This document shows positions 1 to 45,453 of a stretch of 45,453 bases of DNA, in pieces. The stretch spans positions 1 through 45,453 of the IMG/VR virus record IMGVR_UViG_3300042545_000600. One strand, 5' to 3'. The translations under genes and the position numbers were made by a program. Under the pieces are notes generated by a model. The model did not search any database and was not told where the DNA came from. It saw nothing but the letters and a program-made list of their open reading frames with translations. Origin of the DNA: a virus. Numbering within the stretch: position 1 is the stretch's first letter; each line of letters begins with the position of its first letter.

Positions 1-174
1 TTTAATTGGGAATTTGTAAAAGGTATTTACTCTAAGTGTTTTATCCACTTCTATAAAAAGTATAGAACGAGCTTTAAGTTTACATAACTTTAATCTTTTT
101 GTTTTAGTTGCGGTTCCTTGTGAAACCGTTACATCAAAAATCTGTCCAGCGGGTACTCTATCAAAATTTATCAT
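1..174 (-). CDS. Partial CDS, hypothetical protein (C-terminus outside window)
   Basis: An open frame of 58 codons starts at the ATG at 172-174 (minus strand) and runs off the left edge without a stop. It begins MINFDRVPAGQIFDVTV and continues with a lysine-rich stretch and alternating hydrophobic residues, which suggests a small beta-rich protein. I do not recognise the family. A candidate promoter element lies 25 nt upstream (200-209). The gene is separated from the L,D-transpeptidase-like gene by a hairpin terminator, so it probably begins a new transcription unit. The start is reasonably safe because no earlier in-frame ATG is near, but the function is unknown. Confidence 0.6.
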   Translation of the reverse strand, partial: MINFDRVPAGQIFDVTVSQGTATKTKRLKLCKLKARSILFIEVDKTLRVNTFYKFPIK

Positions 175-199
175 ATCTTTTAGGGTTTTAAGTTATAAC

Positions 200-209
200 T
201 CAAATATAC
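200..209 (-). promoter_or_regulatory. Candidate late promoter element (GTATATTTGA)
   Basis: Variant of the recurrent TATATTTATA motif, 25 nt upstream of the ATG at 174 and just past the terminator at 237-262. Only the minus-strand orientation matches. This copy ends in TTTG, as in the Bacteroidota -7 element TAnnTTTG. Confidence 0.35.
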
Positions 210-236
210 AACAAATATTTGATAATTCCAAATAAA

Positions 237-262
237 AAAGGGAAAACTTTCGCTTTCCCTTT
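237..262 (-). terminator. Rho-independent terminator after the L,D-transpeptidase-like gene
   Basis: A perfect 9-bp stem, AAAGGGAAA (237-245) with TTTCCCTTT (254-262), encloses an 8-nt loop. On the minus strand the stem is followed by a T-rich run (complement of 231-236). It lies 25 nt beyond the stop of the gene at 287-886 and separates it from the partial gene at the window edge. Confidence 0.75.
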
Positions 263-286
263 AAATTATTGATATTCAATGTGTTA

Positions 287-886
287 TTAAACAATATCTT
301 TCGATTCTATTAATGTATATGTAAACGATTTACCATGTATTGCACCTGATTTTCTCGTAATAACCATAAATTCTTCAAAATCAGCTGCTTTTTTGAATAC
401 TTGACATCCTTCAGACCAATTTTCAACATAAGTTGAATCTGCTCCAGCTTTGTGGATGTTGATACCAAAGATACCTTCTTGGATTTTGGTTTCATCATAG
501 TTCATATCTCTATTAGCATCTCTATAAACCTTAACCGGCTTTTGTTGTTTAAGTGCTTCGTATTTACCTTGATGTAATCCCAATGTATGTGAACCTCTAT
601 ATTGACCCGGAACTAAACGAGCAACTCCAGCTGCATTATGATATTCTTTAACTCCCTTTGTACCAGGGTCGGTTGTGTTTACCCATTCTTTGTAAATCCA
701 ATTACCACCATCTTTATATGATACTGAAATTGCATCATCAAATACGTTAGTAACCTTTGTACCGGTTGATGAATTTCTGATACCTACGATGTTTAAATCA
801 AATCCTTTGTTAGAAGCATCTTCAAACCAAACGTATCCTTTTGATTTAACTGCTTTTTCAATTTGTTCTTTTGTGTACTTTGCCAT
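287..886 (-). CDS. L,D-transpeptidase-like (HxnSxGC) cell-wall protein
   Basis: 199 residues without a signal peptide. Near the C-terminus the sequence has GINIHKAG (141-148) followed by NWSEGCQVF (156-164), so H145, S158, G160 and C161 reproduce the H...SxGC signature of YkuD/ErfK-type L,D-transpeptidases, where Cys is the nucleophile. The N-terminal part (TKEQIEKAVKSKGYVWFED) is helical and the middle contains GVARLVPGQYRGSH. A role on peptidoglycan during lysis or wall remodelling fits its position at the end of a block that also holds a holin-like protein and a GH19 endolysin. The lack of a signal peptide means access to the periplasm would need the holin. This is a motif-level assignment: the canonical SHGC[IV]R is SEGCQV here, so an unrelated Cys hydrolase remains possible. 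A promoter-like motif lies 19 nt upstream and a terminator follows. Confidence 0.6.
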   Translation of the reverse strand: MAKYTKEQIEKAVKSKGYVWFEDASNKGFDLNIVGIRNSSTGTKVTNVFDDAISVSYKDGGNWIYKEWVNTTDPGTKGVKEYHNAAGVARLVPGQYRGSHTLGLHQGKYEALKQQKPVKVYRDANRDMNYDETKIQEGIFGINIHKAGADSTYVENWSEGCQVFKKAADFEEFMVITRKSGAIHGKSFTYTLIESKDIV

Positions 887-905
887 AATTTTTTTATTCT
901 GTTTT

Positions 906-915
906 TATAAATATA
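906..915 (-). promoter_or_regulatory. Candidate late promoter element (TATATTTATA)
   Basis: Consensus copy of a motif that recurs before the first gene of most blocks in this window. It lies in the 32-nt gap between 919 and 886, 19 nt before the ATG at 886. It resembles the Bacteroidota -7 box TAnnTTTG, but no convincing -33 TTG is visible, as would suit a phage-specific late sigma factor. Assignment is by recurrence only. Confidence 0.45.
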
Positions 916-918
916 ACA

Positions 919-2592
919 TTAGTACGAAATTGTTGTACTATTAGAATAACCGGTATTAATTAAGTAGTAATTTGAACTTCCACCACTTGTTGGATTATTT
1001 ATTATAATTGAGGATGTTCCTATATAGGTAGGGCGTAAATCAGTAGTTGATGAATTTATTATATTATATTGTGATTGGGTAAATAATCTAACATTTGGTA
1101 AAGAATTTTCCCATATAGATTTCATCCCAACTTTTTTCATATGAATATAATAAACATCAGATACAGTTACTTCACCATCATTATTTACATCGTACTTATA
1201 ATAATCTAATCCATTAAATGAATTACTAATAACTTTGTACATTATAGAATTAATATCACTGGTACTTAGTTGTGTTGTAGGTGTTGGAATATCATATTGA
1301 ATATACCATTCGGTTGCTGGATTGGTTGATTGAGAAAATGAATAATATCCAGAAGAGTTAGTATAAACTGTTTGATGTAAAACCCATGGAGTAAAATCGT
1401 TAATATAATCAAATTCTATAACATAAGGTAAAGATGTATTTCCTAAATCATTCCATTTACCACCTGTAACAAATTGTGTATAATCTTCACTGGGTGAGTT
1501 ATTAGGTTCTCCGGAATTCCAATTTGTGTATTGATTTAATTTATATCGATATGCATATAAGTTATATGTTCTATCAATTTCATCGGCTGTTATAGCTCTA
1601 TTGAATATTTGATAATCACCTAATCTAAAATTACCATAAGCTCCAGAACCCATATTAGTAACATCACTTAATCCAAATGCGAAATATTGTCCGTTTCCCG
1701 AATACACATACGGAACATCTCTAGTAAAATTAGTACTTCCAAAATTTACATTATTTAAATATCCTTTCATTGATGCCCCATCATAAGTAATAGAAACCAA
1801 ATGCCAAGCGTTTAATGTAATAGATGTACTTAATTGAGTAATTCCACTACCATTCCAAAATCCAACTCTAAGGGTATTACTTCCAGTGATTTCCATTATT
1901 GATTCATGCCAACCTGATGTAGGACTACCAACACCTAATTCCGATGATATAACTCCATTTCCGGTTGGATATATCCAAGCCATTATAGTTATTTTATTAT
2001 TCGAAAATTTGGATGCTAAATTATTTGTTATTGCGTATTGATTAGTTCCATTGAATGTTAAATATTTCCCACCAGTACTTGAGTATGATGGTGTATTGTA
2101 TAATGTAGAATTAATACCAGATACAATATCAGTTAGTGTGGTTCCTGATGTATAAGAAGAAACATCATAATCAGCAACCAATCCATCAGTTACTTTAGTT
2201 TCTGTCCAACGAAATCCACCAGCTGCTTCCGAATAAGTATATCCAGAAACTCTATCTTGATAATATCCAATCCAACCAGATGGCCATGTATTAAATAAGA
2301 AATTGTTCTCAGCTGAATTAGATACGGTAGCTAAGTGACCTCCCATATTTTCACAAGCAACCTTTGCATTAGTCCAAGTCATTGAACCAGTAGAACGATA
2401 GTAAGAGTGTCCGTTATAATTGGTTTGTGATGTAAACCCAGTAAGAGTTGGTGTAGTACGTTTATATAATTTTACAGCAACATTTTGAGCTGGTAATCCA
2501 CCCGCATTATACATATAACCCGAATATGTAAATGTTTGAGCAAATACAATATTGGATATTATTAATAATAACAGGGTGAGATATCTTCTCAT
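919..2592 (-). CDS. Exported C-type lectin with nested LamG domain and dockerin-like module
   Basis: I place the start at the ATG at 2590-2592 (MRRYLTLLL), one base after the upstream stop. It gives a clean signal peptide ending ISNIVFAQ, whereas an upstream ATG at 2613 would add seven residues before it. Numbered from this start: a carboxypeptidase-regulatory-like strand set (about 22-45); the first half of a C-type lectin domain with WIGYYQD (107-113) and FRWTE; a LamG/concanavalin-like domain (about 136-343, with MAWIYP and LNAWHLVSITYDG); the second half of the lectin domain with EPNN (362-365) and WND (380-382); the rest of the regulatory-like domain; and a dockerin-like segment with DVNNDGEVTVSDVYY. 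EPN and WND are the calcium and mannose-type sugar ligands in classical lectins. The canonical disulfides are missing. No T9SS tail is present. It is probably secreted or periplasmic and binds glycans. Confidence 0.75.
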   Translation of the reverse strand: MRRYLTLLLLIISNIVFAQTFTYSGYMYNAGGLPAQNVAVKLYKRTTPTLTGFTSQTNYNGHSYYRSTGSMTWTNAKVACENMGGHLATVSNSAENNFLFNTWPSGWIGYYQDRVSGYTYSEAAGGFRWTETKVTDGLVADYDVSSYTSGTTLTDIVSGINSTLYNTPSYSSTGGKYLTFNGTNQYAITNNLASKFSNNKITIMAWIYPTGNGVISSELGVGSPTSGWHESIMEITGSNTLRVGFWNGSGITQLSTSITLNAWHLVSITYDGASMKGYLNNVNFGSTNFTRDVPYVYSGNGQYFAFGLSDVTNMGSGAYGNFRLGDYQIFNRAITADEIDRTYNLYAYRYKLNQYTNWNSGEPNNSPSEDYTQFVTGGKWNDLGNTSLPYVIEFDYINDFTPWVLHQTVYTNSSGYYSFSQSTNPATEWYIQYDIPTPTTQLSTSDINSIMYKVISNSFNGLDYYKYDVNNDGEVTVSDVYYIHMKKVGMKSIWENSLPNVRLFTQSQYNIINSSTTDLRPTYIGTSSIIINNPTSGGSSNYYLINTGYSNSTTISY

Positions 2593-2593
2593 A

Positions 2594-3043
2594 TTACATT
2601 TGGTTAATAGCACTTATTAATGATTTTTTTAATGCAGCTGAAAACGCTGATTTTTCAAATGGAATATTTTCATCTTGCAATTCAATAAATGTAGATTTTA
2701 CATCAGTCTTACTTTCACCAATTCCAGTATATACTTTACCATTAATAATTAAATCAACAGTCACAATAGTAACTTTTCTTTTCTTTTCAAATGGTCCAAT
2801 TGAAATACTTGTTGTAGGTGCCTCAATACTCTTAACAACAACCATTACTGATTCACCATCTTCACATATACTATATTTTTCAGATAGAATTTCTTCAGTT
2901 ATTTGTTTAACACCTAATGTAAATCTTTTAGGATTTATATTTTCAATTTTAGCAAGACTCTCTACATTTTTAACAGTGTAGCATTTTTGTCCATAAGTTA
3001 ATGATGTGATTAACATCAAAGATAGTAATAATAATTTTTTCAT
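2594..3043 (-). CDS. Small exported protein of the CsgG-like cassette
   Basis: 149 residues from the ATG at 3041-3043 (MKKLLLLSLML), chosen because it gives a signal peptide ending SLTYGQ|K and starts one base after the upstream stop. An earlier ATG at 3067 adds eight residues that spoil the signal. The mature protein has two cysteines, a basic strand (FEKKRKVTIVTVDLII), a NGKVYTGIGES turn and a C-terminal amphipathic helix (SAFSAALKKSLISAI). The 'VDLIINGKVYTGIGES' stretch looks like the 'RFVDAETGEIITGSGLGEA' strand-turn-strand of the CsgG-like protein two genes upstream, so it could be a small periplasmic or outer-membrane partner. That likeness was judged by eye. I recognise no family. It is translationally coupled to genes on both sides. 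Confidence 0.6.
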   Translation of the reverse strand: MKKLLLLSLMLITSLTYGQKCYTVKNVESLAKIENINPKRFTLGVKQITEEILSEKYSICEDGESVMVVVKSIEAPTTSISIGPFEKKRKVTIVTVDLIINGKVYTGIGESKTDVKSTFIELQDENIPFEKSAFSAALKKSLISAINQM

Positions 3044-3044
3044 T

Positions 3045-4262
3045 TTATAAAAGTGCTTTAGCACCAAGTAATACTTGGTAGTTTATAGCATCACTCTTAA
3101 ATTGTTGAACACCACTAAAACTGATGTTCATTTTAAATTTCTGAGTTAGCTTGTAATCAATTGCAACAAATGGAACTGCTAATAGTCCCGATTGATACCA
3201 CATGCCTTCATAATAATATACAAATGGTGAATATACTGTAACAAACATCAATGTAGTACTCATTTTTTTTCCTACATCGAAATTACCAACAACTCCGCCT
3301 AAAGTTGATAAACTTTGGAATTTGGATTCACCAATATTACCAGTAGTATAATTTACTCCCAACGTTGCTGTTATTTTTTTTATTTTATACGATTCCATTA
3401 TCGATGTTGTATTAAAATAATCCTTTTCAAAATTCAACATAGATGAATTTGCAACTATTGATGTTAAGTTTTTACGTCTCCAAGCTGCAAATAGTGTTAT
3501 ACAAGAATTATCAATTGCAGTAGTATAATTTACCAAAGCCCCTTTAGCAAATGTATTCTCAGTATTTGATGTGATAAAACTCATATTAATTTTAAGTTGT
3601 TGTGGTTCATTACCAGAAGCACTTGATATAGTAACAATATCACCAGTCATCATAATATTACCACGTTTAACAGCTGCTACTTTAGCTTTAACCTGAGATG
3701 AATTAGATGATGAAGATGATACAGCCTCTTCAGCTTTTTCTTCACCTGTTTTTTCTTCCGATTCTCCTTTTGATTTAGTTGATTGCGATGAACTACCAGA
3801 TGTACCATTTTTATCATCTGATTTATTGCCGTTAGATGCGACTTTTTCATTACTCTGAACTGTACCTTGTATTGCTGAACCAGCTGCTCCACTTATAGAT
3901 GAAAGTGATGACATGGTTGACATAACGCTTGTTAACACTGCTATATTATTAGCTGCAACCGTTACATTTAAATTGGTACTTTGTGCTATACCAACACCAC
4001 CACAAGGGCCGGAACCTTGCGGATTACTCGCATTAACTTGATTAATCCAACTTTCTAATGCACCGGATTGTAATTGTGTTTGAGTAAAACTTTGAATTTG
4101 CCCAGAATATATTAATGATACGCTACCATTTGGGCTATTAATAAAAATATCTTTGGATTTTAAGGTACATGGGTCTGTAAATGTATATGAGAACCCTTGT
4201 CCTAACACCACCATAGTAGAGAACAAAAAACTTATTGTTATTAAAAGTTTTTTAATTTTCAT
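3045..4262 (-). CDS. Exported protein with C-terminal outer-membrane beta-barrel-like region
   Basis: 405 residues from the ATG at 4260-4262 (MKIKKLLITISFLF). The start lies inside the last codons of the holin-like gene (11-nt overlap) and yields a signal peptide ending VVLGQ. An ATG at 4307 would add 15 unlikely residues. After the signal come a segment with a DPC and GPCGG cysteine pair, a Ser/Asn/Lys/Glu low-complexity linker (about residues 140-185), and about 200 residues of alternating hydrophobic/polar strands separated by short turns, rich in Tyr, Phe and Thr (TTLMFVTVYSPFVYYYEGMW, LLAVPFVAIDYKLTQKF). This is the look of a small outer-membrane beta-barrel. The protein ends in LL rather than the usual terminal Phe/Trp, which lowers confidence. 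It probably works with the CsgG-like channel encoded two genes upstream. Its function is unknown. Confidence 0.6.
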   Translation of the reverse strand: MKIKKLLITISFLFSTMVVLGQGFSYTFTDPCTLKSKDIFINSPNGSVSLIYSGQIQSFTQTQLQSGALESWINQVNASNPQGSGPCGGVGIAQSTNLNVTVAANNIAVLTSVMSTMSSLSSISGAAGSAIQGTVQSNEKVASNGNKSDDKNGTSGSSSQSTKSKGESEEKTGEEKAEEAVSSSSSNSSQVKAKVAAVKRGNIMMTGDIVTISSASGNEPQQLKINMSFITSNTENTFAKGALVNYTTAIDNSCITLFAAWRRKNLTSIVANSSMLNFEKDYFNTTSIMESYKIKKITATLGVNYTTGNIGESKFQSLSTLGGVVGNFDVGKKMSTTLMFVTVYSPFVYYYEGMWYQSGLLAVPFVAIDYKLTQKFKMNISFSGVQQFKSDAINYQVLLGAKALL

Positions 4263-4614
4263 CTTGCGAATCCAATGTATTAGATAAAGATACGCCATCC
4301 TCTTCATCTACCTTTTGGATTAACATTTTGTCTCTATCTTCAGAGTTGAACCAATAATCTATAACTTTATTTAAGTTACCAACAAAGGCACCTAATAAAA
4401 TTAATAACATTTCTTTCCAGTCTTGTCCAATTTCTACACCAAAAAATACACCAGAGTTGATTCCAACAATAATTAAGGTAAATAACCCTAATATAATTGC
4501 GGTAATTCTCCAACGATTATTTTGCATTTGTTGCAACATAAAATAGAAACGATTTTTATCATCTACTTTAACATAATCAGATTTACCACCGAAAAATTCA
4601 CTTATTTTGCCCAT
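4252..4614 (-). CDS. Holin-like protein with two membrane segments
   Basis: 120 residues. A basic, charged N-terminus (about 1-33) precedes a first membrane segment, ITAIILGLFTLIIVGINSGVF (about 37-57), a short polar turn with GQDW, and a second segment, MLLILLGAFVGNLNKVI (about 69-85). An acidic tail (EDRDKMLIQKVDEEDG) follows. Two TM helices, small size and an 'LLGAF.G....VIDYWF' second helix are typical of phage holins, which permeabilise the inner membrane at lysis. The gene sits 5 nt after the CsgG-like gene and overlaps the next gene by 11 nt, so it is co-translated with the envelope cassette. The alternative is an inner-membrane partner of the channel. No sequence motif proves holin activity. 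Confidence 0.55.
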   Translation of the reverse strand: MGKISEFFGGKSDYVKVDDKNRFYFMLQQMQNNRWRITAIILGLFTLIIVGINSGVFFGVEIGQDWKEMLLILLGAFVGNLNKVIDYWFNSEDRDKMLIQKVDEEDGVSLSNTLDSQDEN

Positions 4615-4619
4615 TATAT

Positions 4620-5339
4620 TTAACTTTTAAATATTCCCTTTTTAATCATTTTTGAAACAACTCTAGATGCTCCAGTTTCAAGAGCTTTCTTAGTTGATAT
4701 ACCAATAGTTGATTGGTTAAATTTAATGTCATCAACACCATCTAATAATGATGCAGTTTTAACTGTACTTGCTTCACCCAAACCACTACCGGTAATAATT
4801 TCACCAGTTTCAGCATCAACGAATCTAACCTGTAAACCCAAACGAGTTGTTTGAGTTGTTTTTGAACCATCAGTCATTTTGATTTGTTCATCTTCGGATA
4901 CTGAAAAGTCATATACCTCAATATAAACGAAGTATTTTGCTAAAATAACATTACCCTTCACTTCTATCTTATTACTTGATATACCCTTATCAGATGCCTT
5001 ATCCTGTGCAATCATTTTTTGTTTAATCTCCTCACGGTCCTCAGTAAACTTAAATCTATCTGTTGACTCTAAGAATTCTAAAACAATATTAGCAACACCA
5101 AGCCCAACTCTCTTATCCTTTAACTCAGGATACATTTCGTAAAGTTCTTCGTTAATACCAATTTTTAAAACTTGAATTGGTAAAACGATATCACCATCAT
5201 AGTCACCTACAACTGCAATAGATTGTTTTTTTTCAAAATCAGCTTTATATTCTTCGGTTTTAATAGTTCCAATTGTTTGTGCATTACTAACAATAGAAAA
5301 TAATAAAATTGAAGAAATTATTAATATTAATTTTTTCAT
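4620..5339 (-). CDS. CsgG-like outer-membrane channel protein
   Basis: 239 residues. A signal peptide (MKKLILIISSILLFSIVSNA) is followed by a CsgG-type core: IAVVGDYDGD (41-50), the helix VANIVLEFLESTDRFKFTEDREE (82-104), a glutamine-lysine-rich helix ending QDKASDKG, the strand LAKYFVYIEVYDF (133-145), two long strands TTRLGLQVRFVDAETGEIITGSG (164-186), and a C-terminal KKALETGASRVVSKMIKKGIF. The order 'L..F.....R', 'TGE' and 'ALETG.....I..G.F' matches E. coli CsgG, which forms a nonameric export pore for curli subunits. Unlike CsgG, no lipobox Cys follows the signal peptide, so membrane anchoring would differ. It is one base from the upstream gene and 5 nt from the holin-like gene. No curlin-like substrate is visible in the window. 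Confidence 0.75.
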   Translation of the reverse strand: MKKLILIISSILLFSIVSNAQTIGTIKTEEYKADFEKKQSIAVVGDYDGDIVLPIQVLKIGINEELYEMYPELKDKRVGLGVANIVLEFLESTDRFKFTEDREEIKQKMIAQDKASDKGISSNKIEVKGNVILAKYFVYIEVYDFSVSEDEQIKMTDGSKTTQTTRLGLQVRFVDAETGEIITGSGLGEASTVKTASLLDGVDDIKFNQSTIGISTKKALETGASRVVSKMIKKGIFKS

Positions 5340-5340
5340 A

Positions 5341-5664
5341 TTACCAAGAATCCTCTTCTTTTGGTTTAGCAGGTGCTGCAGCTGGTGCAGGTTTTTCTAC
5401 AATTGTTTTTTCTTTAATAATTGTATTTGTACCACCCGATTGTTTTTGTTGATTAGTGTTATTATTTTGTAGATTGATAATTACAGGTGCAGCTGGAGCA
5501 GCTTGTTCTGTTTTAGTTTCTTCTTTATCATCTCCACCATTAAATAGAGTTGTTGTAACCCAAGTTCCACCTGCTAATACAGCAGTTGATAGAGTTCCAA
5601 TAATTGTTTTCTTTAAACCTGACCAAGTTCCTTCTGATTCGGGTGCGTTTGTTTCTTCTGACAT
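5341..5664 (-). CDS. Single-TM protein with proline/alanine-rich tail
   Basis: 107 residues. A polar N-terminus (MSEETNAPESEGTW) precedes one hydrophobic segment, TIIGTLSTAVLAGGTWVTTTLF (about 20-41), which lacks signal-peptidase features, so it is probably an N-in membrane anchor. The remainder is acidic, then Asn/Gln-rich, then Pro/Ala/Lys-rich (IVEKPAPAAAPAKPKEEDSW), an extended shape suited to spanning the periplasm as TonB-like or inner-spanin proteins do. It is the first gene of the tight cassette (one base before the CsgG-like gene). It might link the inner membrane to the channel or act as a spanin-like element. No family is recognised. Confidence 0.6.
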   Translation of the reverse strand: MSEETNAPESEGTWSGLKKTIIGTLSTAVLAGGTWVTTTLFNGGDDKEETKTEQAAPAAPVIINLQNNNTNQQKQSGGTNTIIKEKTIVEKPAPAAAPAKPKEEDSW

Positions 5665-5709
5665 AGTATTGTTTTTTTGTTTAATTTGTTTTGAGTTGAT
5701 TATAACAAT

Positions 5710-5735
5710 TATGAGGTCACATTTGTAACCTCATA
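5710..5735 (-). terminator. Hairpin after the T9SS cargo gene
   Basis: An 8-bp perfect stem, TATGAGGT (5710-5717) with ACCTCATA (5728-5735), can be extended by two pairs past one mismatch. It begins 4 nt past the stop of the gene at 5739. The following minus-strand bases are AT-rich but lack a strong T run, so it may be only a partial terminator. Confidence 0.4.
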
Positions 5736-5738
5736 TTA

Positions 5739-7643
5739 TTATCTTAATATAATTTTTTTCGATAGGTTATTGGTAGTTTTTCTAAGAACTGCAACATAAA
5801 CACCTGGAATTAAGTTACCTAAACTAACTTGGTATTGGTAATTACCTTCAGGCATATTATCATTTACTACTACCCTATATTCAATACCATTAAGACCATA
5901 TACTGATAACCTAACCGGTCCAAATTCTTTAACTTCAAATTTTACGTTAACATAATCATCAGTTGGGTTAGGGAATATTTGCATACCCTCTATTTCATCA
6001 ATAGTAACATTTGCCATTCTAAATACCTGTATAATACCATTTGTAGGTGTGATACTTAAATCAACACATTGATTGTTACCAGCGTATTTGTTAGTAGTCC
6101 AAAGAGGACTTGTACTCCATTGGTCTTGAGGTCTTTTTGCAATAAATTTTAAAGTTACAACATCATCACCATCTCTTAATGGTTTTATATGTGTACCACT
6201 AATATCATATCCACCCCAAGAAATTTCATTATTATTAGTATTCAAATATGTTAACCAACTTGAAGTAGCTGATTTCGATTCAATTCCTTTAAATTCCAAT
6301 AGAGTATCGTTGTATTTTAATCCAAATTGTAATGAACCAACCTCAGTACCATTTGTTAATACCTTTACAGGTATATTAACTAAATTACCTTCCTGAACTG
6401 ATAATGTTGGAACATTTACTTCAATTGAAGTTGTTGGAAAATCATATTCTACCCTAGCATCAATTACATTGTAAATTTGAGATGGAACGCCAGGTTGTGG
6501 TCCTACTAAAACCTCAATTGGAGTAATACGTGCCATACGATATCCCGTTCCATTTGCATCACCCGGTACTAATACATAGAATGTAACCGAATCAGGTTGT
6601 CCAGCAACAATATTAAACGTAAAGTTAGTTACACCAGGAATTGTTGATGTATAATTGGTTGTTGAGCCATTAATAGTAGTATATTCAGATTGTGTAAAGA
6701 ATTTTACATTTTGAACACTATTAGGCCATGCGGTGAATCTACCAGAAATTCTACCAAATATACCATATGCATCCGATATACTTAAACCATTATCACCATT
6801 AACATCCGATGCGTAAAAATCAAATCCAGTTGGTGCTTGTGTACCTAATACATAATCTTGTACTCTTTGTGCATCTGCCGTAGATATTACATTACCAACT
6901 GATAACGTATCTCCCTGTATTTTTAATCTAACATCATAACCAGTTGTATCAATTGCAATTGCATTAAATGCAAAGTCACCATTTATATCAGTCATATCAG
7001 TTGTAACCTGAGTCCAAGCTCCACTTGGTCTAAGTTTCTTTTCTAAAGCTACAGTTAAATTCTTAGCAGCTGTTCCAGTTACGTTCTTAAATTTACCATG
7101 ATAAGACATTGTTTGAGGTATAATATTACCACCAAAGTTTTGTAATGTAAGTGCGTTATCCATACCATTTTGCTTTGATGCAATTGCTGGATAAGTTACC
7201 GCTCCAAATGACATATCAGCAATAGTTGATAATGATGCAAATCCAGCTACGTGAGTTAATTTCAACTGAACAATTGGTCCATTTGGAATTTCAAAAGTAG
7301 ATGAACTACCAGTATAAGTCATTGTGACAGTTACATAACCAGCAGCCGGATTATCAACATATTTTAGGTTCTGAGAAAATGTTGTATTCAATGTAGTAAG
7401 TGTGTCTACCCCAGTGAAAGCTTGTGTATCATAATAAACTCTAAACTGAAATGCTGTTATATCAGTTGTTGTATTGTTGTAAAAACATAGTCCTACATTA
7501 GTATAACCTTCAGCTACCGTACCAGCTAAATAATTTGAATCAAGTGTTATAAAAACACCAGAAGTTGTTGGCGTTGGGCAAGTTTGTGAATACCCAAAGA
7601 TTGGTACTAATGATACCAGCAGTAAAAATAATAGTTTTTTCAT
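5739..7643 (-). CDS. Type IX secretion cargo with cohesin-like and dockerin-like modules
   Basis: 634 residues. A signal peptide ends IFGYSQ (20). Residues 28-172 form a cohesin-like beta-sandwich (ITAFQFRVYYD, GPIVQLKL). A carboxypeptidase-regulatory-like domain (178-245, DINGDFAF) follows. Then comes a dockerin-like module (252-303) with the calcium-loop pattern DVNGDNGLSISDAY (280-293), NVKFFTQSEY and PGDANGTGY. Residues 405-545 are a second cohesin-like sandwich (VGSLQFGLKYNDTLLEFKG). The last 84 residues (551-634) are a T9SS type A sorting domain: MQIFPNPTDDYVNVKF, RLSVYGLNG, NLIPGVYVAVL and a basic end KKIILR. In Bacteroidota this domain directs proteins through the outer membrane by the Por machinery, after which it is normally removed. 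The phage therefore appears to use the host secretion system to display or release this protein. Confidence 0.85.
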   Translation of the reverse strand: MKKLLFLLLVSLVPIFGYSQTCPTPTTSGVFITLDSNYLAGTVAEGYTNVGLCFYNNTTTDITAFQFRVYYDTQAFTGVDTLTTLNTTFSQNLKYVDNPAAGYVTVTMTYTGSSSTFEIPNGPIVQLKLTHVAGFASLSTIADMSFGAVTYPAIASKQNGMDNALTLQNFGGNIIPQTMSYHGKFKNVTGTAAKNLTVALEKKLRPSGAWTQVTTDMTDINGDFAFNAIAIDTTGYDVRLKIQGDTLSVGNVISTADAQRVQDYVLGTQAPTGFDFYASDVNGDNGLSISDAYGIFGRISGRFTAWPNSVQNVKFFTQSEYTTINGSTTNYTSTIPGVTNFTFNIVAGQPDSVTFYVLVPGDANGTGYRMARITPIEVLVGPQPGVPSQIYNVIDARVEYDFPTTSIEVNVPTLSVQEGNLVNIPVKVLTNGTEVGSLQFGLKYNDTLLEFKGIESKSATSSWLTYLNTNNNEISWGGYDISGTHIKPLRDGDDVVTLKFIAKRPQDQWSTSPLWTTNKYAGNNQCVDLSITPTNGIIQVFRMANVTIDEIEGMQIFPNPTDDYVNVKFEVKEFGPVRLSVYGLNGIEYRVVVNDNMPEGNYQYQVSLGNLIPGVYVAVLRKTTNNLSKKIILR

Positions 7644-7663
7644 CCGTTTTATATAATGTTTCC

Positions 7664-7673
7664 TATAAATATG
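7664..7673 (-). promoter_or_regulatory. Candidate late promoter element (CATATTTATA)
   Basis: Copy of the recurrent motif 20 nt upstream of the ATG at 7643, in the divergent 78-nt gap shared with the plus-strand peptidase gene. Confidence 0.45.
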
Positions 7674-7703
7674 TAGCGATTACAATTTTATCTAACTTTT
7701 TTA

Positions 7704-7713
7704 AATATTTATT
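7704..7713 (+). promoter_or_regulatory. Candidate late promoter element (AATATTTATT), plus strand
   Basis: The only plus-strand gene has the motif in plus orientation 8 nt before its ATG at 7722. The ten bases are identical to the minus-strand copy upstream of the tail tube gene (23767-23776), which supports the motif being directional. Confidence 0.4.
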
Positions 7714-7721
7714 GATAAAAT

Positions 7722-8177
7722 ATGAAACTGATTCTACTTTTAATTAATTTTTTATTTGTGTTTGATTGTTACTCACAAATTAAAATCGATGATGTTGGTG
7801 ATAATTGGAAAGCAAAGGTAGCTACTTCATTATCACTAATAAAACAAGTTGACCCTAATAAATATGAATTAATTAATGATGTATGTAAACATATCACCTA
7901 TTGGGATGGTGATTTTTCAACAACAGAAGATTCAGTTACCATAATGATATCCCAAAAAGATATGAGGTTTAATTCAATAAATAACATAGCAGCTATATTA
8001 GTGCATGAATCTAAACATTTATTTTATTTAAAGCATAACATAAAATTACCTCCGAATTATGAGGAAATATTAGCATATCATTATGAATTGGAATTCCTAT
8101 CAAAAATACCTAATGTAGAACCTTGGTTGGTTAACAACGCACTTAAGAATATAGAATATTATGGTTTAGTTAAATAA
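7722..8177 (+). CDS. Exported HExxH zinc metallopeptidase-like protein
   Basis: 151 residues and the only plus-strand gene here. A signal peptide (MKLILLLINFLFVFDCYSQ) is followed by a small domain containing VHESKH (94-99), an exact HExxH zinc-binding motif in a hydrophobic helix (NNIAAILVHESKHLFYL). Further on, EEILAYHYELEFL (114-126) could provide the third ligand, as Glu does in gluzincins. The size is minimal for a zincin. It is probably periplasmic or extracellular and might process host surface proteins, peptidoglycan-linked proteins or the co-encoded secreted proteins. Its orientation against all neighbours, its own promoter-like element and its convergence on the endolysin gene 13 nt away suggest insertion as an autonomous 'moron'. 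The substrate is unknown. Confidence 0.6.
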   Translation: MKLILLLINFLFVFDCYSQIKIDDVGDNWKAKVATSLSLIKQVDPNKYELINDVCKHITYWDGDFSTTEDSVTIMISQKDMRFNSINNIAAILVHESKHLFYLKHNIKLPPNYEEILAYHYELEFLSKIPNVEPWLVNNALKNIEYYGLVK

Positions 8178-8190
8178 ACCAACCCCCATA

Positions 8191-9012
8191 TTACTTTAAT
8201 AAGTTATAGTATTCTTTGAAGTGTTTGATTCTATCAGCTAATCCAATAGTACCACCATTTACTCTTTTAGTTACCGATGTTACAGTAGCATCATCAAAAC
8301 CTTTATCACAAATAGACCAAAGTTTATTTGAATCAAAGAAAAATGCAGCAGAAGCTAATGGATATTTAGTTGCTACCAAATCAGGATTTGCAACAGTATC
8401 TTCACCAATGAATTTAGCGAAGTTAGTATAGTTAGATTTACCAGTTAATTGAATATAACCACGTCCACGAAATTTAAATCCGTCTTTAGATGCTTCATCA
8501 CCATTACCCATTCTTGATGCGTAAACTTTAGATGCAATCTTTTCAGGGTTTCTAGCATATGCAGCTGCAGTTGTTGAATTAAAGTATTTTCCGAAGATTT
8601 TTACTAATCCATCTGCTGAATAGTTAACATTCTCAGTAACGGCTTTGAATCCACCACTTTCGTGTCCACATTGTGCTAAGAAATGAGCTAATCTTAGAGG
8701 AGTTGTAATATTGAATTTAGAAGCAGTGTCTGGAATTTGAGCAATTACAGAATCAGGAACGTGTCCTTTAAGAGCTGCCAATTTAAATGAAGATGCTGGT
8801 ACAGCAACAGAAGGAGTTGGAGTACTTGCACCCAATCCCATCTTTTCCCAAGTAGCATCACCAACGATACCATCAGCAGTTAATCCATTTTTTGTTTGCC
8901 AAGCTTTTACAGCTGATTCAGTACCAGCACCAAAAACTCCATCAGCGGTTAAACCTAATTTTGCTTGTAATTTTTTTACATTTTCGTTATTATCACCTTT
9001 TTTAACTAACAT
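8191..9012 (-). CDS. Endolysin: PG-binding domain plus GH19 muramidase/chitinase-like domain
   Basis: 273 residues. The N-terminal 60 residues are a PG_binding_1 fold with a repeated pattern (LGLTADGVFGAGTESAVKAWQ, NGLTADGIVGDATWEKMG). A Thr/Pro/Ser linker (61-75) follows, then a GH19 catalytic domain: LAHFLAQCGHESGGF (108-122) with the likely catalytic acid E118, TENVNY with E127 as second acid, and the substrate-cleft motif FRGRGYIQLTGKSNYTNF (181-198). GH19 enzymes of phages cleave the peptidoglycan glycan strand. There is no signal peptide, so it needs a holin, and a candidate is encoded at 4252-4614. The gene ends 13 nt from the convergent plus-strand peptidase gene. Confidence 0.92.
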   Translation of the reverse strand: MLVKKGDNNENVKKLQAKLGLTADGVFGAGTESAVKAWQTKNGLTADGIVGDATWEKMGLGASTPTPSVAVPASSFKLAALKGHVPDSVIAQIPDTASKFNITTPLRLAHFLAQCGHESGGFKAVTENVNYSADGLVKIFGKYFNSTTAAAYARNPEKIASKVYASRMGNGDEASKDGFKFRGRGYIQLTGKSNYTNFAKFIGEDTVANPDLVATKYPLASAAFFFDSNKLWSICDKGFDDATVTSVTKRVNGGTIGLADRIKHFKEYYNLLK

Positions 9013-9034
9013 AGTATATTATTTTATTTAATTG

Positions 9035-9430
9035 TTATTTTTTAAAATGACCGGAATCTATAATTTTAAAGTCATTTCCATTTCTATCTATCATTTGGTA
9101 GTGAGCTTCTATCAACCCAAACCATTCATCTATATGATTTAATACTTGAGTTGCAGTAAAATCTGAACAACTATATAAATCAAATTGGAACATTGGTGGA
9201 TTATCATTATCCCAAACGTGAATACTAGCATGCGATGTTGCTAATGTTACTGTTCCCGTTATTCCTTCGTTGCCCGGTTCGTTAACATAAACCGATGTAG
9301 GACCGGCAACTACTTTCATTCCTACTTTATTAACTAATTCACTAAACCAAACGTTTAGTATTTTTTCCGTTTGAGGTGGAGTTTTAATGCTTCCCTTTAC
9401 AAGTAAATGTAAATGATTTGGTATAAACAT
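9035..9430 (-). CDS. speD: S-adenosylmethionine decarboxylase-like proenzyme
   Basis: 131 residues. The core motif TSHASIHVW (65-73) followed by FDLYSCSDF (83-91) matches the bacterial small AdoMetDC family. S66 is the serine that becomes the pyruvoyl cofactor by self-cleavage, H71 (five residues later) the processing histidine, and C88 the catalytic acid. In the Thermotoga enzyme the spacing is 63/68/83. The residue before the cleavage serine is Thr here rather than the usual Glu. GNEGITG (53-59) and the N-terminal NHLHLLV are also family features. The enzyme makes decarboxylated AdoMet for spermidine synthesis. Related genes are known as auxiliary metabolic genes in T4-like marine phages. 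No spermidine synthase is seen in this window. Confidence 0.8.
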   Translation of the reverse strand: MFIPNHLHLLVKGSIKTPPQTEKILNVWFSELVNKVGMKVVAGPTSVYVNEPGNEGITGTVTLATSHASIHVWDNDNPPMFQFDLYSCSDFTATQVLNHIDEWFGLIEAHYQMIDRNGNDFKIIDSGHFKK

Positions 9431-9456
9431 TTTAGATATTCCTTATTGTTTTTTTG

Positions 9457-9852
9457 TTATTTAAATTCTATAACCTCAAATACTCTAGTTTGTATTCGTT
9501 TTGTACCATCTGTATTGGTAAGTATTATTGAGTTCTTAAATTTGGCCCAATCCAACATAAATTTGTTATCCAATACTCCATTATTTTCTTCTTTCACCAA
9601 TTGGTTTAAAGCATTAATTGTGTATAAGGTATTTGATTCTTTTTTTCTATGAATAAGAATTGTATCCTCTAATGGATATGTTGGTTTATATTCGGTATTG
9701 ATATTGTACGTTATGTACAATTCGGATAAATCAGTTTTGTTCTGTAAAATATAAATATAATTATAGACAATAACGTATGTCTCTCTTATATTTTGTAGAG
9801 TTTGTTGTAATCCATCTTTCGTTGTAAATGTACACAATAATTGTGTTTTCAT
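9457..9852 (-). CDS. Conserved phage protein of unknown function
   Basis: 131 residues with no signal peptide or membrane segment. It has an N-terminal strand-rich half (LYITYNINTEY) and a C-terminal part with ILIHRKKESNTLYTINALNQLV (65-86), GVLDNKFMLDWAKFKNSIIL and a final VFEVIEFK. The IHRKKE.NTLYTINALN stretch reminds me of small proteins in other T4-like marine phages, but I can give no function. It lies 26 nt upstream of the AdoMetDC gene and probably shares its transcript. A consensus promoter-like motif lies 37 nt before its ATG. Confidence 0.6.
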   Translation of the reverse strand: MKTQLLCTFTTKDGLQQTLQNIRETYVIVYNYIYILQNKTDLSELYITYNINTEYKPTYPLEDTILIHRKKESNTLYTINALNQLVKEENNGVLDNKFMLDWAKFKNSIILTNTDGTKRIQTRVFEVIEFK

Positions 9853-9889
9853 ATATTAGTTTTTATTATAAAGGGGGTTATTAATCCCA

Positions 9890-9899
9890 TATAAATATA
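9890..9899 (-). promoter_or_regulatory. Candidate late promoter element (TATATTTATA)
   Basis: Consensus copy in the 69-nt gap between 9922 and 9852. It would drive the unknown gene and the AdoMetDC gene. Confidence 0.45.
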
Positions 9900-9921
9900 A
9901 AATTAAATTTCAAAGGTTATT

Positions 9922-11931
9922 TTATGATTTGTAAACTTCATCATTTGCTGTTTTCAATACTTTAGCAAATCGTTTATCCAATGTCATTTCAAATTTAATC
10001 TGTCCACCATACCCAACACCATCTTCTCTAACTTTAATTTCAGCCAATGGAATTATCTTTCCACCCACTTCAGCTTGATATCCTAAAAATGGAGGAGGAC
10101 CTGTTTCAGCACTCAACTTTTCTTTTATCATATCGTAATCAGATGTTCCAAATATGTTTTTCATAATAGCTTTATCTAATGAATTTGAACCAATTGCCAT
10201 AGATTCTTCACCATCAGAAACAGCTTTGAGTGGAAATTCAGAACGAATCTCATTTAACATACCTTCTTTCATTTTTGGATTTTCCGTAATTGCCTTTATT
10301 GCATTTGATTGGAATTCTTTATGGATTTTATCATTTTCCATAATATATTGTTTAGCTATATCATTTCCACCATCTGCTAATGTTTTAATACTTGCTAATA
10401 TCACTTTAGATTTAGCTCTACTTCCTTTACCTTTAATAAGGTCATTTAATGCATCTGCAAATGTAGTTCCCTTTTCATCAAATATAGTTTTTAACTTTAC
10501 AGACTCATCTGAACCACTAGCTAATAATTTTTCAATTTCTGATTTTAGGTTTGTACCAGTTTCACTTAATCTAGCTCTTTGATTTTCTTTATAAACATTT
10601 TGGTTTATGTTATCTGGTAAATCAGAATCCCATTCCATAAATTTACCAGCACCAGAATTTAAAAAGTTTACTTCAGTTGATTTTTTCAAAGAAACCTCAT
10701 CTAATATCTCATCACCATTTTCAGTTTTTATCTTAATATACATATCAGTTGAGAATCCTTTGTTTTTACCATAATCTGATAATCCCAATGATTCAACATC
10801 ATCTTTAGTATCCCAAGCAGTTGCAACTATTTTTGAGTTTGGGTATTCTTTTGTAATTCTATTTAAAATAGCCTGTCTATTATTTCTAGCGGATTGAATC
10901 CAACTCTTTGTTATAATACGACTTCCTTCAGTTTTTAATTTTGGATTGTTTTTTATTAACTCAGCCTCATGCGTTGATAATGAATCAGTAAATTCATTAA
11001 ATTCATCAGCATTCATAGATGTACCCATCATCGTCATTAACTCACCGGCCTGTGCAGATATTTGGCCTTGTCCTCCAGGTAAATCACTATAATGTGTCCA
11101 TTTTGTACCATCTCCAGTTGGTTTTGTATTCATCATTCTTTCCAATGCAGTTAAATACTTTTTAGGAAATTTAGGATTTTCAATTAATGATGCTGGTAAC
11201 TTATATGGTTGAGGTGGAATCGGATTTGCTATTTTTTTATTTTTAATATCAAATTCCTCATCGCTTGGTTGAATACTTTTATTAAACTCCTCACTTTCAA
11301 TTGAATTTATTTTAGTAAGTGTTTTATCTTTACCAGCTATTTCTCTCTTAGGAGATGCCATTTCTTTTTCAGCAGTATCCTTAGTTGGTTGATACGCAGG
11401 GTCATTAGGTGATAACCCAGCTCTATATGAATCACCACCCTGTCCAGCAAATACAGCAGGTTGTGGTGGTTCCGCTTCAGCAGGTGCTTCGCCAGCCTTT
11501 CCAGCTTCAACATCAGCTTTATCTTCCTTTTCTTTTTCTATATTTCTATTAGGTTGTCCTTCACCACCTAATTCATTATTTATTTTTTCTCTTTCAGGTG
11601 TTCCATCAGCAGGTAATGCTCTTTCAGCCGCTTCTCTACCAGGTTGGTCTTTAGCTAATCTAAGTAATGAACCAACTAAACCTTCTTTATCCTTACCATC
11701 TCTATCTTTGTATTTAACGGTCTTATTAAGTGCGGGTGATGAATAGTGTTTCTCTTCACTAGCTTCAGTAAGATTTTGAATAAGTTCATTTTTTATATGA
11801 GTATATCCCCACTCATCTAATATCTCAGATATAAGATAAATGTGTGATTGTTTACTCAATATAGGATAACCTTCATCGGAACGATAGGCTAACTCATGCA
11901 ATAAGTCTAAAAGGAAGTCGTTTTTCTCCAT
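9922..11931 (-). CDS. Large phage protein of unknown function, possible nuclease-like core
   Basis: 669 residues from the ATG at 11929-11931 (MEKNDFLLDLLHELAYRSDEG). An in-frame ATG at 12021 would add 30 residues inside the polymerase gene and is rejected. The N-terminal 95 residues are helical (HIYLISEILDEWGYTHIKNEL). A long charged Pro/Ala/Glu-rich linker (about 120-215) follows, then a folded C-terminal half. Its best preserved-looking segment is FSTDMYIKIKTENGDEIL followed by DEVSLKKSTEVNFLNSGAGKF. The D...E-x-x-L-K order is compatible with, but does not prove, a PD-(D/E)XK-type nuclease. The C-terminus (GKIIPLAEIKVREDGVGYGGQIKFEM) is strand-rich. It starts 37 nt after the polymerase stop. 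The function is unresolved. Confidence 0.65.
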   Translation of the reverse strand: MEKNDFLLDLLHELAYRSDEGYPILSKQSHIYLISEILDEWGYTHIKNELIQNLTEASEEKHYSSPALNKTVKYKDRDGKDKEGLVGSLLRLAKDQPGREAAERALPADGTPEREKINNELGGEGQPNRNIEKEKEDKADVEAGKAGEAPAEAEPPQPAVFAGQGGDSYRAGLSPNDPAYQPTKDTAEKEMASPKREIAGKDKTLTKINSIESEEFNKSIQPSDEEFDIKNKKIANPIPPQPYKLPASLIENPKFPKKYLTALERMMNTKPTGDGTKWTHYSDLPGGQGQISAQAGELMTMMGTSMNADEFNEFTDSLSTHEAELIKNNPKLKTEGSRIITKSWIQSARNNRQAILNRITKEYPNSKIVATAWDTKDDVESLGLSDYGKNKGFSTDMYIKIKTENGDEILDEVSLKKSTEVNFLNSGAGKFMEWDSDLPDNINQNVYKENQRARLSETGTNLKSEIEKLLASGSDESVKLKTIFDEKGTTFADALNDLIKGKGSRAKSKVILASIKTLADGGNDIAKQYIMENDKIHKEFQSNAIKAITENPKMKEGMLNEIRSEFPLKAVSDGEESMAIGSNSLDKAIMKNIFGTSDYDMIKEKLSAETGPPPFLGYQAEVGGKIIPLAEIKVREDGVGYGGQIKFEMTLDKRFAKVLKTANDEVYKS

Positions 11932-11960
11932 AATTTCTGATTCTCTGAAACAATATTTTA

Positions 11961-11970
11961 TATAAATATT
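11961..11970 (-). promoter_or_regulatory. Candidate late promoter element (AATATTTATA)
   Basis: Copy of the recurrent motif overlapping the polymerase stop codon, 29 nt before the ATG at 11931. This position supports the later start chosen for that gene. Confidence 0.4.
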
Positions 11971-13234
11971 AAAGTTTCGAGTAATCAGTTCCCCAGCTAG
12001 CATTAATGGGGAATCCACCACCTTCAGCTATCTCTTTTAACTTTTTAGCTTGAGATACATCGGAATTAGCAGGATATGAAAATAAGAATGAATCGTATGT
12101 GTATAGGGAAAGTTCTATATCGGTATCTTTGATAAATTCCAATATTTTAGCTACCCTTTCCATATTTAATTCGGTTTCGGTCGCTTGAAGTAGGTAGTTG
12201 AACAATTTTTGCGGATTGTTTCCTTCAATCCAATCTAAGGGGATTCTCCTATGTTGTGTTTGAAGATATCCAGCTTTGGTACTCTTATCCCACAACTTCT
12301 CAATGAACTCCTTAACACCCTTATAATAAGGTATTTGCTCAAACTCCTCAGGTATACCACCATATAGTAATTGGAACGTAATTCCTTTACCCTCACCATA
12401 CTCACAACCATATTGGTCAGCTAACCATTGGTGTACGGATGTTTTGGGTAATTCGTAACCAATCAACTTACCAATAATACGTGGATGATACGCATCATAA
12501 TCCATTTGTAGGAATATGTGGTTTGGTTTTGGGATAAACACCTCTCTCGTACCATCGGATTTGTTTAGGGCAGAGAAGTTGATTCCACCAAATCGGTTGG
12601 ATGGACGGGATGTAATGGTGTATGGGTTGTATTGGGTGTAAACGATATCGTTGTGTAAATGTTTAGAAGCTTGAGGCCATCTATCAAGAAATTTTTCCCT
12701 ATCGACCCGAACACCAAAATGTTCTATATCTGAAAGAAGGGGAATCATCGAATCTCCAACCCAATCATTCTCTATACCAATAGTAAAAGTAGAAGATATC
12801 ACTCTAAGATACTCACCCCATTTCATAATAGGTGCTATCTTGCCCAAATTATCTCGTATACCTCTTCGGGTATAGTGAGTTATAAATGGTTGGTCCTCAA
12901 AACCTATCGGATATAATTTATTGTGTTGAAAAAATGCATCAGATTGTAAATCATTTAGGTTTTGTAAACCCAAATTACATTGAAGTAATCCCTTTTTGTT
13001 GATTACCCATTTTGCTTCCTTAGAAGTAGTCAAATCAATCGTAGGAGTCTTACAATCAATATGGTTAAATGGTACAATAAAGTCCTTATCATCAAATCTA
13101 ACATATAGAAATGATAATTTGTTATGTATAGGATGCTTTTCCAAATCAGACCATATTGGAATGATTATGGATGTCTTAGTATTCCATAAATTTAAAAACT
13201 CCGTTACTTCAGTTTGTGACTCTACTATAACCAT
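11969..13234 (-). CDS. Short family-A DNA polymerase lacking a visible exonuclease domain
   Basis: 421 residues. The polymerase palm and fingers motifs appear in order. TSRPSNRFGGINFSAL (208-223) corresponds to the template-binding motif before motif A. LQMDYDAYHPRI (242-253) is motif A with the metal Asp. GKGITFQLLYGG (282-293) is motif B with the K...F...YG spacing. LYTYDSFLF (377-385) stands where motif C 'VHDE' is expected, with D381 as second metal Asp and Ser in place of Glu. The roughly 200-residue N-terminal region is too short for thumb plus a 3'-5' exonuclease, and no DxE motif is obvious. Placement between a glycosyltransferase and an unknown gene in the late region is odd for a main replicative polymerase. 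It may be a repair or gap-filling enzyme, or the C-terminal half of a split polymerase. Confidence 0.75.
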   Translation of the reverse strand: MVIVESQTEVTEFLNLWNTKTSIIIPIWSDLEKHPIHNKLSFLYVRFDDKDFIVPFNHIDCKTPTIDLTTSKEAKWVINKKGLLQCNLGLQNLNDLQSDAFFQHNKLYPIGFEDQPFITHYTRRGIRDNLGKIAPIMKWGEYLRVISSTFTIGIENDWVGDSMIPLLSDIEHFGVRVDREKFLDRWPQASKHLHNDIVYTQYNPYTITSRPSNRFGGINFSALNKSDGTREVFIPKPNHIFLQMDYDAYHPRIIGKLIGYELPKTSVHQWLADQYGCEYGEGKGITFQLLYGGIPEEFEQIPYYKGVKEFIEKLWDKSTKAGYLQTQHRRIPLDWIEGNNPQKLFNYLLQATETELNMERVAKILEFIKDTDIELSLYTYDSFLFSYPANSDVSQAKKLKEIAEGGGFPINASWGTDYSKL

Positions 13235-13252
13235 CCTACAAATATACGAAAA

Positions 13253-14230
13253 TTATTTGAATTTACCAAATTTATTAGATATTTGTTTTATTTTAAAGAT
13301 ATAATTTGAAAAATAGTGCTGATGTGCTGATGTTATACTACCTTCATTAAAATTTCCATCTAATTTAGGTAGATATATGTTGGATTGAAATCCTTCAGTT
13401 CTTAAATAGTCAACTTTATCTCTGATATGGAATATATCGTTCCACAAATCAGTTCCATTTACTTTTAAACCAGTATCAGTTACCCTACCTTCATTATGTA
13501 CTCTAGCATAAGTCAAAATTCGTTTTATTGAAGTGTGTGCTAATCCTAAATAATCTAAACTACCCATAACTTCCAAATCATCAACGAAATTAGAAGTTAC
13601 ATCAAATTTATCGATTACTTTTAGTAAAGATGAGGTTCTCATTACATATGTGTGATAAATGCACATAATATTTGCTTTACTACAATGAATTATAGATGTA
13701 AAATGCTTTGGTTCATCATAATAGTTAGTTGTCCAACTCCAAGGATGAGTCCAAGGGTGATTATTAGGAATTGTATATGCTGTCCATAAATCTCTTGTCT
13801 TTGGGGCCTCTAATGGAGTTTGAGTTTGATTTATTTGTTGTAATGTAGTATTCTCAAAGAATACAGCTGAACCATATGAGAAATCTAACTCAGTATGTTG
13901 TGTATATGTGTTTGATAAGTACTCTAATGTATCTTCTGCCAATAAATCATCATCATCCAATCGTACAATCAATTCACCATTAGCAAGTTTTACTCCAATT
14001 TTCCAAGAATTCTTAAATAAATCGTATGGAGTATTTGATGTGTGGTATAAAACATCATTTTTAGGATTTTGTGATTTAAAATCTTTATAAATGTTAAAAT
14101 TAACATCAGATGCTGAATCATCAAAAATAATAACCTCCCAATTCGTATGAGATTGAAGTTGGACAGATGCCAATGCTTCTTTTAATAAATCAGGTCGGTT
14201 GTATGTACGAACTATAACACTTATTTTCAC
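13253..14230 (-). CDS. GT2-family glycosyltransferase
   Basis: 325 residues of GT-A type: MKISVIVRTYNRPDLLKEAL at the N-terminus, the nucleotide-binding EVIIFDDSA (32-40), and the metal-binding LDDDDLL (91-97) that holds the DxD motif. The C-terminal half has several Trp/His-rich segments (NNHPWTHPWSWTTNYYDEP) and ends in a basic tail. It transfers a sugar from a nucleotide-sugar donor. The acceptor could be phage DNA, a fibre or capsid protein, or a host surface glycan. It lies between tail genes and the polymerase gene (18-nt gap) and carries its own promoter-like motif 17 nt upstream. Related phage GT2 genes are common and their acceptors are rarely known. Confidence 0.85.
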   Translation of the reverse strand: MKISVIVRTYNRPDLLKEALASVQLQSHTNWEVIIFDDSASDVNFNIYKDFKSQNPKNDVLYHTSNTPYDLFKNSWKIGVKLANGELIVRLDDDDLLAEDTLEYLSNTYTQHTELDFSYGSAVFFENTTLQQINQTQTPLEAPKTRDLWTAYTIPNNHPWTHPWSWTTNYYDEPKHFTSIIHCSKANIMCIYHTYVMRTSSLLKVIDKFDVTSNFVDDLEVMGSLDYLGLAHTSIKRILTYARVHNEGRVTDTGLKVNGTDLWNDIFHIRDKVDYLRTEGFQSNIYLPKLDGNFNEGSITSAHQHYFSNYIFKIKQISNKFGKFK

Positions 14231-14247
14231 TATTGCACAATTTTATA

Positions 14248-14257
14248 TACAAATATA
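14248..14257 (-). promoter_or_regulatory. Candidate late promoter element (TATATTTGTA)
   Basis: Variant with G at position 8, matching the Bacteroidota TAnnTTTG -7 box exactly, 17 nt before the glycosyltransferase ATG. Confidence 0.4.
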
Positions 14258-14262
14258 TGAAA

Positions 14263-14634
14263 TTATTTTGAATTATCCAAATTATATTTAATAAATTGTA
14301 TAAGATTTGGTAAATATAGTGCTATCTTTGGTAATTTAAGTGATGTTAATTTAAGTGATGATGAATTTGAAGCTTTAATCTCTTCTTTAGTTCCTGTTAA
14401 TCTCCAATCTAATGAAGCAACAGTATAAAAACTATTAGAAGCGTATTTCATCATAGCACTTTGTTTAACTTCATATATAGGTGAATCAAAATCATTTGCC
14501 TTTTGTAAAAAGTATCTGGTTATATACCCTTTTTTATAATCAAAATCACTTGGTTCCGGTAAATGCGTAACTACCCTTACCGGCCTATACTCTAATGGTA
14601 ATTTAATTATATTTTTATATCTATCCAAATTCAT
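14263..14634 (-). CDS. Small protein at the end of the baseplate operon
   Basis: 123 residues: a Pro/Arg-rich N-terminal half (KLPLEYRPVRVVTHLPEP), DYKKGYITRYFLQKANDFDSPIYEV (about 32-56), SFYTVASLDWRLTG, then a hydrophobic Leu/Pro-rich tail. The ATG lies 3 nt after the hub gene stop, so it is translationally coupled to baseplate genes and is probably a minor structural or assembly protein. The 'GYITRYF.QKANDFDSPIYEV' stretch resembles small proteins next to baseplate genes of other T4-like phages, from memory only. No enzymatic motif is present. Confidence 0.6.
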   Translation of the reverse strand: MNLDRYKNIIKLPLEYRPVRVVTHLPEPSDFDYKKGYITRYFLQKANDFDSPIYEVKQSAMMKYASNSFYTVASLDWRLTGTKEEIKASNSSSLKLTSLKLPKIALYLPNLIQFIKYNLDNSK

Positions 14635-14637
14635 ATT

Positions 14638-16833
14638 TTATCGCTTTGGTCTATATCCACCAGTAACTTCAGTTGTCCATACCATACCTTCGATTGTATG
14701 CTTTACAGATAACACTTGGAAAAATCCACTATTATATGCAGATGGAATTCCATTTACTTTAAATTTATCACCCCTCTTAATACCACTTATACCATGTATT
14801 GAAAATGAAAAATTAATCGGCATTAATGGAGCTGTTCCCTTTTCTTCGGTATTTTTTCCAGTTTTAAATGCTGAAAATATGGATGAGTCATTAAATGCAC
14901 CTAAATAACATATATCATATAAATCCAATCCATCTAATGTACTTTGCTCAGTATGTTCAACTTTAGGATAAAATGATAATTTACCTAATATTAAATTTAA
15001 ATTAGCTTCTTTAGCATCTTCCGTATCCATTGTTGGAATTTTAGGAGGTGGGTCTTTCTTTTTCATTTTAACCTTTATCATATCCGTTTTACTACTAAAT
15101 AAAGCTTTTGGTATATGTTTAGTATCCCCATTTAAACTCTGACCTAGTCTACTTCCTATAATTTGGTTCATTTTTGCTCCACTAATATCCAAATCAAGAC
15201 TAGCTTCCATAAAAATAGAATCAGGACCAGTTAATTGAAATGTATATGGGGTAGATGGTGTACTATTTGTTATACAATTAGTTTCAAATACTCTTAATTC
15301 TGTAGTTGTTTCATTTACAGCATGCTCTACTAATTGGAAATCCCACATACCATTTACAGCAGATGATATTCCATTTAAAATTTGATAAAGTGCATCTTTA
15401 ATAAAAAAGTTTTTAGTATCCATTACACCTTTTGCAAAATCAAAATTTATATACAAATCATGCAAATATCCCCACTCTTCTGGGTTTTTAGTAATAGTAT
15501 CTGCACCATTTGTTTGTTTTTGATTTAATGGACCTGAGTTTGGAAATTCTACTACTCCACCAACCCTATTATCAGTAACAGTTGCAGCGCTGATTAATGC
15601 ATTTATATTAGGTAATACATCTGAAATTCCTGCTAATTTCATAGCTGGTGTACTTTTATTTGGTATAAATAATTTAGTAGAATCAATACTATACATATGT
15701 TTAAATGCAGAACATGCAGTATCTTTTGTATTTAATATAAACGAAATTATTTTAGAATCTTCACCATTTAAAGTATATCCCTCTACACCAATTGCATTAA
15801 ATATTTCCATTAATGCACTAAATCTTATAAATTTTTGCTCAGATACAATTTTAGTTCCTTTTGGAAATGAAACTTTTTCACCACCAACAAGTAGTTTACT
15901 TTCAGCAAATGTAATACCAAATAAACTTTTACCATCAGTTGAATCATTAACCATCCCAGATACCTCTTCATCAAATCCTATAAAATTATTTACATCAGAT
16001 AAAGAATCTTGCAAAGCTTTTACATGAGCTGTTTGTCTTGTACCAGGAAGTGAATTATAACACTTCATCCATCTTTGTTTACCAAGAGCAGCTTCACCAG
16101 CAGTTTCTATATCATTTTCACCATAAATAGGTTCGCTTGCTAATGTACCTTCATCACCATCCTTTTGAACACCAGTTTCAGATGTAACTAAATACGATGG
16201 TAACTCTGTATATCCCGTACATTTGCCACTAATAATCCATTTATCACCATCTATACTAATACTTCCACCAGTATTAAATCCTAAGTAGTTATCGTATTCA
16301 TAACCTCCCGTTTTTCTTTGTGCATCAGTTTTTTGAAATGATTGAAATGATGATACAGTTGCCGCATTTAATCCAACCAATCCACCAACTCCAGCAGCAG
16401 TGTTCCAACCCCATTCAATGAATATGGAATAACCCGGTTCTAAGAAATATTTAGATAATTCCTCCATTTGCGATTTACTAAAACAAGTAATTGAAAATGT
16501 TGCTTTTCTAGAAAGATTTCCTGCACCTTCATCAATTTCTAATGAAGTTACAATAGCAGCAGGTCTTTGAGGTCCACTACTACCACCACCAACAGCAGAT
16601 TTACCATCCCAACGAGTTCCAATAATACCAGATGAATTAGAGCTACCATAAATACCAGCAGCATCAAATAGTTTTACATTTGGATTTGAATACATTGTTA
16701 AACCCGGACTTGCTCCAGATGTTAATCTAACCCACGCGTTTAAACCTGATACTTTAAATGAATTACCCTTTCTACCATCTAACTTGGATGTAATTCCACT
16801 TTTTATTTGAGAGAAATTTGGAAATGTTGACAT
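14638..16833 (-). CDS. Baseplate hub protein (gp27-like role)
   Basis: 731 residues. The N-terminal region has a glycine/serine-rich loop, then RPAAIVTSLEIDEGAG and KATFSITCFSKSQMEELSKYFLEPGYSIFIEWGWN (about 105-145), a pattern common in hub proteins of T4-like phages that thread the tail tube into the baseplate. The middle contains a long Thr/Ser-rich section, and the C-terminal part has LDLYDICYLGAF and SFSIHGISGIKRGDKFKVNGIP, typical of the tube-like domains of gpD/gp27 hub proteins, ending VEGMVWTTEVTGGYRP-like. It lies 3 nt from genes on either side. No lysozyme domain (gp5-like) is visible in this protein, so the spike is probably encoded elsewhere. Confidence 0.75.
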   Translation of the reverse strand: MSTFPNFSQIKSGITSKLDGRKGNSFKVSGLNAWVRLTSGASPGLTMYSNPNVKLFDAAGIYGSSNSSGIIGTRWDGKSAVGGGSSGPQRPAAIVTSLEIDEGAGNLSRKATFSITCFSKSQMEELSKYFLEPGYSIFIEWGWNTAAGVGGLVGLNAATVSSFQSFQKTDAQRKTGGYEYDNYLGFNTGGSISIDGDKWIISGKCTGYTELPSYLVTSETGVQKDGDEGTLASEPIYGENDIETAGEAALGKQRWMKCYNSLPGTRQTAHVKALQDSLSDVNNFIGFDEEVSGMVNDSTDGKSLFGITFAESKLLVGGEKVSFPKGTKIVSEQKFIRFSALMEIFNAIGVEGYTLNGEDSKIISFILNTKDTACSAFKHMYSIDSTKLFIPNKSTPAMKLAGISDVLPNINALISAATVTDNRVGGVVEFPNSGPLNQKQTNGADTITKNPEEWGYLHDLYINFDFAKGVMDTKNFFIKDALYQILNGISSAVNGMWDFQLVEHAVNETTTELRVFETNCITNSTPSTPYTFQLTGPDSIFMEASLDLDISGAKMNQIIGSRLGQSLNGDTKHIPKALFSSKTDMIKVKMKKKDPPPKIPTMDTEDAKEANLNLILGKLSFYPKVEHTEQSTLDGLDLYDICYLGAFNDSSIFSAFKTGKNTEEKGTAPLMPINFSFSIHGISGIKRGDKFKVNGIPSAYNSGFFQVLSVKHTIEGMVWTTEVTGGYRPKR

Positions 16834-16836
16834 AAC

Positions 16837-17127
16837 TTATTGATTAAAATTGTTGCTTATCTCTATATAATTTGTAGGTATTCTTAATACAGTTCCATCT
16901 TGAATTCCAAATGGTGCATCATGTATATTATTAGCAGATGCAATTATCCACCAAAGTGATGCATCTTCATAGTATTGATATGCTAGAGTATCAAATCTAT
17001 CATCTGATTCAGTAACTACATAGATATCAGTATCACTTAATGGAATATCAGGGTATATCTTTGAACGATATACTCGTCTACCATCATTAGTATTTCTGAT
17101 TTCTGTATTTTCGTATCTACTTGCCAT
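16837..17127 (-). CDS. LysM-like baseplate protein (gp53 / tail protein X-like)
   Basis: 96 residues. IYVVTESDDRFDTLAYQYYEDASLWWIIASANNI (about 36-69) followed by IQDGTVLRIPTNY is the LysM-type beta-alpha-alpha-beta pattern found in T4 gp53 and in the P2 tail protein X family. In those phages it ties the baseplate wedge or hub to the tube rather than binding peptidoglycan. It sits between the tube-cap and hub genes with gaps of 11 and 3 nt, the usual place for this protein. Confidence 0.85.
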   Translation of the reverse strand: MASRYENTEIRNTNDGRRVYRSKIYPDIPLSDTDIYVVTESDDRFDTLAYQYYEDASLWWIIASANNIHDAPFGIQDGTVLRIPTNYIEISNNFNQ

Positions 17128-17138
17128 ATACTTTTATT

Positions 17139-18713
17139 TTATTTATATGCATATTTTGATTTGTTATAAGTTGTTGATTTACTTTCAATTAGTGTCATAC
17201 TAATAGCAACATCAACTATCATTGGCAATACCATACCTTTTTTAATTTCCCAAGGATAATTATCATCAATTGTATATGATAATGAATCTATAAATGCCTC
17301 TTTACCTTTATATAAGTTACCCACTGTAAAATACATTAAAGGTGGTGTAACAGATAACCCAGAATATGCAGTTGGATAAGTCATACCAGTCAACGCATCT
17401 AATTTTTTCCAAGCAATTGTATGTTCAGCTTCATTTAAAGAAAATACTTTAAAATTAAAACTAACACTACGTTCAATTCCAGTATATGTATAATAATTAA
17501 ATGGTGAACCTATAAATTTATTAGAATCCCAACTTGGTGACATTGTTTCAGTTAATGCGGTAATTGTACCTCTAAATTGAACAAGCTTTTTATCAGCTAC
17601 TGATTGAAATCTTAAAGCAACAAAATCAGCATCTTCATTTTTTGCATTTACATCCAATTCATTTATTATATCCCTATTGGTGTACATACCACGCTTATCA
17701 GTTTCTAAAAATGTAGTCTTATCCCACTTAGATTGTTTTTTAGATTCTGAGAATTTTTTTATTTTATCAGGTTCTTTTGAGAATATAATTGGTTTGAATT
17801 CTAATTCCTGCTTATATGATAAATCATTTCTATCTTTAGGTGTATCTCCTTCTGGAAATATTGTTTTAGTATAAGATGCACCTTTTGCATCAAGCTGTCC
17901 ATTTTCAGGTTTAGTTGATGGAGTTGCATCTTTATCAAATCCATAATTAGTTGAAACAACTCCAAAAAAATCAGTACTGGTTTTAGTAAATCCAGTAACA
18001 CTACCCTTTACAATTACAGTTCCTTCTGTTTTTAATCCAGTACGTTCCGAACCTCCAAATAGTTTATTTCTAAGCGCATCTTTACCAAGTTTTATAGCGG
18101 CTCCTAATGCTTGTTTACCAATAGTTTTTAAATTACCACCACCTAAACCTTTTAGTAACTTACCTAATAATGAACCTTCGGCTGATTTTTTAATTGCAGC
18201 TAAATCATTCATTCTATCTTGAACCAATCCTAAATTTATTTTTTCAGTACCAAGCGTTCCACCTGCCATCAATTTACCAACTACATAAGTTGGAGTTGCT
18301 CCTATTGGAATACCTAATTTAGAATTTACACTATCTCTTAATTTTGAAACCTTTCCACCAATCTTACCGCTATCACTCAATTCACCCGATGTAGCTGATT
18401 TCATAGCATCCAACATTGGTGTAGTTCTTAGTGTAATTCTCGTTAGTTCATTACCATATATTACAGGTGTTGATAATCCTCTGATTATACGAACTCCTGT
18501 CAACTCTTCTTCTAATAAAGTTTCACTTCTTCTTACACCAATTACTTTTCTTAATAATCTTGCAGCTGCAAATCCAGTATTATTTACTAATAAATCAGTA
18601 GTAGATATCCTAATATCTTTACTATTTCGTACATCATAAGCAACGGCAGCAGTTTTACCATCCTGAGATGCTAATTGTTTACTTTTAAATAATTCTTCTA
18701 ATGTTTGTGCCAT
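17139..18713 (-). CDS. Baseplate tail-tube cap/initiator protein (gp48/gp54-like)
   Basis: 524 residues. The N-terminal half is helical and Gly/Lys-rich. The C-terminal half has FVALRFQSVADKKLVQFRGTITALTETMSPSWDSNKFIGSPFNYYTYTGIERSVSFNFKV and later LTGMTYPTAYSG, DNYPWEIKKGMVLPMIVDVAI. The first segment follows the tube-protein fold (RFRG... strands and a curved sheet) and is the hallmark of tube-initiator baseplate proteins that seed tube polymerisation. The stop is 11 nt before the LysM-like gene and the ATG is one base after the tape measure stop, as in other T4-like gene orders. Confidence 0.7.
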   Translation of the reverse strand: MAQTLEELFKSKQLASQDGKTAAVAYDVRNSKDIRISTTDLLVNNTGFAAARLLRKVIGVRRSETLLEEELTGVRIIRGLSTPVIYGNELTRITLRTTPMLDAMKSATSGELSDSGKIGGKVSKLRDSVNSKLGIPIGATPTYVVGKLMAGGTLGTEKINLGLVQDRMNDLAAIKKSAEGSLLGKLLKGLGGGNLKTIGKQALGAAIKLGKDALRNKLFGGSERTGLKTEGTVIVKGSVTGFTKTSTDFFGVVSTNYGFDKDATPSTKPENGQLDAKGASYTKTIFPEGDTPKDRNDLSYKQELEFKPIIFSKEPDKIKKFSESKKQSKWDKTTFLETDKRGMYTNRDIINELDVNAKNEDADFVALRFQSVADKKLVQFRGTITALTETMSPSWDSNKFIGSPFNYYTYTGIERSVSFNFKVFSLNEAEHTIAWKKLDALTGMTYPTAYSGLSVTPPLMYFTVGNLYKGKEAFIDSLSYTIDDNYPWEIKKGMVLPMIVDVAISMTLIESKSTTYNKSKYAYK

Positions 18714-18714
18714 A

Positions 18715-21700
18715 TTATATTGCGTATGAATTACTTCCTACCTTATTTACCACTCTACCAATTGCGGCTGATACTTTTGTTCCATCCATATAAACACCAA
18801 CCTTACCAGAACTAAGGTCAGCTCTTAAACCTTTAATTTCATCTAATAATGCGGTATCACCACCTTCAGCACCGGCTCCTTCTCCACCACCCATTCCTAA
18901 CATTGAACCAACACCAACTGCTATTGCTCCAACAGCAGCTACAGCCATTAAACCAGGCAATGCAGCTATACCAGCTACACCTACTAAAGTCAATGCTCCA
19001 GCTAATCCTACTAACGCAAGAGATAGAGCGGCTATTGGTGCAATGTATTGGAACATTTCTCCAATAACACTACCAACCGTTGACATTGCCGTTATAACAC
19101 TTGTCAATCCACCACCTAATGTAGCTAGTGAAGTAGTTATTAAACTTAATCCAGTACCAACCAACATTATACCAGCTCCCACAAGAAGTAAACCAGGTGC
19201 GGCAATTAAACCGGCTAATCCGAATCCCATCAATGCTAACGATAATGTACCTAATGAAAGTGATAACATAGCAATCGGTCCAGCATATTCAAACATTCCA
19301 CTCAATACACTTCCTATTTGTGGAAGTATTCCTAACACACTTCCTAATCCACCACTTAATGTAGTAAGTGCAGTTGATATTAGTGTTAATCCAGCACCAA
19401 CCATCATTATACCAGCTCCCACAAGAAGTAAACCAGGTGCGGCTATTAAACCAGCCATACCAAATCCTATCAATGCGAATGATAGTACCCCCAATGAAAG
19501 TGATAACATAGCCATTGGTCCTACAAATGCGAATATACCAGCCAATACATCTCCGATTTGTGATATTGATGATATTACACTTCCCATAGAACCACCAATT
19601 GCGTTAAATCCAGCTGCGGCAACTAATAAACCAGCACCCAATGTCATCATTGCAATTCCTAATCCAGCTAATGCTAATAAACCAGCTCCAAATATAAATG
19701 CTCCTGCACCAGTCATCATTAATGAACCTAATGCGAATGCAGCTGCTCCAAATATTACTAAACCAGCTCCAGCTGCTATTACTGAACCAATGTCCAATCC
19801 ACTTATTAAACTCATTGCGTATGCAAATGGTACTAATGCTAATCCTAATATTGCTACTGCCAATGCTCCTTTTATCATATCACCTTGTGCTTTTCCTAAT
19901 ACATAAGCAATTGCGGCCAAACCAGCTACCCCAACTAAACCCTTTCCAACATCTTCCCACTTAACAGTTGCAAATTCTTGGAATGCTTTAGCTGCTACAT
20001 ATAATGCGGCTGCCATAATTAACATAGCTGCGGCTCCTTTAATTAAATCATTTGCCTTAATACCCTTACCCATTTTACCCATCTTATCCCCAGCATCGGT
20101 ATCCGGTGTTTTTATACTTTTTGCTTTATCACCAACACCAGCTAAAAGTTTATCTTTAGCTCCACCAGCAACAGCATCAGTAGCACCCCCACCAAATAAA
20201 CCAGCTACTTTTTGTGCACCCATCTTAACTAAGTTCTTTAAGAAATCAGCTGATTTAGTAACTATACCACCCATATCGATGCCCAATGATTTAAACCCTT
20301 GGCCAAGTTGACCACTCATTGTAATCATCCCACCAAGCCCCTCTAATCCAGTACCTAAATATTTATTTAATCCCATGTTAAGGGTTTCCCCCATAGCACT
20401 AAACGTTTCATTTACAGCAGCACCCATTGTATTGGCATTCTCTTGGTTTGTAGCCATTTTTTCCAATTCTGCAACCGAAACTCCTAATAAATCAGCGGAT
20501 GCTTTCTTTTGGAAGTAATCCATTTTGTTGAATGCTTCAATACCACCTAATGCACTTAAGGTTTCATTCATTGCACCTTGCATATCACCTTCATATGCTA
20601 ATGCTCTAGCTCTATCTAAGTTGATATCTTTACCAAGCATTGCACCTAATTCTAATTCCTTAGTAATAGATGATTCGAAATCCAATAGGTTATCAGCAAC
20701 ACCACTAATGGTACTCATATTTACACCTAATTTCTTAGCGTATCCTGCTGCTTGTAATATATTTTTACCACCATCTTTTCCAAATAATGCAAACTCTTCA
20801 GCTGAACCAGCTAAATCTGCCATTAAATCGGCAGGTATAATTCCATTTTGGTTTGCAAACTCCTGAGTGGTTTTAATCATATTTGCTGCTATTTCGGTTG
20901 AACCACCATTCAACCTTGCAAATGAACCCATTAATCCAACTGCTTCGGTATTTGTTATACCCATATTAGCAGCTATTAACCCAACATTAGCTTGTGTTTG
21001 GAATGTTGCAGCAGATACATCTCCGAATTCAGATGCTAATGATTTTACAGTACTAGCAGTATCTTCAAATATAAATCCTAATGCAGTTGCGGATGTAGTT
21101 GAAGAGTTCAATCCTTGTGAGAATGATTGCCCCAACTCTTTATTCATATCACCAAATTTATTGGCGAACGCACCAGTTGCAATTACTAATGCTCCAATAG
21201 CTGCTTGAGGTCTTAGTAAAAATGTTGTTAAGGTTGAACCTAATGCTCCTATTTTTTTCTTTATAGCATCAAACGCAGTTGCCTGTTCTTCTAATATATC
21301 TTTTTGTTCTTGTGTTAGAGATGCCATATCCCTTGCAGCTACAACCTGAGATTCAATGGATGCTTCTATTTGCCCTTGAATACTTAGAAATTGTTTAGCT
21401 ACATTAGTTCTCTTATCCAATGCATTAACTTGCTCTTGAATTTGGTCACTAATTGAATTTAATTTATCTTCTAATTCAGCTTTTTGAACAATATCATCAG
21501 CGGTTAGTTGAGCTAACTCTTTTGCTATCGATGATTGTTCGTTATATTGTGATAATATATCAGTTACAATATCAGATGATGTTTTATTTCTTTCAGAAAT
21601 TTCACTACCTCTTGCTAATTGGTCTGATACACTAGTTGCTATATCTCTTTGTAATATCGCTTGAGTTCGCATTTCATTAGAAACAGCTGAGTATATTGTA

Positions 21701-21924
21701 CCCAACGATTTAGCTTCTTGCTCTAATGTAACAGCACCCTGTACTGTTTTATTTTGATTATCAACAAATGTCTTTAAAGTACCTACTATTCCCTCTAATC
21801 TACTTTTTAATTTAATATAAGTTTCATCCAACTTAGCGGCATCTTTTCCCTGCTCAAGCTGAATTTGCTTAATTTGTTTTAGTATCTCAACTCTTTCTTT
21901 AAGTAGACTGTTGCTATCTGCCAT
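18715..21924 (-). CDS. Tape measure protein
   Basis: 1069 residues. The first 220 residues are coiled-coil (LLKERVEILKQIKQIQLEQGKDAAKLDETYIKL; many Q/E/K). A middle region with Phe/Ala/Gly-rich helices (TTEFANQNGI-like) follows. From about residue 620 on there are many hydrophobic membrane-like helices (MLIMAAALYVAAKAF, GLLLVGAGIMMVGAGL). The hydrophobic part holds an 80-residue tandem repeat, seen at DNA level as a 240-bp period. Tape measures set tail length and often enter the host membrane during DNA ejection. At about 1.5 angstrom per residue this would give a tail near 160 nm (inference). Position between the chaperone/small coiled-coil genes and the tube cap agrees. Confidence 0.92.
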   Translation of the reverse strand: MADSNSLLKERVEILKQIKQIQLEQGKDAAKLDETYIKLKSRLEGIVGTLKTFVDNQNKTVQGAVTLEQEAKSLGTIYSAVSNEMRTQAILQRDIATSVSDQLARGSEISERNKTSSDIVTDILSQYNEQSSIAKELAQLTADDIVQKAELEDKLNSISDQIQEQVNALDKRTNVAKQFLSIQGQIEASIESQVVAARDMASLTQEQKDILEEQATAFDAIKKKIGALGSTLTTFLLRPQAAIGALVIATGAFANKFGDMNKELGQSFSQGLNSSTTSATALGFIFEDTASTVKSLASEFGDVSAATFQTQANVGLIAANMGITNTEAVGLMGSFARLNGGSTEIAANMIKTTQEFANQNGIIPADLMADLAGSAEEFALFGKDGGKNILQAAGYAKKLGVNMSTISGVADNLLDFESSITKELELGAMLGKDINLDRARALAYEGDMQGAMNETLSALGGIEAFNKMDYFQKKASADLLGVSVAELEKMATNQENANTMGAAVNETFSAMGETLNMGLNKYLGTGLEGLGGMITMSGQLGQGFKSLGIDMGGIVTKSADFLKNLVKMGAQKVAGLFGGGATDAVAGGAKDKLLAGVGDKAKSIKTPDTDAGDKMGKMGKGIKANDLIKGAAAMLIMAAALYVAAKAFQEFATVKWEDVGKGLVGVAGLAAIAYVLGKAQGDMIKGALAVAILGLALVPFAYAMSLISGLDIGSVIAAGAGLVIFGAAAFALGSLMMTGAGAFIFGAGLLALAGLGIAMMTLGAGLLVAAAGFNAIGGSMGSVISSISQIGDVLAGIFAFVGPMAMLSLSLGVLSFALIGFGMAGLIAAPGLLLVGAGIMMVGAGLTLISTALTTLSGGLGSVLGILPQIGSVLSGMFEYAGPIAMLSLSLGTLSLALMGFGLAGLIAAPGLLLVGAGIMLVGTGLSLITTSLATLGGGLTSVITAMSTVGSVIGEMFQYIAPIAALSLALVGLAGALTLVGVAGIAALPGLMAVAAVGAIAVGVGSMLGMGGGEGAGAEGGDTALLDEIKGLRADLSSGKVGVYMDGTKVSAAIGRVVNKVGSNSYAI
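19020..19560 (-). repeat. 240-bp tandem repeat inside the tape measure gene
   Basis: Two near-identical 240-bp units and a diverged third encode 80-residue units such as 'GPMAMLSLSLG...GLLLVGAGIM'. Identical 20-base stretches recur exactly 240 bp apart (for instance around 19171 and 19411). Duplication here would lengthen the tail in fixed steps. Confidence 0.75.
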
Positions 21925-21930
21925 AATTTA

Positions 21931-22125
21931 TTATAAATCCTTAAGAATTTTCTCTAACTCTTTGATTTCTTTTTCAATGGTTGTTAATCTGGCAGTAACG
22001 TGAGTAGGAACTCCTTTCTTTTTGGCTTGTTGTATAAACCTGTCTTGAGTACCCTTTTGAAGGTCATCTAAAAAACGATTTATGAATCCAACAATTGAAC
22101 CTTCGTTTAAATTTTTCTTTCCCAT
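21931..22125 (-). CDS. Small coiled-coil protein upstream of the tape measure
   Basis: 64 residues. The N-terminal half is basic (GKKNLNEGSIVGFINRFLDDLQKG) and the C-terminal half is a coiled coil (TTIEKEIKELEKILKDL). The stop is 6 nt before the tape measure ATG, so the two are co-translated. This is the position of small tape-measure-associated chaperones in other tailed phages, but no family is recognised. A consensus promoter-like motif lies 24 nt before the ATG, directly after the terminator at 22170-22200, so this gene starts a transcription unit. Confidence 0.65.
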   Translation of the reverse strand: MGKKNLNEGSIVGFINRFLDDLQKGTQDRFIQQAKKKGVPTHVTARLTTIEKEIKELEKILKDL

Positions 22126-22149
22126 AATAATTTATGTTATTCGTACTCC

Positions 22150-22159
22150 TATAAATATA
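22150..22159 (-). promoter_or_regulatory. Candidate late promoter element (TATATTTATA)
   Basis: Consensus copy 24 nt before the ATG at 22125 and immediately downstream (minus strand) of a strong terminator, as expected for a new unit covering the tape measure and baseplate genes. Confidence 0.5.
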
Positions 22160-22169
22160 AAGATAAAAA

Positions 22170-22200
22170 AAAGTGAGGATTATCTTTTAATCCTCACTTT
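22170..22200 (-). terminator. Strong rho-independent terminator overlapping the chaperone extension stop
   Basis: A perfect 12-bp stem, AAAGTGAGGATT (22170-22181) with AATCCTCACTTT (22189-22200), has a 7-nt loop and is followed on the minus strand by TTTTTTAT. The stop codon of the frameshifted extension (22180-22182) lies inside the hairpin, so its last codons are part of the terminator. Confidence 0.9.
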
Positions 22201-22389
22201 CGATTGTTGTTGTGCTTTTTTATGTTCTTCGGATTCTTTCTTTTTTAACTCAATTAATTTGTTAAAATAGAATTTTCTCCATTGTGATGGCATGAAATAC
22301 ACATCATTCCAGCTGAATCCATTACCATAATTAACCAACTCCCAAATTTGAGTATGGAGTTGAATACTATAATCACTCGGTAGGGTAAA
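22180..22389 (-). CDS. Frameshift extension of the tail assembly chaperone (no own start)
   Basis: A 68-codon open frame overlaps the end of the 22373-23146 gene in the +1 frame and ends TAA at 22180-22182. It reads like a true protein: TLPSDYSIQLHTQIWELVNY, then GNGFSWNDVYFMPSQWRKFY and a charged helix (KLIELKKKESEEHKKAQQQ). No ATG occurs near its beginning: the first in-frame Met is in 'YFMPSQW', in the middle of the conserved-looking part. An upstream in-frame stop limits any crossing to the interval 22373-22396, which holds a run of seven T on the coding strand (22387-22393). A +1 or -2 slip on that run yields a fused protein of about 320 residues, as is usual for tail assembly chaperones upstream of the tape measure gene. 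Confidence 0.75.
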   Translation of the reverse strand, partial: FTLPSDYSIQLHTQIWELVNYGNGFSWNDVYFMPSQWRKFYFNKLIELKKKESEEHKKAQQQSKVRIKR

Positions 22390-23146
22390 AAAAGTTTATC
22401 CCAAATGGGATATCTAGCGCCTCCGTTTCGCCTGTTACATCTGATGTGAAATCAAATTTTAAATCCATATCCGGACTTAACTCCTTAACATATTTTCTAA
22501 ATGCCTTAGTATCCAATGCAAGGAATCCATTTTGAATCCAGCTTGTAACAAACCCTTTATCTTCATTTCCATCAACAGATTGTATCATATATTTCAAACG
22601 AGTAGTAACATCAAATGTTTTTTCTCCCTTTCCTTTATATAATCTTTCTAATGCTTGAATTTCTTTTGTAATTTCAGTTTCATCACCGTGTGTTAGTAAT
22701 TTAAATACCAACTCTTTACCTGATTTTGGTAATTTGAATTTATATCTATTTTCACCATTTAATAGAGATTCATTAACATCTTTAGTTTTCACCTTAGATA
22801 AATCAATTGTTACTGATTGTTTTTCCAATGTAAATGGGTCAGTAATTTCAACAGTATAATCAGCCCCATAACCTAATACTCTTGTTGCCATTAAAATTGC
22901 GTTTTTATCTCCAATAAATACATCGTTGATATTAACACCTTCTTCAACAACAATAGATTCGAATAATTTATCCAATACCACACCTTTTTTAATTAAAGTT
23001 TGTGATGCAAGGATATCTTCTTCTCTAGCTGTCATGTATTTGATTTCAATGTTACCCTTTCTTAATGGGTGTTTTTCGGGATACACTAACCCCTTTGATG
23101 GTAAATCAATAATTTCCGTTGGGAAATCGAATTTAGTATTGCTCAT
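22373..23146 (-). CDS. Tail assembly chaperone / baseplate assembly protein (T4 gp26-like)
   Basis: 257 residues. The N-terminal pattern FPTEIIDLPSKGLVYPEKHPL, then GNIEIKYMTAREEDILASQTLIKKG, is found in the T4 baseplate-assembly (gp26-like) family. The middle has KFKLPKSGKELVFKLLTHGDE and the protein closes with LDIPFGINFFYPTE. In T4-like phages such proteins help assemble the baseplate hub and tail and are not tail components in bulk. It lies between the tube and tape measure genes, the place of gpG/gpGT-type chaperones. The terminal codons read AAC TTT TTT TAC, a slippery run beside the stop at 22373, and a second frame continues downstream (22180-22389). Confidence 0.8.
   Translation of the reverse strand: MSNTKFDFPTEIIDLPSKGLVYPEKHPLRKGNIEIKYMTAREEDILASQTLIKKGVVLDKLFESIVVEEGVNINDVFIGDKNAILMATRVLGYGADYTVEITDPFTLEKQSVTIDLSKVKTKDVNESLLNGENRYKFKLPKSGKELVFKLLTHGDETEITKEIQALERLYKGKGEKTFDVTTRLKYMIQSVDGNEDKGFVTSWIQNGFLALDTKAFRKYVKELSPDMDLKFDFTSDVTGETEALDIPFGINFFYPTE
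22387..22393 (-). other. Putative programmed frameshift site (T7 run)
   Basis: Seven consecutive T (coding strand), read as TTT TTT T in the chaperone frame, allow Phe-tRNA to re-pair after a +1 or a -2 slip. Both lead into the 68-codon extension. A -1 slip leads to a different, non-protein-like frame that stops after about 50 codons. Confidence 0.6.
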
Positions 23147-23168
23147 AATTAACCTTTATTTGTTTGTA

Positions 23169-23178
23169 TATAAATATA
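23169..23178 (-). promoter_or_regulatory. Candidate late promoter element (TATATTTATA)
   Basis: Consensus copy 22 nt before the ATG at 23146 and just downstream of the tube gene terminator. Confidence 0.5.
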
Positions 23179-23202
23179 TACTTTTTGAAAAATTAAAAAA
23201 AA

Positions 23203-23231
23203 AGAGAGATTCTTAATAAAAGAACCTCTCT
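23203..23231 (-). terminator. Rho-independent terminator after the tail tube gene
   Basis: AGAGAGATTCTT (23203-23214) pairs with AAGAACCTCTCT (23220-23231) over 12 bp with one G-U pair in the minus-strand RNA, around a 5-nt loop. A run of T follows on the minus strand (complement of the A run at 23195-23203). It separates the abundant tube transcript from the chaperone gene. Confidence 0.85.
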
Positions 23232-23257
23232 AATTAATGTAATTATTGATTTTTATT

Positions 23258-23746
23258 TTAGAATTCTAAAATTGCGTAATCATAAGCCAATGTCAATTCG
23301 ATATCAGCTGCATCGTTTGAATCAAATGATAAATCTCCGAAGTTAGCAGATACAATAAATGCTCCTTTTAACTTCCATTGTTCGATTTTATCACCAACAG
23401 GCCCTAGCATATAGAAATCGATGTCCTTTTTATAGAAATCGGCGTAACCTTTTCTACCAGTTAACGATTCATATCCTAAACGAACCCATTCCATTACTTG
23501 TTGTGCTCCAGATGGAACGATTGGGTCATACAATGTTATTGTAATGTCCTGCCATTCTCCCTTACCTTGCAATTTGCGATAAGTGTTGATATGGTCTAGT
23601 TTAACCGGTTCGAAAGTGATAGATGGTCTAGCCGCTGATTTTATTAAGTAAGATTGAATTCCGTCAATCTCCATAATATAGCGGTTCTTCATCTTCGGTT
23701 CGAAGTTGGTAAACATCATTTGTGAAAATTCTAATACTTCTGCCAT
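23258..23746 (-). CDS. Tail tube protein (gp19-like)
   Basis: 162 residues, the usual size for a T4-like tube protein. Key stretches are FTNFEPKMKNRYIMEIDGI (13-31), SAARPSITFEPVKLDHINTYRKLQGKGEWQDITITLYDPI and a final LTLAYDYAILEF, the beta-strand order of gp19-type subunits that stack as hexamers around the tape measure. A clear Shine-Dalgarno AGGAG lies 7 nt before the ATG (23754-23758), one of the few obvious ones in the window, in keeping with a highly expressed structural protein. It is preceded by a promoter-like motif and followed by a strong terminator. Confidence 0.92.
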   Translation of the reverse strand: MAEVLEFSQMMFTNFEPKMKNRYIMEIDGIQSYLIKSAARPSITFEPVKLDHINTYRKLQGKGEWQDITITLYDPIVPSGAQQVMEWVRLGYESLTGRKGYADFYKKDIDFYMLGPVGDKIEQWKLKGAFIVSANFGDLSFDSNDAADIELTLAYDYAILEF

Positions 23747-23766
23747 GTTTTATCTCCTATTATACT

Positions 23767-23776
23767 AATAAATATT
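23767..23776 (-). promoter_or_regulatory. Candidate late promoter element (AATATTTATT)
   Basis: Copy 20 nt before the tube gene ATG, identical to the plus-strand copy before the peptidase gene. Confidence 0.4.
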
Positions 23777-23798
23777 AGTTATTTTTTTATTTGTTAAT

Positions 23799-26135
23799 TT
23801 ATGCTGAGAAACTTGCTCCAGTAGGTAAGATATTGAAATCAATTACAATAAATTCAGCAGTTTTTGCTGGTTGTAAGAATATCTGTCCTGCTAAAATGTT
23901 TCTATCTACTACATCAGGTGTGTTGTTAGATTCATCCATAACTACTTTGAATGCGTATAAACCTTGTCTTTGTTGAATTCCTTCTAAGTAAGGTTGTACA
24001 GTGTTGATAAATCTACCACGAGTTGCTGCGGTATTTTGTTCGAACACTAAGAATCTAGAAGTAGATGCGATATACTTTTTAACGGTAATCAATAATCTTC
24101 TTACGTTGATTCTATCCAATGCTGATGCTTTATCTTGCAACGTTTTTTGTCCAAATGCTACAATACCTTGCCCAGGGAAAGAAGCGATTGGGTTTACTTT
24201 GTTTTCATATAAAGTATCTCTTTCAGAATGTGTTAATCTATTAAGAACTGAAACAGCTCCTACGATTCCTCCTCTATTCAAACCAGCAGGTGCGAACCAT
24301 TCAGCCGCAATAGCGTCATTTGATGCGTACACAGCAGGTAACAATACTGATGGTGGAACACTTATTAATTTGTTAGTGTTTGAATCAACCATCTTAACCC
24401 AAGGGTAGTAAGTACCAGCGTAGTTTGAATCAACTGCTGCTGCCTGAGTAGTAGCTTGTGCTATTGTATCAGGTGCTGCGTTAAAATCAGCGATGTAGAA
24501 ACAATCTTGTCTAGCTTCAACCATATCAATTACTTTAGTAGTAACCGGAGTGTGTAATCTTCTAATAACACCCGGAGTTACAACCATATTGATATCATAT
24601 TCATCAGCGTTTGAAATTGCGTTGATTGCTTTAGAGTATGCCTCATATCCACTAGCTACAGAAGTTGATAAATCAAATCCCTGTGAGTTAGCTGCTGATA
24701 TTGCCGTTCCTAAGTTAATTGGAGTTGCCGGAGATTGTCCGTTAAATCCACCTTGGAAACCTAATATAAATTGTCTCTTAGCCATATCAGTTGAATCAGA
24801 ACCACTCATTACATAAGTAAGTTGAGAATCAAATCCGAAATCTACGTTTGCTCCAATTTTAGTAGTTGGTAATGGTGCCAAATAATTAGCGTTATCTAAT
24901 TTAATACCAATTGTTTCGAAATCAAAACCAGCAAAATAAATTGGTGAACCAGCAGTATTATCTACTGAACCAGTTTGGAAAACAACAGCAGGTATCCATT
25001 CGGCCTGTGTTGTTGTTGTTGTTTCAATTGGATTAGTATAAGCTCCATGTCCAAATGGTGCTGCTGATACAGGGTATGAACCTTGCTCTTTAACTTCTAC
25101 TCTAATATATTTTGAGTTATTCAACCAATCACCATATTCAGTAATTTTACCAGTTGAATCAATTGTCATAAATCTATCACCAATTACTCTAGCTATAAAG
25201 TTAGGAGATGCAGGGTCTAAGTTTACGTTGTTAAATGTTTCTAATACTGATTTTCTCTTATCAGTATCATTGTATGCTCTTACAGATACAGAGAATGTAG
25301 AGTAATCAGTTGCTCCATCTTCACCAGCTGCTTTCACATTAGAAATACCGATTTTAAATCTTGTGTTTTCGTTGTTACCATATCCTAATGTATGGAAACG
25401 GAATAATTCATATCTCTCACCAGAAATAAGTTGTGATTTTACATAAGGAGTTTGTGCAGGAGATGCTCCAGCTTGCGAAGGTGCTCCTAATCCTAAATCA
25501 GTACCACCAAATACTTGAGATGGTAATGCAATTGCTACAACTGCTCCAGCAGGATTGCTTGTATTGTAATTAAATGCAGATGCTTCATTTTCAAAGTATG
25601 AATAAACATATCCATCTTTTGAACCAAATGGTGATTCACCAAATACATCACTTACATCATTAGTTGCCGATGGAACTAAAGATGATGATACAAAACCAAT
25701 ACCAGAACCAGAAACTACAAATGAACCAGATATAGTTAATGATGGTGTTACAGTAAATGGACCAAATCCTACTTCAGCATCACCATTGTTGGTTGAGTGA
25801 ATAGTAGAGATTAATTTCTTACCAGCAGAACCACTAGCAACTAAACCAATTGGTGTAGCTTGTGTATATCCTCCGGTATCCATTACCCTTACAACAGTCA
25901 CAGTACCTGCTTCTCTTAAATAGTTTTGAACCGCATACTCTGTGTAGTATGTTCCATCAGGTGTTCCGAAAATGTTTTCGAATTCTGATTGTGTTCTTAC
26001 GATTGTGGGAACAAACGCAGGTCCTTGTTTGAAAGGTCCTATAAACGCTGCTCCAATTTCTCCGATACCCTGAGCCAAGAACGATAAATCGTTTTCTCTT
26101 GTGAATACTCCGGGTGATACAATTCTTTCTGCCAT
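23799..26135 (-). CDS. Contractile tail sheath protein (gp18-like)
   Basis: 778 residues. The N-terminus IVSPGVFTRENDLSFLAQG and then IGAAFIGPFKQGPAFVPTIV with FENIFGTPDGTYYTEYAVQNYL is the classical sheath pattern. The C-terminal domain has FPGQGIVAFGQKTL, ALDRINVRRLLITVKKYI, RFLVFEQNT and ends with EFIVIDFNILPTGASF, the strands that interlock neighbouring subunits. The middle carries large variable insertions (SGSGIGFVSSS etc.), which accounts for the length above T4 gp18. It forms the sheath that contracts on injection. A Shine-Dalgarno-like GGAGAAAT is close to the ATG. Confidence 0.95.
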   Translation of the reverse strand: MAERIVSPGVFTRENDLSFLAQGIGEIGAAFIGPFKQGPAFVPTIVRTQSEFENIFGTPDGTYYTEYAVQNYLREAGTVTVVRVMDTGGYTQATPIGLVASGSAGKKLISTIHSTNNGDAEVGFGPFTVTPSLTISGSFVVSGSGIGFVSSSLVPSATNDVSDVFGESPFGSKDGYVYSYFENEASAFNYNTSNPAGAVVAIALPSQVFGGTDLGLGAPSQAGASPAQTPYVKSQLISGERYELFRFHTLGYGNNENTRFKIGISNVKAAGEDGATDYSTFSVSVRAYNDTDKRKSVLETFNNVNLDPASPNFIARVIGDRFMTIDSTGKITEYGDWLNNSKYIRVEVKEQGSYPVSAAPFGHGAYTNPIETTTTTQAEWIPAVVFQTGSVDNTAGSPIYFAGFDFETIGIKLDNANYLAPLPTTKIGANVDFGFDSQLTYVMSGSDSTDMAKRQFILGFQGGFNGQSPATPINLGTAISAANSQGFDLSTSVASGYEAYSKAINAISNADEYDINMVVTPGVIRRLHTPVTTKVIDMVEARQDCFYIADFNAAPDTIAQATTQAAAVDSNYAGTYYPWVKMVDSNTNKLISVPPSVLLPAVYASNDAIAAEWFAPAGLNRGGIVGAVSVLNRLTHSERDTLYENKVNPIASFPGQGIVAFGQKTLQDKASALDRINVRRLLITVKKYIASTSRFLVFEQNTAATRGRFINTVQPYLEGIQQRQGLYAFKVVMDESNNTPDVVDRNILAGQIFLQPAKTAEFIVIDFNILPTGASFSA

Positions 26136-26183
26136 ATTTTATTTCTCCAATAAGTTTAGTTTGATTATAATATCAAATACACA

Positions 26184-26193
26184 TATAAATATA
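26184..26193 (-). promoter_or_regulatory. Candidate late promoter element (TATATTTATA)
   Basis: Consensus copy 48 nt before the sheath ATG, adjacent to the hairpin at 26194-26244. This is the longest leader among the copies. Confidence 0.4.
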
Positions 26194-26244
26194 AAGAAAA
26201 ATCCCAAAACATAAATTTTGGTTGTATGATTGGGAGTTTTTCTT
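26194..26244 (-). terminator. Imperfect terminator hairpin after the giant fibre gene
   Basis: AAGAAAAATCCCAA (26194-26207) can pair with TTGGGAGTTTTTCTT (26230-26244) with one extra base, around a 22-nt loop that can itself form a 6-bp stem (CCAAAA/TTTTGG). The A-rich left arm gives a T run on the minus strand. It begins 18 nt past the fibre stop. Confidence 0.6.
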
Positions 26245-26262
26245 CTTTTATATAAATATCAA

Positions 26263-26670
26263 TTATTTTATCAAAGATTTAATCATTTCTTTTAATTCAT
26301 CAATTTGTTTTTGCTGAGAATTGATTATTTCGGTTTGTTCTTTAATACCTTCAACTAAAAGAGGAACTACTTTAGCGTAGTTTACAGTTAAGTAATCTTC
26401 TCCAGATTTGGAACCTACAATATTATTATTTTTATCAGTTTCCGTATCAAATGGTGCTAATGTCACAATTTCAGGTAAAACTTCTTGTACTTCTTGTGCT
26501 GATAAACCTAATTGTCTTTTTTCGTTTTTGTATCCGAATGATTTTGCTAAATCATTTTCAACATAATAGAATCCATTCAATTTAGAGATTTTATCTAAAG
26601 CGTTTTCAATAGAACCAACTTTAGTTTTTAATCTTTCATCAGAGTAGTATGCAATAACATCACCCTGTGC
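26263..26670 (-). other. S74 intramolecular chaperone/auto-peptidase domain
   Basis: This part of the giant fibre gene encodes the S74 domain. The codon of the presumed catalytic Ser is at 26641-26643 (S3802, in YYSDERLK). Cleavage is expected just before this serine, releasing the last 126 residues from the mature fibre (known for the family, not shown here). Confidence 0.85.
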
Positions 26671-29600
26671 GTAAACCCAGTTATAAGAATAAACATAATC
26701 ATAGTTTGTTCTATTCAATCTGGAAGTACCATTCGGAGCCAAATAATATGCAGTATCACTGTTGTGGTAATATACGTTACCATATACTCTATTATTGAAA
26801 TATGCAATAGGGTTACCACTCTCTCGTCCGATATATGCTACGGAAACTGACTGGCCAGTAGTATTATCATGTATTCTTACATATGAGTTTGCATTATTAT
26901 CATTTGAATCTAATCTTAAGTTGATATCATTAAATGAGTTAATACTCATCGAATCACTAAACGAACCATTTAAATCAGTAGATGCGATACCATGATTTGA
27001 ATAAGTGTCATAATTCGCGTTCCAGTCAAATGACATGTATGCCGTTTTATGGAATGAATTTGACCAAGTACCATATCCCTGTGCTCTACCTTTATTAGTA
27101 TCTGAACCGAAGTATGTTGTATCAGTTATGGTTGTATTGAAACGAGATGTTGATGCAAAATCACCATAGTATCCAGAGTTATTACCATCGTAATATATAC
27201 CACCATAAACTGTACCTGTTCCGAAATTTGAATAACCAGAATAGTTGTTTGAATTTAGATATCTAACCCATCCGCTGAAACTTCCTCCGGTAATATTTCT
27301 TTGATAAATTTCATTTGCATTATCTTCCCATCCATATGCCAATTGAGTTCCCCAATAGTTACTTGAGTTTGCATGTCTCATATTTACCTGGAACCACCAA
27401 GTTCCAGATGGACCACCATTATATTTATCTTCACCAAACGTAAATGAACTTATTGGAGTTCGATTGAAATCTGAAACCCAGTTTCCTTCTCCATAACCAC
27501 TCATATCATTATGAGCTTTTAATGCAGTCTTAGTTATATTTAAACGAGATGTTGATGCTGGGTCTGCATAATATGCACTATCAGCCGAATCATAATAAAT
27601 TCCAGCATACATTGCTCCACTATTTCCATCATTCACATCAAGCATAGGTACAGTTCTCCAAGTACCAGCATTTGGCCAAGATTGACGGAATCGTAAATTT
27701 CCAATTGGACCACCTACCAACTGCCAACCATATGCACTATTGTATGCATTGGTGTAGTGATATGCTTGAGTACCTACCCAATGTGAAGTACCAGATGGTT
27801 GATTTGATGGGTTTGACCAAGAATCAATGAATCCACTACCCCATGTCATCATAGTGTTGAAGTCAGTTGTACCCCAACCCATACTTCCAACCCAATAATT
27901 AGAGTCGCCCGTATGAATAAATCTTGGGATATTGTATTTCCATGTTCCTTTGGTTCCTTCTACTGTTCTTGCGGTAAATCCATTAACGCTGGTGCTTCTA
28001 TCACCTGCATAATTACCATAGTATCCAGTATCATCATTATCATAGAATATAGGTGCCTGAACTGAAGTTCTGAACCAACCACGTGATGATATTGCCGCAA
28101 AAGTTGTACCATAGTTCATTACCAATAAACCGTGGTCATTTAAGAATCCAGCTTGTCCTCCAGCATTAGGATGTGACCAAGATAATCCATATAAGTTACC
28201 AGTACCAGTACCATCAATTGCTAATTTATATGCATTACCCATTGCAAATATACCCTGATATCTAACAGATGTATAAACACCTACAATTGATTGTCCATAG
28301 TTGTTATCTAAGTAAAGGTTTTCATTTCCATCAATTCGGATACCACCATTTGCTACTACATATGATAATCTAGCAGTTCCATTAGGGTCTAAATAATATG
28401 CAGTATTTGCATAATCATAGTAAAGATTAGCTCTTAAATTTTTATTACCACCACCAGGTCCAATGTAAACATCACCACCATCATAATAGTTTAATTCTAA
28501 CGGGTCACTACCTCTACCATTTACAGTATCAGCATATACGTTTCTACCAATGAAACCATAACTCGTATCTCCCGCCCAATATAAATTATCATAATTAATA
28601 GCGTTTATACGAGATGTTGATGCAAAATCACCATAGTATCCCGTATTATCCGAATCATAAAATATTGGTGCTCTTAATGAGTTACCACCCGTAGCGTAGT
28701 TGTTAAATAATACGGTATTATTTGGATACATTTCCATATTAGTAACTCTAGTACCAGATGTATTTGTATTATAGAAATACAAATCACCACCATCACTAAA
28801 TCTCATATATGCCTGTCCGTGTGCGGTATTTATTCTACCAAATCCGTTTGGTGAACCATTATTATTAGTTACGTTATATCCAAATCCACCCCAGTTCCAC
28901 GTTACACCAGGTTCAGATACCCACATTCTTAAATTAATTTCACCTGCACCAGCACCATTGTTTCCAGACAATAATCTAACTCCAATTTGAGAATCCCCAT
29001 GTCCACCATTTACTTGAAATGTACCATATAAGTAAGTGTTACTATTGGGGTTCATATAATATGTAGTATCATCTATATCATAGAATATAGTAGCTCTTGA
29101 TGAACCATATGCGTAATGATTACCAGCAGTATCATATCCACCAACTGTTCTACCGGCAGTTTCAGAATACATATGGAATGCATCAGTACTACCTAACAAT
29201 TGAGTTGATGTACGTTTACCAACATACCAACTACTACCACTACCACCAATATAACGAACCATTGCTTCCCATCCGTTACCAGGGTTTATAGTAAGGTAGG
29301 TATGTTTAGCTCCAGTTAAATTTAAATTATAAAAATTAGATGTTGATGCAGGGTCTGCATAATATCCTGAATCATTTCTATCATAATATATAGTACCATA
29401 AATTGGACCTGCTCCATCTAATGTGCCACCATTCATATTGATACCACCATACAACCAGTTATAACCAGCTGAATAGATACCAGATGGATGCCAAGATGCG
29501 TTTCCAGTTCCACCTACGTTACCATTACCTTGATATGAATAAGTTTGTAGAGTATTTAGGTTTGATGCACCATCACCATTTATATAATACGCAGTGTTGG

Positions 29601-32600
29601 TATCATAATAAATTGGTGCCCTCATATCCGTATCAGCTCTAAATGTAGGAGCGTATGTATTAGATAATCTAATTTCAGGCGTTATTGCAGTTTGGACTGT
29701 ACCAAATGATGTTACTACTGCTATATTCCAATTTCTAGATTGTGAATCAGCGTTTGAACTTCTAAATCCAGATGTAAAATCAATAACACTAACTACCGGA
29801 TAACTCCATCCAGTATTTGTTTCACCTATCCAAACACAATCAACTCCGTCCTGATTACCAAATCTTACAGTATGTGCAGTTGCACTTGCTCCACCTATAA
29901 AAGTAGCAGATGAGTTATAACCACCTTGGTCATAAGCATAATTACCTAATAGATATTCTGATGTTTGGTTAGTAGAGTAATTATAAATTCGAACCTTCAT
30001 AGTCCACATAGGGTTATTTCCCCTAAATGGTAATTTAATTCTAATAGCTCCAGTAGAACCATCTGATGAAAATGCTGCTCCTTGTGGTGCAGTTATTCGT
30101 GTCACAACGTTTGGTGATGATGATGAATAACCATCACTACTAAATGCTCCACCTGAATGAACAGTTCCACCTATTCTTAAAGAAATTCCAGTTGTATTAG
30201 GGTCTAAATAATACCCACTATCATTGTAATCTCTAAATAATGTACCTCTTACTTCTTCAGATGCCACAATTCTAGATGAAATTGCTGCTCTAAATGTACC
30301 ATTATTGATAATCAATAAACCGTGGTCATTAAGATTATTAGCTCCACCTAATCCACCTGCGTTTGGATGTGACCAACCAATACCATACATATTTGCCGTT
30401 GATGTACCTGCCGTATTTGGTTTGTATGAATCACCCATAGCAAATACCAATTGTAATCTCTCTGCTGAATAGTTACCAACTATACCTTTTCCGAAATCAT
30501 CAAATACAATATTTCTAGCATATGTAATTCTAGTAGTATCTCTCGTATCATGGTAGTGAATTAGGGAATCAGTTCCAGCGAATCTACTATATCTATAAAC
30601 ATTATATCCAGAATCCCAATACCAATGGTCACCATACCAAGATGATGAATCTTCTCCAAAATAGAAATGAGAATCACCACTATCGGTTGCACCAACTCTT
30701 AAAGTATCATTAATATGAGTTTCATCAGCGTTACCATTTCCTAAATAAGTGTATCCATTTACATATAAATTATTAGTTACCCTAACATGTGCATCACCAG
30801 TACCAATTGAGAATATAAGCGTACCTAAATCTTCAGTATCATAAAAACGAATACCACCATATCCAGGTTGTGCACCCATACGGATACCAGTATGCCATCT
30901 TAAATCTAATTTAGTATATGAACCACCATAACCTTCTATATTAGTACCTATGTAATAGTTATCATTTGCATCAGAGTTACCTCCTCCAAAATGTAATCTA
31001 GCAGAACCTACTGAATTGTATGCGTTATTACTAAAGTTACCACCAATTACAACTCTTCCCGCAGTTTGTAAATCATTTAGGTTTGATGTTGATGCTCCAT
31101 CTATATAATAATTAGTATTATTTGCATCATAATAAATTGCTGCAAATAAGTTACCACTACCTCTATTATATCCAAATGCGGGTACAAGGTTTCCATTTAG
31201 ATAAAGGTCATTTACGTTCATATAGAAATTACCTCTATCCGTATAGATATGAGCATATGAACTATTTGCAGGTCCTATTTGTATGTATCCAACGTCTGTA
31301 GTAAATCTAACACCCCAATCACCAGCTCCAGATAATGTAGAATTATTTGCAGATGTACCCAATCTAATTGCGTTTAGTACAGAAGTAGATGCAGGGTCTA
31401 AGTAATATCCAGTATTATTTTCATCATAGAATGCATATGCGTACATATTGTTAGCAACCAAATTTTCATATGATGTACCCGGATTATTTCTTATTGAAAT
31501 TCTACCACTTGCTTCCATTGTAATATTGGATGCAACTACACCACTCCAATGGAAACCAATTGATGGTGCGTATGCAATGGCCGAACCATTTGCACCACTA
31601 GCACCTGCTTCTCTAATTTGAAAATGTTGTTGATATGATGTTCCAGCGGTTACACTATATACAGGCGATGCTGCATCAAATGCAATTCCATTCATACGAG
31701 ATGTTCCTGCTGGATTTGTATAATACCCAGTATTATCAGAATCGTAGAATATAGGTGAACGCATGTTCCCAGTTGCAGTCAATTCACCACTTTGGTTACC
31801 ATAAATTACGTTACTACCACCTGAATTTCTCCAAATCCAGTCTCCAGCAGCTTGGAAATACCAATTATTAGAATGATATTGAATCTTACCACTAAATTCA
31901 CCATCCCATGTAGATGAATCACTTCTCCAACTACCAACAGTTCTTAACGATGTTGTTGATGTAGGGTCTAAATAATATGATGTATTATTCGAATCATAGA
32001 ATATAGGTGCTCTAAAACTTGCTGCTGCAGTAGCAACACCACTATCATTTACACTAAACTCAACAGTAGTCCAAGCATTATCTACTACTTCTAAATATCT
32101 ACCTGCACCACCACCTAATTGTACAGTTAATACACCGGCTGCTCTATCAGATGCTCTACCAATCCAAGCCTCACCAGTATTAGTTTGAGAATTATTAAAT
32201 GTACCAACTTGAATTCTACCCTGTAAATTAGCAGAAATTCCATTTGCTCCATTAGATGGGTCTATATAATATGATGTATTATCCGAATCGTAGAATGTTG
32301 GTGCAGCAATACCGAATTGACCTGAAGTTGGATATACAATACTATCTGCCGTAAAATCGGAAATGTTAGTTGCAGAAGGTGATGTGTTAATATAAACCGC
32401 ACCAATTGCACTATTTGTATTGGTAGTAATACTTCGTGTAGTTCTAATAAGAGCATCAACTGATGAGTAATATCTAACATCAACATATACAGGAATGTAT
32501 CTATGGTCACCACTTACAACTACTTCAGAACCAATAGTTACTTGGAAGTGATTTGAACCTATACCATTTGCTTCAACTAATTGAACTGATGCTGCAGAAA

Positions 32601-35600
32601 CATATCCATAAGAAACTATATATCTTTTTCTTAAACCTTTATCGTAGTAATTTTCCGAAAGTTCAACTTCAAATAAACCAACAGAGTTCCAATCATTAAA
32701 ATCAATACCAATTCGTGCAACTTCAAATCTTCTAGCTTGAGTTGCAGATGCACCTAAGTTATTGATTCCAAAATATTTATAATCACCGATTTGGAAATCA
32801 TTACCTAAATTTATTGTACCATTTACAGTAAGAGTTCCAGCAATATTTAAGTTATTAAGAACAGATGTACTATTTCCATCAATTCTATATGTTGTATCAT
32901 CCGAATCATAGAAAATTGGAGAACGCATATCACCTGTTGTTGATATGGTAGTATCCCCACTATGCCACAATCTTCTACCAGTACCCCAAGTTGCAGAATC
33001 AAATGCTTGTCTTGAGAACCATAGGTTATCACCATACTTATCTCCAACAATTGCGTAACTTTGTTTAACATCACCACCATTATAAGTTGACATCCATAGA
33101 ACATCATTCCAACTTCCACCAAATCCAAGGTTTCCGTTACTAAGCATGGCTACCTTTAACTTACCAGCTCCGAATGTAGCTGAGTTAGGTTTTTCAGTTC
33201 CCCCAGATGAATAATGTCCTCCTAAAAAAGAACCAGCAATATTTCCAGTAGAAGTATATATTCTATGGTCATAATATGTCCCTTGTTGACCATCTAATAA
33301 ATCTGCATCTAATCCAGAACCAGCACCATCTGTACTACCTGTCCAAACTTTTTCATTTTCCCAATAAAGAATACCATCAGTACGCATTTCCAAATACTTA
33401 CCAACAACACCACTAATGTGAAAAGCAATACCAGTGGTTGTAGTGCTATATGATTCAGTCCATAAAGCAGCGGTAGTATAATTGTTGTTTGTTTGTGCTT
33501 TTCTAAACTGCCCTCTTACTGATACTATTTCATTTATATTTGAAGTACTAGCTGCATCTAAATAGTATGCGGTATTATCTGAATCATAAAATATTGGTGT
33601 TCTCATGCTTTCAGCTGAGAAGAATCTACCATTTGTAAACATTGAGTGTCTTATACTCCAAGAAGTACTATCAACGCCAGATGCAAAATAATGTTGTATA
33701 TCACCACTACCATCCATATGTCTTAACCACATATTATTGGATATAGTATTTCTAAATGTCATAGATGGATACTGTCCTCTAATATTTATTGCACCATCAT
33801 TAGGAGTAGTGTTAGCCCAGTTATTTACTAATTGGATATGGCTAAGTACAGAAAGTCCAGCAGGATTTGTATAATATGCAGTATTATCCGTATCATAGAA
33901 TATAGGTGCCCTCATATCTACTTCAGATGCAATCCTTACATTAGAATACCAACCACCATTTGTTAAATTAAGATAAAAATTATTTTCACCTAAGTAATAC
34001 GCGTTTGATGCTCTAAAATTAGTACCTCTTATCGTAGAAAAAGTAACATCATCCGTTGTACGAATGTTTTGGTTCATTAAATGAACTTCAGTTGAACCTT
34101 GTCCAGTATCTATCGATGTACCACTTATTGTACCATCTGCTATAAAATTACCAGTTCTTAATGTTGGAGTTTTAGTGGATGTTACAGTACCAAATGATGT
34201 TGTTTCAAATGATAGAGCCCAATCACCATCCCATTGAGATACAGCGAAGTTTGAATGTCCACCAATAAACTCAGTAACAACTATTTTAGGGTATGACCAA
34301 GTTGTTGCTAATTCACCGATGAATATTGTACAATAAGTACCATCATGTGCAAATCTAACAGTATATGCAGGTGCCCCAGCTGCCCCAGCAACACTTGCAT
34401 TTGTATTAATCCAAGATGTTGATGGTGAATAATTATATCCACCCATTGAGTATTCCCAATAAGTATCTCCACTATAATTGTAAATACGAACTTTTAACTC
34501 CATCATAGTGTTTGTCCACGATTGAGGAAGTCGTATCTTTATTGCTCCAGTTACGGATGATGTACTATTATTTAATGTACCTCCATTTGGATATGTTATT
34601 TTTAATACACTACCTTGCTCTTGTGCGAAAGCATTAGCATTTATATAATTTAATCGAGATATATCATTATTAATAAAATATGTAGTGCCACCACCTACAT
34701 AAATTGTATTACCAGTTATATTTGCAAAAGTTACACTATCAGTAGTTCTAACATTTTGGTTCATCAAATGAACTTCGGTTAATCCTTGCCCAGTATTAAC
34801 TTGAGCTGCTACTAAATTACCAGCTAATGTTAATGAGTTTAAGTTTGAAGTACCGGTGTTTAAATAATAAGTTGTATCGAATAAATACATTGTATCAATT
34901 CTATCCAACAATAAGTTACCAGTTTGTGCTGAGTTTGCTGTAAAAACATTACCCCCTACACCCAATACAATTCTCTTAGATGCGTTTATGAATTTTAATC
35001 CTGCCCAACTATTATAATCCCAATCATTATTATCAGTAAAACGTAAAGATGATAAGTTTCTCCAAATGGTTTCACCAGTTGAGATACTTGTCATTGTCAA
35101 TCCATTTGCTGCAAAATAATAATCATTACCTGTTGTTGTAAGATTTAGTCTAGCAAATGTTATAGTATCAGATGTACGAACGTTTTGGTTCATCAAATGA
35201 ACTTCAGTTAATCCTTGCCCAGTATCTATTTGAGTACCATATAAATTACCAGCAGATTGTAAATCAGAATCAGCGTACCATCTATCAGTTGATTCGTTCC
35301 AATAAAATTGTTTTGTTGCTGCGTTTCCTCTCTTAACTTCTATACCAGCATTTTCAGTTGGTGCAGTTGCTGCTCCAATATCTGCATTTAATGTAATGAT
35401 ATTATCACCTACATTAAGAGTTGTTGTATTAATATATGTTGTTGTACCACTTACAGTAAGGTCACCACTAATTGTAGCGTTACCAGTTACTGCTAATGTA
35501 GTACCATCGAATCTTAAATTACTTTCAACGGTTGCGTTTGGTGCAGTTCCGTTTAATGTGATTACACCATTATCAGTTGTACCAGTTAATGCTAATACAC

Positions 35601-38046
35601 CAGATGAACCAGATGTTCCACTACTACCAGATGTTCCACTCGTTCCAGAAGTTCCACTCGTTCCAGAAGTTCCACTTGAACCAGACGAACCAGAAGTTCC
35701 ACTACTTCCAGATGTTCCACTACTTCCACTAGTCCCAGATGAACCACCACTACCAGCAGTACCCCTTGTTCCAGAAGTTCCACTACTTCCACTTGTCCCA
35801 GAAGTTCCACTACTTCCACTTGTCCCAGAAGTTCCACTACTTCCAGAAGAACCAGATGTTCCACTCGTTCCAGATGTTCCACTACTTCCAGAAGAACCAC
35901 TTGAACCACCACTACCAGCAGTACCTCTTGTTCCAGAAGTTCCGCTTGTACCAGATGTTCCAGAAGTTCCGCTTGTGCCAGATGTTCCAGACGAACCACT
36001 ACTTCCAGATGTACCACCAGTTCCAGCAGTTCCACCTGTACCACTACTTCCTATTAATCCATTTATTCCACTCGTTCCAGATGTTCCAGATGTTCCACTA
36101 CTTCCAGAAGAACCAGATGTTCCAGAAGAACCACTACTTCCACTTGTCCCAGAAGAACCTGAAGTTCCACTCGTTCCACTTGTACCAGATGAACCACTAC
36201 TTCCAGATGAACCAGACGTTCCACCCGTACCAGCCGTTGAATTTGTACCTGATGAACCGCTAGTTCCAGAGGTTCCAGAAGAACCACTACTTCCAGAGGT
36301 TCCGCTACTACCGCTACTCCCAGACGAACCTGATGTACCACCATCTCCAACAACTCCATCTATACCACTCGTTCCAGAAGTACCACGAGTACCACTTGTT
36401 CCAGAAGTTCCCGAGCTTCCACTTGAACCACTACTACCACTTGAACCAGATATTCCAGATGTTCCAGATGTTCCAGAAGAACCAGAAGAACCAGACGAAC
36501 CAGATATCCCACTAGTCCCAGAAGTTCCTGAAGTTCCCGAAGTTCCTCTTGTTCCAGAAGTACCACTCGTTCCCGATGAACCAGATGAACCAGATGTTCC
36601 ACTACTTCCACTTGAACCACTACTTCCGCTTGTTGCGGATGTACCACCACTTCCGCTTGTTGCTGATGTTCCAGACGAACCACTTATTCCAGAAGAACCC
36701 GATGTTCCAGATGAACCAGAGGTTCCAGAAGAACCAGAGGTACCACGTGTACCACTTGTACCAGATGTTCCACCACTTCCAGATGTTCCGCTTGAACCGA
36801 ATCCACTTGAACCAGATGAACCTGAAGTTCCACTTGTTCCAGAAGTTCCAGATGTACCGCTACTTCCACTACTTCCACTACTTCCGCTTGTACCAGATGT
36901 CCCAGAAGTTCCAGATGAACCACTAGTTCCTCTCGTACCACTACTTCCGCTTGTACCAGATGAACCACCACTACCAGATGTTCCACCACTACCAGATGTT
37001 CCACTTGTCCCAGATGTTCCACTACTTCCACTTGAACCACTACTTCCACTTGAACCACTAGCTCCAGAAGAACCACTACTACCACTTGTCCCAGAAGTAC
37101 CACTTGTCCCAGACGTACCTGAAGTACCTGAAGTACCACTCGTACCTGATGTACCAGCCGTACCAGCCGCAGGTTCCCATATCAATCCAGTCCAACGATA
37201 TATGTTAGTATCTGAAGTGTTATAATATATTTCACCAACTTTACCAGATACTGGGTTTGATGTATATGATGGTATTTGTATTGTATCTTTAACTCTTAAC
37301 GAACCAGTAAATTCATGCGTATCCGAAGATTGGTCACCAAATTTATTGGAACCAGATGAAAATATTATTGATGAAGATATGTATGTTGTTTTTAATTCAG
37401 TTGCGGTAATTGTACCTGCTACATTTAAACTTTTTAAAGTTGTTGTACCATCTACATTTAAATTACCAGCTATTTGAGCAGAACCACTAACTCCTAAATA
37501 TTTTTCAGTTACGATTCCTACATTTACTTCTAATCCTTTATTAGGAGAAATGGTTGCGGTTGCTGAACCTGATTTTAATCGATTAATATCACCAATCGAT
37601 GCCGCTGATATATTTGTTATGTTTGAACCATCTCCAGCTAAGAAAGATGCCGATACCGTTCCAGTAGTTAATAAAGAACCGGTTATATCAGTATTAACAT
37701 TTATAGAAAGTTTATTATTTGATATTCTAGCTGTCCCATCTCCACTTTGAATTTTAGATTGTGCATCTGCGGTTAATCCTTCAAATGGAATTTTGGTTAA
37801 ATTTGAACCATCACCACTAAATGAACCAGAGAATGAGCCGGAAAATTGAGAACCAACAAATTTACTACCACTAAAAGCAGAACCAGTATATGATGATGCC
37901 AAAACACCATTAGTAACTGATAATTTAGTGTTGATATCTAACGATGCCGTTGATACCGTTAATTGCTGTACTCCGTTTACATCAACCGATAGTAAACTTT
38001 GACTGACCTGATTAATACCATTTGGATTCTTACCTGCGTACTTCAT
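26263..38046 (-). CDS. Giant tail fibre with collagen-like region, YYD repeats and S74 chaperone
   Basis: 3927 residues, about a quarter of the window. The N-terminus has SGSFSGSFSGDGSN-type strands also seen in the gene at 38403. A proline-free Gly-Thr/Ser-Ser triplet region (about 297-820) forms a collagen-like shaft. Then come three copies of TEVHLMNQN[VI]RT and about 18 copies of a unit built on 'PIFYDSDNT.YY.DP.STS.LN' spaced by beta-rich segments. The C-terminal 126 residues are an S74 intramolecular chaperone: YYSDERLKTKVGSI with S3802 and K3807, then LGLSAQEVQEVLPEIV and LTVNYAKVVPLLVEGI, ending in a coiled coil. In this family the chaperone trimerises the fibre and cuts itself off by a Ser-Lys dyad. 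It is the probable long receptor-binding fibre. Confidence 0.9.
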   Translation of the reverse strand: MKYAGKNPNGINQVSQSLLSVDVNGVQQLTVSTASLDINTKLSVTNGVLASSYTGSAFSGSKFVGSQFSGSFSGSFSGDGSNLTKIPFEGLTADAQSKIQSGDGTARISNNKLSINVNTDITGSLLTTGTVSASFLAGDGSNITNISAASIGDINRLKSGSATATISPNKGLEVNVGIVTEKYLGVSGSAQIAGNLNVDGTTTLKSLNVAGTITATELKTTYISSSIIFSSGSNKFGDQSSDTHEFTGSLRVKDTIQIPSYTSNPVSGKVGEIYYNTSDTNIYRWTGLIWEPAAGTAGTSGTSGTSGTSGTSGTSGTSGTSGSSGSSGASGSSGSSGSSGSSGTSGTSGTSGSGGTSGSGGSSGTSGSSGTRGTSGSSGTSGTSGTSGSSGSSGSSGTSGTSGTSGTSGSSGSSGFGSSGTSGSGGTSGTSGTRGTSGSSGTSGSSGTSGSSGISGSSGTSATSGSGGTSATSGSSGSSGSSGTSGSSGSSGTSGTSGTRGTSGTSGTSGTSGISGSSGSSGSSGTSGTSGISGSSGSSGSSGSSGTSGTSGTRGTSGTSGIDGVVGDGGTSGSSGSSGSSGTSGSSGSSGTSGTSGSSGTNSTAGTGGTSGSSGSSGSSGTSGTSGTSGSSGTSGSSGSSGTSGSSGSSGTSGTSGTSGINGLIGSSGTGGTAGTGGTSGSSGSSGTSGTSGTSGTSGTSGTSGTRGTAGSGGSSGSSGSSGTSGTSGTSGSSGSSGTSGTSGSSGTSGTSGSSGTSGTRGTAGSGGSSGTSGSSGTSGSSGTSGSSGSSGTSGTSGTSGTSGTSGSSGTSGSSGVLALTGTTDNGVITLNGTAPNATVESNLRFDGTTLAVTGNATISGDLTVSGTTTYINTTTLNVGDNIITLNADIGAATAPTENAGIEVKRGNAATKQFYWNESTDRWYADSDLQSAGNLYGTQIDTGQGLTEVHLMNQNVRTSDTITFARLNLTTTGNDYYFAANGLTMTSISTGETIWRNLSSLRFTDNNDWDYNSWAGLKFINASKRIVLGVGGNVFTANSAQTGNLLLDRIDTMYLFDTTYYLNTGTSNLNSLTLAGNLVAAQVNTGQGLTEVHLMNQNVRTTDSVTFANITGNTIYVGGGTTYFINNDISRLNYINANAFAQEQGSVLKITYPNGGTLNNSTSSVTGAIKIRLPQSWTNTMMELKVRIYNYSGDTYWEYSMGGYNYSPSTSWINTNASVAGAAGAPAYTVRFAHDGTYCTIFIGELATTWSYPKIVVTEFIGGHSNFAVSQWDGDWALSFETTSFGTVTSTKTPTLRTGNFIADGTISGTSIDTGQGSTEVHLMNQNIRTTDDVTFSTIRGTNFRASNAYYLGENNFYLNLTNGGWYSNVRIASEVDMRAPIFYDTDNTAYYTNPAGLSVLSHIQLVNNWANTTPNDGAINIRGQYPSMTFRNTISNNMWLRHMDGSGDIQHYFASGVDSTSWSIRHSMFTNGRFFSAESMRTPIFYDSDNTAYYLDAASTSNINEIVSVRGQFRKAQTNNNYTTAALWTESYSTTTTGIAFHISGVVGKYLEMRTDGILYWENEKVWTGSTDGAGSGLDADLLDGQQGTYYDHRIYTSTGNIAGSFLGGHYSSGGTEKPNSATFGAGKLKVAMLSNGNLGFGGSWNDVLWMSTYNGGDVKQSYAIVGDKYGDNLWFSRQAFDSATWGTGRRLWHSGDTTISTTGDMRSPIFYDSDDTTYRIDGNSTSVLNNLNIAGTLTVNGTINLGNDFQIGDYKYFGINNLGASATQARRFEVARIGIDFNDWNSVGLFEVELSENYYDKGLRKRYIVSYGYVSAASVQLVEANGIGSNHFQVTIGSEVVVSGDHRYIPVYVDVRYYSSVDALIRTTRSITTNTNSAIGAVYINTSPSATNISDFTADSIVYPTSGQFGIAAPTFYDSDNTSYYIDPSNGANGISANLQGRIQVGTFNNSQTNTGEAWIGRASDRAAGVLTVQLGGGAGRYLEVVDNAWTTVEFSVNDSGVATAAASFRAPIFYDSNNTSYYLDPTSTTSLRTVGSWRSDSSTWDGEFSGKIQYHSNNWYFQAAGDWIWRNSGGSNVIYGNQSGELTATGNMRSPIFYDSDNTGYYTNPAGTSRMNGIAFDAASPVYSVTAGTSYQQHFQIREAGASGANGSAIAYAPSIGFHWSGVVASNITMEASGRISIRNNPGTSYENLVANNMYAYAFYDENNTGYYLDPASTSVLNAIRLGTSANNSTLSGAGDWGVRFTTDVGYIQIGPANSSYAHIYTDRGNFYMNVNDLYLNGNLVPAFGYNRGSGNLFAAIYYDANNTNYYIDGASTSNLNDLQTAGRVVIGGNFSNNAYNSVGSARLHFGGGNSDANDNYYIGTNIEGYGGSYTKLDLRWHTGIRMGAQPGYGGIRFYDTEDLGTLIFSIGTGDAHVRVTNNLYVNGYTYLGNGNADETHINDTLRVGATDSGDSHFYFGEDSSSWYGDHWYWDSGYNVYRYSRFAGTDSLIHYHDTRDTTRITYARNIVFDDFGKGIVGNYSAERLQLVFAMGDSYKPNTAGTSTANMYGIGWSHPNAGGLGGANNLNDHGLLIINNGTFRAAISSRIVASEEVRGTLFRDYNDSGYYLDPNTTGISLRIGGTVHSGGAFSSDGYSSSSPNVVTRITAPQGAAFSSDGSTGAIRIKLPFRGNNPMWTMKVRIYNYSTNQTSEYLLGNYAYDQGGYNSSATFIGGASATAHTVRFGNQDGVDCVWIGETNTGWSYPVVSVIDFTSGFRSSNADSQSRNWNIAVVTSFGTVQTAITPEIRLSNTYAPTFRADTDMRAPIYYDTNTAYYINGDGASNLNTLQTYSYQGNGNVGGTGNASWHPSGIYSAGYNWLYGGINMNGGTLDGAGPIYGTIYYDRNDSGYYADPASTSNFYNLNLTGAKHTYLTINPGNGWEAMVRYIGGSGSSWYVGKRTSTQLLGSTDAFHMYSETAGRTVGGYDTAGNHYAYGSSRATIFYDIDDTTYYMNPNSNTYLYGTFQVNGGHGDSQIGVRLLSGNNGAGAGEINLRMWVSEPGVTWNWGGFGYNVTNNNGSPNGFGRINTAHGQAYMRFSDGGDLYFYNTNTSGTRVTNMEMYPNNTVLFNNYATGGNSLRAPIFYDSDNTGYYGDFASTSRINAINYDNLYWAGDTSYGFIGRNVYADTVNGRGSDPLELNYYDGGDVYIGPGGGNKNLRANLYYDYANTAYYLDPNGTARLSYVVANGGIRIDGNENLYLDNNYGQSIVGVYTSVRYQGIFAMGNAYKLAIDGTGTGNLYGLSWSHPNAGGQAGFLNDHGLLVMNYGTTFAAISSRGWFRTSVQAPIFYDNDDTGYYGNYAGDRSTSVNGFTARTVEGTKGTWKYNIPRFIHTGDSNYWVGSMGWGTTDFNTMMTWGSGFIDSWSNPSNQPSGTSHWVGTQAYHYTNAYNSAYGWQLVGGPIGNLRFRQSWPNAGTWRTVPMLDVNDGNSGAMYAGIYYDSADSAYYADPASTSRLNITKTALKAHNDMSGYGEGNWVSDFNRTPISSFTFGEDKYNGGPSGTWWFQVNMRHANSSNYWGTQLAYGWEDNANEIYQRNITGGSFSGWVRYLNSNNYSGYSNFGTGTVYGGIYYDGNNSGYYGDFASTSRFNTTITDTTYFGSDTNKGRAQGYGTWSNSFHKTAYMSFDWNANYDTYSNHGIASTDLNGSFSDSMSINSFNDINLRLDSNDNNANSYVRIHDNTTGQSVSVAYIGRESGNPIAYFNNRVYGNVYYHNSDTAYYLAPNGTSRLNRTNYDYVYSYNWVYAQGDVIAYYSDERLKTKVGSIENALDKISKLNGFYYVENDLAKSFGYKNEKRQLGLSAQEVQEVLPEIVTLAPFDTETDKNNNIVGSKSGEDYLTVNYAKVVPLLVEGIKEQTEIINSQQKQIDELKEMIKSLIK
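26700..33915 (-). repeat. About 18 diverged repeats of a 'FYD..NT.YY' module in the fibre
   Basis: Each copy has the core [RY][AT][PA]I[FY]YD.[DN][NDS][TS].YY.[DN]P..TS.LN, separated by 40 to 250 residues of varied beta-rich sequence. The cores are diverged at DNA level, so the array is old or under exchange rather than recently amplified. Confidence 0.85.
34060..35210 (-). repeat. Three TEVHLMNQN repeats in the fibre gene
   Basis: Three copies of the segment TGQG[LS]TEVHLMNQN[VI]RT, encoded near 34061-34110, 34747-34800 and 35177-35225, precede the YYD array. The DNA is nearly identical between copies, so the region can recombine. Confidence 0.8.
35595..37170 (-). repeat. Collagen-like G-T/S-S triplet repeat in the giant fibre
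   Basis: About 520 residues of Gly-Thr-Ser and Gly-Ser-Ser triplets with occasional Arg, Ile, Ala or Phe. Proline is absent. The DNA is a degenerate 9-bp repeat (complement of GGTACTTCT-like units). The opposite strand is open for 609 codons only because of this periodicity. Confidence 0.95.
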
Positions 38047-38058
38047 TAATCTTTATAT

Positions 38059-38391
38059 TTATGTAATTTCTAATACTGATACTACAACATCAGCTGATGT
38101 GTTCACCGATGATGTTACAGTAATAGAGTCATTTGCTTCTAATACTACTTTTTGGTCACCACCTACTAAAATAGTTGATGAACCTTGTGGAATTAATACT
38201 CCTTTAATTAAATATTTTGTTACCCCAGCTGAGTTATCAGTTATCTGAACATCAACGTTGATGTTTTGAGCAACAATATTTGCTACACTAACCCCAATTA
38301 CCGTTGCAACAGCATTGGATGGAGTCGTATAAACACTTAAACCACCCGTTCCGGCTGGTCCTTTAACACTATTTTTAAATGTATTTGCCAT
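38059..38391 (-). CDS. Small tail/virion protein of unknown function
   Basis: 110 residues: MANTFKNSVKGPAGTGG, then VATVIGVSVANIVAQNINVDVQIT, KYLIKGVLIPQGSSTILVGGDQKVVLEANDSITVTSS and a final VVVSVLEIT. An all-beta protein of this type is frequent beside tail genes in T4-like marine phages and may be a virion decoration or fibre-associated protein. The stop is 12 nt before the giant fibre ATG, so the pair is probably co-expressed. The function is not known. Confidence 0.65.
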   Translation of the reverse strand: MANTFKNSVKGPAGTGGLSVYTTPSNAVATVIGVSVANIVAQNINVDVQITDNSAGVTKYLIKGVLIPQGSSTILVGGDQKVVLEANDSITVTSSVNTSADVVVSVLEIT

Positions 38392-38402
38392 ATTTTATTT
38401 TT

Positions 38403-38723
38403 TTATCCCAATGCAATCGCAAATGCTATCGCTGAATCCAATACATTTACACCATCCACATTAAATGAACCGCCTTGTAAATCTATCGAACCAGAAACCG
38501 CAATAGAGCCACTTGATACCAATACATATTGAGTAGTATTACCTTTATCATACCCTAATCGTAAACTATCTTTTACACTTAGGTTAGTAAATTCAGCAGT
38601 TGTTACTTCAATATCTCCCTTAAAGGAACCAGTAAAACTTCCAGTAAATGAACCACTTAGGGTTGCATATGCGGAAGGTGCTTGGTTAATTGAGCCCGAA
38701 AAACTTGGTGCATCTATTCTCAT
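38403..38723 (-). CDS. Short fibre-like protein
   Basis: 106 residues with repeated SGSFTGSFTGSFKGD and SGSIAVSGSIDLQGG strands, then a hydrophobic C-terminus (VNVLDSAIAFAIALG). The SGSF...GSF pattern is also at the start of the giant fibre (26263-38046), so the two could be related by duplication or pack against each other. It lies 11 nt upstream of the gene at 38059-38391. A consensus promoter-like motif lies 26 nt before its ATG, so this gene is the likely first gene of the fibre transcription unit. Confidence 0.65.
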   Translation of the reverse strand: MRIDAPSFSGSINQAPSAYATLSGSFTGSFTGSFKGDIEVTTAEFTNLSVKDSLRLGYDKGNTTQYVLVSSGSIAVSGSIDLQGGSFNVDGVNVLDSAIAFAIALG

Positions 38724-38749
38724 TTGCTATTTATTCCATTCTTTATAGG

Positions 38750-38759
38750 TATAAATATA
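38750..38759 (-). promoter_or_regulatory. Candidate late promoter element (TATATTTATA)
   Basis: Consensus copy 26 nt before the ATG at 38723, in the 51-nt gap after the fibre assembly gene. It would drive 38723-26263. Confidence 0.45.
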
Positions 38760-38774
38760 AACAAATTTCTTTTA

Positions 38775-39227
38775 CTACATTGGTTTAGCCGGCCAGCTTA
38801 AATTATATGGATTTTGTTGAGATGTTACATCTCTTAAAGATTGTCTATATGTTTGCCACTCAACTAAAGTAGTACCACTTATAGGTGAGTCTTGAAATTG
38901 GGTCCAATCTGATTGTGCTAATAAAGCATCTCTCATAATTCTAATTTCTACCCATTTTTCTTCAAGTTTTACTGAAATTTCTGATTCAGTTGCATCGGTT
39001 ATATTCCAAACTTGAATATATGATGAATCGGATAGGATTGGAGTACCTTCCTCTATGTTTTTTGTATAATCATCAGTATATTCAGTAGCTTCTACATAAT
39101 ATACATCAAATGATTCTAATACCTCATTAGTTAACACCGCAGGGAAACTTGTATTTGGATTTTCCAATTTAAGTTCACTAATTGTGTAAGGATATCTTAT
39201 ATTTCCGTTTTCTAATTTTAAATACAT
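38775..39227 (-). CDS. Tail fibre assembly chaperone-like protein
   Basis: 150 residues. The C-terminal part carries the pattern IRIMRDALLAQSDWTQFQDSPI (about 96-117) then VEWQTYRQSLRDVTSQQNPYNLSWPAKP, which is the RD.LL..SDW...D...........W..YR..LRD...........WP..P signature of the phage tail assembly chaperone (Phage_tail_APC-like) family. Those proteins help fold or attach fibres. The N-terminal 90 residues are a separate beta-rich domain (MYLKLENGNIRYPYTISELKLENP). It lies 8 nt downstream of the PKD/BspA-like gene and within the fibre block. Confidence 0.75.
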   Translation of the reverse strand: MYLKLENGNIRYPYTISELKLENPNTSFPAVLTNEVLESFDVYYVEATEYTDDYTKNIEEGTPILSDSSYIQVWNITDATESEISVKLEEKWVEIRIMRDALLAQSDWTQFQDSPISGTTLVEWQTYRQSLRDVTSQQNPYNLSWPAKPM

Positions 39228-39234
39228 ATCTTTA

Positions 39235-40113
39235 TTATTTCCAATTTACAGGTATTGATGCGTAATTTGTAATTCCAGTACAATTGTTAAATGCGTTTGT
39301 ACCTAATGGTTCAGGTGACCTAGACCAAAGTGCTTCAACAGTTCCCCAACTAGCTGAACCATTGGTTATGGAACTCATATTAAATATATTCGTAAATACC
39401 GTAACATTTGGATTATATGAAAATGTTGGTATATTTGTTAACGCTCTATTATTTCTAAATGTAGATGAAAAGTTAATTACTTGTGTATTATATCTGAATA
39501 ATTCATTTGGTACACTCACTAATGATGTACATGCGTTAAAAGTTGAGTTAAATGATGTTACTAAAGTACATTCATCAAATAAATTGTTTGGAACTGATGT
39601 TATTCTTGTAAATGAAAATGTATCTATAAAATCCAATACTATTGGAGAATAACTAAATAAATCAGATGGGATTGATGTTATACCAGTACCCCTAAATGTA
39701 TTGTTAAATTGAGTTATTCTACTTAAACCAATTGCACCACCAGGTATTGATGTTATATTTGTACATCCATAAAAGTTAATACTTCTTAATCCAACATTTC
39801 CCCAATCAAGTATCGCAGTATATAATACTCTATATGTACTATTATCAACCCTAAATCCAGGTAGTGAACCAATTACAGATACCGTATATGTACCAGCGGT
39901 TGCATATGTATGAAATCTATTAATATCAGTTACACTTTCTATAATAGGTGATGAATTACCATCACCCCATCCTACTTGAACTTTTGGTTGAGTACCACCA
40001 ACAGTTACTAAAGGTAATTCAAATAATTGCCCAGCACCAACTGTTAGTTGGAATTGAAATGGTAGTACCTCACTACCACCGGCTGCTGTTACTAATCTTC
40101 TTGCTATACTCAT
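39235..40113 (-). CDS. PKD-like plus BspA-type leucine-rich-repeat protein
   Basis: 292 residues. After a short basic N-terminus, residues about 18-95 look like a PKD-type beta-sandwich (VQVGWGDGNSSP and FHTYATAGTYTVSVIG). From residue about 105 on, repeats of about 23 residues follow the BspA/DUF285 pattern (ITSIPSDLFSYSPIVLDFIDTF; ITSVPNNLFDECTLVTSFNSTF; LVSVPNELFRYNTQVINFSSTF; LTNIPTFSYNPNVTVFTNIF). Such repeats bind host surface proteins or mucins in bacteria. In a phage tail locus they more likely form a short adhesin or side fibre. No signal peptide is present, as for a virion protein. The ATG lies 7 nt after the collagen-like fibre stop. Confidence 0.8.
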   Translation of the reverse strand: MSIARRLVTAAGGSEVLPFQFQLTVGAGQLFELPLVTVGGTQPKVQVGWGDGNSSPIIESVTDINRFHTYATAGTYTVSVIGSLPGFRVDNSTYRVLYTAILDWGNVGLRSINFYGCTNITSIPGGAIGLSRITQFNNTFRGTGITSIPSDLFSYSPIVLDFIDTFSFTRITSVPNNLFDECTLVTSFNSTFNACTSLVSVPNELFRYNTQVINFSSTFRNNRALTNIPTFSYNPNVTVFTNIFNMSSITNGSASWGTVEALWSRSPEPLGTNAFNNCTGITNYASIPVNWK

Positions 40114-40120
40114 AACTTTC

Positions 40121-43100
40121 TTAACTTAAATTTGCTGCGGATAAGAATCCATAATATGTTGTTCCACCATCATAAGTATAGAATACTAAAATATCAGTTC
40201 CATTTGCAGTTAACGCAGGTGCTATACCACCAGCCCAATCTACTGATGCCGGCCATGTTGTTGTAAAGTTACCACCATTCACATAAACCAACGTAAATCC
40301 AAATCCCTGAGGAGATGATGGTGGGTTTGAGAATGTGTAAGTAACATTTGCATTAGCCGTATATCTAAAATTATTTGCAGTTGTTAAATTAATTGTTACA
40401 CTTCCACCCGTACCTAAATTAGAAAATAATTCTCTAAAGTTAGGTGTATAAACTGATGTATTTGCAGTTACATTATTTCCAGTTATATTACCTGATATAG
40501 TTGCGTTACCCGTTACATCTAATAAAGTACCATCATAAGTAAGTCCACTTTCAGCTGTAATATTGGGTGATGACCCATTTAGTGTAAGAACTCCGTTATT
40601 AGTAGTTCCAGTAATTGTAGCCGATATCCCAGATGAACCAGATGTACCAGATGAACCACCATCACCAGTAATACCAGATGTACCACTTAAACCACTTGAA
40701 CCACTTGAACCAGCCATTCCAGATGTTCCAGATGAACCACTACTTCCAAATAAAGTTCCATCTAAACCAGATGTACCTGCGGTTCCAGATGAACCATTTG
40801 TACCCAATCCAGATGAACCCGATGTACCAGATGTACCGGATGAACCAAATAAAGTTCCATCCTGCCCAGATGTTCCAGAAGTACCATTAGTACCTAATCC
40901 AGATGTACCATTAGTACCTAATCCAGATGTACCAGAAGTACCACTACTTCCGAATAAAGTTCCATCTTGTCCACTTGTTCCAGATGAACCATTTGTTCCA
41001 ATGCCAGATGTTCCATTACTTCCACTTACTCCGCTTGTTCCAGAAGAACCACTACTTCCAAATAAAGTTCCATCTTGTCCACTTGTCCCAGATGTTCCAG
41101 CAGTACCCGTTATACCAGATGTACCATCAGTACCAATACCAGATGTTCCCGATGTTCCAGAAGAACCAAATAAAGTTCCATCCTGTCCAGATGTTCCCGA
41201 AGTACCAGCGGTGCCCGTTATACCAGAAGTACCAGATGAGCCACTTTCACCACTTGTACCAGAAGTACCTGATGAACCAAATAATGTTCCATCTTGTCCA
41301 GAAGTACCTGATGTTCCATTCGTACCAACTCCAGATGTTCCAGAAGAACCACTTTCACCTGATGTTCCGCTTGTACCAGACGAACCAAATAAAGTTCCAT
41401 CTTGTCCAGAAGTACCCGATGTTCCATTAGTTCCAACACCAGATGTTCCAGACGAACCACTTTCACCTGATGTACCAGATGTTCCAGATGAACCGAATAA
41501 AGTTCCATCTTGCCCAGAAGTACCTGATGTTCCATTTGTACCTAACCCAGAAGTACCAGATGAACCACTTTCACCTGATGTTCCAGATGTACCAGATGAA
41601 CCGAATAACGTACCATCCTGTCCACTTGTTCCAGAAGTACCATTTGTACCTAACCCAGATGTTCCTGATGAACCACTTTCACCACTTGTACCAGATGTTC
41701 CAGACGAACCGAATAAAGTTCCATCTTGTCCAGAAGTACCTGATGTTCCATTTGTCCCAATACCACTTGTACCAGATGAACCACTTTCACCACTTGTCCC
41801 AGATGTTCCACTACTTCCAAATAAAGTTCCATCTTGTCCACTAGTCCCAGAGGTTCCGTTTGTACCTAAACCAGAAGTACCTGATGAACCACTTTGACCA
41901 CTTGTTCCAGATGTTCCACTACTTCCAAATAAAGTTCCATCTTGTCCGCTTGTTCCAGAGGTTCCGTTTGTACCTAAACCAGAAGTACCTGATGAACCAC
42001 TTTGACCTGATGTACCAGATGTACCACTACTTCCAAATAAAGTTCCATCTTGTCCGCTTGTTCCAGACGTACCAGCAGTTCCACTACTTCCGCTTGTTCC
42101 AGATGAACCAGATGTACCAGATGTACCAGCAGTTCCATTACTTCCAAAGAATGTTCCATCTTGTCCGCTTGTTCCAGAAGTTCCAGATGTACCACTTGAA
42201 CCGGATGTACCATTAGTACCAACACCAGATGTTCCAGAGGTTCCAGATGAACCAAAGAATGTTCCATCTTGTCCGCTTGTTCCAGAAGTTCCAGATGTAC
42301 CGCTTGAACCACTCAAACCACTTGTTCCACTACTTCCACTTGTACCAGAAGTACCCGATGAACCAGAAGAACCGAAGAATGTTCCATCAACTCCACTTGT
42401 TCCAGAAGTTCCACTACTTCCCGATGTTCCAGTTGAACCAGAAGAACCCGAAGTACCACTACTTCCAAATAAAGTTCCATCTAAACCAGATGTACCTGCG
42501 GTTCCAGATGTTCCAGATGTACCACTTGAACCAGATGTACCACTACTTCCACTACTTCCACTTGTCCCAGAAGTTCCACTAATTCCCGATGAACCAGACG
42601 TACCATTAGTACCAGATGAACCAGATGAACCACTTGTACCAGACGAACCTGAAGTTCCATTTAAACCTGAAGTTCCAGATGTACCATTTGAACCAGATAA
42701 ACCACTTGTTCCAGATGTACCATATGAACCAGATGTACCATCCGTTCCAGTTGAACCAGAAGTTCCACTACTTCCACTCGTTCCATCAACTCCACTTGTT
42801 CCAGATGAACCAGATGAACCAGATGTACCATCCGTTCCCGTTGAACCACTTGAACCAGAAGTTCCACTACTTCCACTCGTTCCATTCGAACCACTTGTCC
42901 CACTTGTCCCAGAAGAACCAGAAGTACCAGAAGTTCCACTACTACCAGTTGAACCAGAAGAACCAGAAGTACCACTACTTCCTGATGTACCATTCGAACC
43001 ACTCGTACCACTTGTTCCAGAAGAACCACTTGTCCCATCCGTTCCCGTTGAACCACTTGTTCCAGATGTTCCACTACTTCCGCTTGTTCCATTTGAACCA

Positions 43101-45453
43101 CTCGTACCACTTGTCCCAGAAGAACCACTACTTCCCGATGTACCATCAGTACCGGTTGAACCAGATGAACCAGAAGTACCACTACTTCCACTCGTTCCGT
43201 TTGTACCAGAGGTTCCAGATGTTGCACTTGTTCCAGATGTACCTGATGTTCCACTCGTTCCCGATGTTCCAGAAGAACCAGATGTTCCAGATGAACCATT
43301 CTCACCACTAGTTCCAGAAGTTCCAGAAGTTCCCGATGTACCACTTGTCCCAGATGTACCAGAAGTGCCAGAAGTTCCCGATGTACCAGATGTACCCGAT
43401 GTTCCATCTAATCCGCTTGTTCCACTTGAACCAGAAGTACCATCAACTCCACTTGTCCCGCTTGAACCAGAAGTTCCAGATGAACCACTTTCACCGCTCG
43501 TACCACTCGTACCAGAAGAACCACTACTTCCACTCGTTCCACTCGTTCCAGACGAACCAGATGAACCAGATGAACCAGAAGAACCCGATGTCCCACTACT
43601 TCCACTACTTCCTGATGAACCCGATGTTCCACTACTTCCACTACTTCCACTTGAACCACTACTACCACTTGAACCAGAAGTTCCACTACTACCACTCGTT
43701 CCAGAGGTACCAGAAGTACCACTACTTCCACTTGTTCCAGAAGAACCAGAGGTTCCACTTGTCCCAGAAGAACCTGAAGTTCCACTCGTACCAGATGTTC
43801 CACTACTACCAGAAGTACCAGATGTACCAGAAGTTCCGTTTTTATCAACAATTTCAATAATTCCAATCATTGATGAATGAACTGCACATTGATAAACAAT
43901 ATTGTTTGGTGCATCTTCAGGTACTCTATATGCTATTAAATCAGTTGTTCCAGCTAATCCATTTAATGGGTCATTATTTATTGTACCATCTACAACTGAA
44001 GTATTACCGCTTGATAATCTTAATGCAAATGGGTGTGATGCTGAAACTCCACTTACATCAAAGTAAAATAATTCACCTCTTACTAATGTTAAGGTTGGGA
44101 ATGTAGCATCATCATATCCATCAAATGCATAATTGAATCCATCATTAATTACTTCGAAAAGTCTACCACCTTCTCTACCAGATGTTCCAGAAGAACCAGA
44201 AGTGCCCGATGTTCCCGAAGAACCAGATGTACCAGTAGTACCACTTGAACCAGACGTTCCACTCGTACCACTACTTCCACTTGAACCACTTGTTCCAGAT
44301 GAACCTGATGAACCAGAGGTTCCAGACGAACCTGATGTTCCTGAAGAACCACTACTTCCACTACTTCCACTCGTTCCGCTTGTTCCAGATGAACCAGACG
44401 AACCTGATGAACCAGAGGTTCCACTACTTCCACTACTTCCGCTTGAACCACTACTTCCGCTTGAACCAGATGTTCCAGATGAACCACTACTACCACTTGA
44501 ACCACTTGAACCAGATGTTCCAGAAGAACCACTTGAACCAGATGTTCCAGAAGAACCACTACTTCCAGAAGAACCAGATGTTCCACTACTTCCAGATGTT
44601 GCTGAAGTACCAGACGTTCCAGATGTTCCACTTGTCCCACTTGTTCCAGATGAACCACTACTTCCACTACTTCCAGAAGTACCAGACGTTCCAGATGTTC
44701 CAGATGTTGCTGAAGTACCAGACGTTCCAGATGTTCCACTTGTTCCACTTGTCCCAGATGAACCAGACGTACCATTTGTTCCAGATGTACCTGATGTTCC
44801 AGATGTACCTGATGTTCCACTCGTACCAGAAGTTCCACTACTTCCACTCGTTCCACTCGTTCCGCTTGTTCCAGATGTACCACCAGTTCCAGATGTACCA
44901 CCAGTTCCAGATGTACCATCTACTCCACTCGTACCAACAGCTGCATCGATTGATTGTTGTTCTAATCTTCCAGTTGTTGGGTTATAGGTAACCACTAAAT
45001 TTGTTGAACCTAATGGTAAATTTTGTATGAATGTACTACCAGTTACAATTAAACTACCCGATACATTTAAACTTCCCGTTAGTGCAGCATAACCTTCAAA
45101 TGGGAAACCAGTACCACTTCCACCACCAACTGCGTTTAATGCGTATTCGGCTATTGATGCAAATGATGATGAGAACACATACATTGATGCGGTTTGAGAT
45201 GATAGTAAATCACCATCACCAGTACCACCGCCACCTAAGATAGTTACTAATATACCATCAGAACCAGAATCAATTACACTTACACCAGAACCAGTAAAGT
45301 TAATTTTTCCAGTTTCAGTTTGTACTAACGAACTTGTATAGTAAATGAATAAATCAGTTCCACCACTACCAGCTTCACCAGCATTTAATGCGTAAGATGC
45401 AGTAAGAGCGAAAGATGAACTCAACACCGTCATAGATGATGTTTGTTCGTTTC
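40121..45453 (-). CDS. Collagen-like fibre with cupredoxin-like insert (5' end outside window)
   Basis: The frame stays open to the right edge (codons NEQTSS precede the first ATG at 45433). The segment 'SSQTASMYVFSSSFA' further in parallels this start region, so the gene is probably truncated. At least 1776 codons. N-terminal beta strands are followed by a first Gly-Thr/Ser-Ser triplet region, a cupredoxin-like domain (about 43838-44172), a long second triplet region with a 36-residue block array, then a C-terminal beta domain (VDWAGGIAPALTANGTDILVFYTYDGG). Proline is absent from the shaft. There is no S74 chaperone, so trimerisation must use another element, perhaps the C-terminal domain. 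It is an adhesive or decorative fibre. Confidence 0.85.
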   Translation of the reverse strand, partial: NEQTSSMTVLSSSFALTASYALNAGEAGSGGTDLFIYYTSSLVQTETGKINFTGSGVSVIDSGSDGILVTILGGGGTGDGDLLSSQTASMYVFSSSFASIAEYALNAVGGGSGTGFPFEGYAALTGSLNVSGSLIVTGSTFIQNLPLGSTNLVVTYNPTTGRLEQQSIDAAVGTSGVDGTSGTGGTSGTGGTSGTSGTSGTSGSSGTSGTSGTSGTSGTSGTSGTNGTSGSSGTSGTSGTSGTSGTSATSGTSGTSGTSGSSGSSGSSGTSGTSGTSGTSGTSATSGSSGTSGSSGSSGSSGTSGSSGSSGTSGSSGSSGSSGSSGTSGSSGSSGSSGSSGSSGTSGSSGSSGSSGTSGTSGSSGSSGSSGTSGSSGTSGSSGSSGTSGSSGSSGTSGTSGSSGTTGTSGSSGTSGTSGSSGTSGREGGRLFEVINDGFNYAFDGYDDATFPTLTLVRGELFYFDVSGVSASHPFALRLSSGNTSVVDGTINNDPLNGLAGTTDLIAYRVPEDAPNNIVYQCAVHSSMIGIIEIVDKNGTSGTSGTSGSSGTSGTSGTSGSSGTSGTSGSSGTSGSSGTSGTSGTSGSSGTSGSSGSSGSSGSSGSSGTSGSSGSSGSSGTSGSSGSSGSSGSSGTSGTSGSSGSSGTSGTSGESGSSGTSGSSGTSGVDGTSGSSGTSGLDGTSGTSGTSGTSGTSGTSGTSGTSGTSGTSGTSGENGSSGTSGSSGTSGTSGTSGTSGTSATSGTSGTNGTSGSSGTSGSSGSTGTDGTSGSSGSSGTSGTSGSNGTSGSSGTSGTSGSTGTDGTSGSSGTSGTSGSNGTSGSSGTSGSSGSTGSSGTSGTSGSSGTSGTSGSNGTSGSSGTSGSSGSTGTDGTSGSSGSSGTSGVDGTSGSSGTSGSTGTDGTSGSYGTSGTSGLSGSNGTSGTSGLNGTSGSSGTSGSSGSSGTNGTSGSSGISGTSGTSGSSGSSGTSGSSGTSGTSGTAGTSGLDGTLFGSSGTSGSSGSTGTSGSSGTSGTSGVDGTFFGSSGSSGTSGTSGSSGTSGLSGSSGTSGTSGTSGQDGTFFGSSGTSGTSGVGTNGTSGSSGTSGTSGTSGQDGTFFGSNGTAGTSGTSGSSGTSGSSGTAGTSGTSGQDGTLFGSSGTSGTSGQSGSSGTSGLGTNGTSGTSGQDGTLFGSSGTSGTSGQSGSSGTSGLGTNGTSGTSGQDGTLFGSSGTSGTSGESGSSGTSGIGTNGTSGTSGQDGTLFGSSGTSGTSGESGSSGTSGLGTNGTSGTSGQDGTLFGSSGTSGTSGESGSSGTSGLGTNGTSGTSGQDGTLFGSSGTSGTSGESGSSGTSGVGTNGTSGTSGQDGTLFGSSGTSGTSGESGSSGTSGVGTNGTSGTSGQDGTLFGSSGTSGTSGESGSSGTSGITGTAGTSGTSGQDGTLFGSSGTSGTSGIGTDGTSGITGTAGTSGTSGQDGTLFGSSGSSGTSGVSGSNGTSGIGTNGSSGTSGQDGTLFGSSGTSGTSGLGTNGTSGLGTNGTSGTSGQDGTLFGSSGTSGTSGSSGLGTNGSSGTAGTSGLDGTLFGSSGSSGTSGMAGSSGSSGLSGTSGITGDGGSSGTSGSSGISATITGTTNNGVLTLNGSSPNITAESGLTYDGTLLDVTGNATISGNITGNNVTANTSVYTPNFRELFSNLGTGGSVTINLTTANNFRYTANANVTYTFSNPPSSPQGFGFTLVYVNGGNFTTTWPASVDWAGGIAPALTANGTDILVFYTYDGGTTYYGFLSAANLS
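40630..43835 (-). repeat. Second collagen-like triplet region with 36-residue DGTLFGSSG blocks
   Basis: Gly-Thr-Ser/Gly-Ser-Ser triplets with 17 copies of [LVQ]DGT[LF]FGS[SN]G in the 3' half (about 40720-42500). Between most copies the period is close to 36 residues (108 bp), e.g. GTSGTSGQDGTLFGSSG. The F inserted in GT[LF]F breaks the Gly-X-Y phase once per block. At DNA level adjacent blocks are almost identical. Confidence 0.9.
43838..44172 (-). other. Cupredoxin-like domain within the collagen-like fibre
   Basis: Between the two triplet regions, a beta-rich domain of about 110 residues carries SASHPFALRL and VYQCAVHSSMIGIIEI. The H (HPF), then C-x2-H-x2-M, are in the order of type-1 copper ligands (His, Cys, His, Met). 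Key codons lie near 44020-44040 and 43868-43905. Cys occurs almost nowhere else in this protein. Confidence 0.7.
44175..44935 (-). repeat. First collagen-like triplet region of the fibre
   Basis: About 250 residues of Gly-Thr-Ser/Gly-Ser-Ser triplets with occasional Ala-Thr-Ser (SGTSATSG). It precedes the cupredoxin-like domain in the protein. Confidence 0.9.

Follow-up and report, generated by a model that had tools for sequence, protein, structure and literature searches.

A module of genes found in many large viruses that infect Bacteroidota is built around an exported protein that, by structural modelling, has the CsgG fold and is very remote from CsgG by sequence. What we observe is the set of genes, the fold and the joint conservation; the mechanism that we build on these is a proposal. 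We consider it quite possible, if somewhat short of probable, that the module's products form an outer-membrane complex specific to phages, which assembles cohesin and lectin proteins or displays them on the surface of the host. To our knowledge, it is not a common view that phages equip the outer membrane of the host with multi-part complexes of their own making.

Results

Gene layout of the module

The window, the whole stretch of DNA analysed, covers positions 1 to 45,453 (45,453 nucleotides) of virus record IMGVR_UViG_3300042545_000600. All five open reading frames (ORFs) noted earlier are present on its minus strand (Table 1). The tight packing that had been described is seen from tm107 to s157, with gaps of 1 to 5 nt or overlap. 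The gap is 74 nt between coh and tm107, 1 nt between tm107 and the CsgG-like gene, and 5 nt between the latter and hol120. The hol120 and barrel genes overlap by 11 nt, and 1 nt separates both the barrel stop from the likely s157 start and the s157 stop from the likely lectin start. These likely starts (4262 for the barrel gene, 3043 for s157 and 2592 for the lectin) are ATGs directly before signal-peptide-like stretches, picked by eye; the longer listed ORFs start at 4307, 3067 and 2613.

Table 1. Genes of the module and its context in the window
Feature	Coordinates	Strand	Evidence
Second lysin-like protein (context)	287..886	-	phrog_3000, E 1.5e-36; phrog_33083 endolysin, E 3.9e-12
Lectin, exported, with C-type lectin and laminin-G domains	919..2592	-	Pfam Laminin_G_3, 4.1e-15; Lectin_C, 3e-9
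s157, shorter, second CsgG-fold paralogue (157-aa gene)	2594..3043	-	hhalign; signal peptide by eye
Barrel gene, candidate outer-membrane beta-barrel at C-terminus	3045..4262	-	Family alignment, hydropathy, by eye
hol120, holin-like membrane protein, optional neighbour	4252..4614	-	Hydropathy; weak tblastn match
CsgG-like gene, predicted CsgG-fold exported protein, 239 aa	4620..5339	-	Fold search; hhalign with controls; Pfam on family; N-termini
tm107, small membrane protein, 107 aa	5341..5664	-	Hydropathy; residues invariant across family
coh, exported, 634 aa, with dockerin-like segment, cohesin and Por_Secre_tail	5739..7643	-	Pfam; hydropathy
Endolysin (context), peptidoglycan-binding and GH19-type domains	8191..9012	-	Pfam; PHROG phrog_181, E 1.1e-70

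The members look exported or membrane-anchored from their N-termini and hydropathy, in agreement with the earlier note. Hydropathy gives signal-peptide-like N-termini in coh and in the CsgG-like, barrel and lectin proteins; the phrog_181 endolysin is without a signal peptide by eye. These four N-termini bear on whether the module could instead serve in the virion or its assembly, with proteins that carry signal peptides only incidentally. Such a role would suit the position of the module in the window, where it follows genes for the tail, baseplate and fibres that share its strand. The signal-peptide-like N-termini argue against it, as does Flavobacterium phage immuto, where replication and nucleotide genes precede the module, and we regard a virion role as highly improbable.

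The single transmembrane (TM) segment claimed for tm107 is present as a hydrophobic segment (by eye, about residues 20–42), but a weak one, with a best 19-residue Kyte–Doolittle mean of 1.13, under the 1.4 taken as the TM limit. The tail of tm107 is rich in Pro, Ala, Asn and Gln, and Pro60 and the C-terminal Trp107 are invariant across 14 diverse members. Of the two TM segments claimed for hol120, one is strong by hydropathy (residues 40–58) and the second is a hydrophobic stretch seen by eye. We rejected hol120 as a proven holin, with PHROG matches that are weak and mostly to families without an assigned function, and a tblastn match to a named holin of E 0.4. The family alignment of the barrel protein shows an N-terminal domain with two conserved cysteines and a low-complexity linker, followed by the candidate barrel, which is judged by eye from the sequence.

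Conservation across related phages

Among the matches listed, the CsgG-like gene is flanked on either side by over 5 kb in 173 loci; comparison of its final 500 nt marked 64 of them as duplicates and left 109 distinct loci. They comprise immuto, one metagenome-assembled genome (MAG) contig (L083) and otherwise viral contigs. Because the CsgG-like gene was the route to every locus, the figures on conservation hold given its presence. The five core genes (coh, tm107, CsgG-like, barrel and s157) occur together in 108 of these 109 loci, and the core genes found lie on one strand in all 109. By family, and still among the matches listed, tm107 and the barrel gene are present in 109, s157 and coh in 108 and the lectin in 66. 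Related phages thus share the gene set, with coh in the core and the holin-like gene optional.

Among the products of the five core genes, conservation is highest for the CsgG-like protein, with a mean pairwise identity of 66%, compared with 48% for tm107, 37% for s157, 32% for the cohesin protein and 30% for the barrel protein. This is the pattern expected of an assembly core with diversifying partners. Identity of the CsgG-like protein is at least 50% in every one of 2,500 sampled pairs. A block of five genes that is kept across large, divergent phages, with a core protein at this level of identity, must matter to them.

The module is phage-borne. Of 395 genomes from the phylum to which the L083 MAG belongs, only that MAG gave a match, on the module-bearing contig. 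The one cultured carrier found among the matches listed is immuto, whose host is Flavobacterium sp. LMO8; a search with an s157 variant for further cultured carriers gave no match. No description of the module was found in open-licence PMC articles, as far as the passages retrieved from them go.

Fold of the CsgG-like protein

The earlier note had assigned a CsgG core to this protein. Its motifs are present in the translation (TGE at 178–180, ALETG, F237), and a fold search supports the assignment. The AlphaFold2 model built from 67 sequences, on which the fold searches are based, has a mean pLDDT of 70.4 and a pTM of 0.60; a first model from 20 sequences (pLDDT 56.7) was too weak and was left out. 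With the model of pLDDT 70, the best 20 Foldseek rows against the PDB were all CsgG (E 6.8e-9 to 2e-6). VIA structure matches to CsgG reached Z 12.4, with, for example, 175 residues aligned at 4.2 Å. The next scores were CT253 (10.3), FlgT (10.1), LptE (9.3), PelC (9.2 and 8.3) and TraT (7.7); a Z below 8 may reflect a common arrangement alone.

Sequence profiles gave a more mixed answer. The window protein alone had no PF03783 (CsgG) match over the Pfam cut-off and nothing useful in PHROGs or PDB sequences, and family profiles had no match among PDB sequences. In the family, 2 of 20 members match PF03783 (best E 0.0012), as do 3 of 67 in the larger alignment (best E 8.5e-5). PF10432 is matched by 6 of the 67, more than for CsgG, but was set aside as weak (best E 0.047). 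Profile–profile comparison by hhalign of the family with 30 PF03783-matched bacterial proteins gave a probability of 85.6 and E 5.6e-6, whereas 20 column shuffles gave at most 1.1 (E at least 0.05) and reversed controls at most 0.3. An earlier, untrimmed alignment gave 57.0 (E 1.1e-4). Against subsets alone the probability was 52.5 for short and 4.8 for classical CsgG, a sorting made for this analysis. Identity between the phage family and bacterial CsgG is about 13% in the profile alignment. Placement in the CsgG family thus holds at the level of profile–profile homology and for 3 of 67 members, but not for the window protein itself.

The window protein has no cysteine at the cleavage site for a lipoprotein anchor. 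A simple pattern finds a lipobox-like cysteine in 41 of 159 distinct homologue N-termini among the matches listed, with 14 of the 159 unclassable. Apparent homology between the CsgG-like family and those of the barrel, cohesin and lectin proteins was rejected: the hhalign matches cover at most residues 1–24, the signal peptide.

Hairpins and a possible pore

A CsgG fold raises the prospect of a pore of the true CsgG type, one that spans the outer membrane and needs no other protein to conduct or export across it, and the earlier note had offered a phage-built pore. CsgG is the top structural match, and long strands are modelled at both hairpin places (136–155/158–175 and 181–197). The paired pore strands had been placed at 164–190; strands are indeed modelled there, but most of these residues belong to core strands rather than to the hairpin tips. 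Hairpin 1 was parsed in 143 of 159 phage proteins, 12 of 12 classical and 9 of 12 short CsgG, and hairpin 2 in 130, 9 and 9. The median phage hairpin 1 has 21 residues, 33% of them charged, versus 25 residues and 16% in classical CsgG, and the median hairpin 2 has 22 residues versus 28. Both phage hairpins are thus 4–6 residues shorter than those of bacterial CsgG, and their alternating hydrophobicity is below that of the classical set. Given this shortening and the doubled charge of hairpin 1, we do not take a membrane pore as established. The CsgG fold of the claim stands, and we judge a self-sufficient pore unlikely. Such a pore would be compatible with several proposed functions of the module.

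The closest known relatives in phages are the csgF–csgG–curlin-repeat operons of HTVC008M and Melnitz. They share with the module a CsgG fold, large tailed phages and an exported protein beside envelope proteins. The CsgG proteins of HTVC008M and Melnitz are 43% and 41% identical to one bacterial CsgG, far above the value for the present family, and csgF, curlin-annotated genes and a cyclase adjoin csgG in those phages, with FecR annotated in Melnitz. The module differs in its shorter hairpins and other partners: the curlin repeat (PF07012) and CsgF (PF10614) were each found in 0 of 5 records (the window, complete immuto and three large related contigs; the window and contigs may be fragments). 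This agrees with the earlier observation that no curlin is encoded. In available excerpts, a gated lysis pore is proposed for the Melnitz operon (PMC9004378) and a functional curli system for phage csgFG–curlin operons (PMC9599517), so the earlier remark that CsgG relatives have no established phage role, itself marked as inference, is not borne out as stated. The module adds a second case of CsgG-type proteins in phages besides those of SAR11 and OM43 phages, with different partners. Phage-encoded CsgG machines thereby become testable, with immuto as a cultured carrier.

A second CsgG-fold protein and possible surface exclusion

The product of s157 had been described as a small exported protein. 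A signal peptide is visible by eye, but its kinship to the CsgG fold had been overlooked. In hhalign, the s157 family matches the CsgG-like family with probability 97.4 and E 1.1e-11 (shuffles at most 0.9), and on these profiles it is a second CsgG-fold paralogue. The link runs through the phage CsgG-like family only, as the s157 profile gave probabilities of 0.5 to 1.3 against bacterial CsgG. Against PDB sequences, s157 gave weak, unconvincing rows (best E 0.081). PF03923 (Lipoprotein_16) is matched by 6 of 20 members (best E 1.8e-4) and PF05818 (TraT) weakly by 2 of 20 (best E 0.014).

TraT is a decameric surface-exclusion lipoprotein with a single-gene function. By analogy, a CsgG-fold outer-membrane oligomer might, together with lectins, block adsorption or DNA entry by other phages. 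TraT is among the structural matches, s157 members match its family as above, and the surface-type partners of the module are variable. The TraT score lies well below that of CsgG and under Z 8, and we give surface exclusion little weight. Unlike TraT, the module has cohesin partners. It is a narrower form of the outer-membrane-complex explanation.

Lysis

The earlier note suggested that the pore replaces spanins at lysis. A CsgG-fold ring, the barrel and an inner-membrane tether would then make up a trans-envelope structure that disrupts or opens the outer membrane after the endolysin has acted. hol120 adjoins the CsgG-like gene in the window, and its family lies within 6.5 kb of that gene in 52 of the 109 loci among the matches listed. 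A GH19 endolysin gene is found in 75 of these loci (73 within 6.5 kb), lying upstream in 37, downstream in 29 and upstream on the opposite strand in 9, and where it occurs, its conservation matches that of the CsgG-like protein (67% identity). Another annotated endolysin gene lies 7.7 kb from the CsgG-like gene in immuto. Upstream of the CsgG-like gene, the first labelled gene is tm107 in 77 of the listed loci, and in 47 of these its stop is within 10 nt of the CsgG-like start or overlaps it. This junction resembles the packing of Rz/Rz1 spanin genes, in which a small membrane protein gene is closely followed by one for an outer-membrane-directed protein. By eye there is no sequence or size likeness to Rz/Rz1, the CsgG-like partner being a folded protein of 239 residues. 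The CsgGF lysis pore proposed for Melnitz (PMC9004378, in excerpt) also speaks for lysis.

Other facts weaken this reading. Among 15 large contigs or genomes, hand-picked among large contigs that may be fragments, the holin-like family was not found in 8, complete immuto among them. The phrog_181 endolysin is present in all 15, but about 29 kb from the CsgG-like gene in immuto, and 28 kb and 47 kb away in two contigs (L034 and L027), while the five core genes stay joined. With an optional holin-like gene and an endolysin up to 47 kb off, the core does not make up a lysis cassette in every phage. The partner that constantly accompanies it is a cohesin protein bearing a type IX secretion system (T9SS)-type domain, with no obvious lysis role. 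We consider spanin replacement unlikely.

Cohesin, lectin and the proposed complex

Exported cohesin/dockerin-like and lectin genes flank the module and were overlooked by the earlier note. They point to the cell surface more than to lysis. In Pfam, coh matches Cohesin (E 5.7e-11) and Por_Secre_tail (1.9e-9) over the cut-off; Dockerin_1 matches are below it for both coh (0.0014) and the lectin (0.11). The C-terminal part of the lectin family resembles the middle of the coh family (hhalign E 1.6e-26) over about 160 residues.

In the proposed complex, the CsgG-fold protein would assemble into a ring that encircles the barrel or lies beneath it, on the side of the outer membrane that faces the periplasm, and tm107 would join this ring to the inner membrane. 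The complex may export or assemble the cohesin and lectin proteins of the phage, or hold them on the surface of infected cells. Its likely purpose would be a change of the host surface during infection that excludes other phages, limits virion loss to debris, or promotes adherence to cells or particles. Comparable pairs are known: PelC works with the outer-membrane barrel PelB in exopolysaccharide export, and LptE with the outer-membrane barrel LptD. Like them, the module combines a similar fold, outer-membrane-associated in PelC, with a barrel candidate. Unlike PelBC, its clients would be proteins, and no sequence link to PelBC was found; LptE scores lower than CsgG, and no LptD-like protein was identified in the module.

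It seems rather doubtful that the ring and barrel form a new, phage-encoded surface-assembly system that both exports cohesin/dockerin-linked lectin fibres and anchors them on the infected cell, with the T9SS-type tail fused or acting as a separate lipoprotein adaptor. Window coh has both marks of T9SS cargo, an N-terminal hydrophobic segment by hydropathy and a C-terminal sorting domain. The T9SS domain alone could route cohesin through the host T9SS, and a phage pore would then be needless. Phage cargo of this kind has a precedent in Cryophage, where, in excerpts of PMC7468147, proteins bearing T9SS sorting domains are variable enzymes and a PA14 protein. The present case differs from Cryophage in that the sorting domain is part of a conserved module and, in some loci, resides on a separate lipoprotein. 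Among the matches listed, the T9SS-like C-terminal domain is fused to coh in 68 of the 109 loci, encoded as a separate lipoprotein gene in 39, found in neither form in 2 (L094 and L254) and in both in 0. Pfam gave no sorting-domain match in six split-lipoprotein members; their link to the coh tail comes from hhalign (probability 79.8, E 1.4e-5; shuffles at most 0.6). In L254, the sole locus lacking a labelled cohesin gene, a lectin protein has weak dockerin and cohesin matches.

A conserved module around the CsgG-like gene

The open reading frames, packing and motifs described in the earlier note were borne out by our ORF list and translations, and the seven genes of the block all lie on the minus strand (table below).

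Genes of the module, its variants and its surroundings (window unless a locus is named)
Feature	Position	Strand	Remark
Lectin	919-2592	minus	seventh in order
s157	2594-3043	minus	sixth; second CsgG-fold gene
Barrel	3045-4262	minus	fifth; 405 aa; outer-membrane barrel candidate
hol120	4252-4614	minus	fourth; holin-like
CsgG-like	4620-5339	minus	third; 239 aa
tm107	5341-5664	minus	second
Cohesin	5739-7643	minus	first
Metalloprotease candidate	7722-8177	plus	151 aa
S-adenosylmethionine decarboxylase-like	9035-9430		phrog_3125, E 4.2e-15
Resembles part of DNA polymerase phrog_17	11969-13234		421 aa, E 5.5e-16; adjoins GtrB-like gene; lies downstream of tail genes
Open frame	26263-38046		3,927 codons; matches tail-fibre and collagen-like PHROGs
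Small lipoprotein, between cohesin and tm107	L212:7299-7661; L222:6448-6801; L105:5921-6289; others		distant clade
Extended holin-like	L084:6914-7486; L215:7426-8004		C-terminal extension

Among the matches listed, the CsgG-like gene has flanks longer than 5 kb on each side in 173 loci, 109 of them distinct: the cultured Flavobacterium phage vB_FspM_immuto, one MAG contig and otherwise viral contigs. All were retrieved via the CsgG-like gene, so the counts are conditional on it. Within 6.5 kb, barrel and tm107 occur in 109/109 of these loci, and cohesin and s157 in 108/109 each. The complete five-gene core is present in 108, and the detected core genes share one strand in all 109. In the exception, L254, s157 falls just outside the 6.5-kb limit, and the lectin protein has weak dockerin (E 0.024) and cohesin (E 3.5e-4) matches, both below cut-off. 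Within the same distance, GH19 (73/109), lectin (66/109) and hol120 (52/109) are less constant; the core is fixed and the surrounding gene order varies. Within the core, mean pairwise identity is highest for the CsgG-like protein (66%), which contains a conserved YPELKDK segment, and lowest for barrel (30%) and cohesin (32%). Where present, GH19 and hol120 show 67% and 59% pairwise identity.

Carriers

The window, a virus record of 45,453 bases, carries genes for a tail sheath and tail tube, a baseplate and a giant fibre. Among the matches listed, CsgG-like relatives sit on viral contigs as long as 308 kb. The cultured carrier, immuto (160 kb), infects Flavobacterium sp. LMO8 and has the block at gp013-gp019; its gp017, annotated "hypothetical", is 78% identical to the window protein. 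A pattern search of one genome per species, covering 84,980 species of bacteria and archaea, found two relatives, on MAG contigs L083 and L084, each with further module genes; in a profile search the L083 MAG was the sole match in 395 genomes of its phylum. The family looks phage-borne.

Two CsgG-fold proteins

The earlier note had placed the protein with CsgG. A plain sequence search returned no hit, and the protein falls short of the Pfam cut-off, the strict family test. PF03783 weakly matched 2/20 and 3/67 family members (best E 8.5e-5). A profile–profile comparison with bacterial CsgG gave probability 85.6 (E 5.6e-6), against at most 1.1 for column shuffles; an earlier alignment had reached 57.0, and the classical CsgG subset alone, as we sorted it, only 4.8. 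At the profile level the two are homologous, albeit remotely. A structure model built from an alignment of 67 members of the family (mean pLDDT 70.4) clearly shows the CsgG fold. CsgG fills Foldseek rows 1–20, and VIA-align ranks it first (Z 12.4; for example, 175 residues aligned at 4.2 Å), ahead of CT253 (10.3), FlgT (10.1), LptE (9.3), PelC (9.2) and TraT (7.7). Among viral structure models, the highest-ranking one belongs to a phage protein that is annotated as CsgG. The protein therefore has a CsgG chassis.

By hhalign, s157 matches the CsgG-like family at E 1.1e-11 (probability 97.4, compared with no more than 0.9 in shuffles), which identifies it, at the level of profiles, as a paralogue. 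Direct hhalign comparison of s157 with bacterial CsgG found no relation; Lipoprotein_16 matched 6/20 s157 family members (best E 1.8e-4).

CsgG is already known from phages. In HTVC008M and Melnitz, csgF and csgG occur with a cyclase and curlin-annotated genes. The earlier note knew of no established phage role for CsgG relatives; for these operons the literature proposes a lysis pore (PMC9004378) or a functional curli system (PMC9599517). Their CsgG proteins are 43% (HTVC008M) and 41% (Melnitz) identical to a bacterial CsgG, whereas the present family is far lower, and the operons share no annotated gene type with our module besides CsgG. No description of the module was found in the open-licence literature searched.

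Does the CsgG-like protein form a pore?

The CsgG membrane barrel is built from two hairpins of each subunit. The first hairpin of the phage family is 21 residues long at the median and 33% charged, versus 25 and 16% in 12 classical CsgG; the hairpin 2 medians are 22 and 28. In best alternating-face hydrophobicity the phage hairpins score 1.59 and 1.45; classical CsgG scores 2.29 and 2.01, the short bacterial set 1.67 and 3.02. Relative to classical CsgG the hairpins are shorter and less alternating, the first also more charged, and the outer-membrane pore proposed in the earlier note is no more than a candidate reading. A PelC-like ring beneath a separate barrel would be as good a one. The lipid-anchor cysteine is absent from the window protein; among 159 distinct N-termini of homologues, 41 are lipoprotein-like.

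Cohesin, lectin and the split tail

The cohesin protein combines a cohesin domain, a dockerin-like segment and a T9SS-type C-terminal sorting domain. T9SS cargo in a phage has a reported precedent in Cryophage (PMC7468147). The middle of the cohesin family is homologous to the C-terminal part of the lectin family (E 1.6e-26). A distant clade has a shortened cohesin protein followed by a small lipoprotein gene (57 distinct lipoproteins among the matches listed), whose tail is related to the sorting domain that the clade's cohesin protein lacks (probability 79.8, E 1.4e-5). Of the 109 listed distinct loci, 68 have the sorting domain fused and 39 have it split off; 2 have neither form and none has both. 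This complementarity suggests that the cohesin part and the tail domain belong to one machine, and that the domain cannot serve the cohesin protein of the split clade as a mere sorting signal. The C-terminal tryptophan of tm107 is invariant among 14 diverse members.

Lysis or surface display

The main rival reading gives the module a role in lysis. Among the listed distinct loci a GH19 endolysin lies nearby in 75/109, in three arrangements, and a holin-like gene in just under half; in immuto an annotated endolysin gene lies 7.7 kb from the CsgG-like gene. However, among 15 large contigs or genomes that we picked by hand, the holin-like family occurs in 7, with no match in complete immuto, and the phrog_181 endolysin, present in all 15, is 29 kb away from the CsgG-like gene in immuto, 28 kb in the L034 contig and 47 kb in the L027 contig. 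It follows that the module is not always carried as a lysis cassette. Its constant companion, the cohesin protein, favours the cell surface, and the module's most probable role is to assemble or display the cohesin and lectin proteins of the phage on the surface of the host. We conclude that the phage envelope module is real and widespread, that it is uncharacterised so far, and that it includes two proteins of the CsgG fold.

The extension of the L084 and L215 holin-like proteins contains DxDGDG-type repeats and a cysteine-containing segment, atypical for a holin. Beside the module, on the opposite strand, the 151-aa protein has a signal-peptide-like start and, by eye, an HExxH-like motif (HESKH), and is possibly a secreted metalloprotease; its family occurs within 6.5 kb in 27/109 listed distinct loci.
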